The position numbers and the translations under genes were made by a program. From Lutibacter oricola (GTDB lineage: Bacteria > Bacteroidota > Bacteroidia > Flavobacteriales > Flavobacteriaceae): a stretch of 64,000 nt of DNA. The notes under the pieces were generated by a model, which was not told the origin of the DNA, did not search any database, and saw only the letters and a program-made list of their open reading frames with translations. How positions within the stretch are numbered: position 1 is the first letter of the stretch; the number at the start of each line of letters is the position of its first letter. This document shows positions 1 through 64,000 of the stretch, piece after piece. Location: NCBI RefSeq assembly GCF_900106565.1, contig NZ_FNNJ01000011.1, positions 62,001 to 126,000 of the forward strand, read 5' to 3'.

Positions 1-1110
1 CCAAAAGGTTTAGAAAACTGTTCAGAATATTTCGATTCAAAAGAAGATATTATTACACCAATAATGGGTGAAAGCATTGAAGACTTTTTACAAAAAACAC
101 CTAGTAATAAACCATTTTGTTTGTCGGTTAGTTTTTCAGTACCTCACGGAAGTCAAATAATGTCTATGCATCCAGAAAATAGGCAAGCAGAAATATGTTT
201 AGAACCTGCAAATAATTACGAAAAATTAAAAGGATTAGAATTTTACGATACTTTATATAGAGATGGTAAAATTGAAATTCCAAAAGAAACAGCAACAGAT
301 CCCTATAAATACATTCCAAAACGAATAATTGATCAAAATAAAGGTAGAGCTACGCAAACCTATATTTATGATTATAACACCATTTCTTGTAATGAGCATT
401 ACATTAGATATTATCAACAAATTTCCGGCATGGATAAAGTTATTGGTGATATGGTAAAATCTTTGGAAGAAAAAGGAATAGCAGATAATACAATTATCAT
501 TTTTGCGAGTGATCACGGTTTATTAATGGGAGAATACGGTATGGGAGGTAAGGCTTTGTTATACGATTTAGCTTCAAAAATCCCTTGTTTTATTTACGAT
601 CCTCGTTTGCCTGAGAATAAAAAAGGACAAAATATTGAAGAGTTGGTTTCTAGTCTAGATTTAACTTCAACAATTTTGGAGTATGCAGGTATTGAATCTC
701 CAAAAGAAATGCAAGGAACAAGCTTAACCCCTTTAATCAATGGGAACAATAAGAATTGGCGAAAAGAATTGTTTTTAGAAAGCTTTTTTACAGGAAGAGA
801 TAATCCATTTTGTGAAGGAATTAGAATGGGAGATTGGAAATATATTAGAATGTATCGTGGAGGTTTTTGGGGGTATAATGAAACTCACCTAGATTTTAAT
901 AATAAGAAACCCGATTTTGAGCAATTATTTAATTTAAAGGATGATCCTAAAGAAATGAATAATCTAATTGAACAATATGAAGGCAGTAAGTTATTGGTTG
1001 AACTTAGAGCTAAAACAGCCAATTATGCCAATACTATGAATAAAACACGCGAAGATTACAAACAAACTCACGAAATAGCATTAAGAAAGAAGAATAAAAA
1101 CAAGAAGTAA
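1..1110 (+). CDS. Sulfatase, 5'-truncated by window edge
   Basis: C-terminal part of a type I (S1, formylglycine) sulfatase. The reading frame is already open at base 1 and the first in-frame ATG (base 64) lies inside the domain, so the real start and the catalytic C-x-P-x-R motif are outside the window. Visible family features are the metal-site segment FASDHGLLMGEYG, a later basic substrate-region strand (RMGDWKYIRMYRGG) and the usual C-terminal LFNLKDDPKEMNNL block. The stop codon touches the ATG of the next sulfatase (no gap), so the two are almost certainly co-transcribed. It would remove sulfate esters from algal oligosaccharides. Exact subfamily and substrate cannot be judged without the N-terminus. 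Confidence 0.85.
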   Translation, partial: PKGLENCSEYFDSKEDIITPIMGESIEDFLQKTPSNKPFCLSVSFSVPHGSQIMSMHPENRQAEICLEPANNYEKLKGLEFYDTLYRDGKIEIPKETATDPYKYIPKRIIDQNKGRATQTYIYDYNTISCNEHYIRYYQQISGMDKVIGDMVKSLEEKGIADNTIIIFASDHGLLMGEYGMGGKALLYDLASKIPCFIYDPRLPENKKGQNIEELVSSLDLTSTILEYAGIESPKEMQGTSLTPLINGNNKNWRKELFLESFFTGRDNPFCEGIRMGDWKYIRMYRGGFWGYNETHLDFNNKKPDFEQLFNLKDDPKEMNNLIEQYEGSKLLVELRAKTANYANTMNKTREDYKQTHEIALRKKNKNKK

Positions 1111-2544
1111 ATGAAAAATAATATCAAAAATATATTCAGAAAAATATTATTACTTACTGTTGTAATAGTATTTGCTAACAGATTAGAAGCTCAAGAACGT
1201 CCAAATATAATTTTAATAATGACAGATGATCAAGGCTGGTTTGATGCTGGATTTAATGGAAATAAAACAATTAAAACTCCAAATTTAGATTTGTTAGCTT
1301 CAAAAGGAGTTATTTTCGATCGTTTTTATTCAGCTTCAGCAGTTTGTTCTCCTACAAGAGCTAGTGTTATAACTGGGAGAAATCCGTATAGAATTGAAAT
1401 TCCTGATGCAAATTCAGGACATATGAAAACTCAAGAAATTACTATTGCTGAATTGGTGAAAAAAGAAGGTTATGCTACAGCACATTTTGGAAAATGGCAT
1501 TTAGGAATTCATACTAAAAAAGAGTTGGATGCAAATAGAGGAGGTAAAGAAAAACACTTTAAACATTATAGTGTACCTAGCATGCATGGTTACGATGAGT
1601 ATTTCTGTACAGAATCAAAAGTTCCTACTTATGACCCTATGATTTCTCCAGCTGTTTATGCTGAAGGAGAATCGTTAAAATACGGTTGGTCAGCAATTAA
1701 AAAAGGAACTCAATCTAAAGATTACAATACGGCTTATTGGATTGGGGATGAAGAAAAAGCTACTGAAAATTTAGAAGGAGACGACACCAAAGTAATAATG
1801 GATAGATTGCTGCCTTTTATTGAAAAATCTGTAAAAGCTAATAAGCCATTTTTTACAACTGTTTGGCCACATACACCACATTTACCGGTAGTTGCAAGTG
1901 AGTACTATAAAAATAAATATTATGGTATATCTAATAAACAAAAACTGTATTACGGTTGTATTACTGCTTTAGATGATCAAATTGGAAGATTATGGAAAGA
2001 TTTAGAGGAAAAAGGTATTGCAGATAATACTATGATTTGGTTTTGTAGCGATAATGGCCCTGAAAATGGAACTCCAGGAAGCGCAGGTCATTTAAAAGGA
2101 AGAAAAAGAAGTTTACACGAAGGAGGTTTAAGAACACCTGCTTTTGTAGTTTGGCCAGCAAAATTAAAAGGAAATAAACGTATTGATTTTCCGGCATTTA
2201 CTAGCGATTATTTACCAACGGTTTTGAGTGTATTAGATATTAAATATCCAGATAACAGACCTTTAGATGGTATTAATTTAATGTCTTGTATAAAAAAGCC
2301 AAAAATGAAAAGGAAAAAACCAATGGGCTTTCGGTACAAAAAGCAACTATCTTGGGTAAATCATCAATATAAGTTAATTACAAAAAATAATGGTAAAACA
2401 TATGAACTATACGATTTACTAAATGATGTTTCAGAAGTGAAAAATATTATTAAAGAAAAACCAGAATTAGCCAAACAAATGCATAAAGAATTAGATAAGT
2501 GGTTAGAGTCTGTAAATAACAGCAAAAAAGGAAATGATTATTAA
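1111..2544 (+). CDS. Secreted S1-family sulfatase
   Basis: Full-length arylsulfatase-type enzyme (477 aa). Residues 1-28 form a signal peptide ending near EAQ, so it is exported, probably to the periplasm. The formylglycine motif is CSPTR with the modified cysteine at residue 79; the N-terminal metal-binding Asp pair is in MTDDQGW, GKWHLG is present, and the second metal site is in CSDNGPEN. Hydrolyses sulfate esters once matured by a formylglycine-generating enzyme or anSME, neither of which is in this window. The ATG directly follows the previous stop, and the next gene begins about 10 bases after this stop, so it sits in a sulfatase operon. The sulfate position it attacks cannot be read from sequence alone. 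Confidence 0.93.
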   Translation: MKNNIKNIFRKILLLTVVIVFANRLEAQERPNIILIMTDDQGWFDAGFNGNKTIKTPNLDLLASKGVIFDRFYSASAVCSPTRASVITGRNPYRIEIPDANSGHMKTQEITIAELVKKEGYATAHFGKWHLGIHTKKELDANRGGKEKHFKHYSVPSMHGYDEYFCTESKVPTYDPMISPAVYAEGESLKYGWSAIKKGTQSKDYNTAYWIGDEEKATENLEGDDTKVIMDRLLPFIEKSVKANKPFFTTVWPHTPHLPVVASEYYKNKYYGISNKQKLYYGCITALDDQIGRLWKDLEEKGIADNTMIWFCSDNGPENGTPGSAGHLKGRKRSLHEGGLRTPAFVVWPAKLKGNKRIDFPAFTSDYLPTVLSVLDIKYPDNRPLDGINLMSCIKKPKMKRKKPMGFRYKKQLSWVNHQYKLITKNNGKTYELYDLLNDVSEVKNIIKEKPELAKQMHKELDKWLESVNNSKKGNDY

Positions 2545-2554
2545 TAAAAACAAT

Positions 2555-4003
2555 ATGAGAAAAACACTAGGTTTATTTTTATGTTTGGTAGTGTTAAGCA
2601 GTTCTGTATTGGTAGCAGCTTGTACAAATACTTCAGCAGATAAAAAGCCTCTAAATGTAATTGTAGTGTTAATTGATGATATGGGTTATGGAGACTTGTC
2701 TGTTTACGGTAATCCAATTGTAAAAACACCAAATTTTGATTTGTTTCACAACCAGAGTATAAGCTTTTCTAATTTTGCTGTGAGTCCAACTTGTGCGCCA
2801 AGTAGGTGTGCTTTATTAACAGGAAAACATGAATTTCTTTCTTCTGTAACGCATACCATTAAACCAATGCGTAATATGAGTCTTGAAAGTACCACTATTG
2901 CCAATTTATTTAAAACAAAAGGTTATGAAACAGGACTTTTTGGAAAATGGCATTTAGGACAATCAGAGGAATATGGACCTTGGGCAAGAGGATTTAATCA
3001 AACCTTAGTGGTGCCAGGCGATATGCAAAATACTCATTACAATCCTAAATTGTTAAAGAGTCAAGTTGAAATTAAAACAGAAGGTTATCGTACAGACATC
3101 ATTTTTGATGAAGCGATGAATTTTATTGAAGACAATAAAGAGCAACCTTTTTTCTGTTATTTGGCTACATATACACCGCATTCACCTTGCGTGGTTCCAG
3201 ATAAGTATACCGAACCATATAATAAATACACAAATCAGATGGATGCTGTTAGGTATAAACCAGAGTTTAATGGAATGATTACTAATGTAGATGAAAATTT
3301 GGGTAGGTTAATGGATAAAGTGAAGACAGCAGGTTTAGAAGAAAATACACTTATAGTTGTTTTGGGAGATAACGGAGGAACATTTGGTGTAGATACTTTT
3401 AATGATGGTAGGCGAGGTGTAAAAGCAACTGTTTGGTCAGGTGGAATTCGTACATTTTCTTTTTGGAAACTTGGCAAAAATTTTAATCCTAAAGAAACTT
3501 CAGAAATGGCTGGTCACGTAGATATTTTGCCAACATTGGCAGAATTTTGTAACCTTAAAATTCCAAATAAAACAAAAAAACAATTAGAAGGAAATAGTCT
3601 TAAAAAATTACTAGAAGGAAAAACTAATAAACTGAATGATGATAGAATGCAAGTTCATCATGTTGGTAGATGGAAAGATCCAGCTACATGGAGCGCTCAT
3701 AAATATGCGAATGCTTGTGTAAGATGGAAGCAATATACGCTGGTGCGTATAGAACCGTGCCGCGATTCAAATTGTAAAACTTGTAGAATGATTTGGGAGC
3801 GTGAAGATGGTCGTCCAATGCTTTACACATCAAACAAAGAGCATCATCGAATGACCGAGCCAGGTCAGTGGGAGTTATTCGATTTAGAATCTGACCCTTA
3901 TCAATCTAAAAATATTGTAAATAAAAATCAAGATATTGTTAAAGAAATGAGTGAGCATTATGAAACTTGGTGGAAAAAAGTTGAGAATCAGCTTTCAAAA
4001 TAA
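2555..4003 (+). CDS. S1-family sulfatase, lipoprotein
   Basis: Sulfatase with formylglycine motif CAPSR (cysteine about residue 80), DDMGYGD metal site, GKWHLGQ and LGDNGG second metal site. I chose the ATG at 2555 because it gives a compact signal (MRKTLGLF...) ending in a lipobox, LVAAC; an upstream in-frame ATG at 2534 would overlap the previous gene and add seven residues before the signal. The C-terminal third is unusually rich in cysteine (CRDSNCKTCRM, about residues 405-415), which could bind a metal or form disulfides; this is not part of the core fold. Expected to be anchored in a membrane and to desulfate imported galactan fragments as part of the same operon. Confidence 0.92.
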   Translation: MRKTLGLFLCLVVLSSSVLVAACTNTSADKKPLNVIVVLIDDMGYGDLSVYGNPIVKTPNFDLFHNQSISFSNFAVSPTCAPSRCALLTGKHEFLSSVTHTIKPMRNMSLESTTIANLFKTKGYETGLFGKWHLGQSEEYGPWARGFNQTLVVPGDMQNTHYNPKLLKSQVEIKTEGYRTDIIFDEAMNFIEDNKEQPFFCYLATYTPHSPCVVPDKYTEPYNKYTNQMDAVRYKPEFNGMITNVDENLGRLMDKVKTAGLEENTLIVVLGDNGGTFGVDTFNDGRRGVKATVWSGGIRTFSFWKLGKNFNPKETSEMAGHVDILPTLAEFCNLKIPNKTKKQLEGNSLKKLLEGKTNKLNDDRMQVHHVGRWKDPATWSAHKYANACVRWKQYTLVRIEPCRDSNCKTCRMIWEREDGRPMLYTSNKEHHRMTEPGQWELFDLESDPYQSKNIVNKNQDIVKEMSEHYETWWKKVENQLSK

Positions 4004-4031
4004 GTAATAAAATATAAAATAATAGAAAAAA

Positions 4032-5561
4032 ATGAAGATGAAAATTTTTAGTTTAGTAATCCTATTTTGTTTATTTAGTTGTGGACAAAAGAGTATTGTA
4101 AAAGATAAAAAACAACAACCCAATATTGTTATTATTTATGCTGATGATATGGGTTACGGAGATTTAAATTGTCAAAATCCAAATTCAAAAATTCCTACTC
4201 CTAATTTAGATCAATTAGCTTCCGAAGGTATTCGTTTTACAGATGCACATAGCTCTTCTGGAATTTGTTCTCCAAGTAGGTTTGCTTTGTTAACAGGTCA
4301 ATATCATTGGCGAAGAACTCATAATATTGTAACTTCTTTTGGGCCACCAATGTTTAAAGATTCTGATATTACATTGCCACAAACATTAAAGCAAGTTGGA
4401 TATAAAACAGCTGCAATTGGTAAATGGCATTTAGGTTGGAATTGGAATTTCATAAATAAAAAACCTTCTGGAGAAAGAACCTATTGGGGCAGAACTCACA
4501 AAACATATTTGGTTGAAGATATTGATTGGGAAGCGCCTTTAACTGGTGGACCTTTAGATAGAGGTTTTGATTATTATTTTGGAGATGGAACAATTAATTT
4601 TCCACCATATGCTTGGGTTGAAAATGATAAGTTTGTTGAAGCTCCAAATGATTTTTTTGAATTTAATCAGTTTGAACGAGAAGCTAAAGAAATTGACTGG
4701 GATTCTCGTCCAGGACCAAAAGTTGCAGGTTGGGATCCGTATACGGTATTGCCTACACTAACTAAAAAAACAGTTTCTTGGATTCATAATCAAAAGGAAG
4801 ATGAGCCATTTTTTCTTTACTTAGCGTTGCCTTCTCCTCACGCACCTATTATTCCAAATGATGAATTTGATGGTAAATCAGAGGCTGGTGCTTATGGTGA
4901 TTTTATGTTTCAAACAGATTGGGTTGCAGGGCAAGTACTAAAAGCTTTAAAAGATAAAGGTTTAGATGAAAATACCATTGTTATTTTTAGTTCAGATAAT
5001 GGTCCTGAACAATTTGCTTTTGAAAGAGCCCAAAAATTTGATCATTATAGTATGGGAGATTTTAGAGGATTAAAGAGAGATATTTGGGAAGGCGGACATC
5101 ATATACCTTTTATTGTAAAATGGCCAAATAATATAAAGCCAGGAACGGTTTCAGATAAATTAATATCTCAAGTTGATATTATGGCAACTATATTAGATAT
5201 TACTAACATAAAAACTTCTGAAAAAGCCGCAATGGACAGTCAGAGTTTCTTGTCAATTCTTACTGGTAAATCAGAAGGAGAACATTTACGAACTTCAACA
5301 ATTCATAATACGAATAGAAAAGGATTTGCAGTTAGAAATGGCAAATGGTTATACATTAATCAATCTACAGGAAATGTTTCTAAAATGCCAGATTATTATA
5401 AAAAATTAAGAGGATATAAAGATTTTAAAACTAAAGGTTTGTTATTTGATTTAGATAAAGATCCAGAACAAAGAACAAATTTGTATAATCAATATCCTAA
5501 AGTTATTTCAGAAATGGAATTAATGTTGAAAAAGGAATTAGATAGAGGTTATTTGAAATAA
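4032..5561 (+). CDS. S1-family sulfatase, lipoprotein
   Basis: Complete sulfatase of 509 aa. The N-terminus [20 protein letters not shown] is a lipoprotein signal with lipobox LFSC. Catalytic motif is CSPSR with the cysteine at residue 79, preceded by [11 protein letters not shown] and followed by GKWHLGWNW and FSSDNGPE. The overall pattern resembles GALNS/arylsulfatase-A-like enzymes that act on galactose or N-acetylgalactosamine 6-sulfate; that resemblance is from memory of the family and does not fix the substrate. It lies 28 bases after the previous sulfatase and is the fourth in the tandem series. A 94-base gap separates it from the next gene. Confidence 0.92.
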
Positions 5562-5655
5562 TTCAAATGTCTTAAAAGTTTATGTTAGTAGTAGAAAACA
5601 TAATCTTCATTCTAAATAAATATTAAAAAAAAACGTTTAACATATATATATTATA

Positions 5656-7320
5656 ATGATAAAAAAACAGCAATTTTCAAGGGTAATCATACTAGTTATT
5701 TGCCTTTTTGTAAGTGAAACTTACGCTCAAGATGTTAAAAGAGCTAGACCAAAAGAATGGAATGGTTTAGTTGAAGGAAGTAGATTTATAGATCGTTTTT
5801 TACCAATTCCAGTTATTGGAGAAAAAAAATCAGATACTTGGGGCGCTAAACAAGTAGTTCCTAGATATGTAGATAATGGAATTGAAGAAAAAGATTGGTC
5901 TTATTGGGGAGGAAATATAATTCAAGATGAAGAAGGAAAATACCATCAGTATATTTGTCGTTGGAGAGAAGATTCAGAAAAAGGACATATGGCTTGGCCA
6001 CAATCTGAAGTAGCTCACGTAATAGGTAATAATCTATTAGGACCTTTTAAATATGTAGAAACCATTGGGAAAGGACATAATCCGGAGATTTATAAAATTA
6101 AAGATGGCCGTTATGTAATTTCTGTAAATGGAGGTTATTATTTGTCAAAAAGTTTAAATGGGCCTTGGGAGTATTCAAAATTTGAATATGACCAACGAGA
6201 AAAGCCAATTCTAGATCATCTTACAAACAACACATTTGCCCAACGTGAAGATGGATCGTATTTAATGGTAAGCCGTGGAGGAGAAGTGTTTTTTAGTGAA
6301 AGCGGCTTACCGCCATTTTATATGGTTACCGATAAAAGTAATTATCCACCATATGATGGTAGATATGAAGATCCAGTAATTTGGAGAACCAACATTCAAT
6401 ACCATATGATTGTGAACGATTGGCTGGGTAGAATAGCTTATTATTTACGTTCAAAAGATGGAATTCATTGGAAATTAGATGCGGGTGAGGCGTATTTACC
6501 AGGCATTGTTAAGTATGAAGATAAAACATTAGAAGATTGGTATAAGTTTGAACGTATTAAAATGTTTCAAGATAAATATGGTCGTGCAATACAAGCTAAT
6601 TTTGCAGTTGCAGACACTATAAAAAAACAAGATAGGGGAAGTGATAACCACAGTTCAAAAAACATTGGAATTCCTTTAACCATTGGAAAGTTAATTACTG
6701 TTTTGAATACTGAAAAATTAACCGCAAATACGCAAGAAATTCGTTTAAAAGTACAAGCAGAAAAAGGTTTTAATCCACATAAGCATATAAATTTTAAATC
6801 GTTACGTTTTGGAGCTTCAGAAACAGTTAATTTTGGAGGTGGAAGTAAAGTTATTAAAAAAGAAAAAGCTGGGAATGATTTAATTTTAACTTTTGAAGGA
6901 AAAGGTAATGGCTTAACTGAAGATAATTTTGCCGGAAAATTATTGGGTAAAACCAGAAAAGGAAAGTTGTTATTTGGCTTTGCACAATTGCCTGAGATAA
7001 ATTATTTAGAGCAAGCATTGTCTAGTAAATATCCCGTTTTAGAGTTAAACGGTCGTAATTTAAAAGTTAGCCTTGAAGTTCAAAATTTTGGTCAAGTAAA
7101 TTCTATTAAAACTCCTGTAGAAATTCAATATAAAAAAGAAGGGAAATGGCAAAGTCTTGCAAAAGGTGTAATAACAGTTTTAAAACCTTTTGAAAAAACA
7201 ATTATACAAATGCATGCTAAAAAGTTTGCTGAAATTGGCGAAGTTGCCAATACGAGAGTAATTATAAGTCAAAAAGGTCAAAAAACATCAACCTTAGAAG
7301 GTAAGGTTATTGTTAGATAG
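5656..7320 (+). CDS. Secreted beta-propeller glycosidase candidate, family unassigned
   Basis: 554-residue exported protein with a signal peptide ending near TYAQ (residue 25). Residues about 60-330 contain repeated propeller-like blades of the sort found in GH43/GH117-type enzymes: GHNPEIYKIKDGRYVISVNG, an ISKSLNGPW-like blade edge, GRYEDPVIWRTNIQYHMI and YYLRSKDGIHWKLD. Asp/Glu in the NPE and EDP motifs are reasonable catalytic or calcium candidates. Residues about 340-554 form one or two beta-rich accessory domains (FGASETVNFGGGSK; LEVQNFGQVNS). I cannot place it in a named GH family. It follows four sulfatases and ends at a terminator shared with the convergent strand, so it is probably the last gene of that unit. 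Confidence 0.7.
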   Translation: MIKKQQFSRVIILVICLFVSETYAQDVKRARPKEWNGLVEGSRFIDRFLPIPVIGEKKSDTWGAKQVVPRYVDNGIEEKDWSYWGGNIIQDEEGKYHQYICRWREDSEKGHMAWPQSEVAHVIGNNLLGPFKYVETIGKGHNPEIYKIKDGRYVISVNGGYYLSKSLNGPWEYSKFEYDQREKPILDHLTNNTFAQREDGSYLMVSRGGEVFFSESGLPPFYMVTDKSNYPPYDGRYEDPVIWRTNIQYHMIVNDWLGRIAYYLRSKDGIHWKLDAGEAYLPGIVKYEDKTLEDWYKFERIKMFQDKYGRAIQANFAVADTIKKQDRGSDNHSSKNIGIPLTIGKLITVLNTEKLTANTQEIRLKVQAEKGFNPHKHINFKSLRFGASETVNFGGGSKVIKKEKAGNDLILTFEGKGNGLTEDNFAGKLLGKTRKGKLLFGFAQLPEINYLEQALSSKYPVLELNGRNLKVSLEVQNFGQVNSIKTPVEIQYKKEGKWQSLAKGVITVLKPFEKTIIQMHAKKFAEIGEVANTRVIISQKGQKTSTLEGKVIVR

Positions 7321-7337
7321 TAGATATATGAGTAATA

Positions 7338-7370
7338 AAAAAAGCCTCTCAAAATTTGAGAGGCTTTTTT
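7338..7370. terminator. Bidirectional terminator between convergent PUL operons
   Basis: Perfect hairpin with arms AAAGCCTCTCAAA and TTTGAGAGGCTTT, flanked by A- and T-runs on both sides. It lies between the plus-strand glycosidase candidate and the minus-strand sulfatase, so it can stop transcription from both directions. Confidence 0.9.
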
Positions 7371-7390
7371 TATAGGTTAACAAAGTGCAG

Positions 7391-8905
7391 TTAACTTTTA
7401 CCGGTTTTAACTTTGCTATCTCTTGTTTTGTTATATTTTTCAAAAAGCTCTTTTACCTTAGTTTGGTATTTTGGATTGTTAATAAGGTTTTTACTTTCGT
7501 TTTCTGAAATATTATCATTCAAATTAAATAAAGCAAAAGGAGTTCTCTTTTTAAATGTTTTATCCTTTTTATCAAACTGAATAATTAGTTTCCAACCATC
7601 TTCTGTTATCATACCTTGTTTACCAGTACCACTTTGTGTTATTAAAAATGGATGAGGTTGAATTTTCTTTTCACCTAACAAAATAGGCAATAGGTTTGAA
7701 GAATCCATTGCATTATTACCTTCAATTTTTTGATTGGTTAAACTAGCTAAAGTTGCCATAATATCAATTCCAATAATTGGTTCTTCTGAAACTGTATTTG
7801 CTTTAACCTTTCCAGGCCACCAAGCAATAAAAGGCACTCTTGTTCCACCTTCATACATTTGATTTTTTCCACCTCTATAAATATCACTTGATTTATGTTT
7901 AGCTTGCATTGTTTTTTTAATTAACAAACCACCATTATCTGAAGTAAAAATGATTAATGTATTGTTATAAACACCTTCTTTTTTTAATGTTTTAACCATC
8001 ATTTCTAGTTGTACATCCAATTCCTTCACCATATCTAAATGACTAGAAGGAGTTGTGCCAGCTATTTTGGTGCCATTCAATTTTTTTGAAGGTGTATGCG
8101 GTTTATGTACAGCTTGAGAACAATAATACATAAAGAAAGGTTCTTTGGTTTTACTACTTTCTTCAATAAAATTAACAGCTTTATTAATTAGTAAAGTTCC
8201 GGCATTAAAAGGATTCCAGTTACTATCTCCTAAACCTTCTTTTTTATCAAGTTTAAATCCAAGCTTGTCAGCATATTTTTGAGTAATTAGCATTATTTCT
8301 GAATCCTCTTTTATTGGGTCCATAACACCATTTTCATAAGCAGCATATGGTTCCGCCTGAATTCCGGCAGGATACATATAACTATAGTCAAATCCATTTT
8401 GAACAGGACCTCTATCAATAACTTTTGTAATATCTACATCAGTTTCATGTTCAACTCTTGGGTTTCTATAAAGTTTGTTAGTACTTTTTCTTTTGAAATC
8501 CATTCCATAGCCCCATTTACCAAAAAACGATGTTTTATAACCAGCTTGTTTCATTAATTTACCTAATGTTAATTGGTTTGGTTCAATAGGCGAGCGTTCA
8601 AAACAACCCCAAACTCCAGAAGGAGCGTAGCTTCTATAACAGTGGTTTCCAGTCATTATAGCATATCGAGTAGGAGCACACAAAGCAGCAGGTGAATGCG
8701 CGTCTGTAAAAATAGTTCCTTCTTTTGCTAACTTGTCAATAGTTGGAGTTTCAACAATAATATTATCCGAATGCATTTTTCTATAATGCGAAATATCTCC
8801 AGTACCTATATCATCAGCTAAAATTACAATTACATTCGGTTTGTTTTGAGAAAACCCTATAAATGGAATTACTAGCAGTAATAATATTTTAAATATATTT
8901 TTCAT
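7391..8905 (-). CDS. Secreted S1-family sulfatase
   Basis: 504-aa sulfatase with signal peptide ending about GFSQ (residue 20). Formylglycine motif is CAPTR with the cysteine at residue 76; ILADDIGTGD and FTSDNGGLL supply the metal ligands, and GKWGYGMD replaces the commoner GKWHLG, so the usual histidine after GKW is absent (G instead). That substitution may alter the sulfate-binding pocket or shift the role to another residue. It is the last gene of a minus-strand group with GH43 (7-base gap) and GH86, and ends at the shared terminator. Probably desulfates products of that GH86. Confidence 0.92.
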   Translation of the reverse strand: MKNIFKILLLLVIPFIGFSQNKPNVIVILADDIGTGDISHYRKMHSDNIIVETPTIDKLAKEGTIFTDAHSPAALCAPTRYAIMTGNHCYRSYAPSGVWGCFERSPIEPNQLTLGKLMKQAGYKTSFFGKWGYGMDFKRKSTNKLYRNPRVEHETDVDITKVIDRGPVQNGFDYSYMYPAGIQAEPYAAYENGVMDPIKEDSEIMLITQKYADKLGFKLDKKEGLGDSNWNPFNAGTLLINKAVNFIEESSKTKEPFFMYYCSQAVHKPHTPSKKLNGTKIAGTTPSSHLDMVKELDVQLEMMVKTLKKEGVYNNTLIIFTSDNGGLLIKKTMQAKHKSSDIYRGGKNQMYEGGTRVPFIAWWPGKVKANTVSEEPIIGIDIMATLASLTNQKIEGNNAMDSSNLLPILLGEKKIQPHPFLITQSGTGKQGMITEDGWKLIIQFDKKDKTFKKRTPFALFNLNDNISENESKNLINNPKYQTKVKELFEKYNKTRDSKVKTGKS

Positions 8906-8912
8906 TTTTAAA

Positions 8913-10256
8913 TTATTTTAATTTTAACCAATTCAAATTTACAGCTTTTTCAGAACCCCAATCAGATTTAAAAACAACTACAATATTTTTAATTCCTGTT
9001 ACTTTTTCAGTAATATCAGCTTCAATAGTTTTCCAAGAGCTCCAACCTCCAGTATATTCAATTGGGAAAGTTGCAATAAGTTTTCCTTTTGGGTTTCCTA
9101 AACGAATTTCAAAACTTCCAGTACGTTGTCCACTAGCTACACGAGCTTCAATTTTTGTTGCCTCACCATTTCCAAAATCAACTTTATTGAATTTTACAAA
9201 TCCCATCATTTTAGTATCACAAACCATCCAACCGTTTGGTTCGTTTTCTCCACCTACAAAAGCAATGTTTGCTTTTGAAATTTCATTGTATCTATCAATT
9301 TGAATAGTATCTCCAATTTTTGGTATTCCAATACCTCTTATTGTTGGAGTTACTTTTTTTATGGTTCCATCTTTTTTGAAAGTGATGTAATCGGCACGCA
9401 TAGAACGTAATTTATTATAACCACTAATATCCCACCAGTGGTAGAATAAGATCCACTGATCATTATATTTTACTATGGAATGATGGTTGGTTCCGTTACC
9501 AATATTGTCCATAATTTTTCCTTGATACGTAAAAGGCCCTAGAGGATTTTTAGCTGTTGCATAGCCAATAGTATAACCTTCATCTGGAAAAACGTGTGCA
9601 AATGTAAAGTAGTAAATACCATCTTTTTTAAAGGCGAAAGAACCTTCTTTGTAACCAGCAGGTAAACCTTCAACTTTTATAGGTTCTGCACTAATTTCTT
9701 TCATATTATCTTTTAGTGGAGCTACAAACAACTCTTTTCCACCACCAAAATATAAGTAACCTTTGTCGTTATCATCAACAAATAAGCCTGGGTCAATTCC
9801 ACTTATACCTTTTATATAACTTTTTTCCCACTTAAAAGGTCCTGTTGGATTTTTTGATGTTCCTACACCAATTCTTCTAAAAGAAGTGCCATCTTTTGGT
9901 TTTGCTGGGTAATAGTAGTAATAAGTATCACCTTTTTTAATACAATCTGGAGCCCACATTGCATAAGTGTCCTTGTCTCCCCAAGGCACATCATTCTCTT
10001 TTAAAATCCATCCGTGATCTTTCCAAGTTGATCCGTTTTCTAAAGAAAAAGCGTGATAACCAGGCATACAAAAACGTGGGAATTCTTTTTCTCTTCCAGC
10101 TGGAGGATACGTATCACTTGATGGATAGACATATAATTTACCATCAAAAACACGTGCCGTAGGATCGGCTGTAAACATATGTGTTACTAATGGGTTTTGA
10201 GCAAAACAAAATTGAATTGCTGCTAAAAACAAGATTAATAGTGATGTTTTTTTCAT
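8913..10256 (-). CDS. GH43-type glycosidase with C-terminal CBM6
   Basis: Signal peptide residues 1-20 (FCFAQ), then a five-bladed propeller: first catalytic Asp in TADPTAR (D31), pKa-modulating Asp in GIDPGLF (D155) and general acid Glu in YKEGSFAF (E204), the classical GH43 arrangement. HHSIVKYNDQWILFYH is the last blade. From about residue 315, IDRYNEIS...NGWMVCDTKMMGFVKFNKVDF and later KTIEADITE and IKNIVVVFK match a CBM6-like beta-sandwich. GH43 enzymes act on arabinose, xylose or galactose linkages; in an agarocolloid locus a galactan substrate is plausible but unproven. It is one base away from the GH86 stop, showing tight operon coupling. Confidence 0.87.
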   Translation of the reverse strand: MKKTSLLILFLAAIQFCFAQNPLVTHMFTADPTARVFDGKLYVYPSSDTYPPAGREKEFPRFCMPGYHAFSLENGSTWKDHGWILKENDVPWGDKDTYAMWAPDCIKKGDTYYYYYPAKPKDGTSFRRIGVGTSKNPTGPFKWEKSYIKGISGIDPGLFVDDNDKGYLYFGGGKELFVAPLKDNMKEISAEPIKVEGLPAGYKEGSFAFKKDGIYYFTFAHVFPDEGYTIGYATAKNPLGPFTYQGKIMDNIGNGTNHHSIVKYNDQWILFYHWWDISGYNKLRSMRADYITFKKDGTIKKVTPTIRGIGIPKIGDTIQIDRYNEISKANIAFVGGENEPNGWMVCDTKMMGFVKFNKVDFGNGEATKIEARVASGQRTGSFEIRLGNPKGKLIATFPIEYTGGWSSWKTIEADITEKVTGIKNIVVVFKSDWGSEKAVNLNWLKLK

Positions 10257-10257
10257 T

Positions 10258-12891
10258 TTATTGTTTAATTATTTTTATTTTTTTTGAAGATTTTTCAGTT
10301 TTTACTTCTAGCATATAAACGTTAGAATTTAAAGAGTTTAAATCTAAATTTATTTTACCGTTGTTTACCGTATATTTTTTAGAATACACTAAATTTCCAA
10401 TACTAGAGTATACAGCTATACTTGCAGTTTTACTAGTGTCAATACCTAAATCTATTGTAAAGTTGTTTTTAAACGGATTAGGATATGCTATTATTTCACT
10501 ACCTATAAATAAACTGTTTTTGTAAACACCTTGACATTCTTTATCGGCTTTAATTTCAACAGAATTTAAACCATTAATTAAAGGTAATTCAATAGTAGAA
10601 TTCGATGTTTTATACGTTTTGTTGTTTAATAATATAGTGTAGTTTGTACCACCTTTTAAGTTGTAAGTAGCAGTTTTTGCCGAGCTATTTACTTTTGAAG
10701 AAACTCCTAAAGTTTCAACTTCTTTAATGTTTATTGAGAAACATTGTTTGTAAGTTGGTTTACTTGGAATTGTAATACAAAGTTCATAAGTTCCAACGGC
10801 AAGGTTTTCAAAAGAAGTAGTTTCTGTAAAGTTTTTTGTAGAACTAGTTTCAGTAATAATTGCTACATAATCAAAAGATTCTAAAGCGGTGATTTCTATT
10901 TTTCCATTGTTTTTATTATCACAAGTTTCGCTTGTAGTTTTAATGGTAAAGTTATTTGAAGCTATTTTTTCTTCGCTCCTAATAATTTCTTTACTAAAGT
11001 TAAAAACTTGCAATGTTAAGCTACTAATATGTCCATTTGTATCGCTAAAAGTAACAGAAACAGTATTGTTTGCTTGTAGTATGTTATATGGAACAGGAAT
11101 TTCTAGAACCCCAAAAAAGCGATCACGACCACTTTGATCGTTACCTCTCCAATTAGTAGGTACTTCAACAGTAGTTCCATTAATTTTTAAGGTTGGTTTT
11201 AAAGATTTTCCGTGGTCTCTACCAATTCCTAAACGTAAAATTGCTTCACCTTTTGTGTCTAAGGCAACATTGTTAATATTGAAATTTATTGCCTGATTGG
11301 CTGTAATTGGCTTATAATAAGTATCAGCAAAATATTTAGTTTCATTAGAAGTATCTGAAATAGTAATTTCTTTATCAAAAGTGAATTCTAATATTATAGT
11401 AGCTTCACGACCAATGTTAACTTTAGTAATGTTTGAAGTAAATGTTTCTTCATCTAAGGCGGGTATTCCGCTATTTTCAGCATGTAAATGTTTTTTTACA
11501 ATATTTTGAATTTTTGCACTTCCAAAGCCTTTTAAACTTAAATCTACAGTTCTAGCTTCGTGATGCATATTGTTAATTATAACATAAGCTTTATTACCAT
11601 TAACATACGTGTCTATTTGAGTATCTAAATTACTAGATTTTGTGTCAACTCTTGTTCCGTTTACATTTTTCCAAAGCTGATAAAATTTTACAATTTCAGT
11701 ATAAACCCATTCGTCTCCAGTTTCACCTTCTAATTCTTTTTTTTGACGAAACAATCTATGCGCATATTTTGCATTAGGATCTTGACTACCTGAAGGTTTC
11801 CACCAATTTGCTTTTAAAATTATAAACGGTAATGCTTGATCAATAACATCTGGTCTTTCTAAAAGTTGCATCATCATAGTTGAAAAAGAACGTAAGTTGT
11901 GCCAATCTCTTTCTTTAGTATATAACTCTCCTTCGGTGTTTAAGCATCCATATTCTGAGATACAAAAAGGTTTAACTTCTCCTAATTTTAAATATTCATA
12001 ATGCTCAACCATGTCTAAAATAGCTTCTACATTACTACCTGCTCTATATTGGCCTTCATCATTTTTTTGTACATTATCATATAAATGCAATGAGAAAAAG
12101 TCCATTTCTTCTCCAGCAATATCAATAAAAGTTTTCCAGTTTTTTTCCCAGTGTTGAAAATTTGAAGCCTCATATGCAGGATGTGCTGCACTATAACCAC
12201 CAACTTTTGCATTTGGATTTAATTCTTTTATGCGTTGTGCAACAACTTTATGCATTTGAGATAAATTAGTTCTTGTTGTACCTAAGCTGTTTGCTTTTAC
12301 AAAAGGCTCGTTCATAACCTCGATATAAGTAGGTAATGGTTGCCCATTTATACCGCCTGTACCAAAAAAGTATTTGAAATAATTAGCATAAAACTCAGCT
12401 ATAGGTTTGTAGTCGTCTTTTATCATTGTCCATTTAGCGCCGTTTGGACCAATTTCATGCGAGCCATTTGGGTACATTCCTTCCTGACCACCCATCATAT
12501 AGCGACTTATTCTGTTTTCGTATTTGTGTTCACTTGTATTGTTTTTGTATTTGTTAACTTCTTGTGCTCCTTTAGTTTGTAAATAACTTACACTCGGCCA
12601 ACCTGGTTTACTAGGATCTTCTTCACAAATTGTTAAATTCCAAGGTAAGGACCCATTGTTTCTACCTAGGTAAGTGTCAAAGTCTTCTAAAAATTCTCTT
12701 TTAAACTCTTCATTTGGCCATTCGTTGTCATCTACACCTGCGTGTAGCATTAAATATTTCGACCTATCTAATTCAGAAACTCCACCAACTGAATGTTTAA
12801 CATTTAAGTTAATATCTACAATGTCTTGGGCAAAAGTTGAAAAGTGATAAATTGAAATTATTAAAAATATGTAAAGTAGCTTTTTAGTCAT
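10258..12891 (-). CDS. GH86 beta-agarase/beta-porphyranase, T9SS-secreted
   Basis: 877-aa endo-enzyme that defines the locus. After a signal peptide (cleavage near FAQD, residue 22) a TIM barrel carries the acid/base in YIEVMNEPF (E195) and the nucleophile in FCISEYGC (E313), both as in GH86 agarases and porphyranases. Beta-sandwich domains follow (about 400-640), then a linker with Ig-like repeats, and the last ~80 residues (IIAYPNPFKNNF... to KKIKIIKQ) are a type A T9SS sorting domain, so the enzyme is exported across the outer membrane and kept at or released from the cell surface. Start of the gene group GH86-GH43-sulfatase. Agar versus porphyran preference needs the active-site loops compared with characterised members. 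Confidence 0.9.
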   Translation of the reverse strand: MTKKLLYIFLIISIYHFSTFAQDIVDINLNVKHSVGGVSELDRSKYLMLHAGVDDNEWPNEEFKREFLEDFDTYLGRNNGSLPWNLTICEEDPSKPGWPSVSYLQTKGAQEVNKYKNNTSEHKYENRISRYMMGGQEGMYPNGSHEIGPNGAKWTMIKDDYKPIAEFYANYFKYFFGTGGINGQPLPTYIEVMNEPFVKANSLGTTRTNLSQMHKVVAQRIKELNPNAKVGGYSAAHPAYEASNFQHWEKNWKTFIDIAGEEMDFFSLHLYDNVQKNDEGQYRAGSNVEAILDMVEHYEYLKLGEVKPFCISEYGCLNTEGELYTKERDWHNLRSFSTMMMQLLERPDVIDQALPFIILKANWWKPSGSQDPNAKYAHRLFRQKKELEGETGDEWVYTEIVKFYQLWKNVNGTRVDTKSSNLDTQIDTYVNGNKAYVIINNMHHEARTVDLSLKGFGSAKIQNIVKKHLHAENSGIPALDEETFTSNITKVNIGREATIILEFTFDKEITISDTSNETKYFADTYYKPITANQAINFNINNVALDTKGEAILRLGIGRDHGKSLKPTLKINGTTVEVPTNWRGNDQSGRDRFFGVLEIPVPYNILQANNTVSVTFSDTNGHISSLTLQVFNFSKEIIRSEEKIASNNFTIKTTSETCDNKNNGKIEITALESFDYVAIITETSSTKNFTETTSFENLAVGTYELCITIPSKPTYKQCFSINIKEVETLGVSSKVNSSAKTATYNLKGGTNYTILLNNKTYKTSNSTIELPLINGLNSVEIKADKECQGVYKNSLFIGSEIIAYPNPFKNNFTIDLGIDTSKTASIAVYSSIGNLVYSKKYTVNNGKINLDLNSLNSNVYMLEVKTEKSSKKIKIIKQ

Positions 12892-13032
12892 TTGTAATTT
12901 TTTTAAGTTATTGAAAACTTATTAAATTTAAATAATGCAATTTGCCTATATTAAACATAACTAATAATAACAATTAGATTATTTAATAGAAGTATTGATT
13001 AATTTAATTAAGGACGCAAAAACTCTTATATT

Positions 13033-15504
13033 TTATCGTTTAGATTTTAGAGATATTGTTGCAGTTTCTAAACCTTTAGCAGAAGCTTTAAATTCAATAT
13101 TTCCAGCGTTTTCAGTAGTTTGAATTACAGCTAGTGCTTTCCCATTAAATGCTTTTCTGTTTGATGCTTGAAAAGAATCTAAATTCATATTATCTCCATT
13201 TCCAACAGCTATTAAATTAGCTTCACCAATAACTTCAAAATTGATTAAATTATCTGCTTTTGGCACTACATTTCCATCTTTGTCAAGTATTGTACATTCA
13301 ACATAACTTAAATCTTCACCATCTGCTTTTAAGTTCGTTCTTCTAACAAATAATTCAATTTTTGCAGCTTTACCAGCTGTGTTTACTTGTTTAGTTGCAA
13401 TTTCTTTTCCATTTTTATAGGAAACAGCTTTTAAAGAACCTGGTTTGTAAATTACTTTCCATTCTTGATATTCAACATCATTTAGGTTATTTTTTTGTTT
13501 CCCTAAAGATTTTCCATCTTGAAATAATTCTACTTCATCACCATTTGTGTAAGCAAAAACAGTAACTTCTTTTCCTTCCATACCTTCTAAATTCCAATGT
13601 GGGAAAATATGAACCATTGGTTTATTAGACCATTGAGATTGATAAAAATAATATCCATCTTTTGGAAAACCACATAAATCAATAGGAGCAAAGGACGATG
13701 ATCGTGCTGGCCATCCAAAAGGAATAACTTCACCTAAATAATCCCAACCTGTCCAAATAAATTGTCCCATTATGTCGTCTCTATTTTTAATGTCTTTCCA
13801 AGCTTGAACACCTCTATATCCAATTAACTCGCGTTTTTCAACCCATTCATATGCTTCTGTACTAGTATAACCAAGTTTATTCCACCAAGCTTCTTTTTCT
13901 TTTCCATATAAATAAATGCTACGTGGGTAGAATGATTGCGCTGAAGCACATTCAGTAACCACTCCCATTGAATTAGGTGCAATTTTATCTTCTCGATCTA
14001 AGCCATTTTCTTTAATATAGTTATAACCTCTAATATCGCTAGTTTGTGCCGCTCCTTCACTAGGCCAAGCATCCCAACCGTAACCAATTAATCCGTTTGT
14101 TACTGGTCTGTCATCAAGTTTATGAATAATATCAATTAATCTATTTGCAATTGGAATTCCTTCATCGGTTTTCATTTGGTCAATTTCGTTTCCAATACTC
14201 CACATTACAACCGATGGATGGTTTCTATCTCTTAATACAAAATCAGTTAAATCAGTATCAGCCCATTCTTTAAATTTATCGGCATAATATTTAACCGGAA
14301 TACGAATTTTTTTTCCTTCTTGTACTGTAGTTGGGTTTTTAACTATTTCCCATTCATCAAAAACTTCGTTCATAACTAAGAATCCCATTTCATCGCAAGT
14401 TTCTAAAAATTCAGTAGAAAAAGGATTATGTGAAGTACGAACGGCATTACAACCCATTTCGCGTAAAATTTCTAGCTGACGTTGAATTGTTCTTTTGTAA
14501 ATAGCAGCTCCAATTGGACCACCTGCGTGATGTAAACAAACACCTTTTAATTTTGTTTGAACTCCGTTTATTGAAAATCCAGTGTCTTTGCTATAACCTA
14601 ATTCTCTAATACCTGTTCTAGTTGATTCTTCACCAATTAACTCACCATTATTAAATAATTGAACTTTTACAGTATACAATTCTGGAGTTTCTGGCGCCCA
14701 TAATTTTGGATTTGGTATATCAATTGAAACATTTAAATTTTCAATCTTAGTTGCTGAAATTTCAACAGTATTTTCTTTTGAAGCAATTTCAGAATCATCT
14801 TTTAAAACAATTGTTTTCGCAATTATTTTACTGGCTTTATCAAATTCTGTTTTAATATTGAAGGCCGCATTTATTGTAGCGCTTTCTTTTGAAATTTTAG
14901 GAGTTGTAACATATAAACTCCAATTAGGTATGTAGGTTTTATTTCTAATTTTTAAAGTAACATCTCTATAAATTCCTGTTCCTGTATACCAACGAGAACC
15001 AGGTTGTTCTGAATTATCTAAAGTTACTGTTAATACATTTTCTTTATCAAAGTTAATGTGTTCAGTTAAATCATATTCAAAGCCAATATAACCTAAAGGT
15101 CTGTACCCAACTTTTTGCCCGTTTATATAAACTATAGAATTTCTATAAGCACCATCGAAATAAACAAAAACTTTGTTTTCTTTTTCGTTTGCAGGTACTG
15201 TAAATGTTTTTCTATACGTACATTTTCCTGTAGGTAACCAACCACCACGTGAAAATGAAGGATTCTCTTTTGAAAAAGGACCTTTTATACTCCAGTCGTG
15301 AGGAACATTGATAGTTTCCCATTTAGAATCATCAAAATTTGGTTGAATAGATTCAGAAATTTCACCCTTTGTAAATTGCCAATTTTTATTAAAATTAATA
15401 TTGGCAGTTTGAATTTCATTCTCTTTTTTTGAACAAGAAATAGTTAAGAAGAAAGAAATTATTAATAAGCTAATACTTGTTGATACGTTGGACAATCGAT
15501 TCAT
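13033..15504 (-). CDS. GH2 beta-galactosidase-like lipoprotein
   Basis: 823-aa GH2 enzyme: jelly-roll sugar-binding domain (about 40-185, with PHDWSIKGPFS), immunoglobulin-like domain, TIM barrel (about 310-610) with acid/base in WSIGNEID (E440) and nucleophile in VVTECASAQ (E518), then C-terminal Ig-like domains. Lipobox TISC puts the anchoring cysteine at residue 24; the SKKENE that follows is not a clear surface-export signal, so a periplasmic location is likely. It would release beta-linked galactose from the non-reducing end of galactan oligosaccharides. It is 112 bases downstream of the esterase on the same strand and may have its own promoter. Confidence 0.9.
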   Translation of the reverse strand: MNRLSNVSTSISLLIISFFLTISCSKKENEIQTANINFNKNWQFTKGEISESIQPNFDDSKWETINVPHDWSIKGPFSKENPSFSRGGWLPTGKCTYRKTFTVPANEKENKVFVYFDGAYRNSIVYINGQKVGYRPLGYIGFEYDLTEHINFDKENVLTVTLDNSEQPGSRWYTGTGIYRDVTLKIRNKTYIPNWSLYVTTPKISKESATINAAFNIKTEFDKASKIIAKTIVLKDDSEIASKENTVEISATKIENLNVSIDIPNPKLWAPETPELYTVKVQLFNNGELIGEESTRTGIRELGYSKDTGFSINGVQTKLKGVCLHHAGGPIGAAIYKRTIQRQLEILREMGCNAVRTSHNPFSTEFLETCDEMGFLVMNEVFDEWEIVKNPTTVQEGKKIRIPVKYYADKFKEWADTDLTDFVLRDRNHPSVVMWSIGNEIDQMKTDEGIPIANRLIDIIHKLDDRPVTNGLIGYGWDAWPSEGAAQTSDIRGYNYIKENGLDREDKIAPNSMGVVTECASAQSFYPRSIYLYGKEKEAWWNKLGYTSTEAYEWVEKRELIGYRGVQAWKDIKNRDDIMGQFIWTGWDYLGEVIPFGWPARSSSFAPIDLCGFPKDGYYFYQSQWSNKPMVHIFPHWNLEGMEGKEVTVFAYTNGDEVELFQDGKSLGKQKNNLNDVEYQEWKVIYKPGSLKAVSYKNGKEIATKQVNTAGKAAKIELFVRRTNLKADGEDLSYVECTILDKDGNVVPKADNLINFEVIGEANLIAVGNGDNMNLDSFQASNRKAFNGKALAVIQTTENAGNIEFKASAKGLETATISLKSKR

Positions 15505-15616
15505 TTTACTTGGTTTTTTTGAGTTTTGAAAAGTTCATTTTTTAGAACACTACAAAAATATATCAACTAGCAAGTAAGTGAATGTACAAATGTTTCTGAA
15601 TGTAGAACGAATGTGT

Positions 15617-16531
15617 TTATTCCAGATTCATAAGCCAATTGTAGAATAACTCAGGCCATTGCTCTAACTGCTTCATATCTTTTGCAAAGGCATATCCGTG
15701 CCCACCAAGCGGATAAATATGCATTTCGGTTTTAATATTTTTTTGCAGAAGTGCTTCAAAAAATAACATGGTGTTTTTTACAGGAACGGCTTTGTCGTTT
15801 GTTGAATGCACTAAGAATGTTGGTGAGGTTTCTTCGGTAATTTGTAATTCATTTGAGAACAAATCAACCATTTTTTTGGATGGAGTTTTTCCTAATAAAT
15901 TCTTTTTTGAACCTTTATGAGTTACACCATCTTGCATTGAAATTACAGGATATATTAAACCCATAAAATTGGGTTTAGCACTTAGTTTATCAATTTTATC
16001 TTGCTTTTTATAGGCTTCAAAATTGTAATGAGTACCAAGAGTTGAAGCTAAATGTCCTCCAGCCGAAAATCCCATAACACCTATTTGATTCTCATCTAGT
16101 TTCCATTTTTTAGCGTTTTTTCTAATAATTCTAATTGCTCTTTGAGCATCTTGTAATGGTGCTAAATGAGGTTTTGTAAGCGATTTTGAACCTGGTAATC
16201 TATATTTTAAAACAAATGCATTAATTCCTTTTGAAGCAAACCATTTGGCAAAATTTGTACCTTCATGATTCCAAGCTAAAATTCCATAACCGCCACCAGG
16301 ACAGATTAATACTGATTTTTTAGTGTTTAATTTTTTAGAAGCCAAGTAAATATCAATTGTTGGTTTTTGAACATTTGAAATTCTTATAATATTGGTTTCT
16401 TCAATTATTTCTTTTTCTGAAGATTTTTTTTGGTCTGGAATGTTTTTTTTCCAAAGAGGAATCGTTTTGTTTTGTGCATTTCCAACAAGAGTAAAGCACA
16501 TTGTAGCAACTAAAATAAAGTATTTTGTCAT
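15617..16531 (-). CDS. Secreted alpha/beta-hydrolase, acetyl-esterase-like
   Basis: 304-aa protein with signal peptide ending near GNAQ (residue 20). The fold is alpha/beta-hydrolase: oxyanion region ICPGGGYG (about 77-84), nucleophile elbow GFSAGGH (S156), acid in HSTNDKAVP and catalytic His in GGHGYAF. This matches BD-FAE/Aes-like carbohydrate esterases that remove acetyl or other acyl groups from sugars. It lies 5 bases after the sugar kinase stop, so the two are co-transcribed. Whether the natural galactan carries the ester it attacks is unknown; some members of this group are instead lipases or peptidases. Confidence 0.83.
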   Translation of the reverse strand: MTKYFILVATMCFTLVGNAQNKTIPLWKKNIPDQKKSSEKEIIEETNIIRISNVQKPTIDIYLASKKLNTKKSVLICPGGGYGILAWNHEGTNFAKWFASKGINAFVLKYRLPGSKSLTKPHLAPLQDAQRAIRIIRKNAKKWKLDENQIGVMGFSAGGHLASTLGTHYNFEAYKKQDKIDKLSAKPNFMGLIYPVISMQDGVTHKGSKKNLLGKTPSKKMVDLFSNELQITEETSPTFLVHSTNDKAVPVKNTMLFFEALLQKNIKTEMHIYPLGGHGYAFAKDMKQLEQWPELFYNWLMNLE

Positions 16532-16536
16532 TGGTA

Positions 16537-17541
16537 TTATCTGTTAAATCTACCAGAAGTATTTCCTTCAAGTATGTTCATTACCTCGTTTACATTAGAA
16601 AAGTTTACATCACCTTCATAAGTGTGTTTTAGGGCGCTTGCGGCAGCCGCAAACTGCATAGATTTATAATCGTCAAAATGCTGTAAGCCATAAATTAATC
16701 CCGCAGCGTAAGCATCTCCAGTTCCAATTCTATCTACAATATGTGTAATATCCAAATCTTCAGTTTCTCTAAATTCAACTCCGTTCCACATTCTCGATCT
16801 AATTTTATGCCAAGAAGCATTAACTGCAGTTCTAATTTTATCGAAAACTTTGGTTATTGATGGGAATTCTTTCATTAATAGTTTACTGGCTTCAATAAAA
16901 TCTTCTTCAGAATATGTAAAATTAGTACCTAATACTTCATTAATTTCATTAACACCACCAATAAAAATAGTTGAGTAATTTAATAAATCAGCTAAAATTT
17001 CTTTAGGATTACCTCCATATTGCCACAAACCACTTCTATAAGTTGGATCGGCTGATACTTCCATACCTTTTTTACGAGCCAAAATTAATCCTTCTTTTAG
17101 TGTTTCGTAACCACCTTGGCATAGGGCAGGAGTAATACCAGTCCAATGGAACCATTTAGCACCATCTAAAGAGATATTCCAATCGACCATTGAAGGTTTA
17201 ATTTCAGAAAAAGAAGAATGAGACCTGTTATAAGAAATAGAACTTGGACGCATAACGGCTCCAACTTCTAAAAAATACACACCTAAAGGTCTTTTTGAAC
17301 GTACAATGGCCGAAGTATCTACGCCAAATTTTCTAAGATAGGATATAGCTGTATCACCAACAAAATCTTCGGATATGCAAGATATGTGCTTTACTTCACC
17401 ACCAAAATTAGCAATTGATATGCCCACATTTACTTCGGTTCCTCCAAAATAGAATTCTAATAAGCTAGCTTGAATAAACTTTTTATTTCCTTCAGGAGAT
17501 AAACGCATTAATACTTCTCCAAATGTTATTATTTGACTCAT
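16537..17541 (-). CDS. PfkB-family sugar kinase, 2-keto-3-deoxygluconate kinase-like
   Basis: 334-aa ribokinase-family enzyme without signal peptide, so cytoplasmic. N-terminal substrate motif YFGGTEVNVG (31-40) and the C-terminal ATP/anion-hole motif DRIGTGDAYAAG with catalytic Asp276. Sequence type is closest to KdgK, which phosphorylates 2-keto-3-deoxy sugar acids. In agarolytic bacteria both 3,6-anhydro-L-galactose and L-galactose are converted to 2-keto-3-deoxygalactonate and then phosphorylated by such a kinase, so its presence fits this PUL; the upstream oxidases and the aldolase are not in the window. It begins a unit with the esterase after the susCD terminator. Confidence 0.83.
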   Translation of the reverse strand: MSQIITFGEVLMRLSPEGNKKFIQASLLEFYFGGTEVNVGISIANFGGEVKHISCISEDFVGDTAISYLRKFGVDTSAIVRSKRPLGVYFLEVGAVMRPSSISYNRSHSSFSEIKPSMVDWNISLDGAKWFHWTGITPALCQGGYETLKEGLILARKKGMEVSADPTYRSGLWQYGGNPKEILADLLNYSTIFIGGVNEINEVLGTNFTYSEEDFIEASKLLMKEFPSITKVFDKIRTAVNASWHKIRSRMWNGVEFRETEDLDITHIVDRIGTGDAYAAGLIYGLQHFDDYKSMQFAAAASALKHTYEGDVNFSNVNEVMNILEGNTSGRFNR

Positions 17542-17640
17542 TGTGTTTAATTAAGTATGTTCAGTAAATTTAAAATTTAAAATATAAAATTAATAACAAT
17601 TGTCATAATTATTACCTAAATCAATTTTTTGTTAAAATAA

Positions 17641-17673
17641 AAAGGCTGATTTCGAAATTGAAATCAGCCTTTT
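17641..17673 (-). terminator. Terminator after susD1
   Basis: Hairpin with arms AAAGGCTGATTTC and GAAATCAGCCTTT, followed on the minus strand by a T-rich stretch. It separates susC1-susD1 from the kinase-esterase genes. Confidence 0.85.
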
Positions 17674-17718
17674 TGTATAATAAACTATTAAAAGTTTATA
17701 TGTTATTTAAATCATTTA

Positions 17719-19266
17719 CTAGTTACCTAGGTTTGGATTTAATACTACGTCACCAGAAGGTATTGGAGTCCACCAAGTTTCTTTATCTGCTGGGTTTCCA
17801 ATAAGTGGTACATCGTTAGGGTCACGGTTTGCATTTACTTCTGCAACCATATCTAATCTAACTAAATCTAACCATCTGTTTCCACCAACTTCACCTAAAA
17901 ATTCGTATGCACGCTCTTTTACAATTGCGTCTACTAATTTTTCTGTAGTATTTAATTCAGTAGAAGTATAATCTACCATAGGATCTGGAGTTTTCCAAAA
18001 TTCTACAGCTAAAGCTTCAACTTCAGCTTGCTTAGTAGATCCTTTAGCATATGCTCTACGTTTAACCATATTCAATTTGTCTATTGCTTCAGCAGATTCA
18101 CCAGTATTAGCACAAGCTTCTGCATACATTAATAGAACTTCTGCATAACGCATTGCAATTCTATCGTTAGATGTTTGCCAAGTATGCTCTTTTACTTCTC
18201 CAACAGGATCTGTTGAATTAGGTGCACCTGTAGCATACGTATACTTAGTTACAATAGGGTTTCCAAATTCAACAAAAAATTGATTTGTTTCAGGATCTAC
18301 ACTAGTAGAAAACTCTTTTCTGTATCCATCAGGGAAATTATTGTAATAAGTCCACTCCATATATGCATCCATCCAGTTTGCCCATCTAAACCCATAAACT
18401 CTATTTTGAGTAATAATTGGCCAAGACTCTCTAGACATAACGTGTGCATGAATTACTTCTTTATTCACTTGATGTGGATCTTGGAAGTTTTTTGCAAAGT
18501 CATCCATTAATGAATAAACACCAGCACCAATAATTTCATTTGTTAAAGATTTAACGTTAGCCCATTTGTCAGTTTCATTGTATGGATATCCAGTTAATTG
18601 CATATAAGTTTTAGCTAAAAATGCTTTAGCAGCAGTTTTAGTTACTCGTCCATTGCTAACTGTAGGATCAGTATCTCTTGCGTTGTCACTCCATTGTATA
18701 GCGAATTCAAAATCTGAAATTACTTGTTCTAGTACCTCTCTTTTTGGAGTCAAAGTCATTTCAAAATCTGGACTTGGACTAAGTGGCATAGGAATATCTC
18801 CAAAAGTAGTTGCTAATCTAAAATAGCATAAACCTCTTATAAAGTAAGCGTTTGCTTGTGCAGCGTTTATTACAGCTTCATCAACACCTTCTGGATGTGC
18901 ATTTTGTATAAATGAATTAGCTGCATATATAGTGCTGTAATTTCCATTCCAGTCGTTTGTAGACCAAGAGTTACCTGCTGTTCTTGCAAACTGATCAGAT
19001 TCTAATACAACCCATTTGTTACTTCCTAATCTTGAAGTTAAATCATCTGCACCACAATAATGTGAGTAGTTATCTAATCCCCAATTGTTTCTACGCAATG
19101 TACCGTAAATACCTATAACTCCGGCATCTAAAGTGTTAGCATCAGCGTAAAAAGTACCTGAAGATTGTAATCCTTCAGATCCTTCATCTAAATCTTCACA
19201 GTTGCTAACCATTATAGCTAGCATACCTATAAAAAGAAATTTACTTATTGATATAAATTTTTTCAT
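17719..19266 (-). CDS. SusD-like glycan-binding lipoprotein (pair 1)
   Basis: 515-aa RagB/SusD protein. Lipoprotein signal with cysteine at about residue 24 (MVSNCEDLDEG); the acidic residues right after Cys fit the Bacteroidota surface-export signal, so it is surface-exposed. Typical TPR-like elements (AQANAYFIRGLCYFRLATTFGDIPMPL) and the C-terminal block RYAEVLLMYAEACANTG...KERAYEFLGEVGGNRWLDLVRL are present. It forms the lid on the SusC1 porter encoded 17 bases upstream and captures oligosaccharides for import. Shorter than SusD2 (about 645-658 aa), implying a different ligand. Confidence 0.95.
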   Translation of the reverse strand: MKKFISISKFLFIGMLAIMVSNCEDLDEGSEGLQSSGTFYADANTLDAGVIGIYGTLRRNNWGLDNYSHYCGADDLTSRLGSNKWVVLESDQFARTAGNSWSTNDWNGNYSTIYAANSFIQNAHPEGVDEAVINAAQANAYFIRGLCYFRLATTFGDIPMPLSPSPDFEMTLTPKREVLEQVISDFEFAIQWSDNARDTDPTVSNGRVTKTAAKAFLAKTYMQLTGYPYNETDKWANVKSLTNEIIGAGVYSLMDDFAKNFQDPHQVNKEVIHAHVMSRESWPIITQNRVYGFRWANWMDAYMEWTYYNNFPDGYRKEFSTSVDPETNQFFVEFGNPIVTKYTYATGAPNSTDPVGEVKEHTWQTSNDRIAMRYAEVLLMYAEACANTGESAEAIDKLNMVKRRAYAKGSTKQAEVEALAVEFWKTPDPMVDYTSTELNTTEKLVDAIVKERAYEFLGEVGGNRWLDLVRLDMVAEVNANRDPNDVPLIGNPADKETWWTPIPSGDVVLNPNLGN

Positions 19267-19283
19267 TTTTAATTAGTTTTTTA

Positions 19284-22200
19284 TTAAAATGTTAATTTAA
19301 GACCTGCAGATACTGTTCTAGTTAAAGGATACGAAAACGCATCAACACCTGCTTGAGAATCACTATTAGCAGGAGTACTTGAACCTTCTGGATCTAAACC
19401 TGAATAGTCTGTAATAGTTAGTACATTGTCCATACTAGCGTATAGTCTAAGGTTACTAATTTTTAAAGCATCTAAAATTGATTGTGGCATATTATAACCA
19501 ACAGTTAAATTACTTACTTTAAAGAAAGAACCTTTTTCGATATATTGGCTTACTACATATGTTAAAGAATAGTCAGTTCCATATGGCATTACTTGTTGCG
19601 TAGAACTAGTATTTGTTGGAGACCATCTATTTCTGTAATCAGTATCTAATATACCATAATTTAATCTATTATCTGTCCAGTTATAAATATCGTTACCTAC
19701 AGTACCAATACATTGTACAGAGAAATCCCAGTTTTTATAAGATAAACTACTACCAAATCCATAAGTAAAATCTGGAGCTGTTTGTCCAACAATTTGTCTA
19801 TCTGCAGCAGAAATTGCACCATCACCATCAAGATCTTCATATCTAACCTCTCCTGGTCCAGAGTTAAATGCAGCAGCTTCAGCAGCTTCATTTTCTTGCC
19901 ATATACCAATTGCTTTTAATCCATAAAGAGCACCTAAAGATTCACCTTTTTGAACAACAAACTTTTTGTTACCACCTACTAAACTCCAAATTCCGATTGC
20001 TTCTTCAGACTCTACAAAAATTTGATCTACATCACCACCTAAATCTTGAACAATGTTTTTGTTTCTAGAGAAGTTTCCGTAAGCAGTCCAGTTTAAATCA
20101 TCTGTACTTTTAATGTTCCAGTTTAATCCAATTTCAATACCGTTATTATCAATATCAGCAAAATTGTCTTGGATACCTGTTAAACCAGTGTATCTAGCAA
20201 CAGATTGTTGAATAATAACACCTGTTGTTTTTTTAGAATAAACATCAATAGAACCTGTTAATTTACTATCTAAAATACCAAAGTCTAAACCTGCATTGTA
20301 AGAAGTTGTAGTTTCCCATTCTGTATCTACACTTGTTAAAGTTTGATTAGGAACAACACCTTGTACAGGTACTCCATTATCTAATGGATACCAACCAAAG
20401 TTTCTTGCTGTAGGGTCTCCTGCAAATGTAGGTTGCGTATCTCCATATCCTATTGCTGTATTACCTGTTGCACCGTAACCAACTCTAAGTTTTAAATTAC
20501 TAATCCAGTCAGTATTTTTTATGAAGTCTTCCTCAGATATTTTCCATGCAAGTGCAGCAGAAGGGAAGTAACCCCATCGGTAATCTGGTTGAAATCTTGA
20601 TGAACCATCTGCACGCATTGAAGCAGTTAATAAATACTTGTCTTTATAACTATAGTTTACACGTGCCATATAAGAACGTATTTTTCCTAAGTTAAAATTT
20701 GATGTTGTAGAAGTAGCTTGACCGTTTCCTAGGTAATACCATTCGTTTGCAAGAGTACTTAGTTCTCCTACAGCAGCTGTTAAATTACGACCTGTAGCCT
20801 TGCTAAATTCATAAATAGCAGATGCTTTAAGGTTATGATCTCCAAATTCATTTTCATAAGTAAGTCTACCGTTTACTAACCAACTGTTATTTCTAACATA
20901 TCTTTGTTGTGCAGTAATATTACTTCTTGTAATGTCAATAAAATCAGCTAAAGTTCTTTGACCAGAATAATTGTTAGTTAAACTTCCTGAACCACCTAAA
21001 ACCATTGTAAGTTTATCTGTTAATTCAACATTTATATCAATGTTAGATAATACACGGTCACTTAAAGATTCTTGGTTTTGACGTACATCCATTTCTGGGT
21101 TAGGTAATCTACCTACAAGAAAAGCCCCATTATAACTATCATTAGTGTTTCCATCAATAAAGTCACCGTTTGCATCACGAGATTCCCACATTTGAGGATA
21201 AATAACAGCGTTACCCATTACATTACCAGTACCAGCAGTACCAACACCATTACCTTGAGAGTCAGTATGAACTCCATAAGTATTGAATTTAAAGCTAATA
21301 CGGTCACTAATATTACCTGCTATGTTAGAACGTAAAGAAGTTCTTTTGTAAAATGTGTTTTTAATAGTTCCTTCTTCATCTAAATGGTTAGCAGAAAAGA
21401 AATATTTAAGGTTATCATTACCTCCAGAAACATTTAAAGTATGGTTGTACTTGTAACCATTTTGAGTTACTAAATCTTGCCAATCTGTACCTCCATTTTG
21501 TCTAAAACCATCAATTTGAGTTTGAGTAAAATAAGGACTTTCTCCTAAAGAAGCTCTTTGTTCATTCATTAACTCAGCTTGCTCATGAGGGCTTAACAAA
21601 TCATATTTATTAACAACGTTACTAAAACCAAAGTTAGTTTCAAAAGAAACTTTTAATTTTCCAGATTTTGGAGCATTGGTAGTAATTAAAACTACACCGT
21701 TTGCCCCTCTAGAACCATAAATTGCAGTTGCAGAAGCATCTTTTAAAAAGTTAATTGTAGCAATGTCGTTAGGGTTAATAGTTGAAATGTCAGCACCAAT
21801 AAAACCATCAATTACATATAACGGGTTGTTAGAGTAGTTAATAGAACTACCACCACGAATACGTATTTTCATTCCTTGACCTGGAGCACCTGTAGTTTGT
21901 TGAATGTTTACCCCTGTAATTTTACCTTGTAAACCTGCACCAATTTTTGTAATTGGAGCTTTCAATAAATCTTTTGAAGATATAACTCCAACAGATCCTG
22001 TTAAATCACTTTTTTTAGCTGTACCATAACCAATTACAACAACCTCGTCAAGAGAAGCTACATCTGGTTCTAGTTTTACATTTATTTTAGTGTTAGCACC
22101 AACTTTAACACTTTTAGTTTTGTATCCTACAAAAGAGAATACTAAAACATCAGTATCATTTACTTTGATACTGTAATTTCCATCAAAATCAGTTGAAGCT

Positions 22201-22373
22201 CCTGAGGAAGTACCTTGTTTAAGTATATTCACTCCAGGAATCCCCTGATTTGTTTCATCTGTAACCTTACCGGTAACAGTTTTTTGAGCGTAGAACTGCT
22301 GAACGCTCATTAAAGATAGAAATATTCCTAAAAAAGAAACATTTCTTAAAAATTTTGAAAATTTTTTCTTCAT
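19284..22373 (-). CDS. SusC-like TonB-dependent transporter (pair 1)
   Basis: 1029-aa outer-membrane oligosaccharide porter. Signal peptide residues 1-29 (QQFYAQ), carboxypeptidase-D-like regulatory domain (about 31-112, VTGKVTDETNQGIPGVNIL), TonB-box-like DEVVVIGYGTAKKSDLTGS, plug domain (about 120-230) and a 22-strand barrel ending in the usual aromatic residue (AGLKLTF). Imports fragments of the polysaccharide with SusD1, driven by TonB. First gene of its transcription unit, with a roughly 440-base region upstream that holds an inverted repeat. Confidence 0.96.
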   Translation of the reverse strand: MKKKFSKFLRNVSFLGIFLSLMSVQQFYAQKTVTGKVTDETNQGIPGVNILKQGTSSGASTDFDGNYSIKVNDTDVLVFSFVGYKTKSVKVGANTKINVKLEPDVASLDEVVVIGYGTAKKSDLTGSVGVISSKDLLKAPITKIGAGLQGKITGVNIQQTTGAPGQGMKIRIRGGSSINYSNNPLYVIDGFIGADISTINPNDIATINFLKDASATAIYGSRGANGVVLITTNAPKSGKLKVSFETNFGFSNVVNKYDLLSPHEQAELMNEQRASLGESPYFTQTQIDGFRQNGGTDWQDLVTQNGYKYNHTLNVSGGNDNLKYFFSANHLDEEGTIKNTFYKRTSLRSNIAGNISDRISFKFNTYGVHTDSQGNGVGTAGTGNVMGNAVIYPQMWESRDANGDFIDGNTNDSYNGAFLVGRLPNPEMDVRQNQESLSDRVLSNIDINVELTDKLTMVLGGSGSLTNNYSGQRTLADFIDITRSNITAQQRYVRNNSWLVNGRLTYENEFGDHNLKASAIYEFSKATGRNLTAAVGELSTLANEWYYLGNGQATSTTSNFNLGKIRSYMARVNYSYKDKYLLTASMRADGSSRFQPDYRWGYFPSAALAWKISEEDFIKNTDWISNLKLRVGYGATGNTAIGYGDTQPTFAGDPTARNFGWYPLDNGVPVQGVVPNQTLTSVDTEWETTTSYNAGLDFGILDSKLTGSIDVYSKKTTGVIIQQSVARYTGLTGIQDNFADIDNNGIEIGLNWNIKSTDDLNWTAYGNFSRNKNIVQDLGGDVDQIFVESEEAIGIWSLVGGNKKFVVQKGESLGALYGLKAIGIWQENEAAEAAAFNSGPGEVRYEDLDGDGAISAADRQIVGQTAPDFTYGFGSSLSYKNWDFSVQCIGTVGNDIYNWTDNRLNYGILDTDYRNRWSPTNTSSTQQVMPYGTDYSLTYVVSQYIEKGSFFKVSNLTVGYNMPQSILDALKISNLRLYASMDNVLTITDYSGLDPEGSSTPANSDSQAGVDAFSYPLTRTVSAGLKLTF

Positions 22374-22421
22374 AATTAAATTGAGTTTGGTTAATAATTT
22401 GTGTTCTTTTACGTTTAAATC

Positions 22422-22449
22422 ATCTACAAAATAATATTAAATTGTAGAT
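22422..22449 (-). promoter_or_regulatory. Inverted repeat upstream of susC1
   Basis: Arms ATCTACAA (22422-22429) and TTGTAGAT (22442-22449) separated by 12 AT-rich bases, centres 20 bases apart, 49-76 bases before the susC1 start. The geometry suits a dimeric regulator operator; a 5'-UTR hairpin is the alternative. No copy of the ACATATGT element found before other units is present here. Confidence 0.45.
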
Positions 22450-22751
22450 ATATTGTATATAAAAATTACCTCTTAATTCATCAAAATTATCTTGAGCTTT
22501 TTATTTGATAAATTATTTTGGGCAACTATTAAAGAGCATTTTTATGAGTTAATAATTAAATTAACTTGAATAGTTATTTTCGAATTTTAATAATGGTATG
22601 TTGTCAATGAACGTTATTTGTTATTTAAGGACATTGAAAATTAGTAAATATTTTTGATTTTTTTAACAAAAATTTATTTTTTTACAATCGATTGTATTAT
22701 TAAATGTAAAAAGTACCTTTAATCCCAATAAAATAGGAGGTTACAAACAAA

Positions 22752-22787
22752 AAAAGGTGAGCTACAAAACTGTAAACTCACCCTTTT
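22752..22787 (-). terminator. Terminator after GH29
   Basis: Hairpin with arms AAAAGGTGAG and CTCACCCTTTT (one bulged base), followed by T-rich sequence on the minus strand. It ends the GH29 transcript. Confidence 0.7.
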
Positions 22788-22809
22788 CAATCAATCAAAA
22801 TTTATTTTT

Positions 22810-24351
22810 CTACATAGTTAACGCTATTGTAAACGCGTATTCACATGGTTTTTTGGTTGGCATTGTAACTTTTAAACCATCGTTTGTTTGTTCCCATTTT
22901 ATGGTTTCAGTACTACCCAAAACTTTCAAATCTTTTATGTTTAAATCTTTTCCTAGCTCTGAATTTTTAGCTAAAGAGGTAATATTTACAACCCCATTTT
23001 CTGGCCAAGCTAATGTAATTGCATATAGTTTATTTCCTTTTGAAGTAAATCTAATATCCTTAGAAGATAAGTCTTTATTGTTTCCTTCAGAGTGGTGTCC
23101 TTTTTTTACTTCAGTTGGACCTTCACCAAAAGTTTTCCAATATTTAGTGTCGTAAATAGCTTCACCATTTACAGCTAGCCAATCTCCAATTTGCAATAAT
23201 ATTTTTTCTTGCTCTTCAGGTATTGTTCCGTCTGCTTTAGGTCCAACATTTAGTAATAAACATCCATTTTTTGAAACTATATCTACTAAATCATCAACAA
23301 TTTGATTTGCCGTTTTAGATTTCCAATTAGTAACATAACTCCAAGAGTTTTTACCAATAGATGTATCTGTTTGCCAAGGTAATTTTCTAATACCTGGTAG
23401 TTTTCCTCTTTCTAAGTCATAAACTACTGTTCCTTCTGGAAAAGCTTCGTGAGAAAAGTTTTTATCTTGTAGTACAACTTCTTTATTCCACTCTATACCT
23501 TTATTATAATAGTATGCAGCCAATTTAGGTCTCATATCTGCATAATCTGGAATATCTAAATAAAAATCGAACCATAAAATATCTGGTTGATAGTTGTCAA
23601 TTACATCTTTAGTTCTTTCCCACCATCTTTTTTTGAATTCTTCAGAAACAGGTTCAGTTACATCTTTTCCTTTTGAAGAGTATAAATCTGCATATTGAGG
23701 ATCTGTAGTATCGAAATGATCTTTTTTATTGTAGAAAGACCAGTTGAATGCAAAGTGAGACGATGTTCCCATAATCATACCTTTTTTTCTACCAGCTTTA
23801 AATAATTCACCTAAAACATCACGTTTCGGTCCCATATCATAAGCATTCCATCTAGTAGTATTAGATTTATACATAGCAAAGCCATCGTGGTGGTCAGCCA
23901 CAGGAATTACATATTTAGCCCCAGATTTTTTAAATAGGTCAATCCATTCGTTAGCATCAAATTTTTCAGCTTTAAACATTGGAATAAAATCTTTATACCC
24001 AAAATTCTTTTGATCTCCCCAGTTTTTCTTGTGATGTGTATAAACTTCGTTAGGTCCTTTTTTTTGTAATTTTAATTGCGCTGTAAATGTAGCTGTATCC
24101 ATATACATTTTTCTTGGATACCATTCCGATCCAAATGCAGGAACTGAATAAGCTCCCCAGTGAATAAAAATTCCAAATTTGGTTTTATTAAACCAAGCAG
24201 GATCTTTATAATGCTTTTTTATTGATTCCCAATTTGCTTCGTACGTAGGTTGTTGTACTTCAGCTACTTTTTTATCAGCTTTTTTTTCTCCACAAGCAAC
24301 TAATATTGACAGAGCAAAAAAAGCTAATAAATAAAATTTGTTTAACTTCAT
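22810..24351 (-). CDS. GH29 alpha-L-fucosidase/alpha-L-galactosidase-type lipoprotein
   Basis: 513-aa GH29 enzyme. Lipobox SILVAC with Cys20; no acidic run after it, so probably periplasmic. The barrel shows FGIFIHWGAYSVPAFGSEWY (59-78), VADHHDGFAMY with the substrate-contacting His pair, and the nucleophile Asp in DILWFDFYLD (D262). LLLNVGPKADGTIP closes the catalytic domain and a C-terminal beta-sandwich follows (about 400-513). GH29 members cleave alpha-L-fucose, but the porphyran locus of the gut bacterium Bacteroides plebeius uses a GH29 as alpha-L-galactosidase, and L-galactose is the residue expected here. A two-box operator-like element precedes the gene. Confidence 0.92.
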   Translation of the reverse strand: MKLNKFYLLAFFALSILVACGEKKADKKVAEVQQPTYEANWESIKKHYKDPAWFNKTKFGIFIHWGAYSVPAFGSEWYPRKMYMDTATFTAQLKLQKKGPNEVYTHHKKNWGDQKNFGYKDFIPMFKAEKFDANEWIDLFKKSGAKYVIPVADHHDGFAMYKSNTTRWNAYDMGPKRDVLGELFKAGRKKGMIMGTSSHFAFNWSFYNKKDHFDTTDPQYADLYSSKGKDVTEPVSEEFKKRWWERTKDVIDNYQPDILWFDFYLDIPDYADMRPKLAAYYYNKGIEWNKEVVLQDKNFSHEAFPEGTVVYDLERGKLPGIRKLPWQTDTSIGKNSWSYVTNWKSKTANQIVDDLVDIVSKNGCLLLNVGPKADGTIPEEQEKILLQIGDWLAVNGEAIYDTKYWKTFGEGPTEVKKGHHSEGNNKDLSSKDIRFTSKGNKLYAITLAWPENGVVNITSLAKNSELGKDLNIKDLKVLGSTETIKWEQTNDGLKVTMPTKKPCEYAFTIALTM

Positions 24352-24417
24352 AATTAAAACGGTTCTAGTTGATTTTTATAGTTGCTAAATTCGTTCTAAT
24401 AGGTCAATTACATTAAT

Positions 24418-24446
24418 ACATATGATTTTTTAGATATATTAAATGT
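24418..24446 (-). promoter_or_regulatory. Two-box operator-like element before GH29
   Basis: In gene orientation: distal box ACATTTAA, 13-base spacer TATATCTAAAAAA, proximal box TCATATGT, 67-95 bases before the start codon. The spacer matches the susC2 element at 11 of 13 positions. One of four related copies in the PUL. Confidence 0.55.
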
Positions 24447-24490
24447 TTAATTCATTATAAATAGGGATAATATTGAGTTATTTATTTAAA

Positions 24491-26983
24491 TTAATGTGTT
24501 TTGATCTTTAATATTTCAGTTTTACAGTTTTTAGATGTAATTTTTATGTTTACATCTCCAGGTTGCTTTGTACTTTGTATAATTAACAATAGTTTTCCTT
24601 CATCAGTAATACAAGTATCTAAATTAAACTTACTTCTTTGTGCATTGCTGCCATTGTCTACCGTTAATAATTTTGCAGGACCTTCAATTTTAAAAGTAAT
24701 ATTTTGATTTATATGTTGAACAGGAATTCCATTTTTATCTGTTAATTGAACTTCGATATGTGCTACATCGTAACTATTGGCTTTAAGCTCCGTTTTGTCG
24801 GTTTTAATTTTTAATTTAGAAGGAGTTGTAGCTGTTTTAATTTCGTATATTAAATTTTTATCTGCACCAACAACTTTTAATGTTCCTTTAGTATAAGGAA
24901 CAATCCATTTAATAATATGGTCATTGTTTGAAGCTAACTTTTTAACACCAAACGATTTTTCATTAATAAACAATTCTGCAGTAGGAGAGTTTGTGTAAAC
25001 TTCAACAACAATGTTTTCACCTTTATTATAATTCCAATGTGTTTTAAATGGTTGAAATCCCCAGCGTCTTTTTTTCCAAAGATCTTTAGATTTTTCAACA
25101 GCTTTGCCATTTTTATTTATGTATTCTGAGTCTTCTAGTTTTATAGTAGTTGCATAAATTTCGGGAGCATTATTCCAAAGTGTTTTAAACATATGCCAAC
25201 GTGGAGTAGGGAATCCCGCAAAATCGATTAATCCGCTATCACTACCTCTTTCATTAATATCGCTAGTTTCACCCATATAAAAAATACCTGTCCATAAAAA
25301 TATTCCAGGAACATGTGAATTGTCTAAAACAGATTTCCATTCTACCCAATTTGCCCAGTTTTCTGTACCTAAAATCATTTTTTCAGGATAATTTCTATGT
25401 CCATAATCATAAACGGAAGCTCGGTAGCTATACCCAACAATATCCAACGCATCTGTATATCCAGAAAAATGGCTAACCGTTGGAATAACTAGGTTTGCTG
25501 TAACTGGACGCGTAGTGTCAATTTCTTTAACCCATTTAGATAGTTTTTGAGCTGTTTTAGCTAATTCAAATTCTTTTGGAGGATTGTTTTTCATGTTCTC
25601 CTTCATTTGTGCTATTGTAATTGGAGGCTCATCATAATAATATTTTTTGTTTGAATTCCAATAACCGCTCGATTTTCCGTAGCGAGGGTATGTCCATTCA
25701 ACTTCGTTACCAATACTCCACATTACAATTGAAGGGTGATTTCTGTCACGCAACAACATATCTTTTAAATCTTGTTCTCCCCATTTTTGAAAATGATTGG
25801 TATAGCCTTCAGTTAATGGATCTTTACCTTTCGAATTGTAGTTTTTACGTTTGTCTTTTGGATAATCCATTTCATCAAATGTTTCATCCTGAACTAAAAA
25901 ACCAAGTTCATCGCATAATTTTAAAAAGCTTTCTGAAGGAGTATTGTGTGCAGTTCTAATAGCATTTACACCACCTTCTTTTAAAATGTTTAATCTTCTA
26001 CGCCATACATCATCTGGAACAGCAACTCCGATTCCACCAGCATCATGATGTAAACAAACACCTTTAAAATATGTTTTTTCTCCGTTTAAGAAAAAACCAT
26101 CACTTGCAGTGTATTTTAAACTTCTAATACCAAAAGTTTCATCTTTAACATCCCAAACTTTTCCATTTTTATCAATAATAGTAGTTGTTAAAACATATAG
26201 GTTTGGTTTTTCTGTATTCCAAAGTTTTGGGTTTTCAATATTTATTGAAGTTGTAGTGTTTTTAGCTTCAACAATATGCTCTTTTACTATATTGTTTTCT
26301 GCATTTTTAATTTCATATTTAATAGAAAGATTTTCTTTTTGAAGCGGGTTTATAATTTCTGTATCAATATTAATTGTAGCGCTTTCTTTTGAAATTTTTG
26401 GAGTTGTAATACCAATTCCCCATTTTTTAATATGAATTGGTTCTGTAATTACTAATTTTACCTTTCTATAAATTCCAGCTCCATTATACCATCTACCATC
26501 TAAAAAAGCCGTTCTATCTACTTTTACAACTAATGTATTTGTCTTGCCTAAATTAATTTCATTTGTAATTTCAGCACTAAATGGACTAAACCCATAAGGT
26601 CTTTCAGTAATTTTATTTCCATTTAAATAAACTTCCGCATTGTTATAAACACCATCAAAATCTATTCTAATATTTTTTCCTTTAAGGTTTTTTGGTAGTT
26701 TAAACTCTTTTTTGTACCAACCAATATAACTTAAACTAGGAGTAGAGTCTGTTACTTTATATCCTTGGTTGTATGGAGTTTCAATAGCCCAATCATGAGG
26801 AATTTTTACATCTTCCCATTCATTTTGAACTTCTAGATTATTTATGTCTAAAGGAATTTTTGTTTTGAAAAATTTCCAATCAAAATTAAAATCAATTTCT
26901 TGCCTTGGAGGTTTATTTTCTGTTTGAGAATTACAAGAAGATATAACTAAACAGATTACGAATAAATAAGATAAAAAGCGCAT
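24491..26983 (-). CDS. GH2 beta-galactosidase-like lipoprotein
   Basis: GH2 enzyme of 830 aa from the chosen ATG at 26983, which gives MRFLSYLFVICLVISSCNSQ, a clean lipoprotein signal. The longer reading frame starts with GTG at 27016, inside the terminator hairpin of the upstream sulfatase, so it is rejected. Domains: N-terminal jelly roll (PHDWAIETPYNQG), Ig-like, TIM barrel with acid/base in WSIGNEVEW (E427) and nucleophile in LGTENWANW (E541), then C-terminal Ig-like domains. The 114-residue gap between the two catalytic Glu is longer than in the other GH2 of this locus (78), due to an insert around SSGYWNSNKKYYYDEPP. Probably exo-acting on galactan oligosaccharides. Lies 139 bases upstream of GH29 on the same strand. 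Confidence 0.9.
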   Translation of the reverse strand: MRFLSYLFVICLVISSCNSQTENKPPRQEIDFNFDWKFFKTKIPLDINNLEVQNEWEDVKIPHDWAIETPYNQGYKVTDSTPSLSYIGWYKKEFKLPKNLKGKNIRIDFDGVYNNAEVYLNGNKITERPYGFSPFSAEITNEINLGKTNTLVVKVDRTAFLDGRWYNGAGIYRKVKLVITEPIHIKKWGIGITTPKISKESATINIDTEIINPLQKENLSIKYEIKNAENNIVKEHIVEAKNTTTSINIENPKLWNTEKPNLYVLTTTIIDKNGKVWDVKDETFGIRSLKYTASDGFFLNGEKTYFKGVCLHHDAGGIGVAVPDDVWRRRLNILKEGGVNAIRTAHNTPSESFLKLCDELGFLVQDETFDEMDYPKDKRKNYNSKGKDPLTEGYTNHFQKWGEQDLKDMLLRDRNHPSIVMWSIGNEVEWTYPRYGKSSGYWNSNKKYYYDEPPITIAQMKENMKNNPPKEFELAKTAQKLSKWVKEIDTTRPVTANLVIPTVSHFSGYTDALDIVGYSYRASVYDYGHRNYPEKMILGTENWANWVEWKSVLDNSHVPGIFLWTGIFYMGETSDINERGSDSGLIDFAGFPTPRWHMFKTLWNNAPEIYATTIKLEDSEYINKNGKAVEKSKDLWKKRRWGFQPFKTHWNYNKGENIVVEVYTNSPTAELFINEKSFGVKKLASNNDHIIKWIVPYTKGTLKVVGADKNLIYEIKTATTPSKLKIKTDKTELKANSYDVAHIEVQLTDKNGIPVQHINQNITFKIEGPAKLLTVDNGSNAQRSKFNLDTCITDEGKLLLIIQSTKQPGDVNIKITSKNCKTEILKIKTH

Positions 26984-27006
26984 TATATTTTGGTTTGTTT
27001 TATTAA

Positions 27007-27040
27007 AAAACGCCACACTTTTTTATATGTGTGGCGTTTT
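27007..27040 (-). terminator. Terminator after the S1_11-like sulfatase
   Basis: Strong hairpin with 12-base arms AAAACGCCACAC and GTGTGGCGTTTT and a 10-base AT loop, 22 bases after the sulfatase stop on the minus strand. Confidence 0.9.
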
Positions 27041-27061
27041 GAGTTTTATTTTAAATGAAAA

Positions 27062-28741
27062 TTAGTCATTCCAATGTTCATCAATTACTTTTTGAATGTG
27101 TGGAAATTTCTCTCCATCTTCTTCATTAAGTTCTTTACGTTTGGCTACTAATTGTTCTTTTAAGTTTGCAATTATATCCTTATAAGCAGGATCTTTATAG
27201 GCATTGTTCATTTCCTTAGGATCTTTAGTTAAATCGTAAAACTCCCAAGCAGCTGGCGTGTGTAAAGTAAATCTATTACCCCAACTTTTTTTATTCCATT
27301 CAGCACCAGGTTTATCTGTATCTACCCAATATTTTCCGTAGAAGAAAATTAGTTTGTATTCTTTTGTTCTAATTCCAAAATGAGCCGGATTTGCATGTGC
27401 GTGTGCCATATGCATCCAATAACGGTAATATGTAGATTGTTGCCAACCTTCAGGTTCTTGTCCAGTTTCTAGAATATGTTTAAAACTATGACCTTGCATT
27501 TCTTTTGGAGGTGTTCCACCTGCCATTTCAATTAAAGTAGGAGCGAAGTCAGTATTATTAATAATGGCATCTGTTCTTTGTCCAGCTTTAATTTTTTCAG
27601 GGTAACGAACAAAGAAAGGCATTCTTAAAGCTTCTTCATACATCCAACGTTTATCTACATAATCATGCTCACCTAACATAAATCCTTGATCTCCGGTGTA
27701 AACTATAATTGTATTATCGTATAAGTTGTTAGCTTTTAAGTATTCAACCATTCTGGCAACATTATCATCTACACCTTTTACACAACGTAAATAACGTTTT
27801 AAATACTCTTGATAAGTAGCTGAAGTATATTCATCATCAGTCATTTTATCATTTATTTTTGTTGTTGGGTCAAAGTCAGGATCAGAATTACGAACAGATC
27901 TTTTGTTCCAAGTTCTCATACCTTTATGTCTAATAGTATTTCTTTTTGAAACAGATGAGCCTATTACAGATAATAACTCTCCATTTTTACCTCTTGTAGC
28001 AATTGAACCGTTATTTTTATTGTCGTACAAACTTTCTGGCTCAGGAATAAATGTGTCTTCTAAATAATCTTTATATCTTGGAGCGTATTCAAAATCATCG
28101 TGTGGAGCTTTAAATTGGTAGAATAAAGCAAAAGGTTTTGATTTGTCTCTTTTCTTGTCTAACCATTCAATAGATAAATCTGTTACAATATCCGAACTAT
28201 GTCCTTTGTATTGTTTTCCTTCATATGCAGGGTCTTTTTCTTCAGTAAAATGCATTCCTGTTTGTGTCATATAAGGGTCGAAATATGAACCTTGTTGACC
28301 GTGTTTAGTAAATACATTGTAATAATCAAAATTAGGTTCTAGTTTTAAATGCCATTTACCAATCATAGCTGTTTGGTATCCTAATTTTTTCATTTCAATA
28401 GGTAAGTATTGGTGATCCATAGGTAATTCACCTTCTAAATCTAATACTCCATTGGCTTGACTGTGTTGTCCAGATAAAATTGCAGCTCTACTAGGTGTAC
28501 AAATAGAGTTATTTACAAAACAGTTGTCAAAAATAATACCTTCGTTAGCTATTTTGTCTAAAGTAGGAGTAGGGTTTAAACTTGCTAACCTACTTCCGTA
28601 AATACCAAATCCTTGTGTGGTATGATCATCAGACATTATATAAATAATGTTTGGTTGTTTTGGTGTTTCTGGTTTTGCCTTTTCTGAACAGGAAGTTCCA
28701 ATTGCTAATAAAAAGCAAAGAATAAAAATTCTATTTATCAT
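27062..28741 (-). CDS. S1-family sulfatase lipoprotein, S1_11-like
   Basis: 559-aa sulfatase. Lipobox IGTSC with Cys18. Formylglycine motif CTPSR with cysteine at residue 81; IMSDDHTTQGFG metal site, GKWHLK, and YTGDQGFMLGEHDYVDKRW late active-site region, which is typical of the S1_11/iduronate- and glucosamine-6-sulfatase-like branch. A characterised S1_11 from Bacteroides plebeius removes the 6-sulfate of porphyran L-galactose, so the same job is a reasonable hypothesis; assignment is from recall of the pattern, not a search. Own promoter likely: operator-like element 61-91 bases upstream, terminators on both sides, so it forms a monocistronic unit. Confidence 0.9.
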   Translation of the reverse strand: MINRIFILCFLLAIGTSCSEKAKPETPKQPNIIYIMSDDHTTQGFGIYGSRLASLNPTPTLDKIANEGIIFDNCFVNNSICTPSRAAILSGQHSQANGVLDLEGELPMDHQYLPIEMKKLGYQTAMIGKWHLKLEPNFDYYNVFTKHGQQGSYFDPYMTQTGMHFTEEKDPAYEGKQYKGHSSDIVTDLSIEWLDKKRDKSKPFALFYQFKAPHDDFEYAPRYKDYLEDTFIPEPESLYDNKNNGSIATRGKNGELLSVIGSSVSKRNTIRHKGMRTWNKRSVRNSDPDFDPTTKINDKMTDDEYTSATYQEYLKRYLRCVKGVDDNVARMVEYLKANNLYDNTIIVYTGDQGFMLGEHDYVDKRWMYEEALRMPFFVRYPEKIKAGQRTDAIINNTDFAPTLIEMAGGTPPKEMQGHSFKHILETGQEPEGWQQSTYYRYWMHMAHAHANPAHFGIRTKEYKLIFFYGKYWVDTDKPGAEWNKKSWGNRFTLHTPAAWEFYDLTKDPKEMNNAYKDPAYKDIIANLKEQLVAKRKELNEEDGEKFPHIQKVIDEHWND

Positions 28742-28801
28742 TTTAATTTTATTGAAATTTTGAAAGTATAAATATCGCTATTCTTAAACTGAATTATTAG
28801 A

Positions 28802-28832
28802 ACATATGATTTATTTTAGGAAAAAAATATGT
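28802..28832 (-). promoter_or_regulatory. Two-box operator-like element before the S1_11-like sulfatase
   Basis: In gene orientation: ACATATTT, 15-base spacer containing CCTAAAAT, TCATATGT; the proximal box begins 61 bases from the start codon. Spacer is two bases longer than in the other three copies. Confidence 0.5.
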
Positions 28833-28870
28833 TATTAATACTTAGTATAGTATAAAACAAATACATATTT

Positions 28871-28906
28871 AATAAAAAAGAGCTTGCAAATATTTACAAG
28901 CCCTTT
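28871..28906 (-). terminator. Terminator after the T9SS protein
   Basis: On the minus strand GCTTGTAAA pairs with TTTGCAAGC and is followed by TTTTTTATT. Located 26 bases beyond the stop of the T9SS-exported protein. Confidence 0.8.
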
Positions 28907-28931
28907 AATTATTTATTTAGTGGAAATAATA

Positions 28932-30134
28932 TTATTCCTTTATAAATTTAGATAATCTTCCGGTATCAGTTTTTAAAAAGTATAGACCTTTTGATAGATT
29001 TGAAACATTCATATTAACTGGATTGTTAAAAGTTTTTACTTCTTTACCTGTAACATCATAAATATGCACTGTTTTAATGTCTTTATCTCTATTTTCTATT
29101 GAAATAAATTCAGAAGTTGGGTTTGGGTACACAGCTATTTTTTTAGCCCCGTAATTTTTAATTCCTAATGTTGCGCTAGGATGGAAAACAATTTTGTCTA
29201 TAGTAAAATTTCCAGCAGCAGTGTTATTGTTATTGATTCGAGGGCGTAAGGACATGTTAGTTATATTTCCTGTCCACGCATTACTACCTCCTTGAGATAA
29301 ATCTATACTTCCTGATTGTGTAATTGTAGTACTTGTAAGTCCAGTAAGTTTGTTATAAAAACCATTACTACTTGTATAAAATCCAAATTGTTCATTTGTA
29401 GATGCATTTTTATAAAATATTGTAACATAAGCGTTAGCTGTTGCATCTATATATTTGTAAGTACCTCCTAAATCAATATGTACTCCGGAACCTTTTTCTG
29501 CTGTTGTTGTAATAGTTAATTGATTTGTTGTTATTGAATGAGTAGCATTAGTTTCGTTGGTTATTGTGTAACCTTCATCAAAATTTATTTCAGTAATTTC
29601 AGTTAGAACAGGATCAGCAACCGCTGTCATAGTTTCAGCAGGTATAATTGAGTTACTGTTTGTATCTACATTTCCAGAAGTAGTATTTACTAGTCTTACT
29701 AAAATATCATATTCATTACCTATAACATAAGAGCCTCCAGTACCGCTGCCTCCAGTATTTTCAACCAAAGCTGAAAATGTATATGTTCTTTTAATAGTAC
29801 TTGCATTTGTACCTGCAGCTTCTACAAAGGTATAAAAAGAGCCTTGAGTAGAATTTGTTGCATCAATGTTAAAAGAGGTTTGCAATAATTTGTTAGCATT
29901 AGAAGTCGAGCCTGTATTAAATACTCTAATATTAGCCGTTATTGTTGTGTTATCGTCGGGGATATTGTCGATTGAAATAACAAGGGCATCAGATGAAGGA
30001 ATAGTTGAGGATGAAGCTATAATTTCATTAGAGAAATTTTCAAAAGTAACAGTTGGTGCTTGCGAATAAATAATTGTTGTTAAACTTGTAAAAAACAAGG
30101 TTAAGAATTTTTTTTTAAGTAATTTTTTAATCAT
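28932..30134 (-). CDS. T9SS-exported PUL protein of unknown function
   Basis: 400-aa protein not recognised as any named family. Signal peptide ends near IIYSQ (residue 25). Residues about 26-165 are a Ser/Thr/Asn-rich beta domain (VTFENFSNEI, ISIDNIPDDNTTITANIRVFNTG). Residues about 185-325 look like a beta-sandwich carbohydrate-binding-type domain (EINFDEGYTI, GSGVHIDLGGTYKYIDATAN, AGNFTIDKIVFHP). The last ~70 residues (KKIAVYPNPTSEF... LSKGLYFLKTD) are a T9SS sorting domain. So it is exported to or beyond the cell surface. It has no catalytic motif I can see. It is a single-gene unit with its own operator-like element and flanking terminators within the susC2 side of the PUL, suggesting a dedicated role such as substrate binding. 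Confidence 0.75.
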   Translation of the reverse strand: MIKKLLKKKFLTLFFTSLTTIIYSQAPTVTFENFSNEIIASSSTIPSSDALVISIDNIPDDNTTITANIRVFNTGSTSNANKLLQTSFNIDATNSTQGSFYTFVEAAGTNASTIKRTYTFSALVENTGGSGTGGSYVIGNEYDILVRLVNTTSGNVDTNSNSIIPAETMTAVADPVLTEITEINFDEGYTITNETNATHSITTNQLTITTTAEKGSGVHIDLGGTYKYIDATANAYVTIFYKNASTNEQFGFYTSSNGFYNKLTGLTSTTITQSGSIDLSQGGSNAWTGNITNMSLRPRINNNNTAAGNFTIDKIVFHPSATLGIKNYGAKKIAVYPNPTSEFISIENRDKDIKTVHIYDVTGKEVKTFNNPVNMNVSNLSKGLYFLKTDTGRLSKFIKE

Positions 30135-30193
30135 AATGTTTAAGTTTTTATTAGATATATCAAAATTACCAAGTTTAAGAATTACTGTGTTGT

Positions 30194-30222
30194 TTATATG
30201 TGTTTTAGCTTATAACATATGT
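30194..30222 (-). promoter_or_regulatory. Two-box operator-like element before the T9SS protein
   Basis: In gene orientation: ACATATGT, spacer TATAAGCTAAAAC, ACATATAA; boxes 21 bases apart, proximal box 60 bases from the start codon. A TAATTTTG sequence (30161-30168, minus strand), resembling the Bacteroidota -7 promoter box, lies between it and the gene. Confidence 0.55.
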
Positions 30223-30229
30223 TTAAAAA

Positions 30230-30261
30230 AAAAGCCTACTTAATAATTTAAGTAGGCTTTT
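30230..30261 (-). terminator. Terminator of the susC2-susD2-SGBP operon
   Basis: Perfect 13-base arms AAAAGCCTACTTA and TAAGTAGGCTTTT around a 6-base loop, 19 bases after the binding-protein stop; an A/T run follows on the minus strand. Confidence 0.9.
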
Positions 30262-30279
30262 AAAGTTTTATAAAATTAA

Positions 30280-32283
30280 TTATGGTCTTGCATCATTTTT
30301 GAAAATTCTGAAGTCATCATAATAAACTACAAAATCAACACCTGATGTAGGAATAGGTTGTAATCTTAAATTTTTACCCATTGAATCTGCAGTTGGTGTA
30401 ACTTCAACTTTAACTAACTCCCAAGTATCTACAGCTGGACTTGCTCCCCATTTTGGTGCAACACTTTTACTTAGATCGTACCAGATTTTATCTGCGGCAG
30501 TACTGCTTATATCTGATCCAGAAGTTATATACCTTCTATAAGTAATTAGATATGTAACACCAGCTTCGTAATTTAAAACCCCATTAGAAGTTTCTAACCT
30601 TGGTTTAGAATCTTCTAACTTAGCACTTTGTGAACCATCATAAGCTTGTTCAGTACTAAACTCAACTACTGCTCCTGAACCACTAGCACCTTCAACCCAA
30701 ACATCTCCAAAAGTACCTTCAAAAGAACTATCTACAATCATGTTTCCTTCAAACATTGTTACAGGTACATTTGTGTAAGGTGTTATTGCTCCATCTCCTA
30801 AACCATAAATAGAACCTGTACCATCGTTAGAAATAGTTATAACATCCGTTCTATAAATTTGCTCAGCCATTGTAATGTTTAACATTTTAGGGTCAGTAGC
30901 ATCTAAACTTACAGATGCAACAGCAAAAGGAGTTCCGTTTACTAGTACTTCAAAACCAGTAATTGGGTCTGTAAATGAATTTGAGTCTAATTCTGTATCA
31001 AAACCAATTTTAATTGTTTGGTCTTCTAACTCTATAGCATCACCTTGTTGTTCAACAGGTGTTGGTACATATACTTCTACAGGTATATTATCGAAAGCTT
31101 CTAATAAACGTTCGTCAAAAGACCAAAGAGCTGCGTTTGTACCATCATAAGAAACAGTTATTGTTTTTGAAGCATCGGCAGGTACTAATGGAGTTTCTAA
31201 CGTAATTATTAATTTTGTTCCATTAGAGTTTCTATTAACGGATTCTATTGCACTTGCAACACCATCAATTTCAACAACAAAATTACCTGAAACATTTTCA
31301 GTGTAAGTTTGAATTTTATGACTTAAACTTACCATAATTTCATCTGCATTAGATTCTATTATGTCTCCAACTTGAGTTAAAGGAACATCTAAAGGTAAAA
31401 CCGTAAACACAGTAGGTATATCATAAATATCTGTACTTAGTTTTAATCTTTCAGTTCTTTCTCTTGTAGCTTTTAATTCTACTTGGTAGTCTCCAATTTC
31501 ATCAAAAGTAATAGTATCAATAACTCTATCTAATAATTCTACTCTTGTTAAAGTTTTATTATAGATGTTTTTTTGATTTGTTGAATCAACTTCTGTAGTA
31601 TGCACGCGCCATTTAGTTGTTTCTGGTCGACCAATATTATCTGGTTGTAAACCACTTAAATCTTCAAAAATTAATTTATCTCCAAAAGTTAAAGTAACAG
31701 CATCAACATTTTTATGATCTAAAATAGTCTCATCCATATATCTAACTTGTGGCACAGCAACTACAGTATCATAAACGTCAATTATAAATGTATAGTCTGC
31801 AACCCACTTGTCACCAACTTTTACTGTTCTAATAGTGTCATTTACTGTATCTCCATCCACATAGTCATTTGGAAAAATAAATGATGTTGAATCTAAAAAG
31901 GTACCATAGTATTTTACTTTACTAAGTGAATCTCCTTTTTTCCATAAAACATGAATTGTTTGATCTGTTGAAATATAAGTTCCAGGATTAACAATATACT
32001 CATCGTGATTATCTAAGTTATTAGGTACTGGACCTTCTAAAAAGAATGCATTTTCCGATGGTATAGTCCAATATCTTTCTTGAGCACCTGCAGAAAGATC
32101 CATAAAAGAATAGTATCTATTAACTTCAGATACTTTATCAGTAGACGCACCAGTAGTAAATGTGAAAGATAAATCTGAAAATGATGGAGGCGTGTCATAA
32201 TCATCATCATCACAACCAACCATTATTAAGGCTAGTAATGATAATGAAAAAATTGTTTTAATTATATATTTTAGTTTCTTCAT
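30280..32283 (-). CDS. Surface glycan-binding lipoprotein (SusE/F position)
   Basis: 667-aa lipoprotein from the ATG at 32283, which gives MKKLKYIIKT...LIMVGCDDDD; an ATG eight codons upstream is possible but adds a second lysine patch. The Asp run after the lipid cysteine is a surface-export signal. Middle part (about 60-510) is built of Ig/PKD-like domains, including two related segments (IMVSLSHKIQ...KTITVSYDG and IKIGFDTELDS...DVITISNDG). The C-terminal ~150 residues (DSSFEGTFGDVWVEGAS ... YYDDFRIF) look like a CBM4/9/22-type jelly roll. Third gene after susC2-susD2, the usual place for a SusE/F-type binding protein. Ligand expected to be the target galactan. Confidence 0.82.
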   Translation of the reverse strand: MKKLKYIIKTIFSLSLLALIMVGCDDDDYDTPPSFSDLSFTFTTGASTDKVSEVNRYYSFMDLSAGAQERYWTIPSENAFFLEGPVPNNLDNHDEYIVNPGTYISTDQTIHVLWKKGDSLSKVKYYGTFLDSTSFIFPNDYVDGDTVNDTIRTVKVGDKWVADYTFIIDVYDTVVAVPQVRYMDETILDHKNVDAVTLTFGDKLIFEDLSGLQPDNIGRPETTKWRVHTTEVDSTNQKNIYNKTLTRVELLDRVIDTITFDEIGDYQVELKATRERTERLKLSTDIYDIPTVFTVLPLDVPLTQVGDIIESNADEIMVSLSHKIQTYTENVSGNFVVEIDGVASAIESVNRNSNGTKLIITLETPLVPADASKTITVSYDGTNAALWSFDERLLEAFDNIPVEVYVPTPVEQQGDAIELEDQTIKIGFDTELDSNSFTDPITGFEVLVNGTPFAVASVSLDATDPKMLNITMAEQIYRTDVITISNDGTGSIYGLGDGAITPYTNVPVTMFEGNMIVDSSFEGTFGDVWVEGASGSGAVVEFSTEQAYDGSQSAKLEDSKPRLETSNGVLNYEAGVTYLITYRRYITSGSDISSTAADKIWYDLSKSVAPKWGASPAVDTWELVKVEVTPTADSMGKNLRLQPIPTSGVDFVVYYDDFRIFKNDARP

Positions 32284-32306
32284 AATTATATATTTTAGTT
32301 TAAACA

Positions 32307-32326
32307 TTAAGAGTAAATACTCTTAA
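32307..32326 (-). promoter_or_regulatory. Perfect inverted repeat between susD2 and the binding protein
   Basis: Arms TTAAGAGTA and TACTCTTAA around a two-base AA centre, 24-43 bases before the chosen start of the binding-protein gene and just after the susD2 stop. As RNA it would form a tight hairpin without a T-run, so it could protect the 3' end of susCD mRNA or lower downstream expression; as DNA it could be an operator. Confidence 0.45.
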
Positions 32327-32335
32327 ACTTTAAAT

Positions 32336-34273
32336 TTATTGATTCCAGTTTAAGTTAGAGTTTAACTCATCTTGAGGAACAGGAAGGTATGCATGTATAT
32401 CTTCAATAAAGTTTTTAGAACCTGTTAAAGCATCTCTTAAATGTGGTTCTTTAGCTCTTCTGTTTCCATTAATAAAATGCGCTTCAGGAGTTGATTTAAC
32501 TTGTCTAAATGCGTAATCTGGAAGATTAGGATCATCATATGTAGGTAAAACACCTGTAGGCATAATAAAACATCTCCATCTTGTTGGGTTTTTACCCATA
32601 CGGTTATTTCTAAAGTGCCAAGAATCGTATTCGAAAGTAGATAAGTTTTCTAGTTGTTGTTTCCAAACACCCCAACGTCTTAGGTCATAAGCTCTATCAC
32701 CTTCTAAAGATAATTCTAAAGGTTTTTCTGTAAACCTTAAGTGGTTTTCTAAGTTTTCTAAAGTTACAGATTGTTCACCATTAGATGGATCCATATCAAT
32801 ATCATCCATATATGTTGTTGTACTACCAACAAATTCGGCACTAGTTTCTGTAGACTTTCCTAATAAAATAAGACCAGAACGTTTTCTAATACGGTTTATA
32901 TATCTTAAAGCTTCAGATAAATCACCTTTTTCAATCATACATTCTGCATATAAAAGGTAAATTTCTCCTAAACGCATAATTGGTATGTTAATATCTGATC
33001 TGTTGTCTTTGTCAGCACTTTCGTCTTCACCTAAACCTCCATTTTCAGTATTCCAACCTGTAAACTTTTTGATAAAATTAGGAGTTTGTCTTCCGTGAGT
33101 AGCAGCAGATTTTTCTGTACCATATTCAGCATTTTCAACACCATACATTCTACCATCTCTATCATCTACAGATGTCATTGAGTTATTCATACGTAAACTG
33201 TACATTCTAACAACATTTTCTTGAATACTGTCTAAATTTCCAGAAGTATCATAAATATTTCTATTAACTAAGTTAATAGGGTTTAAAGGGTCTGGTTTTT
33301 CAGCTCTATATTTAAGAGTTAACCAAGAAGAAAATTGAACTTGATTACCATCATTTAATTGATGTGAAATTTGTTGAGATAATTTTTGTTCGTCTAGCCC
33401 TAAAGGGTTAGCATCATAAGAATAGTTAATTTCAAAAATAGATTCATTATTAAATTCAGCAATACCAGTAAAACATTTAGCTAAATCATCTGCAAGTTCA
33501 TAACCATAATTATCAATTACATTTTTAAGGTAAATTTCAGCATTAACAAAATCATTCTCATTAATATAAGTTTTAGCAATAAGTCCTTCACAGAAACCAC
33601 CAGTAATTCTACCTAAGTTTCCATTTCCAGCTTCACTTTGCCAAGCGTTATAGGTACCAGGTAAATTTTCTTTACCATATTCTAAATCAGCTAAATAAAA
33701 TGCTTTTACATCTTCAGAAGTTGAAAAGCTTTTTTGAAAATCTGCTATTTCAACAGGAACAGTTTCAAATATAGGTAAAGAACCTTTATTAAATGAATTG
33801 TGTAAAACATAGTAGAAATAACCTCTTAGCGCTCTTGCTTGAGCAAGAATATAAATACCAGATTGTTCAGCATCAGCACCGTTAAAAGTATCTTCTAATC
33901 TGTAGTAAGCATCAATAACTTGATTTGCTCTAAAAATACCTTTAAAACAAGCATTCCACTTGTTTTGAACTTCATTGGTTGTTAAATCAAATGTTTGGTC
34001 ATAAATGGCAGTTCCAGTAGATTTATTTCTAAATACTGAAGGAACAGCAATATCAGTACGATTGTACTCCCATTTAATTCCTAAAATATTTTCATCTCTT
34101 AAAGAAGCATAGGTAGCATTTAATCCTCCGTTTAAATCACCTGCATTTTGCCAAAATGTATCAAGTGTTAAAGCATTTGGATTTACTTGGTCTAACTCAT
34201 CTACACAAGCTTGAAATGATAAAGCAAGCACTATTAGAGGAAGTAATCCTTTCAAAAATGTCTTATGTGTCAT
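32336..34273 (-). CDS. SusD-like glycan-binding lipoprotein (pair 2)
   Basis: 645-aa RagB/SusD protein from the ATG at 34273 (signal MTHKTFLKGLLPLIV...FQACVDELDQ); an in-frame ATG at 34312 adds 13 residues and is nearer to the susC2 stop, so the start is uncertain. Lipid cysteine followed by acidic residues indicates surface exposure. SusD hallmarks: LAQARALRGYFYYVLHNSFNKGSLPIF, then IMRLGEIYLLYAECMIEKGDLSEAL and EKPLELSLEGDRAYDLRRWG. Larger than SusD1 because of extra loops (for example 420-530), consistent with a different oligosaccharide. Forms the SusCD2 complex. Confidence 0.94.
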   Translation of the reverse strand: MTHKTFLKGLLPLIVLALSFQACVDELDQVNPNALTLDTFWQNAGDLNGGLNATYASLRDENILGIKWEYNRTDIAVPSVFRNKSTGTAIYDQTFDLTTNEVQNKWNACFKGIFRANQVIDAYYRLEDTFNGADAEQSGIYILAQARALRGYFYYVLHNSFNKGSLPIFETVPVEIADFQKSFSTSEDVKAFYLADLEYGKENLPGTYNAWQSEAGNGNLGRITGGFCEGLIAKTYINENDFVNAEIYLKNVIDNYGYELADDLAKCFTGIAEFNNESIFEINYSYDANPLGLDEQKLSQQISHQLNDGNQVQFSSWLTLKYRAEKPDPLNPINLVNRNIYDTSGNLDSIQENVVRMYSLRMNNSMTSVDDRDGRMYGVENAEYGTEKSAATHGRQTPNFIKKFTGWNTENGGLGEDESADKDNRSDINIPIMRLGEIYLLYAECMIEKGDLSEALRYINRIRKRSGLILLGKSTETSAEFVGSTTTYMDDIDMDPSNGEQSVTLENLENHLRFTEKPLELSLEGDRAYDLRRWGVWKQQLENLSTFEYDSWHFRNNRMGKNPTRWRCFIMPTGVLPTYDDPNLPDYAFRQVKSTPEAHFINGNRRAKEPHLRDALTGSKNFIEDIHAYLPVPQDELNSNLNWNQ

Positions 34274-34328
34274 TAATTTATATTTTGTTGTTTTTTTATG
34301 TATATTTTTCATCTTCAGTTAGTTTAAA

Positions 34329-37300
34329 TTAAAATTGAAGTTGTATACCTGCTTTAACTTGAGAAGATATTGGATATCTTCCTTGGTCAATACCACGAGT
34401 ACTTAATCCGTTACCACCTACTTCAGGGTCAAATCCAGTATAATCTGTAATAGTTAATAAATTTTGAGCTTGAATGTAAATTCTTAATTTACTTAGGCCT
34501 AATTTTTCGCTAGAAGTTTTAGGTAATGTGTATCCTAAAGATACGTTTCTTAACCTAACAAAATCTCCATTTTCTAAGAAATAATCTGATGCACCTCTAT
34601 AAGATCTTGTTCCATTTCCATCATACCAAGGTATGTCTGAATTTTGGTTGTGTTCTGTCCAAGAATAGAATAAGTCTTTATGTACACCAGCTTGGTATGC
34701 ATATGCTTTACTACCATTCATAATTTCAGCTCCAAAAGATCCATACCATTGCATAGAAAAATCGAAGTCTTTGTAATTTGCTGAAATATTAATACCAGTT
34801 TCAAAATCTGGAGAACCGCTACCTTGATAAATTCTATCACCATCATCTATAGCTCCATTTCCAGCATCAGCAATACCATCACCATCAGTATCTTCAGTTA
34901 ACTGATCTACATACATTAATTCACCCATTTTTGCACTTGGGTCAATATTTTGGTATGCAATTAACTGTTCTTCAGTTTTAATAACACCTGCAGTTTCTCT
35001 TAAAAAATATGCAGCAGCCTCATAACCTTCAGTAATAACAGTTACAATTTCTTTAGAACCTTTTGTAGAAAGGTATCCGTTATCTAAATAGATAATTGGG
35101 TTGTTTTCAGCTGTTTTAGTAACCTCATTTTCATTTTTAGTAAAGGTACCTGCAATAGACCATCTAAAGTCTTTATTAACTTTATGTCTGTAGTTGAAAC
35201 CTAATTCCATACCCTTGTTTTCCATATTTCCAACATTAAATACTGTGCTACGGTAAGAACCAGAAACACCTGTTGATGGAGGGTTTACAATTTGGTATAA
35301 TAAATCTTCCTTTTCATTTTTATAAAAATCGGCAGAAAAAGTTAATTTATTTTTGAACAATCCTAAATCAAACCCAATATTTTGCTCAATATTAGTTTCC
35401 CATTTTAAGTCTGCATTTGCAAATTCTTGTTGAATGGTACCTAAGGCTCCAGTTTCAGACCCTGCATTGTTAAGGTCGTCAGAAGCACTATTGCTACCAA
35501 ATACGTAGTCAACACCTGGTTCTACTACAGATTGGTTACTGTATGGGTTAAATCTATCATTACCTGTAGTACCGTAACTAGCTCTAATTTTTAATGAATT
35601 TATTACATCTTTTACAGGCTCCCAGAAAGTTTCATCAGAAACATTCCATCCAACAGAAACTGAAGGGAATAATCCCCATCGGTTATCTTTTCCAAACTGA
35701 GAAGAACCATCGTAACGTGCACTTGCACTTAATAAGTACTTACCATCATAATTGTATTGAATTCTAGCTAAGTTACCTATTAACGTTTTTGTGAAATCAT
35801 AACCTCCTGATTCGATATCCCATAGTAATTCGTAATTATCTAAAACAGTAATTGCTGGGTTTAAGTTGTTTCTAACTTCTAAGCTGTAGCGTTCTTGTTT
35901 AGATTCTTCAAAAGATGTCATTACTAAAGCATTTATAGTATGCAATCCAAATGTTTTGTTATAGTTTGCAAATACCTCAGATGTAAATTTTTGAGAAGTT
36001 ATATCTGTAATAGTTTGTGATGTAATATTTGCAGGATTTGTAATTAAATCACCTTCCGTATTATAAATATCATATCTAGGTATTTTCTTCACCCATTTTT
36101 TATCATCATATTGTATACCAAATCTACCAGTAAGTCTTAGATCATCGTTAACATCAAAATCAAGAGATATATTACCAGCATGGCTATTTCCAGCTCTTTC
36201 ATCAGTTGTTTTAATTGTTCTTAAAGAATTTGCAAGACTTCTTGCTTCGTTTAACTTCCAGTCATTAGTTGGATCATCTGTACTAATTTCAGAAATGTTT
36301 TCAAGAACATTATCATCTAAGTTAATTGCAGGCTTAAATGCTTGATATTCATAAATTCTATTCATCATACCAGTCCAAGGTTTTAACTGGTCATCTCTTT
36401 TAAAAGTTAATGCAGTTTTTATTTTCCATTTACCTTTTACAAACATTGTATTTGCACGTACATTAAATCTTTTATAATCTGAGTTGTAAAAAGATCCTTC
36501 TTGTTGAAAGTAGTTAGCATTAAAGTTATATGTTAAACCTTCTTTACCACCAGTTATATTAATACGGTGATTTTGAATAGGAGCGTTGTCATTTAATAAA
36601 ACATCACCAATATTAGTGTTGTTAGTAAAATAACTAGCATTTCTAGTAATGTCAGATTCTACACCACCTTGAGGTTTGTCAGTATTTATAGCTCCTCTTA
36701 GCATATGAAGGTAAGTATATTCTTCTTTACTCATTTGATCAAAGTCTGAAGTAATTCGTTGAATACCATATTCAGATTCAACAGAAATTTTCATTTGACC
36801 AACTTTACCTTGCTTAGTTGTAATTAAAATTACACCACCAGCACCACGAGTACCATAAATAGAAGCAGATGCCGCATCTTTTAGTACGTCAATACTTTCA
36901 ATTTCGCTAATACTTAATTGAGGATCAGAATCAAAAGGAATACCATCAACAACATATAACGGACCACTTTGCCCATCCATAAGAGAACTAAAACCACGAA
37001 TTAAAATGTTTGCTTCTTCTCCAGGAGCACCTGAACTAGAGGCAACGTTTACACCGGCTATTTGTCCTTGTAAGGCTGTACCAATATCAGAAGTTGTTGT
37101 TTTTTGTAAATCTTCAGATTTTACCTTTACAACAGCTCCGGTAACTTCTTTTTTTCTTTGAGTACCATAACCAACAACAACTACTTCTTCTAAAGCAGCA
37201 ACATCAGATTTAAGTACAACATTAATAGTGGTTCTACCACCAATTTTAATTTCTTGCGCAGCAAAACCAATATAACTGAATACTAATACATCGGTAGATT

Positions 37301-37514
37301 TAGCTTTAACTTCATAATTACCATCAAAATCAGTAGAAGCCCCTTTGGCGGTTCCTTTAACTAAGATACCAACACCTGGTAAAGGCATTCCGTCTCCGGT
37401 AACATTACCCTTTACGGTAACTGTTTGCGCTTGTAATGAACTAAGACCAATTAATAACGCAATGGTTAAAAAACTAGTCTTGAGTTTCCAATTAACAAGT
37501 AAATTGAATTTCAT
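34329..37514 (-). CDS. SusC-like TonB-dependent transporter (pair 2)
   Basis: About 1061-aa outer-membrane porter. Start taken at the ATG at 37514 (MKFNLLVNWKLKTSFLTIAL, cleavage after SLQAQ); an upstream ATG at 37544 adds ten polar residues. Carboxypeptidase-D-like domain (VKGNVTGDGMPLPGVGILVKG), EEVVVVGYGTQRKKEVTGA TonB-box region, plug, and barrel ending SQVKAGIQLQF. Works with SusD2 to import large oligosaccharides. First gene of the susC2-susD2-SGBP operon and carries the best-conserved copy of the two-box operator element upstream. Confidence 0.95.
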   Translation of the reverse strand: MKFNLLVNWKLKTSFLTIALLIGLSSLQAQTVTVKGNVTGDGMPLPGVGILVKGTAKGASTDFDGNYEVKAKSTDVLVFSYIGFAAQEIKIGGRTTINVVLKSDVAALEEVVVVGYGTQRKKEVTGAVVKVKSEDLQKTTTSDIGTALQGQIAGVNVASSSGAPGEEANILIRGFSSLMDGQSGPLYVVDGIPFDSDPQLSISEIESIDVLKDAASASIYGTRGAGGVILITTKQGKVGQMKISVESEYGIQRITSDFDQMSKEEYTYLHMLRGAINTDKPQGGVESDITRNASYFTNNTNIGDVLLNDNAPIQNHRINITGGKEGLTYNFNANYFQQEGSFYNSDYKRFNVRANTMFVKGKWKIKTALTFKRDDQLKPWTGMMNRIYEYQAFKPAINLDDNVLENISEISTDDPTNDWKLNEARSLANSLRTIKTTDERAGNSHAGNISLDFDVNDDLRLTGRFGIQYDDKKWVKKIPRYDIYNTEGDLITNPANITSQTITDITSQKFTSEVFANYNKTFGLHTINALVMTSFEESKQERYSLEVRNNLNPAITVLDNYELLWDIESGGYDFTKTLIGNLARIQYNYDGKYLLSASARYDGSSQFGKDNRWGLFPSVSVGWNVSDETFWEPVKDVINSLKIRASYGTTGNDRFNPYSNQSVVEPGVDYVFGSNSASDDLNNAGSETGALGTIQQEFANADLKWETNIEQNIGFDLGLFKNKLTFSADFYKNEKEDLLYQIVNPPSTGVSGSYRSTVFNVGNMENKGMELGFNYRHKVNKDFRWSIAGTFTKNENEVTKTAENNPIIYLDNGYLSTKGSKEIVTVITEGYEAAAYFLRETAGVIKTEEQLIAYQNIDPSAKMGELMYVDQLTEDTDGDGIADAGNGAIDDGDRIYQGSGSPDFETGINISANYKDFDFSMQWYGSFGAEIMNGSKAYAYQAGVHKDLFYSWTEHNQNSDIPWYDGNGTRSYRGASDYFLENGDFVRLRNVSLGYTLPKTSSEKLGLSKLRIYIQAQNLLTITDYTGFDPEVGGNGLSTRGIDQGRYPISSQVKAGIQLQF

Positions 37515-37544
37515 ATTATTTTGTTTTAAGTTTAGATGATACAA

Positions 37545-37958
37545 ATGTTAAATTTATTTAACATTTAAAGGATAACATATGTTTTTATAGATATTACATA
37601 TGTGCTAAACAAGTTAAAGTCCTTGTATTTGTTGGGGTTACGGGTTTTATTAGAATTTGCTTTGTTAAATATGAAATATGTTAGCAAAGTGGGACGAAGT
37701 CTTTTTTTTATTGAATTTTTTTAAAAAAAATTTAAATAATATATATGTAAGTTAAACTAAGTAGTTGTTTTTTTCGATTACAAACAGTAAAAGTTCGTGT
37801 GCGCAAACGTGTTGTAATTGTTATATTAATAACAATGTCTTGTATCAACTCTAAATTTCTACCACTTTTTCAATTAAAATTGATGTATTTTTGCTGTTTG
37901 AATTTAAAATGAATACAAATTCTTTTAAATAATATATTTCAATATAAGCATATTAATT
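37545..37958. other. Intergenic boundary of the PUL, divergent promoters
   Basis: 414 bases between the divergent susC2 and the nuclease-like gene. Besides the susC2 operator element I see only AT-rich tracts (37706-37750) and no RNA gene or repeat. It marks the right-hand edge of the PUL. Confidence 0.5.
37575..37603 (-). promoter_or_regulatory. Two-box operator-like element before susC2
   Basis: Two identical 8-base palindromes ACATATGT at 37575-37582 and 37596-37603, 21 bases (two helical turns) apart, with spacer AATATCTATAAAA in gene orientation; proximal box 61 bases from the chosen susC2 start. Best copy of a four-member set in the PUL. Confidence 0.65.
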
Positions 37959-38690
37959 ATGGATACTATAAAACAAATAAATAAAGTAATTGAAGAATAC
38001 TTTAAAACTCATAAAGAAGATTGGATTGCAGCAAAAGATATTATGCCAGCTTTAGTTGAAGCGGGTGTTTTTGTAAAAGATTATAAAAAGGGGTTGCCTT
38101 TAAGAAAAGTGTTAAGAGCTTTAGATAAAGATAACTCGTTAGATAAAATACCATTTATTCATGCAGAACGAAAAGAAAAAAATGTTTATTGGTATATAGT
38201 ACGAAAAGGAGCAGCGTATAAATCTCAGGAAATTTTAAGTGAAAATTCGAAAAGAAGCCTAGGTGTTAAAAAAAGAGAAAATAGTGACGAATATTATATT
38301 TTAAATTTATGTGATGCTATTTTTAATGAGAAAGCTTCTCGTCAGCATACATTTCCATTTTTGTTAGGCGATTTTCATAAAGATAAAATAACTAGAACTA
38401 AACTCCCTTTAGATGCTTACTATCATAGTTTAAATCTTGTAATAGAGTATAGAGGTAAGCCGGTTGAAGCTGTTGAAGAATCAAAACATAGAACTATTAG
38501 TGGAGTTTCTAGAGATAAGCAAAGAAAATTATACGATCAACGAAGAAGAGATGTGTTGTTGCGTAAAAATATAAACCTTATAGAAGTTCATTATTATTCA
38601 TTTGAATATAATGATGATGGTAATATTGTAAGAGATGAAGAAAAGAACATTGAGGTTCTTAAAGAAATTTTAAAAGATTTTTTAAAATAG
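37959..38690 (+). CDS. Hypothetical protein, possible winged-helix plus Vsr/DUF559-like nuclease fold
   Basis: 243-aa cytoplasmic protein not firmly recognised. Residues 1-85 are helical and end in a beta hairpin (KNVYWYIVRKG), compatible with a winged helix. The C-terminal part shows the spacing of a PD-(D/E)XK/Vsr-like core: LPLDAYYHSL (D152), LVIEYRG (E163), then SRDKQRKLYDQRRRDVLL (Q188, D198) and NINLIEVHYYSF. That resembles DUF559-type endonuclease domains, where a beta-strand Asp, an IE strand and a QxxxD-R-L helix line the active site. Alone, between PUL and tRNA, with its own terminator. Function is inference; the winged-helix half could make it a DNA-binding protein instead. Confidence 0.6.
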   Translation: MDTIKQINKVIEEYFKTHKEDWIAAKDIMPALVEAGVFVKDYKKGLPLRKVLRALDKDNSLDKIPFIHAERKEKNVYWYIVRKGAAYKSQEILSENSKRSLGVKKRENSDEYYILNLCDAIFNEKASRQHTFPFLLGDFHKDKITRTKLPLDAYYHSLNLVIEYRGKPVEAVEESKHRTISGVSRDKQRKLYDQRRRDVLLRKNINLIEVHYYSFEYNDDGNIVRDEEKNIEVLKEILKDFLK

Positions 38691-38715
38691 TAAATAAATT
38701 AAATTTTAAATATAA

Positions 38716-38749
38716 AGAAAAGCTCACTTTACGTTAAGTGAGCTTTTCT
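38716..38749 (+). terminator. Terminator after the nuclease-like gene
   Basis: Hairpin arms AGAAAAGCTCACTT and AAGTGAGCTTTTCT around TACGTT, followed by TATTTTATAT, 26 bases after the stop. Confidence 0.88.
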
Positions 38750-38950
38750 TATTTTATATATAATAATTTATAAATTTTTAGTTTTATAATAAGTAGAAGT
38801 TGGTTCAGGTTAAAGTTAAGTATGGTTAAAAGTTAGTTGAATAATGATCTAATGTTAAATAAATCAGTTTGTTAGGTTTTTTTGTGGTTTTTAACCTAAA
38901 AAAATAAGAAGCTGTGAATACAATTAAAAAAACATTTCTAAAAAAGTAAA

Positions 38951-38982
38951 AACCTCATAATCAAAAGATTATGAGGTTTTTT
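38951..38982 (-). terminator. Terminator of tRNA-Ser
   Basis: Arms AACCTCATAATC and GATTATGAGGTT around a 4-base loop immediately beyond the tRNA 3' end, with T-rich sequence following on the minus strand. The remaining bases of the 38691-39178 gap hold nothing else I can identify. Confidence 0.85.
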
Positions 38983-38983
38983 G

Positions 38984-39068
38984 CGGAGAATGAGGGATTC
39001 GAACCCCCGGAGGTGTGACCCTCAACAGTTTTCAAGACTGCCGCATTCGACCACTCTGCCAATTCTCC
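38984..39068 (-). tRNA. tRNA-Ser(UGA)
   Basis: 85-base class II tRNA on the minus strand. Acceptor arms GGAGAAT / ATTCTCC, discriminator G, T-arm GGGTTCGAATCCC-like, anticodon loop CTTGAAA giving anticodon TGA, and a long variable arm as expected for serine. CCA is not encoded. It sits between the PUL-side gene and the TSUP transporter, and tRNA genes are common integration points, but I see no repeated 3' end nearby. Confidence 0.95.
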
Positions 39069-39178
39069 TTAGCGGTTGCAAATATAGAACGCTTTTTTGT
39101 TTTGCTCAAACTTTTTTTGAACTTTTTTTATAAAAAATTGAATTAAATTTCTAGTACATTTGTTTTTCAAATAGTTAG

Positions 39179-39931
39179 ATGAATTCAATAGTAGAAATAA
39201 TTGTTTTAGTTTTGGTCGGTTTTGTGGCAGGATCCATAAATACACTTGCAGGAGGTGGTTCTTTATTAACTTTACCTATCCTTATTTTTATGGGATTACC
39301 ACCTAGTGTAGCAAATGGAACTAATAGAATTGCCATTTTATTTCAAAATATATTTACTACAGCCGGTTTTAAGAGTAAAGGTGTTATTACATTTCCATTT
39401 AGTATTTATGTAGGTATATCTGCGTTGTTAGGCTCTATAGTTGGGGCTCAAATAGCAGTAGATATAAAAGGAGAGACGTTTAATAAGATTTTAGCCATTA
39501 TTATGGTTGTAGTTGTATTGTATATGGTTTTTAGCTCTAAAATTAATATTTCGTCCACTATAGAGCGTACAAAGGGTAAACATTTATGGTTAAGTATATT
39601 TTTGTTTTTCTTTGTAGGTGTTTATGGAGGGTTTATACAAGCTGGTGTAGGTTTTATAATGTTATTAGTCTTATCATCAGTAAATAATTTCTCTTTAGTA
39701 AAAAGTAATGCTATAAAAGTAACTGTGGCTTTAATTTATACCATTGCTGCTGTGGCTGTTTTTGCTTATAATGATAAAATAAATTGGCAAATGGGTTTAA
39801 CCTTAGCAATTGGGAATGCTGGCGGAGGTTGGTTTGCCAGTAGATGGTCTGTAAAGAAGGGTGATGGCCTTATTCGTAAGTTTTTGATAGTTATGGTTGT
39901 AATTATGGCAATAAAACTTTGGTTTTTTTAA
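39179..39931 (+). CDS. TSUP-family (TauE/SafE) membrane transporter
   Basis: 250-aa polytopic inner-membrane protein with about eight hydrophobic segments. The N-terminal repeat motif GFVAGSINTLAGGGSLLTLPILIF and the second-half equivalent GVYGGFIQAGVGFIMLLVL are the signature of the sulfite exporter TauE/SafE (TSUP) family, which moves small sulfur or organic anions. The substrate cannot be read from the sequence; sulfite or sulfate from sulfatase activity is a tempting link but the gene lies outside the PUL. It is 69 bases upstream of aroC and may share a transcript. Confidence 0.88.
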   Translation: MNSIVEIIVLVLVGFVAGSINTLAGGGSLLTLPILIFMGLPPSVANGTNRIAILFQNIFTTAGFKSKGVITFPFSIYVGISALLGSIVGAQIAVDIKGETFNKILAIIMVVVVLYMVFSSKINISSTIERTKGKHLWLSIFLFFFVGVYGGFIQAGVGFIMLLVLSSVNNFSLVKSNAIKVTVALIYTIAAVAVFAYNDKINWQMGLTLAIGNAGGGWFASRWSVKKGDGLIRKFLIVMVVIMAIKLWFF

Positions 39932-40000
39932 ATTTATTTCAAGGAATAAATAAACCTTCTGTTAAATTCTTTTTTTAAATTTGTCGCTTAAATTTTTGAT

Positions 40001-41050
40001 ATGTCAAATACATTTGGAAAAATATTTACCTTAACAACGTTTGGAGAATCACATGGTGAAGCTATTGGTGGTGTTATTGATGGTTGTCCTGCAGGGATTG
40101 AAATAGATTTAGCTGCTATTCAGCAAGAAATGGATAGAAGAAAGCCTGGACAATCTAAAATTGTAACACAGCGTAAAGAGCCAGATGCAGTTCGCTTTTT
40201 ATCTGGTATTTTTGAAGGTAAAACTACAGGAACTTCAATAGGATTTATTATTGAAAACGTTCATCAACGTTCAAATGATTATTCACATATTAAAGATTCT
40301 TATCGTCCATCTCACGCAGATTACACGTACGATAAAAAGTATGGTAATAGAGATTATAGAGGAGGAGGAAGAACATCAGCTCGTGAAACTGCAAATTGGG
40401 TTGTTGGTGGTGCAGTTGCAAAACAAGCAATACCTTCAATAAAAATTAATGCTTACACATCTTCAGTAGGAGATTTATTTTTAGAGAAACCATATCAAGA
40501 TTTGGATTTTTCGAAAACAGAAGATAATATTGTTCGTTGTCCGGATCCTATTATTGCTGAAGAAATGATTGCTAAAATTGATAACGTTAGAAAAGAAGGA
40601 GATACAATTGGAGGTACAGTAACTTGTGTTATTCAAAATGTACCTGTAGGTTTGGGTGAACCAATTTTTGATAAATTACACGCGCAGTTGGGTAAAGCAA
40701 TGCTTTCGATTAATGCTGTAAAAGGATTTGAATATGGAAGTGGGTTTTGTGGTGCTAAAATGAAAGGTAGCGATCATAATGATATTTTTAATGAAGATGG
40801 TTCTACTAAATCTAATTTATCTGGTGGAATTCAGGGTGGAATAAGTAACGGAATGGATATTTATTTTCGTGTAGCATTTAAGCCTGTAGCTACAATAATG
40901 CAACCACAACAAACTATTGATAAGGATGGTAATATTGTTGAAATGATGGGGAAAGGTCGTCACGATCCTTGTGTAGTGCCAAGAGCTGTGCCTATTGTTG
41001 AAGCTTTAGCTGCAATGGTGTTGGCAGATTTTACAATTCTGAATAAATAA
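40001..41050 (+). CDS. aroC: Chorismate synthase
   Basis: 349-aa cytoplasmic enzyme converting 5-enolpyruvylshikimate-3-phosphate to chorismate with reduced FMN, the last step of the shikimate pathway. Signatures: [18 protein letters not shown] (N-terminal, His17 region), [31 protein letters not shown] and the C-terminal [16 protein letters not shown] with the conserved His and Arg. Normal length for the family. The GNAT gene follows after 10 bases. Confidence 0.97.
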
Positions 41051-41060
41051 AACTTAAGAT

Positions 41061-41549
41061 TTGAATATTAGGTTAGCTACTGATTTGGATTTTGATGATG
41101 TTTGGAAAATTTTTTCTGAAGTTATTAAAATTGGGGATACGTATGTTTTTTATCCGAATACAACTAAAGAAGATTTTAAAAGGCATTGGTTTGCTTATTA
41201 CATGAAAACATTTGTAATTGAAGCTGATGGAGAAATACTAGGAACTTATATTATTAAACCCAATCAAATAGATTTAGGAAATCATATTGCTAATTGTAGT
41301 TATATGGTTAGTCCAAATGCTCAAGGCAAAGGAATTGGTAGAAAACTGTGTGAACATTCTTTAGAAGTAGCTAAAAAAGATAATTTTGAAGCCATTCAAT
41401 TTAACATTGTTGTAAGCACAAATGTTGGCGCAGTTGAGTTATGGAAAAAGTATGGTTTTGAAATAATTGGAATTACACCAAAAGGATTTAGGCATTCAAA
41501 ACTTGGCTTGGTAGATACCTATATAATGTATAAAGATTTAAAGAATTAA
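41061..41549 (+). CDS. GNAT-family N-acetyltransferase
   Basis: 162-aa cytoplasmic GNAT protein. The acetyl-CoA pyrophosphate-binding motif is in SPNAQGKGIGRKLCEHSL (about 90-108), followed by FNIVVSTNVGAVELWKKYGFEIIG, the beta-4/alpha-4 region. The only start that leaves the first beta strand intact (NIRLATDLDFDDVWKIF) is the TTG at 41061; no in-frame ATG lies between the aroC stop and that strand. Substrate unknown. Transcribed with aroC, ending at a terminator shared with the opposite strand. Confidence 0.88.
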   Translation: MNIRLATDLDFDDVWKIFSEVIKIGDTYVFYPNTTKEDFKRHWFAYYMKTFVIEADGEILGTYIIKPNQIDLGNHIANCSYMVSPNAQGKGIGRKLCEHSLEVAKKDNFEAIQFNIVVSTNVGAVELWKKYGFEIIGITPKGFRHSKLGLVDTYIMYKDLKN

Positions 41550-41565
41550 TAGATAAAAAATATAC

Positions 41566-41598
41566 AAAAAAGGCTTCAAATTATTTGAAGCCTTTTTT
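41566..41598. terminator. Bidirectional terminator, GNAT / PepSY-type gene
   Basis: Perfect 15-base arms AAAAAAGGCTTCAAA and TTTGAAGCCTTTTTT around TTA, between two convergent genes. Confidence 0.92.
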
Positions 41599-41601
41599 GT
41601 T

Positions 41602-42165
41602 TTACATAAATAGTATTAAAAAAAGTATTGGAATTAAAAAGCCTAATGCTGTATAAATTCCGCCTCTACCTGTTATTCCTTTTTTACCTTTTACCATAAA
41701 AAATGAGGTAATTGCAAACAGAATTAAAGCTGCTGCAAAAGCATCTGAAAACCATTTCCAAATATTATTTGGATTGTAATGTAGATAATTCACTTCAAAA
41801 AATAAAGGGCGTTTTTTTAAATATTCTGTAACTCCATTTCCGCTATTAATATTTACAACAACAGAAGAACCTCCTTTTAAAAATATTTTTATTTTATTTT
41901 CATTTGGAAAATAGTGTTTCTTGTAATTTTTTCTGCTATCAATATTATCTAATAACAATAGTACGTTTTCTTTGGTATTACTGTTGTTGTTTAAATTTAT
42001 AGAAGTATTAAACTCTTTTAAACTAACAGAGTAATTAGGGTTCCAATCACTCATGTGATTTAATGCAATACCAGAAATAGCATAAATTAATGTAGTTCCA
42101 ATAAAAAAATAACCAATATCTCTATGTAGAATACGGCTCCATTTTCTTAGCGTTTTCATTTTCAT
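41602..42165 (-). CDS. PepSY-associated TM helix protein
   Basis: 187-aa membrane protein. A TM helix at about 17-38 follows the motif SRILHRDIGYFFIG, with histidines on the same helical face, and two more helices lie at about 135-155 and 168-187; between them is a soluble PepSY-like domain with IKIFLKGGSSVVVNINSG. Small members of this family are often tied to iron or heme reduction, but no partner enzyme is next door. It begins 16 bases after the stop of the OB-fold lipoprotein and is probably co-transcribed with it. Confidence 0.78.
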   Translation of the reverse strand: MKMKTLRKWSRILHRDIGYFFIGTTLIYAISGIALNHMSDWNPNYSVSLKEFNTSINLNNNSNTKENVLLLLDNIDSRKNYKKHYFPNENKIKIFLKGGSSVVVNINSGNGVTEYLKKRPLFFEVNYLHYNPNNIWKWFSDAFAAALILFAITSFFMVKGKKGITGRGGIYTALGFLIPILFLILFM

Positions 42166-42181
42166 ATTGAGAAAAAACTAT

Positions 42182-42700
42182 TTATTTAATTTCTTTATGA
42201 GAAATGTATTGGATTGAGTAATTTGAAATATGATCTACACTATCTTTTTTCATTTTAGCTCTGTATTCAGCAATGTGGTTCTTTTTATTTTTGAATTGCT
42301 CTTCGTTAGATTTTCCTTCTGAATGACTTTTAATATTGTCTTCTTCCAATTTTAATAAATAAGCTTCGTCAATTCTATCTTCTAAAACAACGCCTGTAAC
42401 AGTAATTTCACTACCTTTTAAAGCTTCGTCAAATCTTTCTTCTGAAAAAACATGAGCATCTCCATTATCAGTAACTAATAATATTTTTTTACCACCGTGT
42501 TTGCATACGTGATCTACAATACCGTTAACTTTAATTTCTTTATTTATATAATCTCCTGCTTTAGAGTCAAATTCACCTAATGCAATAGTTGGAGTTTCTA
42601 CAACTTCTTTAGTTGTTGTATTTTCAATTTCTTTTTTTTGTTCGGTTTTACATGCAAACGAAACAATTGTAATAGCTAGTATTAATAATATTTTTTTCAT
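42182..42700 (-). CDS. OB-fold lipoprotein
   Basis: 172-aa lipoprotein with lipobox VSFAC (Cys17). Residues about 45-120 form an OB-fold of the tRNA_anti-like type (GDYINKEIKVNGIVDHVCKH, KILLVTDNGDAHVFSEE, GSEITVTGVVLEDRIDE). The second cysteine sits in VDHVCKHGGKK with two histidines nearby, a possible metal-binding patch. The C-terminal ~50 residues are helical and charged. Biochemical role unknown. Upstream of the PepSY-type gene, suggesting a shared envelope function, perhaps metal or redox related. Confidence 0.75.
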   Translation of the reverse strand: MKKILLILAITIVSFACKTEQKKEIENTTTKEVVETPTIALGEFDSKAGDYINKEIKVNGIVDHVCKHGGKKILLVTDNGDAHVFSEERFDEALKGSEITVTGVVLEDRIDEAYLLKLEEDNIKSHSEGKSNEEQFKNKKNHIAEYRAKMKKDSVDHISNYSIQYISHKEIK

Positions 42701-42808
42701 TTTAATTAAGTTTGATTGAATTTTAAAAGCTAAGATAGTTTTCTTGTTTCAAATAAAGAATGATTAAAATCAGTTACAATTTTTGAAGATGAAAGTTTTA
42801 TTCAAAAA

Positions 42809-42840
42809 AAAACACCTTCCAAGTAAATGAAAGGTGTTTT
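42809..42840 (-). terminator. Terminator after gltD
   Basis: Arms AAAACACCTT and AAGGTGTTTT with a 12-base loop, followed by T-rich sequence on the minus strand, about 20 bases beyond the gltD stop. Confidence 0.85.
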
Positions 42841-42859
42841 TATGTATTTTAAGTAAATT

Positions 42860-44320
42860 CTACATTGGCGGTAAGTCTCCATTACCTTTAGTTGGTAAAT
42901 TACTGTAGCCCATTAAGAATTCATCTACTTTTCTAGCAGCTTCTCTTCCTTCAGAAATTGCCCAAACAATTAAACTTTGTCCTCTACGCATATCTCCAGC
43001 AGTAAATATGTGTGGTATGTTTGTTTGGTAATCTTTAGTAGTTGCTTTGTAGTTGCTTCTGTTGTCGGTTTCAATTCCTAATTTTTCACTTAAAGTAGCT
43101 TCTGGTCCAGTAAAACCTAAAGCTAATAAAGCTAAGTCACAAGGCCAAGTTTTCTCAGTACCTTCAACTTCTATTAATTCAGGTCTTTGACCAGGAACCA
43201 TTTTCCATTCTACATTTACAGTTTTTAATGCAGTTAATTCACCTTTTTCGTTTGTAATAAACTCTTTTGTGTTAATTAACCAGTTTCTATCACAACCTTC
43301 TTTGTGAGAAGTAGATGTTTTTAACTGTAAAGGCCAGTATGGCCAAGGAGTTGATGGGCTTCTTTGTCCTGGAGGTTTTGGCATAATTTCAAAATTAGTT
43401 ACAGATTTAGCTCCATGTCTGTTAGAAGTACCAACACAATCAGAACCTGTATCTCCACCACCAATAACAATTACATTTTTATCTGTAGCTAAAACTTGAT
43501 CTTTTACTTCTTTACCTAAAACAACTTTTGTTTGTTGTGTTAAAAAATCCATTGCTTGTACAACGCCAGCACTATCTGCACCATCAATAGGTAAACCTCT
43601 TTTTTGAGTTGCGCCACCGCATAAAACAATAGAATCGAATTTTTTCAATTTATCAACCGAATAATTTACACCAACATTTACATTGGTTTTAAATTTAATA
43701 CCTTCTTTTTCAAGAATGGCAATTCTACGATCAATAATATTCTTTTCTAATTTAAAATTAGGAATACCATAACGTAATAATCCTCCTAATTCATCATCTC
43801 TTTCAAAAACTGTTACAGTATGTCCAGCTCTGTTTAATTGTTGTGCAGCAGCTAAACCTGCAGGTCCAGAACCTACAACTGCTATTTTTTTACCTGTTCT
43901 TTTATTTGGTGTTTGTGGTACAATCCAACCTTCTTTAAAGGCTCTTTCAACAATGTTTTTTTCAATATTTTCTATTGAAATTGGCTCATCAATTATACCT
44001 AGTACACAAGCTTGCTCACAAGGAGCAGGGCATAAACGACCTGTAAACTCAGGAAAATTATTTGTTGAGTGTAATATCCAAGAAGCTTTTTTCCATTCGC
44101 CTTGGTGAACCATATGATTAAAATCTGGAATTAGATTACCAAGTGGACAACCACTATGGCAAAATGGAATTCCACAATCCATACATCTCGATCCTTGTTC
44201 TGTAATATCAGCCTTGTTTAATGGTTGTGTAAACTCGTTATAATGAGTAACACGTTCTTTAACTGGCTTATATGTTTCGTCTTTTCTTTCGAATTCTTTA
44301 AATCCTGTTACTTTTCCCAT
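42860..44320 (-). CDS. gltD: Glutamate synthase small subunit
   Basis: 486-aa FAD/NAD(P)H oxidoreductase subunit that feeds electrons to GltB. N-terminal iron-sulfur cysteines CMDCGIPFCHSGCP and CPAPCEQACVLG, FAD-binding GSGPAGLAAAQQ, NAD(P)-binding GGGDTGSDC, and the C-terminal FAD motif FTAGDMRRGQSLIVWAISEG. Normal length. Five bases downstream of gltB, so the two subunits are made from one transcript. Confidence 0.97.
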   Translation of the reverse strand: MGKVTGFKEFERKDETYKPVKERVTHYNEFTQPLNKADITEQGSRCMDCGIPFCHSGCPLGNLIPDFNHMVHQGEWKKASWILHSTNNFPEFTGRLCPAPCEQACVLGIIDEPISIENIEKNIVERAFKEGWIVPQTPNKRTGKKIAVVGSGPAGLAAAQQLNRAGHTVTVFERDDELGGLLRYGIPNFKLEKNIIDRRIAILEKEGIKFKTNVNVGVNYSVDKLKKFDSIVLCGGATQKRGLPIDGADSAGVVQAMDFLTQQTKVVLGKEVKDQVLATDKNVIVIGGGDTGSDCVGTSNRHGAKSVTNFEIMPKPPGQRSPSTPWPYWPLQLKTSTSHKEGCDRNWLINTKEFITNEKGELTALKTVNVEWKMVPGQRPELIEVEGTEKTWPCDLALLALGFTGPEATLSEKLGIETDNRSNYKATTKDYQTNIPHIFTAGDMRRGQSLIVWAISEGREAARKVDEFLMGYSNLPTKGNGDLPPM

Positions 44321-44325
44321 AATTA

Positions 44326-47300
44326 TTATGCTGTTAATTCTTCAAACATTTCTTCTTCTGTCTCTAAACGTTTTAGTGCACGTTTATATTCAATTGGCAT
44401 TACTTTTACAAAGTTGCTTAAACTGTTTGTCCAATCTTTAATTAATTCTTTACCTCTGTTGCTTTCTGTGTATAATACATGTCTTTCAATTAAAGCTTTT
44501 AACTCTGCAGCTTCTTCAGTTTCTATGGCTTCAAATTCAATTGTTTCGGTGTTACATAATCCGTTTTTAAATTTATGCTCTGGATCATATACATAAGCAA
44601 TTCCACCACTCATACCAGCGGCAAAATTTCTTCCTGTGCTACCTAAAACAACTACTTTGCCACCTGTCATATACTCACAACAATGATCTCCAACACCTTC
44701 AACAACGGCAGTTGCTCCTGAATTTCTTACGGCAAAACGTTCACCAGCTATCCCATTAATAAATGCTTCTCCTTTTACTGCTCCAAATAAACAAACATTA
44801 CCAACTATTATATTTTCTTCGGCAACAAAATCTGCTTCTGAAGGTTTTTTAATAATTAATTTAGCTCCAGATAATCCTTTTCCTAAATAATCGTTTGTGT
44901 TACCGCTTATTGTAAAAGTAATTCCTGGTGCGCCAAAAGCTCCAAAACTTTGTCCTGCAGATCCAGTGAAATTTATATTTAAAGTATCTTCAGGTAAACC
45001 TAAGTGACCGTAAATTTTTGAAATTTCATTACTAATAATTGCTCCAGTTGAACGATCCATATTACAAATAGGGTAGTTCAAATTCATTTGTTCTTTTCTA
45101 TAAATTGCTTTATGAGAATCTTTTAGAATTTGGAAATCAATTACATTATCTAAATTATGATCTTGTTTTTCGTTGTTACGTAAGCTCATTTTACTGTAGC
45201 CTTTTGGTCTATGTAAAATCGAAGATAAATCTAAACCTTTTGCTTTGTAATGTTTAATGGCTTTGTTTGAATCAATTTTTTGAGTTTGTCCAACCATTTC
45301 ATCCATAGTTCTAAACCCTAATTGTGCCATAATTGCTCTTAATTCTTCAGCAACATAATAGAAGAAGTTAATTACGTGTTCTGGCGTACCTTTAAAGTTT
45401 TTACGTAAATCTTTATCTTGTGTTGCAATACCTACAGGGCACGTATTTAAATGACATTTACGCATCATAATACATCCTGAAGCTACTAATGGCGCGGTTG
45501 CAAAACCAAATTCTTCAGCTCCTAATAAAGCAGCAATTGCTACATCACGTCCTGTTTTTAATTGACCATCACATTCAACAACAATTCTAGAACGTAAATC
45601 GTTCATTACTAAAGTTTGTTGTGCTTCAGCTAAACCAAGTTCCCAAGGTAAACCTGCGTGCTTTAAGGATGTTAAAGGAGATGCTCCTGTACCACCATCA
45701 TAACCTGAAATTAATACAACATCTGCTTTTGCTTTAGAAACACCTGCTGCAATTGTACCAACACCAACTTCAGAAACTAATTTTACATTAATTCTAGCTT
45801 CTCTATTAGCATTTTTTAAATCGAAAATTAGTTGTGCTAAATCTTCAATAGAGTAGATGTCGTGATGTGGAGGTGGAGAAATCAATCCTACAAAAGGAGT
45901 TGAGTTTCTTGCTTCAGCAATCCACGGTAATACTTTTTCACCAGGTAGTTGTCCTCCTTCACCAGGCTTAGCACCTTGTGCCATTTTAATTTGAATTTCT
46001 TCAGCATTTGTTAAGTAATGTGAAGTTACTCCAAAACGACCAGAAGCTACTTGTTTAATTGCAGAGTTTCTGCTATCTCCATTAATGTCTTTTTGAAAAC
46101 GTCTTCTATCTTCACCACCTTCACCTGAATTAGATTTACCTCCAATTCGGTTCATAGCAATGGCTAAGTTTTCATGTGCTTCTCTAGAAATAGATCCGTA
46201 AGACATTGCACCTGTTTTGAAACGTTTTACAATCTCGGTCCAAGGTTCAACCTCTTCAATAGGAATTGGATCGTAATTGTTAAACTCAAATAAACCTCTA
46301 ATTGTCATTAAACGTTCATTTTGTTCATTAATAGTTTTAGCATACACATTATAACTATCTTGATCGCTTAGTCTAACAGCTTGTTGTAGTTTAGCTACTG
46401 TAGTTGGGTTAAACATGTGTTTTTCTCCACCACGTCTCCAACGGTAATGTCCACCAATATTTAAACCTAATCTATTTTTGATTAAAGTTTTTGGGTAAGC
46501 ATAATTATAACGGGCTGAAATTTCTTTTTCTATTTCATATAAACCAACACCTTCAATTCTAGAAGCAGTGTAAGGGAAATATTTTTCAACAAATTTAGAG
46601 TTGAAACCTACTATTTCAAAAATTTGAGAGCCTCTATACGAGTGAAGTGTAGAGATTCCAATCTTATTCATAATTTTTAATAAACCAGTTCCAATTGCTT
46701 TGTTAAAGTTGTCAACTGCTTTTTGCTCGTCCATTCCTGTAATAAACCCTTCTTGTACTTGTAGGCGAATAATTTCATTTACCATATAAGGGTTAATTGC
46801 ACTTGCTCCGTAACCAAATAAAGTTGCGAATTGATGCGGTTCACGAGGTTCTGCAGATTCTATAATTATATCGAAATAAGAACGCTTACGTTGTCTGTTC
46901 ATTTCGTGATTAACGTAAGAACAAGCTAATAAAGCTGGTATTGGAGCCATTTCTTCGTTGGCACCTCTGTCAGATAAAATTATTATGTTGTTTCTGTTGT
47001 CAACTGCTTTTGAAACTTGTTTAATAATATTTTCTAAAGCATCTTCTAAACCATTAACACCTCTTTCCTTTTTGTAAAGCATTTGAATGGTAATAGACTT
47101 AAAGTCTCTACCAATTTTAATGTTTCTAATTTTTTCTAAATCGTTATTAGAAATAACAGGATTTTGAATTCTTAGTTTTTTACATTGTCTTTGAGAAATA
47201 CTAAATATGTTACGATCTTTTCCTAAGGCAAGACTAATATCTGTAACAATTTCTTCTCGAATACCATCTAAAGGTGGGTTTGTTACTTGGGCAAATAATT

Positions 47301-48837
47301 GTTTAAAGTAGTTTGAAATTAGCTGAGGTCTGTCAGACAATACAGCTAAAGGAGTGTCAATACCCATTGATCCTAAGGCTTCTTTTCCATTTTGGGCCAT
47401 AGGTGTAATAACCTCTTGAATATCTTCTATAGTATAGTTGTATAAACGAGAACGTGTTTTTATGTCTAAGGTTTCAATTGGACAAGGTTTGTTCGTGTTT
47501 TTTACATCTTTTAAATGAACGCGTGTTTCGTCTAACCATTCTTTATATGGTCTTTCTGAAACAATTTTATTTTTAATTTCTTCGTCATTAATAATTCTAC
47601 CTTCATTCATATCTACCAAGAACATTTTTCCTGGTTCTAATCTACCGTGTTTTTCAACATCTTCAGGTGCAATATCAACAACACCAATTTCAGAAGACAT
47701 AATTAATTTTCCACTTTTTGTTACGGTATATCTTGAAGGTCTAAGTCCGTTACGGTCTAATAATGCTCCAATGTAATCACCATCTGTAAAAGGTACAGAT
47801 GCTGGTCCATCCCAAGCTTCCATTAAACAAGCATTGTATTCGTAAAACGCTTTACGTTCTGGAGACATAGTTTTGTGTTTTTCCCAAGCTTCAGGAATTA
47901 ACATCATCATAACTTCTGGTAAAGATCTACCACTTAAAGTTAATAATTCAACAACCATATCCATAGAGGCTGAATCTGATTTGCCTGGTAATATTATTGG
48001 AAATAATTTATCGATGTCGTCACCAAATAAATCACTTTTCATAATTTCTTCACGTACACGCATTCTACTAACGTTACCACGCAAAGTGTTAATTTCTCCA
48101 TTCTGACACATAAACCTAAAAGGCTGAGCAAGTTCCCAAGAAGGCATTGTGTTGGTTGAAAAACGTTGATGAACCAAAGCAAGTCTTGTAACTAAATCTG
48201 GTTGTTGAAGATCGGTATAATAAGGACCAATATCTTCAGGCATAATAATACCTTTATATATTAACGTAGTATTAGATAAACTAGAAACATAGAAATAAGA
48301 AGCTTCAGACATTCTAGAATTAGCAATTGTATGTTCCGTAATTTTACGGGCTGCATATAATTTTGCTTTAAAGTTTATTTCTTTTTTAATTCTGCCTTTG
48401 CTAATAAAAACTTGTTCAATATTAGGTTCTGAGTTTAAAGCAATTTCACCTAGTTGAGTAGAATCAACAGGAACGGTTCTCCAACCTAATATTTTTAAAC
48501 CTTGGTTTTTAATTTCTTTTTCAAATTCTTGTTTACAGAATCTGTATTGGTTTTCGTGTTTTGGAAAAAACACCATACCAACTGCGTAGTCTCTTTGAGC
48601 TGGTAAATCGAAATCACAAACTCTTAAAAAATATTCATGAGGAATATCAATTAAAAGTCCAGCTCCATCACCAGTTTTACCGTCAGAACTAACACCACCA
48701 CGATGTTCTAGCTTTACTAAAATCTCTAAAGCATCGTGTATAATTTGGTTCGTTTTCTGTCCTTTTAAGTTGCAAATGAAACCAGCTCCACAGTTTGCAT
48801 GCTCAAATTCCGGCAAGTATAATCCTTGTTTTATCAT
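44326..48837 (-). CDS. gltB: Glutamate synthase large subunit
   Basis: 1503-aa subunit making glutamate from glutamine and 2-oxoglutarate. Class II glutamine amidotransferase domain at the N-terminus, with the nucleophile Cys16 in [11 protein letters not shown], implying removal of a 15-residue propeptide. Central domain follows, then the FMN-binding synthase domain ([41 protein letters not shown]), the 3Fe-4S cysteines in [15 protein letters not shown], and a C-terminal GXGXG beta-helix (SGGIAYVYD region). First gene of the gltBD pair; the upstream 306-base region carries the promoter. Confidence 0.97.
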
Positions 48838-49143
48838 ATGGAAAATTAATTATTATAGAATAGTTACAAAAATAGGTAAAAAACTTTGTGGTTTGCTTTA
48901 GAAGTACGAAAACGTTATAATTATGATAATAAACTAAAACAATCAATGAAAATAATTAAATTCACGAATAAAGCCTTAAATATTAAGAAATTGTTAAGAG
49001 ATTGATAGATCTTTTTTTGTTGAAAAAGTTGAAAACGGCAGATTTTAGTTGTTTGTTATTTTAGAGGAGATTTGAATTTAAGTTTCTATAAAATTTGATA
49101 TAAACTGCTAAATAGGTATATTTATGCTAAAATAATATATATT
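48838..49143. other. Divergent intergenic region gltB / zinc-ribbon HTH gene
   Basis: 306 AT-rich bases containing both divergent promoters. I see no convincing RNA gene, repeat or terminator. Confidence 0.4.
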
Positions 49144-49560
49144 ATGATTGAGTTTTGTCCTAACTGTGGTTCTAATCAGTATGTTAAGAGTGGTGTGGTG
49201 AAAAAAAGACAGCGATATAAGTGTAAGAAATGTAATTACTATTTTACGGTAAATAAGATGGGAAAGCAAATAGATGCCTACTACGTAAATAAAGCTTTGC
49301 AGTTATATCTTGAAGGTTTAAGTTATCGAGAAATTGAACGAATATTAGGAATATCTCACGTAAGTATTATGAATTGGGTGAAGAAATACAATATTAAGCG
49401 TCCGTATAGTTTTGAGTATCATTCAACATATAAAATTTTAAACGCAGTAGAGTTAGCAAAGTATTTTTCAGAAGTGAATAACTTGGAGGGAGCAGGGGTT
49501 ATTGTAACAGAGTTAGGAGATAAATATATGCTTATAAAATGGGAGCGATTTAAAGAGTAA
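49144..49560 (+). CDS. Zinc-ribbon HTH protein resembling IS1 InsA, stand-alone regulator candidate
   Basis: 138-aa protein. N-terminal zinc ribbon with CPNC (C5, C8) and CKKC (C27, C30) around KKRQRYKCKKC, then a helix-turn-helix at about 50-82 (ALQLYLEGLSYREIERILGISHVSIMNWVKKY). This layout is that of IS1 InsA, but there is no InsB or DDE catalytic part, no inverted repeats, and a 45-residue C-terminal extension (LAKYFSEVNNLEGAGVIVTELGDKYMLIKWER) absent from InsA. Such solo proteins look like domesticated transcription factors. It is the first gene before the porin, symporter, kinase and acyl-CoA synthetase cluster, and could control it. Confidence 0.75.
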   Translation: MIEFCPNCGSNQYVKSGVVKKRQRYKCKKCNYYFTVNKMGKQIDAYYVNKALQLYLEGLSYREIERILGISHVSIMNWVKKYNIKRPYSFEYHSTYKILNAVELAKYFSEVNNLEGAGVIVTELGDKYMLIKWERFKE

Positions 49561-49679
49561 GTATACTGTTTTACACTTATGTATAGTAAATTTTAGTACT
49601 GTTTATTTTATTTTCATATTGTAATCGCTAAAAATCAAATGTTTAGCAATTACTTTAATTAACTAACAATACTTAATTT

Positions 49680-50903
49680 ATGAAAAAAATAAATTTACTA
49701 CTATTCAGTGTATTTTTACTATCATTTCAAATCTGTTTTTCACAAGGTTCTCCTGATTATAATGGTGGCTTTAAGGTGAAATTTAATGAAGACGGGAGTA
49801 AATACTTAAGAGTAATATCTTGGGGACAATTTCAAGCAACTTATAATGATGATGTTCCGGATACAGAAAGCAGCACAAGTTTTAATGTAAGAAGAGCTCG
49901 TGTTTTACTATTATCTCAAATTAACAAAAAATTCTTATTGGTAACCCATTTTGGTTTAAACAGTTTAAATGCTTCGAACCTTAGTCCGGTAGGGAAAAGC
50001 GATAGTAATCACTTATTTTTGCATAGTATTTGGGGGCAATGGAATTTAAATGATAACCATACAGTTGGTGGTGGGCTTCACTATTGGAATGGTATTTCTC
50101 GTTTAAACAATCAAAGTACTTTAAATTTAATGACACTTGACAATAATCGTCAATCTTGGTCTACATTAGGATTGTCGGATCAATTTGGCCGTCATATTGG
50201 TGTATTTATGAAAGGTAAATTTAATAAGTTTAAATACCAAGTTGCTATTAATGATGCTTCTACAAACGGACTAGATTTAAGAGATCCTGAATTAGGTGGT
50301 GCTGCTGTTTATGGAGGTAAACGAGTTTTAGGTTCTAAAGATGCTGGACACTCATTTGCAGGTTACTTTGAGTATAACTTTTTAGATCAAGAATCTAATA
50401 CATTACCATACAAAGTTGGAACTTATTTAGGTACAAAAAAAGTGTTTAATATTGGTGCTGGTTTCTTTAGCCACCCTAGTGGTTCTGTTTCAGCAAACAC
50501 ATCAGGAGATTTAGTTGCAGAAGATGTATCTATAATTGCTGTTGATGCTTTTTATGATGCGCCACTTGGTGAGGATGGAAGTGCAATTACTGCTTATGCA
50601 ACCTACCAATCTAACGATTACGGTAAAAATTATTTGTATAGCGCTTACGGAACGGGAAGCATGTTGTATACACATGTTGGATATGTAATTGCAGGAGATA
50701 CTAAAAAAACAAGATTTCAACCTTATGTTTCTTACGGTAGTAATAGTTATGATGCTGTAGATGACAACCGTAATGTGTTTGGCTTAGGAACTAATATGTT
50801 TATGAGTGGACACAATTCAAAATTAACCTTAGAATACAAAAATCAAAAGTTTGGAAGTAACACTACAGGAACTGTTACGCTTCAAGCAATGATTTACCTA
50901 TAA
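49680..50903 (+). CDS. Outer-membrane porin-like beta-barrel
   Basis: 407-aa protein with signal peptide ending near ICFSQ (residue 22). The rest is alternating hydrophobic/polar beta strands with many aromatic residues (VISWGQFQATYND, NVRRARVLLLSQINKKFLLVTHFGL, GGGLHYWNGISRLNNQ) and ends in the C-terminal strand VTLQAMIYL, as for porins of the phosphate-selective O/P type. Likely lets small organic acids cross the outer membrane before uptake by the symporter encoded next. Spaced 119 bases from the previous gene and 22 from the next, so it may start the symporter operon. Confidence 0.82.
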   Translation: MKKINLLLFSVFLLSFQICFSQGSPDYNGGFKVKFNEDGSKYLRVISWGQFQATYNDDVPDTESSTSFNVRRARVLLLSQINKKFLLVTHFGLNSLNASNLSPVGKSDSNHLFLHSIWGQWNLNDNHTVGGGLHYWNGISRLNNQSTLNLMTLDNNRQSWSTLGLSDQFGRHIGVFMKGKFNKFKYQVAINDASTNGLDLRDPELGGAAVYGGKRVLGSKDAGHSFAGYFEYNFLDQESNTLPYKVGTYLGTKKVFNIGAGFFSHPSGSVSANTSGDLVAEDVSIIAVDAFYDAPLGEDGSAITAYATYQSNDYGKNYLYSAYGTGSMLYTHVGYVIAGDTKKTRFQPYVSYGSNSYDAVDDNRNVFGLGTNMFMSGHNSKLTLEYKNQKFGSNTTGTVTLQAMIYL

Positions 50904-50925
50904 TAACTAAAAAACTTAACCAATT

Positions 50926-51180
50926 ATGTCAAAAGAAAGTATGAAAGCATACTGGAAAGAAAACCTTGGGTACTTAGCAATTTTGCTAGCCATTTGGTTT
51001 CTTGTTTCCTATGTGTTTGGAATTTTATTAGTTGATCAATTAAACTCCATTAAAATGGGAGGTTTTAAGCTTGGATTCTGGTTTGCTCAGCAAGGATCTA
51101 TGTATGTATTTGTTGTTCTAATTTTTGTTTATGTGAAATTAATGAACAAACTAGATAAAAAATATGGAGTAGACGAATAA
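50926..51180 (+). CDS. DUF4212 sodium/substrate symporter small subunit
   Basis: 84-aa inner-membrane protein with two TM helices (about 15-38 and 52-72). The order YWKENLGYLAILLAIWFLVSY ... GGFKLGFWFAQQGSMYVFVVLIFVYVKLMNKLD is characteristic of DUF4212 small subunits that precede VC_2705-type SSS symporters. It starts 22 bases after the porin stop and ends 27 bases before the large subunit. Probably needed for assembly or activity of the symporter. Confidence 0.93.
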   Translation: MSKESMKAYWKENLGYLAILLAIWFLVSYVFGILLVDQLNSIKMGGFKLGFWFAQQGSMYVFVVLIFVYVKLMNKLDKKYGVDE

Positions 51181-51207
51181 TTAACTAACTAAAAATTTAA
51201 AAACATT

Positions 51208-52899
51208 ATGGGAATATTAACTTGGACTTGGATACTTGTCGGAATAACATTTGCACTTTATATTGGAATTGCAATATGGGCAAGAGCAGGATCATCTAAA
51301 GAATTTTATGTAGCCGGTGGAGGAGTACCTCCAATTATGAACGGTATGGCTACAGCTGCAGATTGGATGTCGGCAGCATCATTTATCTCGCTAGCAGGTA
51401 TTGTATCTTTTACAGGATACGACGGATCTGTTTATTTAATGGGATGGACAGGAGGATATGTGCTTTTAGCATTACTATTAGCTCCTTATTTAAGAAAGTT
51501 TGGAAAATTTACAGTACCAGATTTTATTGGAGATAGGTATTATTCAAATACGGCACGTATTGTAGCAGTTATTGCGGCATTAATTGTTTCGTTTACATAT
51601 GTAGCCGGGCAGATGCGTGGAGTTGGAATTGTATTTTCTAGATATTTAGAAGTAGATATTAATACTGGAGTATACATTGGTATGGCTATTGTATTGTTTT
51701 ATGCTGTATTAGGAGGTATGAAAGGAATTACATATACACAAGTTGCTCAATATTGTGTATTGATTTTTGCCTTTATGGTGCCAGCAATATTTATTTCTTT
51801 TCAAATGACAGGTAATCCAATTCCTCAATTAGGGTTTGGTGGTGCAGGTGAAGATGGAATTTATTTACTCGATAAATTAGATGGTTTGCAGCGTGAACTA
51901 GGGTTTCACGAATATACATCAGGAAGTAAAAGTATGATTGATGTTTTTGCAATTACTGTTGCATTAATGGTTGGAACCGCTGGTTTACCTCACGTAATTG
52001 TACGTTTCTTTACAGTGCCTAAAGTAAAAGATGCTCGTGTTTCTGCAGGTTGGGCATTATTATTTATTGCAATTTTATACACAACTGTTCCTGCAGTAGC
52101 TGTATTTGCAAGAACAAAACTGATTGAAACTGTAAGTAATGCTGAATATAAAGAATTGCCAGAATGGTTTGGTAATTGGGAAAAAACAGGATTATTAAAA
52201 TTTGATGATAAAAATGGAGATGGAGTAGTTCAATATGTAGCAGATAAATCTACCAATGAATTAACAATTGACCGTGATATTATGGTATTGGCAAATCCTG
52301 AAATTGCACAACTACCAAACTGGGTAATTGCATTGGTTGGAGCTGGTGGTTTAGCTGCCGCATTATCAACTGCTGCTGGTTTATTACTTGTAATTGCCTC
52401 GTCCATATCGCACGATTTATTCAAAAAAATTATTAAGCCAGATATTTCAGAAAAAGGAGAGTTAATAGCCGCACGTTTTAGTGCCTTTGTAGCAGTTTGT
52501 ATTGCAGGTTATTTTGGAATTAATCCGCCCGGATTTGTCGCCGCCGTAGTAGCTTTAGCATTTGGTTTAGCAGCAGCATCATTTTTCCCAGCAATTGTAA
52601 TGGGTATTTTTGATAAGCGAATGAACAAAGAAGGTGCTATTTCTGGTATGATTGTAGGTTTGGCTTTAATGTTTTTCTATATGGCCAAATACAAGCTAGG
52701 TTGGTTAGGTCCAAAACCACCAGCAAGCGAATGGTGGTTTGGAATTTCACCAGAAGGATTTGGAACAGTTGCAATGGTTGTAAACTTTGTAATTTCAGTT
52801 ATTGTTTCAAGATTTACTCCGGCGCCGCCACAAGAGGTTCAAGATATTGTAGAGGATATTAGAATTCCTTCAGGAGCAGGAGAAGCTAGTGATCATTAG
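51208..52899 (+). CDS. Sodium:solute (SSS) symporter large subunit, acetate/short-chain acid type
   Basis: 563-aa polytopic membrane protein of the SSS family, VC_2705 subfamily. About 13 TM helices; motifs EFYVAGGGVPPIMNGMATAADWMSAASF at the N-terminus (Na+ site region) and GTAGLPHVIVRFFTVPKVKDARVSAGW. Residues about 300-365 form a soluble insert with an EF-hand-like segment (DKNGDGVVQYVAD). Paired with DUF4212 and encoded with an SSS-type histidine kinase and an acyl-CoA synthetase, it is most likely an acetate or related carboxylate importer (ActP-like). A terminator follows. Confidence 0.93.
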   Translation: MGILTWTWILVGITFALYIGIAIWARAGSSKEFYVAGGGVPPIMNGMATAADWMSAASFISLAGIVSFTGYDGSVYLMGWTGGYVLLALLLAPYLRKFGKFTVPDFIGDRYYSNTARIVAVIAALIVSFTYVAGQMRGVGIVFSRYLEVDINTGVYIGMAIVLFYAVLGGMKGITYTQVAQYCVLIFAFMVPAIFISFQMTGNPIPQLGFGGAGEDGIYLLDKLDGLQRELGFHEYTSGSKSMIDVFAITVALMVGTAGLPHVIVRFFTVPKVKDARVSAGWALLFIAILYTTVPAVAVFARTKLIETVSNAEYKELPEWFGNWEKTGLLKFDDKNGDGVVQYVADKSTNELTIDRDIMVLANPEIAQLPNWVIALVGAGGLAAALSTAAGLLLVIASSISHDLFKKIIKPDISEKGELIAARFSAFVAVCIAGYFGINPPGFVAAVVALAFGLAAASFFPAIVMGIFDKRMNKEGAISGMIVGLALMFFYMAKYKLGWLGPKPPASEWWFGISPEGFGTVAMVVNFVISVIVSRFTPAPPQEVQDIVEDIRIPSGAGEASDH

Positions 52900-52916
52900 T
52901 TAATAGTTAGTAAATA

Positions 52917-52950
52917 AAAAAGCAGCACTAATTTAGTTAGTGCTGTTTTT
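52917..52950 (+). terminator. Terminator after the SSS symporter
   Basis: Arms CAGCACTAA and TTAGTGCTG around TTTAG, followed by TTTTTATC, 22 bases after the symporter stop. Confidence 0.88.
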
Positions 52951-52977
52951 ATCATATTTAGTTCAATTACTTTGTAA

Positions 52978-53172
52978 ATGAAAAAACGCCATCAACAAAA
53001 ATTAATAACCTTATCATTTTTACTACTTTGTTTGTTTAATATTCCATTTATTTTATTATTCGAAAGTAGTTATACTATTATGGGGTTTCCTTTAATGTAT
53101 TTTTACATTTTTGTTGTTTGGATCCTGTCTATTGTTGTTTCCTATATTATTTTAAAACGTTTTTATGAGTAG
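52978..53172 (+). CDS. Small membrane protein preceding the SSS-type kinase
   Basis: 64-aa protein with two predicted TM helices (about 10-29 and 36-58: FLLLCLFNIPFILLFESSY, MYFYIFVVWILSIVVSYII). It overlaps the histidine kinase by 8 bases, which supports translational coupling. This size and position resemble the small accessory subunit of SSS transporters, here for the SSS-kinase. Function not proven. Confidence 0.75.
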   Translation: MKKRHQQKLITLSFLLLCLFNIPFILLFESSYTIMGFPLMYFYIFVVWILSIVVSYIILKRFYE

Positions 53173-55819
53173 TTTTTTAGTAATAACAATAATAGTAGTT
53201 TACTTAGCTGTCATATTTTATGTAGCATATTGGGCAGAGAAAAACTCAAAAAGTGTTTGGGTTAATAATCCGTATGTATATGCATTGTCCTTAGCAGTTT
53301 ATTGTACAGCTTGGACCTATTATGGAAGTGTTGGTTTAGCAGCAACTTCTGGCCTAAAATTTTTAGCAATTTATGTTGGTCCAATAATTATAATACCAAC
53401 TTGGGTAATTCTAATGCGTAAAATTATTAGAATTTCAAAAGGAAATAAAATATCCTCTATAGCAGATTTTATTTCATTACGTTATGGAAATAGTCGTTTT
53501 TTAGGAGCGTTGGTAACTTTGGTTTGTGTATTAGCAATTGTACCTTATATATCGCTTCAACTTAAAGCAATTTCCGAAACATTTAATGTAATAACCAATC
53601 ATAATATTGAAACGAATTCAATAATAAACGATACAACATTTTACATTGCAATTTTACTAGCTGTATTTGCAGCATTTTTTGGAACTCAGAATACAGATGC
53701 TTCAGAAAGGCATAAAGGAATTATTACTGCAGTTGCAGTGGAATCGATAATTAAATTAGTTTTCTTTTTGGTTATTGGAGTTTATGTAACGTACTACTTG
53801 TTTAATGGACCTAGCGATATTTATACACAGGCTTCAAGCCTTCCTAATTTCGAAATTCAACAAAAAATAAACGGTATTGAAGGTGGTTTTAACTGGTTTT
53901 TTCTAAGCATGTTATCTATGATAGCTATTATGTTATTGCCAAGACAGTTTCAAGTTACAGTAGTTGAAAATGAACGAGAAAAATATTTAAAAAAAGTAAC
54001 TTGGTTGTTTCCGTTGTACTTATTGTTATTTAACATTTTTGTAATTTTTATTGCTTGGGGAGGAAACATTGTTTTTCAAAATAAACAAGTAAATGCAGAT
54101 TTTTTTACGTTAATGTTACCATTACAAAACGGACATGAATTTTTAGCTTTACTTGTATTTTTAGGAGGTTTTTCTGCAGCTATCTCTATGGTTGTACTTT
54201 CTACTTTAGCATTATCTACAATGTTAAGTAACAATTTAATTATACCGTATGGTTTTTTAAGTAAGTTTAGTAGAGGAGAGTCTGAAAAGAATACAGAATC
54301 AATTAAAAGCATTCGACGATTTTCTATATTTTCATTAATTATAGTTGCTTACTTTTTTTACAAATTTTTTACGTTGAATAGGTCTTTAGTATCTATTGGT
54401 TTAATTTCATTTGTATTAATAGCGCAATTAGCACCTTCGTTTTTTGGAGGGCTTTTTTGGAGAAGAGGATCTTCAAAAGGGGCAAAATATGGAATTATTA
54501 TAGGTTTTTTAATTACTGTTTACACGTTAGTAATTCCGTTTACAATAGATGCTCAATCAATTTCTACATCATTTATTTCTGAAGGTTTATTTGAGTTGAA
54601 TTATTTAAAGCCTTATCAGTTATTTGGACTTAATATTTTTGAACCAGTACCACACGCTTTTTTTTGGAGCATATTTTTTAATATTTTAATATATGTGTTG
54701 GTTTCGGTAAATACAATTGGTACTTCGCGAGAACGAAATTTTGCTGAAATGTTTGTAGATAATAATAAATACGCTTCGCTCCACGAAGATGCTTATATAT
54801 GGAAAGGAGAAGCTTATGTGCAAGATATTAAAAAGGTTTTAACTCGATTTCTAGGAGAAGATAGAACAGAAAGAGCGCTTAATTTATTTAATATGAAATA
54901 TAATATTAATAAAAGCACAAGAGTTGCAGATGCGCGTTTGGTTAATTTCTCAGAAAAACTATTAACAGGAAGTATTGGAAGTGCTTCTGCAAGAATATTA
55001 ATTTCTTCAGTAGTAAAAGAAGATGAAATTAGCTTGCCAGAAGTTTTAAAAATATTAGATGAAACACAAAAAGCAAAAGAATCGAATGTTGAATTAAAAG
55101 AGAGAGATAAACAAAAGGATGAGTTTTTAGATACTGTTGCTCACGAATTAAAAACTCCAATTACATCAATTAGAGCTTTGTCGGAAATATTATTAGATGA
55201 TGAAGAAATTGATAAAGAAATAAAACATAAATTTTTAACAAGTATTGTTAGTGAAAGTGAACGCGTAAGTAGATTGATTAATAATATATTGGATTTAGAA
55301 AAATTAGCAACTGGAAAAGAAAAACTTGATTTAATTGAGCATTCCGTTAAAGAAACTATTGAAAGAACTATAGGTACAGTTAAGCAATTATCTGTTAACA
55401 ATAAAGTAAATTTAAATGCAAATGGTGTTGTAGATTTTAAGGTAGAATTTGATGAAGATAGAATACAACAGGTGCTTATAAATTTGCTTTCAAATGCAAT
55501 AAAATTTGCAAACAGTGAAAAAGGTGAAGTTTATATTTCAACAAAAATTGATGATACCGAAATTTATATTTGTGTTGAAGACAATGGAAAGGGAATTGTA
55601 ACGGAAGATTTAAATTCTATTTTCAATAAATTTTATCAATCAAAAAATCAAACCCGTTTAAAACCAATTGGTAGCGGATTAGGATTGGCAATAAGCAAAC
55701 AAATTATTGAAAGTCATAAAGGAAAAATTTGGGCCGAAAATATTAAGCCAAACGGCGCTAAATTAACATTTACATTACCTATAAAACACGAAAACTATGA
55801 GGAAAATATTGATAGTTGA
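53165..55819 (+). CDS. SSS-domain sensor histidine kinase (CbrA/CrbS-like)
   Basis: 884-aa fusion. Residues 1-~520 are an SSS-type transporter domain (about 13 TM: YALSLAVYCTAWTYYGSVGLAATS, SSIADFISLRYGNS); a linker follows (about 545-640), then a HisKA domain with phospho-acceptor in VAHELKTPI (H660) and a HATPase domain with NLLSNAIKFA, DNGKGI and GSGLGLAIS. It probably senses transport of, or binds, a carboxylate and phosphorylates the receiver protein whose gene overlaps by 23 bases. Known relatives control acs and central carbon use in proteobacteria. Confidence 0.93.
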   Translation: MSSFLVITIIVVYLAVIFYVAYWAEKNSKSVWVNNPYVYALSLAVYCTAWTYYGSVGLAATSGLKFLAIYVGPIIIIPTWVILMRKIIRISKGNKISSIADFISLRYGNSRFLGALVTLVCVLAIVPYISLQLKAISETFNVITNHNIETNSIINDTTFYIAILLAVFAAFFGTQNTDASERHKGIITAVAVESIIKLVFFLVIGVYVTYYLFNGPSDIYTQASSLPNFEIQQKINGIEGGFNWFFLSMLSMIAIMLLPRQFQVTVVENEREKYLKKVTWLFPLYLLLFNIFVIFIAWGGNIVFQNKQVNADFFTLMLPLQNGHEFLALLVFLGGFSAAISMVVLSTLALSTMLSNNLIIPYGFLSKFSRGESEKNTESIKSIRRFSIFSLIIVAYFFYKFFTLNRSLVSIGLISFVLIAQLAPSFFGGLFWRRGSSKGAKYGIIIGFLITVYTLVIPFTIDAQSISTSFISEGLFELNYLKPYQLFGLNIFEPVPHAFFWSIFFNILIYVLVSVNTIGTSRERNFAEMFVDNNKYASLHEDAYIWKGEAYVQDIKKVLTRFLGEDRTERALNLFNMKYNINKSTRVADARLVNFSEKLLTGSIGSASARILISSVVKEDEISLPEVLKILDETQKAKESNVELKERDKQKDEFLDTVAHELKTPITSIRALSEILLDDEEIDKEIKHKFLTSIVSESERVSRLINNILDLEKLATGKEKLDLIEHSVKETIERTIGTVKQLSVNNKVNLNANGVVDFKVEFDEDRIQQVLINLLSNAIKFANSEKGEVYISTKIDDTEIYICVEDNGKGIVTEDLNSIFNKFYQSKNQTRLKPIGSGLGLAISKQIIESHKGKIWAENIKPNGAKLTFTLPIKHENYEENIDS

Positions 55820-56159
55820 TGATGAACCAAATATAGTAATGTCTTTAGAGTATATATTTAAAAAAGAAAATTTTGAGGTATTTATTGCTAGAGATGGAGC
55901 CGAAGCTATTGAAATAGCTGAAGATGAATTACCAGACATTGTAGTTTTAGATATTATGATGCCTAATGTAGATGGGTATCAAGTATTAAATCACTTTAAA
56001 AGTCATTCAAGTTTAGAAAATGTGAAAGTTATTTTCCTTTCTGCAAAAAATAAATTGTCAGATATTGAATTAGGTATGCAGTTAGGAGCAGATAAGTATA
56101 TGACAAAACCTTTTTCAACAAAAAAATTAGTAAAAGAAGTTAAACAATTGTTAGCGTAA
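55797..56159 (+). CDS. Receiver-only response regulator
   Basis: 120-aa CheY-like protein: acidic pocket DDEPN (D8, D9), phosphorylation site D52 in VVLDIMMPNVDG, conserved Thr/Ser in VIFLSAKNK and Lys in MTKPFS. It overlaps the kinase gene by 23 bases. The protein has no output domain, unlike the LuxR-type regulator CrbR found with CrbS-like kinases in Vibrio, so it must act by protein contact or through another factor. Confidence 0.94.
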   Translation: MRKILIVDDEPNIVMSLEYIFKKENFEVFIARDGAEAIEIAEDELPDIVVLDIMMPNVDGYQVLNHFKSHSSLENVKVIFLSAKNKLSDIELGMQLGADKYMTKPFSTKKLVKEVKQLLA

Positions 56160-56231
56160 AATAAAGACGGTTTCACCAATTTCTGTCAAATTAAACTAAC
56201 TAAAAAATAACCACACCTAAAAAATCAAATT

Positions 56232-59200
56232 ATGAGTTATCAAAAACACTACAACAAAAGTATTGAGAGTCCACAAGAGTTTTGGAAAGACCAAGCTAAA
56301 GCTTTAAAATGGTATCAAGAACCAACCACAATTTTATCTAAAAACGAAGAAGGATTTGATAGGTGGTTTGCCAATGGTAAATTAAATATTTGTTATTTGG
56401 CTGTTGATAAACACGTTGAGGATGGTTTTGGCAATCAAACAGCTATTATTTACGATTCACCAGTAACTCAACAAAAAATTAAGTACTCATATGCCGAAGT
56501 TCAAGAGCGTGTAGCAAAACTAGCTGGAGGTTTAAAAGATTTAGGAGTACAAAAAGGAGATACTGTAATTATTTATATGCCAATGATTCCACATGCTGCA
56601 TTTGCAATGTTAGCTTGTGCTAGAATTGGAGCAATACATTCAGTAGTATTCGGAGGTTTTGCGCCGCACGAATTAGCTATTAGAATAGATGATTGTAAGC
56701 CAAAAGCTATTATTACAGCAACTTCAGGAATGGAAGTAGATAGATTAATTTCATATAAGCCAATGGTTGATGAAGCTATTGAACAAGCAAATCATAAACC
56801 AGAAAAGGTGATTGTTTATCAACGTAATTTAGGTGCGTTAATGACAAAAACAGAACGTTTTGTAGATTATAAAGAATTGGTTAAAAATTCGAACCCGGTA
56901 GATTGTGTTGAGGTAGAATCTAATCATCCGTTATACATTTTATATACTTCAGGAACAACAGGAAAACCAAAAGGTATTTTACGTGATACAGGAGGTTACG
57001 CAACTGCTTTAAAATATTCTATGAAAAATATTTATGGCGTTGAAGAAGGAGATACATTTTGGTCTGCGTCTGATGTAGGTTGGGTAGTTGGACATAGTTA
57101 TATTGTTTATGGCCCACTTTTAAATAGAAATGCAACAATTATTTTTGAAGGTAAACCAATTAAAACACCAGATGCAAGTACTTTTTGGCGAGTAATTAGT
57201 GAGAACAATGTAAAAGTTATGTTTACAGCTCCAACAGCAATTAGAGCTATAAAAAAAGAAGATCCAGATGGAGAATTAATGGAGCAATACGATTTAAGCT
57301 GTTTAAAATATCAATTTTTAGCTGGTGAGCGTTGCGATGTTGCCACCTTAAAATGGTTAGAAGATAAATTAAACATACCTGTAATAGATCATTGGTGGCA
57401 AACAGAATCTGGTTGGCCAATGCTATCAAATAATATGGGAATTGAAGCTTTACCAGTAAAGCCAGGTTCGGCAACAAAACCAGTTGCAGGTTACGATATT
57501 CAAATTTTAAATACAGAAGGTGAAAAATTAGGTGCTAATGAAGAAGGTTATGTAGTTGTTAAATTACCATTACCTCCTGGAAATTTATTAAATATTTGGG
57601 GAAATACAGATAGATTTAAAGATGGTTATTTAAACAAGTTTCCAGGTTATTATTTTTCTGGAGATGGCGGATATACAGATGAAGATGGATATGTATACAT
57701 TACAGGTCGTGTAGATGATGTAATTAACGTAGCAGGGCATAGGTTGTCTACTGCTGAAATGGAAGAAATTGTTTCTTCAAACCCTTCAGTTGCAGAATGT
57801 GCTGTATTCGGAATTGAAAACGAATTAAAAGGACAAGTTCCTTTGGCGTTGGTTGTTTTAAAATCTGGTGATTACGTTTCTAGTTTTGAATTAGAATATA
57901 AAGTAGTTCAGGAGGTTAGAAAACAAATTGGTGCTGTTGCTTCATTAAAAAAAGTATTAATTGTTAAGCGTTTACCAAAAACGCGTTCAGGAAAAATTCT
58001 AAGAAAATTATTAAGAAATATTGCTGATGGCACAGAATATAAAATTCCTTCAACAATTGATGACCCTGAAATTATTTCAGAAATAGAACACGAATTCAAA
58101 CTTCATAAAATAGGAGTATTTGAACACGCAACTATTGAAGAAAAAGAAACATTAGACGATTTACAAGTAGATTCGTTTATAAAATATTACAAATCATACC
58201 AACATAGTGTTAACGATCCAGAAGGATTTTGGGCGCAAATTGCAGAAACGTTTACGTGGCGTAAAAAATGGGATAAAGTTGTTGAATATGATTGGGATAA
58301 ACCAAAGTTTGAATGGTTTAAAGGAGCTAAATTAAATATTACAGAAAATTGTTTAGATCGTCATTTAGAAAAACGAGGAGATGATGCAGCAATTATATGG
58401 GAGCCAAATGATCCAGAAGAACCAAATAGAATTTTAAGCTATAAAGAATTACATGCTGAGGTGTGTAAATTTGCAAACGTTCTTAAAAATAATGGTGTTG
58501 TTAAGGGAGACAAAGTTTGCGTATATATGCCTATGGTTCCTGAATTAGCAATTGCTGTGTTGGCTTGTGCTAGAATTGGAGCAGTTCATTCTGTTGTGTT
58601 TGCAGGATTTTCTGCAGTTGCACTTTCAACAAGAATTAACGATGCTGATTGTAAGGTGTTATTAACTTCAGACGGTGTTTTTAGAGGAACAAAAGCTGTA
58701 GATTTTAAAACTATAGTTGATGAAGCTTTAGAATCTACTCCGTCAATTGAAACTTCAATTGTATTAAATAGAGTGAATGGAGATATTAATATGAAAGCTG
58801 GCCGTGATGTTTGGTGGCACGAAGAATTGGCTAAAGTAGATGATGTTTGTCCTGCGGAAGAAATGGATGCGGAAGACATGTTGTTTATTTTATATACTTC
58901 TGGATCAACAGGAAAACCAAAAGGAATGGTACATACATGTGCAGGTTATATGGTACATACAGCATATAGTTTTAAAAATGTATTCCAATATCGTCATGGC
59001 GATGTATATTTCTGTACTGCTGATATTGGTTGGATTACAGGACATAGTTATATAGTTTATGGTCCGTTAGCAGCTGGAGCAACCACATTAATGTTTGAAG
59101 GGGTACCTTCATATCCAGATTATGGACGTTTCTGGCAAATTGTAGAGAAATACCAAGTAAATCAATTTTATACAGCGCCAACTGCCATTAGAGCATTAGC

Positions 59201-60056
59201 TGCTCAACCAAACGAATTAATTGAGCAACATGATATTTCTTCAATTAAAGTATTAGGAACAGTTGGTGAACCAATAAACGAAGAAGCTTGGCACTGGTAC
59301 GATGAAAAAATTGGAAAACAAAAATCTCCAATTGTAGATACTTGGTGGCAAACGGAAACAGGTGGAATTATGATTTCGCCAATGGCAGGAGTTACACCTA
59401 CAAAACCAACATTTGCAACAAGACCATTACCTGGAATTCAACCTGCTTTGGTAGATGAAAAAGGAGAGGAGTTAATGTCTAACCCTGCAGAAGGAAGATT
59501 GTGTATTAAATATCCTTGGCCTTCTATGGCAAGAACTATTTACGGAAATCATCAACGTTATAAAGAAACTTATTTTTCTGCTTTTCCAGGAAGATATTTT
59601 ACAGGAGATGGTTCGTTTAGAGATTTAGAAGGAAATTATAGAATTACTGGTAGGGTAGATGATGTAGTTATTGTTTCTGGACATAATTTAGGTACAGCTC
59701 CAATTGAAAACGTAATTAACGAGCACTCAAATGTGGTGGAGTCTGCAATAGTTGGCTATCCACATGATATAAAAGGAAATGCTTTGTATGCATATGTAAT
59801 TGTATACGAAGCTCCTGAAAATGAAGATTTCTTAAAGAAAGAAATTAACGATTTAATTGCCAGAACTATTGGACCAATTGCTAAGTTAGATAAGATTCAA
59901 TTTGTACCTGGGTTACCAAAAACACGTTCAGGAAAAATTATGCGTAGAATTTTGCGTAAAATCGCAGAAAATGAAACTTCTAAATTAGGAGATATTTCAA
60001 CATTATTAAATCCAGATGTTGTTGCTGCTATTATGGATGGATCGTTAGTAAAATAA
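56232..60056 (+). CDS. Double acyl-CoA synthetase: propionyl-CoA-type and acetyl-CoA-type modules in one chain
   Basis: 1274 aa, twice the usual size. Module 1 (about 1-632) resembles PrpE/ACSS3-type acyl-CoA synthetases: P-loop YTSGTTGKPKG (near 237), IDHWWQTESGWPM, hinge and A10 Lys588 in KTRSGKILRK. Module 2 (about 643-1274) is a typical acetyl-CoA synthetase: YHSVNDP-type start (SYQHSVNDPEGFWAQ), P-loop YTSGSTGKPKG (near 888), DTWWQTETGGIM, A10 Lys1235 in KTRSGKIMRR and C-terminus NPDVVAAIMDGSLVK. No stop, frameshift or plausible in-frame ATG occurs at the junction. Both AMP-forming modules look intact; they would activate acetate and probably propionate. Follows the kinase/regulator after 72 bases. 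Confidence 0.93.
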   Translation: MSYQKHYNKSIESPQEFWKDQAKALKWYQEPTTILSKNEEGFDRWFANGKLNICYLAVDKHVEDGFGNQTAIIYDSPVTQQKIKYSYAEVQERVAKLAGGLKDLGVQKGDTVIIYMPMIPHAAFAMLACARIGAIHSVVFGGFAPHELAIRIDDCKPKAIITATSGMEVDRLISYKPMVDEAIEQANHKPEKVIVYQRNLGALMTKTERFVDYKELVKNSNPVDCVEVESNHPLYILYTSGTTGKPKGILRDTGGYATALKYSMKNIYGVEEGDTFWSASDVGWVVGHSYIVYGPLLNRNATIIFEGKPIKTPDASTFWRVISENNVKVMFTAPTAIRAIKKEDPDGELMEQYDLSCLKYQFLAGERCDVATLKWLEDKLNIPVIDHWWQTESGWPMLSNNMGIEALPVKPGSATKPVAGYDIQILNTEGEKLGANEEGYVVVKLPLPPGNLLNIWGNTDRFKDGYLNKFPGYYFSGDGGYTDEDGYVYITGRVDDVINVAGHRLSTAEMEEIVSSNPSVAECAVFGIENELKGQVPLALVVLKSGDYVSSFELEYKVVQEVRKQIGAVASLKKVLIVKRLPKTRSGKILRKLLRNIADGTEYKIPSTIDDPEIISEIEHEFKLHKIGVFEHATIEEKETLDDLQVDSFIKYYKSYQHSVNDPEGFWAQIAETFTWRKKWDKVVEYDWDKPKFEWFKGAKLNITENCLDRHLEKRGDDAAIIWEPNDPEEPNRILSYKELHAEVCKFANVLKNNGVVKGDKVCVYMPMVPELAIAVLACARIGAVHSVVFAGFSAVALSTRINDADCKVLLTSDGVFRGTKAVDFKTIVDEALESTPSIETSIVLNRVNGDINMKAGRDVWWHEELAKVDDVCPAEEMDAEDMLFILYTSGSTGKPKGMVHTCAGYMVHTAYSFKNVFQYRHGDVYFCTADIGWITGHSYIVYGPLAAGATTLMFEGVPSYPDYGRFWQIVEKYQVNQFYTAPTAIRALAAQPNELIEQHDISSIKVLGTVGEPINEEAWHWYDEKIGKQKSPIVDTWWQTETGGIMISPMAGVTPTKPTFATRPLPGIQPALVDEKGEELMSNPAEGRLCIKYPWPSMARTIYGNHQRYKETYFSAFPGRYFTGDGSFRDLEGNYRITGRVDDVVIVSGHNLGTAPIENVINEHSNVVESAIVGYPHDIKGNALYAYVIVYEAPENEDFLKKEINDLIARTIGPIAKLDKIQFVPGLPKTRSGKIMRRILRKIAENETSKLGDISTLLNPDVVAAIMDGSLVK

Positions 60057-60090
60057 TCCTTTTTATACCACTAATTAATGAATCAAAGTT

Positions 60091-60120
60091 AAAAGCCTCT
60101 TCAAATTGAAGGGGTTTTTT
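60091..60120 (+). terminator. Terminator after the double synthetase
   Basis: Short hairpin (CCTCTTCAA/TTGAAGGGG with G-T pairs) followed by TTTTTT, 35 bases after the stop. The rest of the gap to 60301 shows no gene. Confidence 0.8.
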
Positions 60121-60301
60121 AATACGTCAACCTGAATTTAGTTAAGGTTCTCATATTAACTGGTAATCAGTATGATGAACTATTTTATTTAAAAGCTTCT
60201 TTTTTTGTGATGTTATTCCTGCACAAGTAGGTATCCATAATTAGGTCGTCATAAATTTTAGCTTTTCAAAAATAACTAATAATTAGCCGCTAATAACCAA
60301 A

Positions 60302-60964
60302 TTAAAGTAGCCCTTTACTATTATTAGTTCTAAATAAATCAGAATAATGTAATAAGCGTTGCTGTTTTAATTTTGAAATAATTTTTAGAAATAAAATGGC
60401 AGTTATATAAGCATCACCAGAAGCTGTGTGCCTATCGTGTAATGGAATATTAAATTCTTCACATAATTTATCTAAACTAAAATGATCGTTTTGTTTGCCT
60501 TCTAGTTTTTTATATAAAATTCCAGTATCAATACTTTTATTTTTTAGTTTTTGAAGGTTCATTCTTTTTAATATTGAATTTATCATTTTAACATCAAACG
60601 CTGCGTGGTGTGCTATTAATACTGCATTTTTTAAATAATTAATAAAATGTTCAATTGCTTTTTCTTCTGAAATTTTTTCAATGTTTCCTTCTTTTAAAAT
60701 TCCGTGAATTTCTACTGTGTCTGCATTAAATTGATCTTGTTTTAAATAAATTTCAAAACTATCGGCCACGTCAATAATTCCGTTATTAATTGCAATTGCT
60801 CCAATAGATAAAATTCTATCTGTATTTGTATCTAAACCAGTAGTTTCAGTATCAAAAACTACAAACCTAGTTTTGTTTATACTTTTAGGTTTTTTGTTTT
60901 TAAAACTGTTGAGATACTTTTTAAAGTATTTTGGATATGTTTTACGTTTAAAAAATGAGAGCAT
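60302..60964 (-). CDS. DEDDh 3'-5' exonuclease, Pol III epsilon-like (copy 1)
   Basis: 220-aa cytoplasmic exonuclease. ExoI motif FDTETTGLD (D38, E40), ExoII in HAAFDVKMI, ExoIII HDRHTASGDAYIT with the catalytic His and Asp. Too short and lacking partners to be the replicative DnaQ; standing next to a CBS/DUF294 protein it belongs to the small exonuclease group associated with acetate/SSS loci. Overlaps the next upstream gene by one base. Substrate (nucleic acid or a nucleotide signal) unknown. Clearly paralogous to the copy at 62949-63614. Confidence 0.9.
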   Translation of the reverse strand: MLSFFKRKTYPKYFKKYLNSFKNKKPKSINKTRFVVFDTETTGLDTNTDRILSIGAIAINNGIIDVADSFEIYLKQDQFNADTVEIHGILKEGNIEKISEEKAIEHFINYLKNAVLIAHHAAFDVKMINSILKRMNLQKLKNKSIDTGILYKKLEGKQNDHFSLDKLCEEFNIPLHDRHTASGDAYITAILFLKIISKLKQQRLLHYSDLFRTNNSKGLL

Positions 60965-62886
60965 TACATTCCTATTTGATTTAATTTAAATCTTACACTT
61001 ATCAATTCTTGAATATCTTTTATAGGTTTAAAACAACCTTTTAGTTTAAGTTTTTCTGATTTACTTAAATTATTTAAATCTACATATCTACCAGAATTAT
61101 TGTTTTTTAAACCTTGGTTTGTTCTAAAACGCAATAGAATTTTAAAGGAATCTATACACATTTCGTATAAATATTTATTTTGAGGTTCGGCTTTAGCCAT
61201 TTCTTTAAACCGTTCAATAGTATTGTTTTTATTTTTATGATTTACAGAAAGTGTTAGCAATCTAGCGGCATCAATTAAAGGCATTAAAGCTCTACTTTTT
61301 AAATCGAACTGATCTTTGTGTTCGCCATCATGTTCTACCAAAAATTGACGGAAAAATCCAAGTGGAGGTGGGTTTCGCAACGCATTTCTTCCTAAAAAAT
61401 TTAAAAATATTTCATAGTTGTCTATAGACTCGAAAATACTTTCAGACATTTCATCTACTAATTCTACATTACCATAAACCAGCGAATAATCAAAAAATAT
61501 GGTACACATCATAATAGCTTCTTCGGTTGGTTTTGTAATCCAAGTATTAAATTGTTCTTTCCATTGATTTAAAGATATGCACCAACGAGGATTGCTTCCC
61601 ATCATATCGGCAGGGCAATTTTCAAAACCTATAATATGTAATTTATTTGTAATTTTTTTTGCGAGTTGTAAAAAGTAATTCTTTGTAAAATCATAATCTT
61701 TTGGGTTAACATTTTCAAAAACTAGCGCATTATCTTGGTCGGTAATTAAAAGTTGTTCTTTTCTACCTTGGCTACCTAAAGCTAACCACGTAAACTTTAC
61801 AGGTGGTTCGGTTTCCATTTCTTCAATAGAAAGTTTAATTGCCTTAATGGTAATAGCTTCGTTAATTTCTGAAATGATGTTTGAAACAAACCGAATAGGA
61901 ATATTTTGTTCCATATAGCCACTCAATAATTTAGAAGTTTTTTCTCTAATATATTTTAAAGTGTCAACATTTTTAGCACGCTTTAATTCTTTTATTAGAA
62001 CAGAAGGATTGTTTCCGTGAAGTACCACAATGTCGTGTTCAGATAAAATTCCTTTTAAATTAGAATTTGGTGTACCATCTTCAGTAATACATAAATGTGT
62101 GATTTTATGCTTTAGCATATTAATTTGAGCTTCTGCAACTGTTATTTTTTTATGACAAGTAATAACTGGACTCGACATAATTGTGGTAACTTTTTCTTTT
62201 ATAGAAATTAAACCAGTTGCAATTTTTAAACGTAAATCTTTGTCGGTAATAATACCAATAGGTTTATTGTTTTCAGTAATTAATATGGAGCCAACACGTT
62301 TGACGCTCATAACTTCTGCAGCTTGTTGAATAGTGTAAGCTTTTGTGCAGGTAATTGGATTTTTACTGTATTGTGCTGTTTGAACATCTGAAATTCCAGC
62401 GTTATTTTTGTTTAAAACATCTTCATTTGCAAATAATTGACCATTGTTGGTTTTTGCATAAGGTGTTTTAATATTTGTTGAAAAACTGGCTACAATAAAC
62501 TTTTTAACCTTTTCGTTAGAATCAATAATTTCTTTTAATAATTCAACAGAAATTGCATAGAGTATAGATTCTTCATTTGCAACAGCGCTCATTAAATACT
62601 GGTTGTTTTGTATAATTGGTCGTAAGCCAAATAAATCACCTTCATCACAAATATCAACCAAAATATTATCATTATCCATTGTTCTGTACAATCCAATGGC
62701 TCCATCTTTTACAATATAAAATTCGTTGTGTGGATTTTCATTTTGAGTAAAAACGGATTTATCTTGTTCTATGTAATGAACTTTTACATGCGTAGCTATT
62801 TTAAAAAGTTGTTCTTTTTCTAAAATATTAAAAGGAGGGAAGTTTTTGAGGAAATCAAAAATCCGTTCTGCTATTGTATTTTTCAT
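60964..62886 (-). CDS. cNMP-binding/CBS/DUF294 nucleotidyltransferase-like signalling protein (copy 1)
   Basis: 640-aa cytoplasmic protein. Cyclic-nucleotide-binding-type beta-barrel (about 10-130, with NEFYIVKDGAIGLYRT), two CBS repeats (about 175-295: GSILITENNKPIGIITDKDLR, HLCITEDG), and a DUF294 nucleotidyltransferase-like domain with ALGSQGRKEQLLITDQDNAL (about 370) containing the Asp-x-Asp metal motif, then a C-terminal helical domain (DLKSRALMPLIDAARLL). Resembles uridylyltransferase/CBS signalling proteins found with SSS symporters and acs. Overlaps the downstream exonuclease by one base, so they act together. Second copy is partly in view upstream. Confidence 0.88.
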   Translation of the reverse strand: MKNTIAERIFDFLKNFPPFNILEKEQLFKIATHVKVHYIEQDKSVFTQNENPHNEFYIVKDGAIGLYRTMDNDNILVDICDEGDLFGLRPIIQNNQYLMSAVANEESILYAISVELLKEIIDSNEKVKKFIVASFSTNIKTPYAKTNNGQLFANEDVLNKNNAGISDVQTAQYSKNPITCTKAYTIQQAAEVMSVKRVGSILITENNKPIGIITDKDLRLKIATGLISIKEKVTTIMSSPVITCHKKITVAEAQINMLKHKITHLCITEDGTPNSNLKGILSEHDIVVLHGNNPSVLIKELKRAKNVDTLKYIREKTSKLLSGYMEQNIPIRFVSNIISEINEAITIKAIKLSIEEMETEPPVKFTWLALGSQGRKEQLLITDQDNALVFENVNPKDYDFTKNYFLQLAKKITNKLHIIGFENCPADMMGSNPRWCISLNQWKEQFNTWITKPTEEAIMMCTIFFDYSLVYGNVELVDEMSESIFESIDNYEIFLNFLGRNALRNPPPLGFFRQFLVEHDGEHKDQFDLKSRALMPLIDAARLLTLSVNHKNKNNTIERFKEMAKAEPQNKYLYEMCIDSFKILLRFRTNQGLKNNNSGRYVDLNNLSKSEKLKLKGCFKPIKDIQELISVRFKLNQIGM

Positions 62887-62948
62887 AGGTGTAAAAAGCT
62901 GTAAACACTAAAAATACAATTTTTCAGTTAATAAATCAACTTAAAACT

Positions 62949-63614
62949 CTAGCTAAAAGGATAATGCGAATTGATAAGATCGTTTAAGTTTAAGGCGTAA
63001 TTTTTTCTGTATTTTCCTAAAAGTTTAAGAAATAGTTGAGCCGTAATCAAAGCATCTCCAGATGCCGTATGGCGATCGTGCGTTTTTACATTGTAAATTT
63101 CACTTAATTCATCTAAACTATAAATTTTTCCAAAGTTAGAATCGCTCACCATTTTTTTATGAATGTAATTGGTGTCTACACTTTTAGAAATTAAAGAACC
63201 TAAACCTTGTCGTTCTAGTGCCATATTAATCATTCCAACATCAAAACTTGTGTGGTGAGCCAAAATAACAGCATCATCTAGATATTCTAAAAACTGAATT
63301 AAAGCTTCTTTTTCTGATAGTTTAGTTTCTGTTCCGTTTCTTCTAATTCCATGTATTTTAACGGTTTCTTTATTAAAAACCTCTTGTTCAATATAAATTT
63401 CAAAATAATCCGATACTATAATTTTATTGGCTTGTACAGCGACAGCACCAATACTTAAAACACGATCGTTATTAAAATCAAATCCAGTAGTTTCAGTATC
63501 TAGAGCAACAAAGCGAATGTTTTCAAAGGTTGAATATTTTTGGCAGTTTTCTACTTTAGAAACATAAGTGTTCCAAAATTCTGGATATTTTTTCTTTTTA
63601 AAAAAACTAAACAT
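62949..63614 (-). CDS. DEDDh 3'-5' exonuclease, Pol III epsilon-like (copy 2)
   Basis: 221-aa paralogue of the exonuclease at 60302-60964 with the same motifs: LDTETTGFDFNND (ExoI), HHTSFDVGMI (ExoII) and HDRHTASGDALITAQLF (ExoIII). The N-terminal SFFKKKKYPEFWNTYV matches the other copy in layout. It starts just after the stop of the partial DUF294 gene (one base between) and is 62 bases upstream of the next DUF294 start, so four genes form a duplicated module in the order DUF294-exo-DUF294-exo. Confidence 0.9.
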   Translation of the reverse strand: MFSFFKKKKYPEFWNTYVSKVENCQKYSTFENIRFVALDTETTGFDFNNDRVLSIGAVAVQANKIIVSDYFEIYIEQEVFNKETVKIHGIRRNGTETKLSEKEALIQFLEYLDDAVILAHHTSFDVGMINMALERQGLGSLISKSVDTNYIHKKMVSDSNFGKIYSLDELSEIYNVKTHDRHTASGDALITAQLFLKLLGKYRKNYALNLNDLINSHYPFS

Positions 63615-63615
63615 A

Positions 63616-64000
63616 CTATGTTAATTTTGAAACGTTAAACCTTAATTTTAAAGAATCTTGAATGTTTTTAATTGGTTTAAAACAACTTTTAAGCTTTAAT
63701 CTATCCGATTTACTAAGGTTATTAATATCTACATATTTACCGGAATCGTTATTTGCAATACCTTGTAAAGTTCTAAATTGAAGTAAAATTTTAAATGCAT
63801 TTGCACACGATTCAAAAATTTCTTTGTTTTGAGGTTCAACTTCCATTAAGCGCTCGTAACGAGCAATGGTGTTGTTTTCGTGTATTCCGTGATATAGCGA
63901 AAATATTCTGGCAGCATCTACCAAAGGTCTTAAAGCTCTCGATTTTATATCGAAATGGTCTTTATTTTCACCGTCTTCTTCAACCAAAAACTGTTTAAAA
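63616..64000 (-). CDS. DUF294/CBS signalling protein (copy 2), partial
   Basis: C-terminal part only; the frame is open to the right edge, so the gene starts beyond the window. The visible part reads FKQFLVEEDGENKDHFDIK, then RALRPLVDAARIFSL, and closely follows the C-terminal domain of the copy at 60964-62886 (FRQFLVEHDGEHKDQFDLK), including the SGKYVDINNLSKSDRLKLK block. Any apparent start near 63987 is an internal leucine (TTG), not a true start. Pairs with the exonuclease that begins one base after its stop. Confidence 0.88.
   Translation of the reverse strand, partial: FKQFLVEEDGENKDHFDIKSRALRPLVDAARIFSLYHGIHENNTIARYERLMEVEPQNKEIFESCANAFKILLQFRTLQGIANNDSGKYVDINNLSKSDRLKLKSCFKPIKNIQDSLKLRFNVSKLT

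Follow-up and report, generated by a model that had tools for sequence, protein, structure and literature searches.

Predicted operators of hybrid two-component systems (HTCSs) in Bacteroides thetaiotaomicron are direct repeats with an average distance of 21 bp (Ravcheev et al. 2013, PMC3878776); in the accessible part of that study, these operators precede susC-type and glycosidase units, the regulator is an HTCS with an AraC-type domain, and some regulons also reach distant operons. A second related system is the carrageenan regulon of Zobellia galactanivorans, in which, according to the accessible part of its description (PMC5698469), multiple loci of a marine flavobacterium are induced for use of a red-algal galactan under an AraC-family activator, CgrA. 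The locus described here resembles both systems in these respects. It is located in a 64,000-nucleotide window (the whole stretch of DNA analysed) of Lutibacter oricola contig NZ_FNNJ01000011.1, where several putative transcription units are preceded by paired boxes with the consensus (A/T)CAT(A/T)TG(A/T) repeated at 21 bp. These paired boxes are real and exceed chance; judging from sequence comparison, we consider it likely (probability of about 0.8) that they represent an HTCS operator at a class-II activator position, belonging to a dispersed sulfated-galactan regulon. The genes concerned are as follows.

34329..37514, minus strand: susC2, TonB-dependent receptor (Pfam; start at 37514 from ATG and orthologs)
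32336..34312, minus strand: susD2 (Pfam)
30280..32307, minus strand: protein encoded after susD2; weak match to an SWM repeat (Pfam)
28932..30134, minus strand: secreted protein with a T9SS sorting tail (Pfam)
27062..28741, minus strand: sulfatase (Pfam)
24491..27016, minus strand: GH2 enzyme
22810..24351, minus strand: GH29, alpha-L-fucosidase family (Pfam)
13033..15504, minus strand: GH2 enzyme, first gene of a fifth unit (Pfam)
10258..12891, minus strand: GH86 with porphyranase domains and a T9SS tail (Pfam)
7391..10256, minus strand: GH43-CBM6 and sulfatase genes (Pfam), without a site of their own

In other genomes, susD is followed by a homolog of the protein encoded at 30280..32307 in eight of the nine neighbourhoods of SusC2. 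The protein with the T9SS tail is cargo rather than a part of the secretion machine. The GH2 gene at 24491..27016, separated from the sulfatase gene by a 45-bp gap, probably belongs to the sulfatase unit; GH86 is probably read through from the promoter of the other GH2 gene across a 141-bp gap, and the GH43-CBM6 and sulfatase genes probably form the end of this GH2-GH86 unit. The candidate operators and their −7 elements are listed below.

37575..37603, minus strand: susC2-susD2 operator; distal box 37596-37603, proximal box 37575-37582; perfect ACATATGT-N13-ACATATGT
37542..37545, minus strand: susC2 −7 element TTTG, 29 nt past the proximal box
30194..30222, minus strand: operator of the T9SS-tail gene; distal box 30215-30222, proximal box 30194-30201; 21-bp pair
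30161..30164, minus strand: −7 element TTTG of the T9SS-tail gene
24418..24446, minus strand: GH29 operator; distal box 24439-24446, proximal box 24418-24425; 21-bp pair
24385..24388, minus strand: GH29 −7 element TTAG
15586..15614, minus strand: fifth operator, in front of the GH2 gene ahead of GH86; distal box 15607-15614 (ACATTCGT), proximal box 15586-15593 (ACATTTGT)
15553..15556, minus strand: −7 element TTTG of the GH2 promoter
28802..28830, minus strand: weak operator of the sulfatase unit in a 21-bp reading; distal box 28823-28830 (ATATTTTT), proximal box 28802-28809 (TCATATGT)
28769..28772, minus strand: −7 element TTTA of the sulfatase promoter

An earlier note on this DNA had assigned such pairs to four units (susC2, T9SS, sulfatase, and GH29), and all four sets of coordinates read as given there. 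The spacing of 21 bases claimed for susC2, T9SS, and GH29 was found at each of these sites, as was the agreement between the GH29 and susC2 spacers (11 of 13 positions); the proximal box ends 59–66 nt 5′ of the ATG at all four sites. A composite score, combining a matrix trained on other genomes with the −7 element and run on contig C29, was 31.3 for susC2, 23.2 for T9SS, 22.6 for GH29, 22.4 for GH2, and 16.2 for the sulfatase, as compared to 8.6 for the best reversed-sequence control and 15.0 and 14.6 for the best in-ORF matches of the real sequence; the first four sites therefore stand out clearly, the sulfatase site only marginally. The spacing of 23 bases proposed for the sulfatase was rejected, because this spacing occurs in only one of 284 upstream regions (described below). 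At 21 bp, its distal box (ATATTTTT) is poor, while the distance (60) and the TTTA are in register; this site matches at 13/16 positions, as compared to 9–12/16 for window genes without a site, and scores 13.2 without the −7 element versus 15.7 and 15.5 for controls. The assignment to four units thus stands for susC2, T9SS, and GH29, is weak for the sulfatase, and had overlooked the GH2 unit, whose site matches at 15/16 positions and is found by the earlier note's own pattern at three mismatches; its pair score without the −7 element is 15.8 (control, 15.7), and it is missing from the 88 genome-wide matches of the other-genome model. No pair was found in the upstream DNA of susC1, the PfkB/kdgK-like gene, or GH86 themselves, as claimed before; GH86 may nevertheless be covered, because the GH2 unit with the fifth site stands in front of it.

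Upstream regions from 21 loci, the window's own contig among them, gave a sharp preference for the 21-bp spacing, with pairs matching at ≥12/14 positions in 35 of 284 regions (a divergent intergenic region being entered once per flanking gene), versus 0–10 regions for every other spacing from 10 to 40; no pair at spacing 21 was found in 356 regions from 44 control loci of distant HTCSs. In the SusC set, spacing 19 equalled spacing 21 at the lax cut-off of 11 (10/30 each), and gave one pair versus seven at a cut-off of 12. The susC2 site is a whole palindromic box repeated at 21 bp. Asymmetry in both boxes was present in 12 of 53 sites, and all 12 were direct repeats with none in opposite orientation, eight of these pairs having been picked by the model and one site being counted on both strands; the column flanks also fit a direct repeat (7.8) better than an inverted one (10.5). 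A GH16 site elsewhere in the genome (C54:311917), outside the 53-site set, has oppositely oriented boxes.

The −7 element TTTG begins 29 nt after the proximal box. This offset was found at 12 of 16 sites from non-training genomes (all other offsets together accounting for three) and in nine of ten SusC promoters; among GH29 orthologs, the −7 element is TTAG in two and TTTG in two. In flavobacteria, TAnnTTTG has been placed at −12 to −5 (PMC9723704). By this published placement, the proximal half-site would be centred near −41.5 and the distal one near −62.5, positions at which a bound dimer would abut RNA polymerase in class-II style.

The earlier note had called for a genome scan with a matrix and for comparison with related flavobacteria. 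A model built from other genomes gave 88 matches in the 4.1-Mb genome; susC2 ranked first, the top eight were intergenic, and GH29 and T9SS ranked 16th (E 0.15) and 18th (E 0.32). Among 27 places examined from the genome-wide matches, 11 were inside ORFs. A first-matrix match at C15:150815 is inside an ORF and was treated as chance; three intergenic matches (C16:676337, C54:324161, and C54:322564) disagree with the full composite and are not claimed. The pair is kept at the ten SusC homologs nearest to SusC2 (of 30), eight of them having it 55–61 nt before the ATG, and that of susC2 is conserved in the nine next-nearest SusC homologs; GH29 orthologs of four genomes (G072, G001, G036, and G084) have pairs at the same register. 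One genome (G061) contains the HTCS and has an unpaired SusC homolog. Among genomes untouched by training, those with one HTCS clade presented 106 matches, in 16 of 16 genomes, versus eight matches in six of 20 genomes without it; five of the 16 share genera with training genomes, the controls are smaller on average, and the counts ignore phylogeny. In addition, 50 of 100 match places are ≤50 kb from an HTCS of this clade, as compared to an expected 3.7.

The HTCS operator reading is drawn from the model rank, the SusC conservation, the co-occurrence with the clade, and the adjacency of HTCS genes. The suggestion of a single regulator, possibly with the AraC-type domain of an HTCS and boxes two helical turns apart, is favoured by this comparative evidence, namely direct repeats similar to Bacteroides HTCS motifs, a motif that tracks one HTCS clade, and an HTCS (50–59% identical) adjoining susC2 in four relatives; the 40 kb read around SusC2 in other genomes contained no HTCS in five of nine cases. 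A search of the window's contig found no HTCS, and the likeliest regulator, by our inference, is encoded on another contig:

G000:C15:163796-168061 (L028:3796-8064): C15 HTCS, best candidate regulator

This single chain includes a propeller sensor, Y_Y_Y, HisKA, HATPase, receiver, and AraC-type HTH, i.e., all six parts, and among the solved chains closest to it are HTCS sensors and a receiver/DNA-binding fragment. The gene is directly followed by three boxes at 21-bp steps and adjoins another porphyranase locus that carries this operator too. In the proposed mechanism, which extends from the repeat, spacing, −7 register, conservation, and clade co-occurrence to binding, activation, start sites, operons, ligand, and the choice between two paralogous HTCSs, a fusion of membrane sensor kinase and response regulator, the latter with an AraC-type DNA-binding domain, would meet a putative galactan oligosaccharide and phosphorylate its own receiver; two AraC-type domains would then sit side by side on one DNA face, one per half-site, 21 bp apart. 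At a distance of at least about 129 kb, the C15 HTCS would control as many as five window units in trans, and would also drive further sulfatase and GH16 units elsewhere in the genome.

Several other origins of the boxes were weighed. Chance pairing in AT-rich intergenic DNA would agree with single boxes in the window being at chance level (49 versus 45) and with the bare pair pattern at ≤3 mismatches showing no genome-wide enrichment over the reversed pattern (54 versus 50); it is countered by the tests of spacing, position, −7 register, conservation, and co-occurrence, and is very improbable, being already refuted for the susC2, T9SS, and GH29 sites; the near-background sulfatase site may still be such a pair. 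The composite, unlike the bare pattern, sets four sites above the controls. An operator for the LacI-family repressor whose gene neighbours the C15 HTCS is comparably improbable, even though 19 of 25 HTCS-bearing genomes, versus 2 of 20 lacking it, contain a LacI ortholog (≥65%). The motif is not restricted to LacI-bearing genomes; six with HTCS and motif (G001, G011, G129, G227, G334, and G377) have no LacI above 47%, whereas two (G006 and G014) contain LacI (72 and 70%) without a model match, and LacI was seen near SusC2 in G036 only. LacI sites are dyads, whereas the doubly asymmetric boxes among the 53 sites are direct repeats. A Crp-like global regulator of the BT4338 type is equally difficult to credit; the two halves of AACATATGTT, TATGTT and AACATA, both occur in its consensus, wwwTATGTTnTAnAACATAwww (PMC11501099, accessible part), but this consensus forms a compact dyad, compared by eye with two boxes at 21 bp here, and tracking of one HTCS clade is not expected of a global regulator. 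Within the locus, the closest regulator is the LuxR-type TPR protein encoded just left of the window (L018:17765-19336), but its homologs (E 1e-60) are present in 2 of 45 genomes (G002 and G248), as compared to 25 of 45 with HTCS and motif, making this the least credible candidate.

Binding by the paralogous C54 HTCS (62% identical), instead of or besides the C15 HTCS, is unlikely, if less so than the foregoing. It belongs to the same clade and genome, its DNA-binding domain is 82% identical to that of C15, and its promoters retain the 21-bp spacing; however, the pairs at the three promoters of C54 itself are CAATYG or CGATTG and in no case CATATG, C15, unlike C54, directly precedes CATATG-type boxes, and the first recognition helix reads SRSTF in C54 and SRSNL in C15. 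Among 30 clade loci, SRSTF was found only in this C54 gene and, elsewhere, only in Lutibacter L035, with one matching promoter. G001a combines an SRSTL helix with CATTTG/CATATG-type pairs and L081 combines SRSNL with one CGATTG-type pair; because both break the pattern, an SRSTF/CAATYG switch is a suggestion only. A CATTTG/CATATG pair also stands in front of the gene downstream of another HTCS of this genome, C51a, which is about 40% identical and differs in its helix. Tentatively, and at somewhat under even odds, the C15-type HTCS clade might act in trans as the master activator for dispersed sulfated-galactan loci throughout Flavobacteriaceae, under a rigid promoter grammar (box/21 bp/box/29 nt/TTTG). 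On this same reading, the duplicated sister HTCS of this genome, with SRSTF for SRSNL, would have changed its half-sites to CAATYG without altering the spacing; the regulon would have been split in this way, and some promoters, for instance the one in front of the C15 porphyranase unit, would have remained cross-wired.

Very probably, then, the boxes serve as the landing site of a sensor-regulator that switches on several scattered seaweed-polysaccharide gene clusters. If so, the genes under this regulator could be predicted from sequence, even in units far from any regulator gene, and two HTCS paralogs with two half-site types in one genome would make the residues that set HTCS DNA specificity directly testable. 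Among known systems, SusR-like Bacteroides sites are also direct repeats before polysaccharide genes, but these are 67 or 77 bp apart (PMC3878776, accessible part), versus 21 here (spacings scanned up to 44). BT4338 sites share the AT-richness and the TATGTT/AACATA words but, in the accessible part of that paper, are compact 22-bp dyads (PMC11501099), an arrangement that the susC2 site does not have. CgrA of Z. galactanivorans is an AraC-family factor and not an HTCS, and its operator is not given in the accessible part of that work (PMC5698469). A search of largely open-access literature found no HTCS operator for marine algal-polysaccharide degraders. As compared to the Bacteroides HTCS operators, as far as the accessible part of their description goes, the half-site sequence appears to differ and the bacterial class is another, the candidate regulator is encoded outside the locus, and a fixed −7 register, not seen there, is described here; the kind of operator is already known, while this particular one seems to be newly described.

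In the window, a putative operator, a pair of (A/T)CAT(A/T)TG(A/T) boxes 21 bp apart, is clear at four transcription units and marginal at a fifth, and further copies are predicted elsewhere in the genome. The window sites are as follows:

37575-37603, minus strand, upstream of susC2
30194-30222, minus strand, upstream of a gene encoding a T9SS-tail protein
28802-28830, minus strand, upstream of a sulfatase gene
24418-24446, minus strand, upstream of the GH29 gene
15586-15614, minus strand, upstream of the GH2 gene preceding GH86

The four sites claimed by the earlier note (susC2, T9SS-tail, sulfatase, and GH29) were all present when the sequence was read at their coordinates. The window spans G000:C29:62001-126000. 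Its locus looks suited to a sulfated red-algal galactan; it encodes a GH86 that has porphyranase domains, a GH29, two GH2, a GH43 with CBM6, two SusC/SusD pairs, and several sulfatases.

With up to three mismatches, ACATATGT-N13-ACATATGT occurred four times in the window (0.81 expected), a number reached in 2 of 100 shuffles; one of these occurrences lies within the GH86 gene and another is the GH2 site, which the earlier note had overlooked. Genome-wide, this pattern was not enriched (54 occurrences versus 50 for the reversed pattern). By itself, the bare box pattern proves little; the case for an operator is made by spacing, position, and comparison.

Pairs with 21-bp spacing scoring at least 12 of 14 were found in 35 of 284 upstream regions (21 loci), as compared to 0-10 regions for each other spacing from 10 to 40. 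At 13 loci of other genomes carrying orthologs of a hybrid two-component system (HTCS) with an AraC-type DNA-binding domain, 21-bp pairs were present in 16 of 124 regions versus 0-6 at other spacings; none of the 356 upstream regions at 44 loci of distant HTCSs presented a 21-bp pair scoring at least 12 of 14. All ten SusC homologs nearest SusC2 (48-100% identity; 30 examined) presented a 21-bp pair scoring at least 11, which ended 55-61 nt before the ATG in eight promoters, 74 nt in one, and 157 nt in one; the best pair in the remaining 20 scored at most 10. At this cut-off, a spacing of 19 likewise gives 10 of 30, while at a cut-off of 12 the 21-bp spacing gives seven and the other spacings in the 9-44 range give 0-2 each. 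Among 53 sites of other genomes, both boxes are asymmetric (CATTTG or CAAATG) in 12 and share one direction in every case, a count that includes one site on both strands and eight sites picked by the model; the GH16 site of L. oricola is an exception. An AraC-type dimer would fit such a direct repeat better than a dyad-binding protein would.

A TTTG starting 29 nt past the proximal box was found in nine of the ten SusC promoters (TTGT in the tenth), while five GH29 promoters presented TTTG (two) or TTAG (three, including that of L. oricola) at this offset. Outside the training set, a scan of untrained genomes returned 29 loci; 16 were retained in which an intergenic site has a gene start no more than 130 bp away, every one of them from a genome carrying the HTCS clade, and 13 were dropped, including all six from genomes without it. 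TTTG occurred at offset 29 in 12 of the 16 retained loci and three times at all other offsets combined. Because the model ends four bases past the proximal box, this -7 register cannot be its product. Flavobacterial sigma-A promoters are described, in the accessible text of PMC9723704, as having TAnnTTTG at -12 to -5, which would position the two boxes around -45 to -38 and -66 to -59.

A sequence-only matrix of 37 sites, all from other genomes, was used to scan 336 kb of L. oricola sequence. The susC2 site ranked first (24.7), followed by C29:51769 on the contig of the window (24.2), three places on contig C15 (21.7, 20.6, and 20.4), and GH29 (19.9); T9SS (16.7), GH2 (15.8), and the sulfatase (13.2) scored lower, and the best scores in the reversed-sequence control were 15.7, 15.5, and 12.8. 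With a composite score that adds the -7 element, using weights that we set after the offset-29 TTTG result, the eight best places on C29 were all intergenic. Seven of these (scores 31.3 to 16.2) lie 55-85 nt from a gene start, one gene being a doubtful 119-aa ORF, and the eighth (C29:3008) has no gene start on that strand; the next scores (15.0 and 14.6) fall inside ORFs, and the reversed control reached a maximum of 8.6. Across 14 gene-site combinations, composite fit was 15 or 16 of 16 in six, 13 in four, and 11 or 12 in four; since window genes without a site reach 9-12, only the six at 15 or 16 represent firm sites. Two more operator-like pairs lie left of the window (G000:C29:45996-46024 and 51769-51797, i.e., L018:3996-4024 and 9769-9797), the latter a full composite upstream of a sulfatase gene.

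Genome-wide, the sequence-only model gave 88 matches at E ≤ 10, with susC2 first (E 0.001), GH29 16th (E 0.15), and T9SS 18th (E 0.32); the GH2 site was not among these matches and the sulfatase site matched just in part. Thirty loci were fetched, three being second-strand repeats; 16 of the 27 examined matches, including the top eight, were intergenic, preceding genes for sulfatases, GH16, GH2, GH29, GH88, and a beta-helix protein, among others.

The operator appears to be real and most probably that of an HTCS. The window has 40 ORFs of at least 120 aa; 36 of the encoded proteins were scanned and none is an HTCS, and a Y_Y_Y domain search of the genome gave no match on C29. At 53165-55819, the window encodes a histidine kinase whose membrane part resembles a sodium:solute symporter; its neighbours are a gene for an SSF symporter and one whose two halves are both acetyl-CoA-synthetase-like. 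The candidate HTCS (1422 aa; G000:C15:163796-168061) is directly followed by three boxes at 21-bp steps, beyond which lie genes for sulfatases, a LacZ-type GH2, GH97, and a second porphyranase-domain GH86. In four genomes (G002, G072, G001, and G036), susC2 is adjoined by an HTCS sharing 50-59% identity with the candidate; the other five susC2 neighbourhoods read had no HTCS within 40 kb, although in three of those genomes (G134, G084, and G011) one lies 40-70 kb away on the same contig. An HTCS with 51% identity or more was present in 10 of 10 genomes with the SusC2 pair and in one of six with an unpaired SusC homolog (G061, 58%). The clade occurs in 27 of 397 Flavobacteriaceae genomes at the cut-off used. 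Sixteen clade genomes outside training gave 106 model matches at E ≤ 0.05 (at least two in each), versus eight matches, in six genomes, among 20 listed without the clade (rank test, p about 1e-7, kinship ignored; five of the 16 belong to genera represented in training, and the mean size of the 20 is smaller). Of 100 distinct matched places, 50 had a clade HTCS no more than 50 kb away, as compared to 3.7 expected.

Two other regulators are unlikely partners of the motif. A LacI protein encoded next to the C15 HTCS shows a looser association with the motif than the HTCS does; LacI was present in 19 of the 25 HTCS-carrying genomes and in two of 20 without an HTCS of this clade, and six genomes with the motif have no LacI at 65% identity or above. 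A LuxR-type TPR regulator, encoded just left of the window (L018:17765-19336), was found in only two of 45 related genomes searched.

The candidate HTCS has a paralog on contig C54 (62% identical; 82% in the DNA-binding pieces), which is surrounded by three promoters. These carry CAATYG or CGATTG pairs, with 21 bp between the boxes and 56-68 bp from the pair to the ATG, and none has a CATATG pair. The genes behind these pairs (L145, G000:C54:109001-129000) encode GH29, a T9SS-tail protein, and SusC. The first recognition helix reads SRSTF in the paralog versus SRSNL, and a similar promoter, containing CAATAG and CGATTG, accompanies a Lutibacter HTCS (L035) that also has SRSTF. A second half-site type, its geometry unchanged, may be linked to SRSTF, a suggestion that comes from two genomes and to which there are exceptions. 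A CAATTG pair also lies 59 bp before the C15 unit with the second GH86 porphyranase (G000:C15:176952-176980; L028:16952-16980); this unit may be cross-wired, answering to a C54-type HTCS. On contig C51, a CATTTG/CATATG pair (G000:C51:590723-590751; L197:14723-14751) lies 63 bp before a glycosidase-like gene adjoining the gene of a distant HTCS whose recognition helix is quite different.

In the literature searched, as far as its text was accessible, we recognised no HTCS operator for marine flavobacteria. For B. thetaiotaomicron, the accessible text of Ravcheev et al. 2013 (PMC3878776) reports motifs predicted for 16 of the 36 HTCSs. Every one is a direct repeat, the distance averages 21 bp, and the arrangement is interpreted as dimers spaced by two helical turns. 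In its architecture, the window operator is therefore not new, as it shares the 21-bp direct repeat with these predicted motifs; the promoter register and the putative dispersed, trans-acting regulon are the parts of the finding worth testing.
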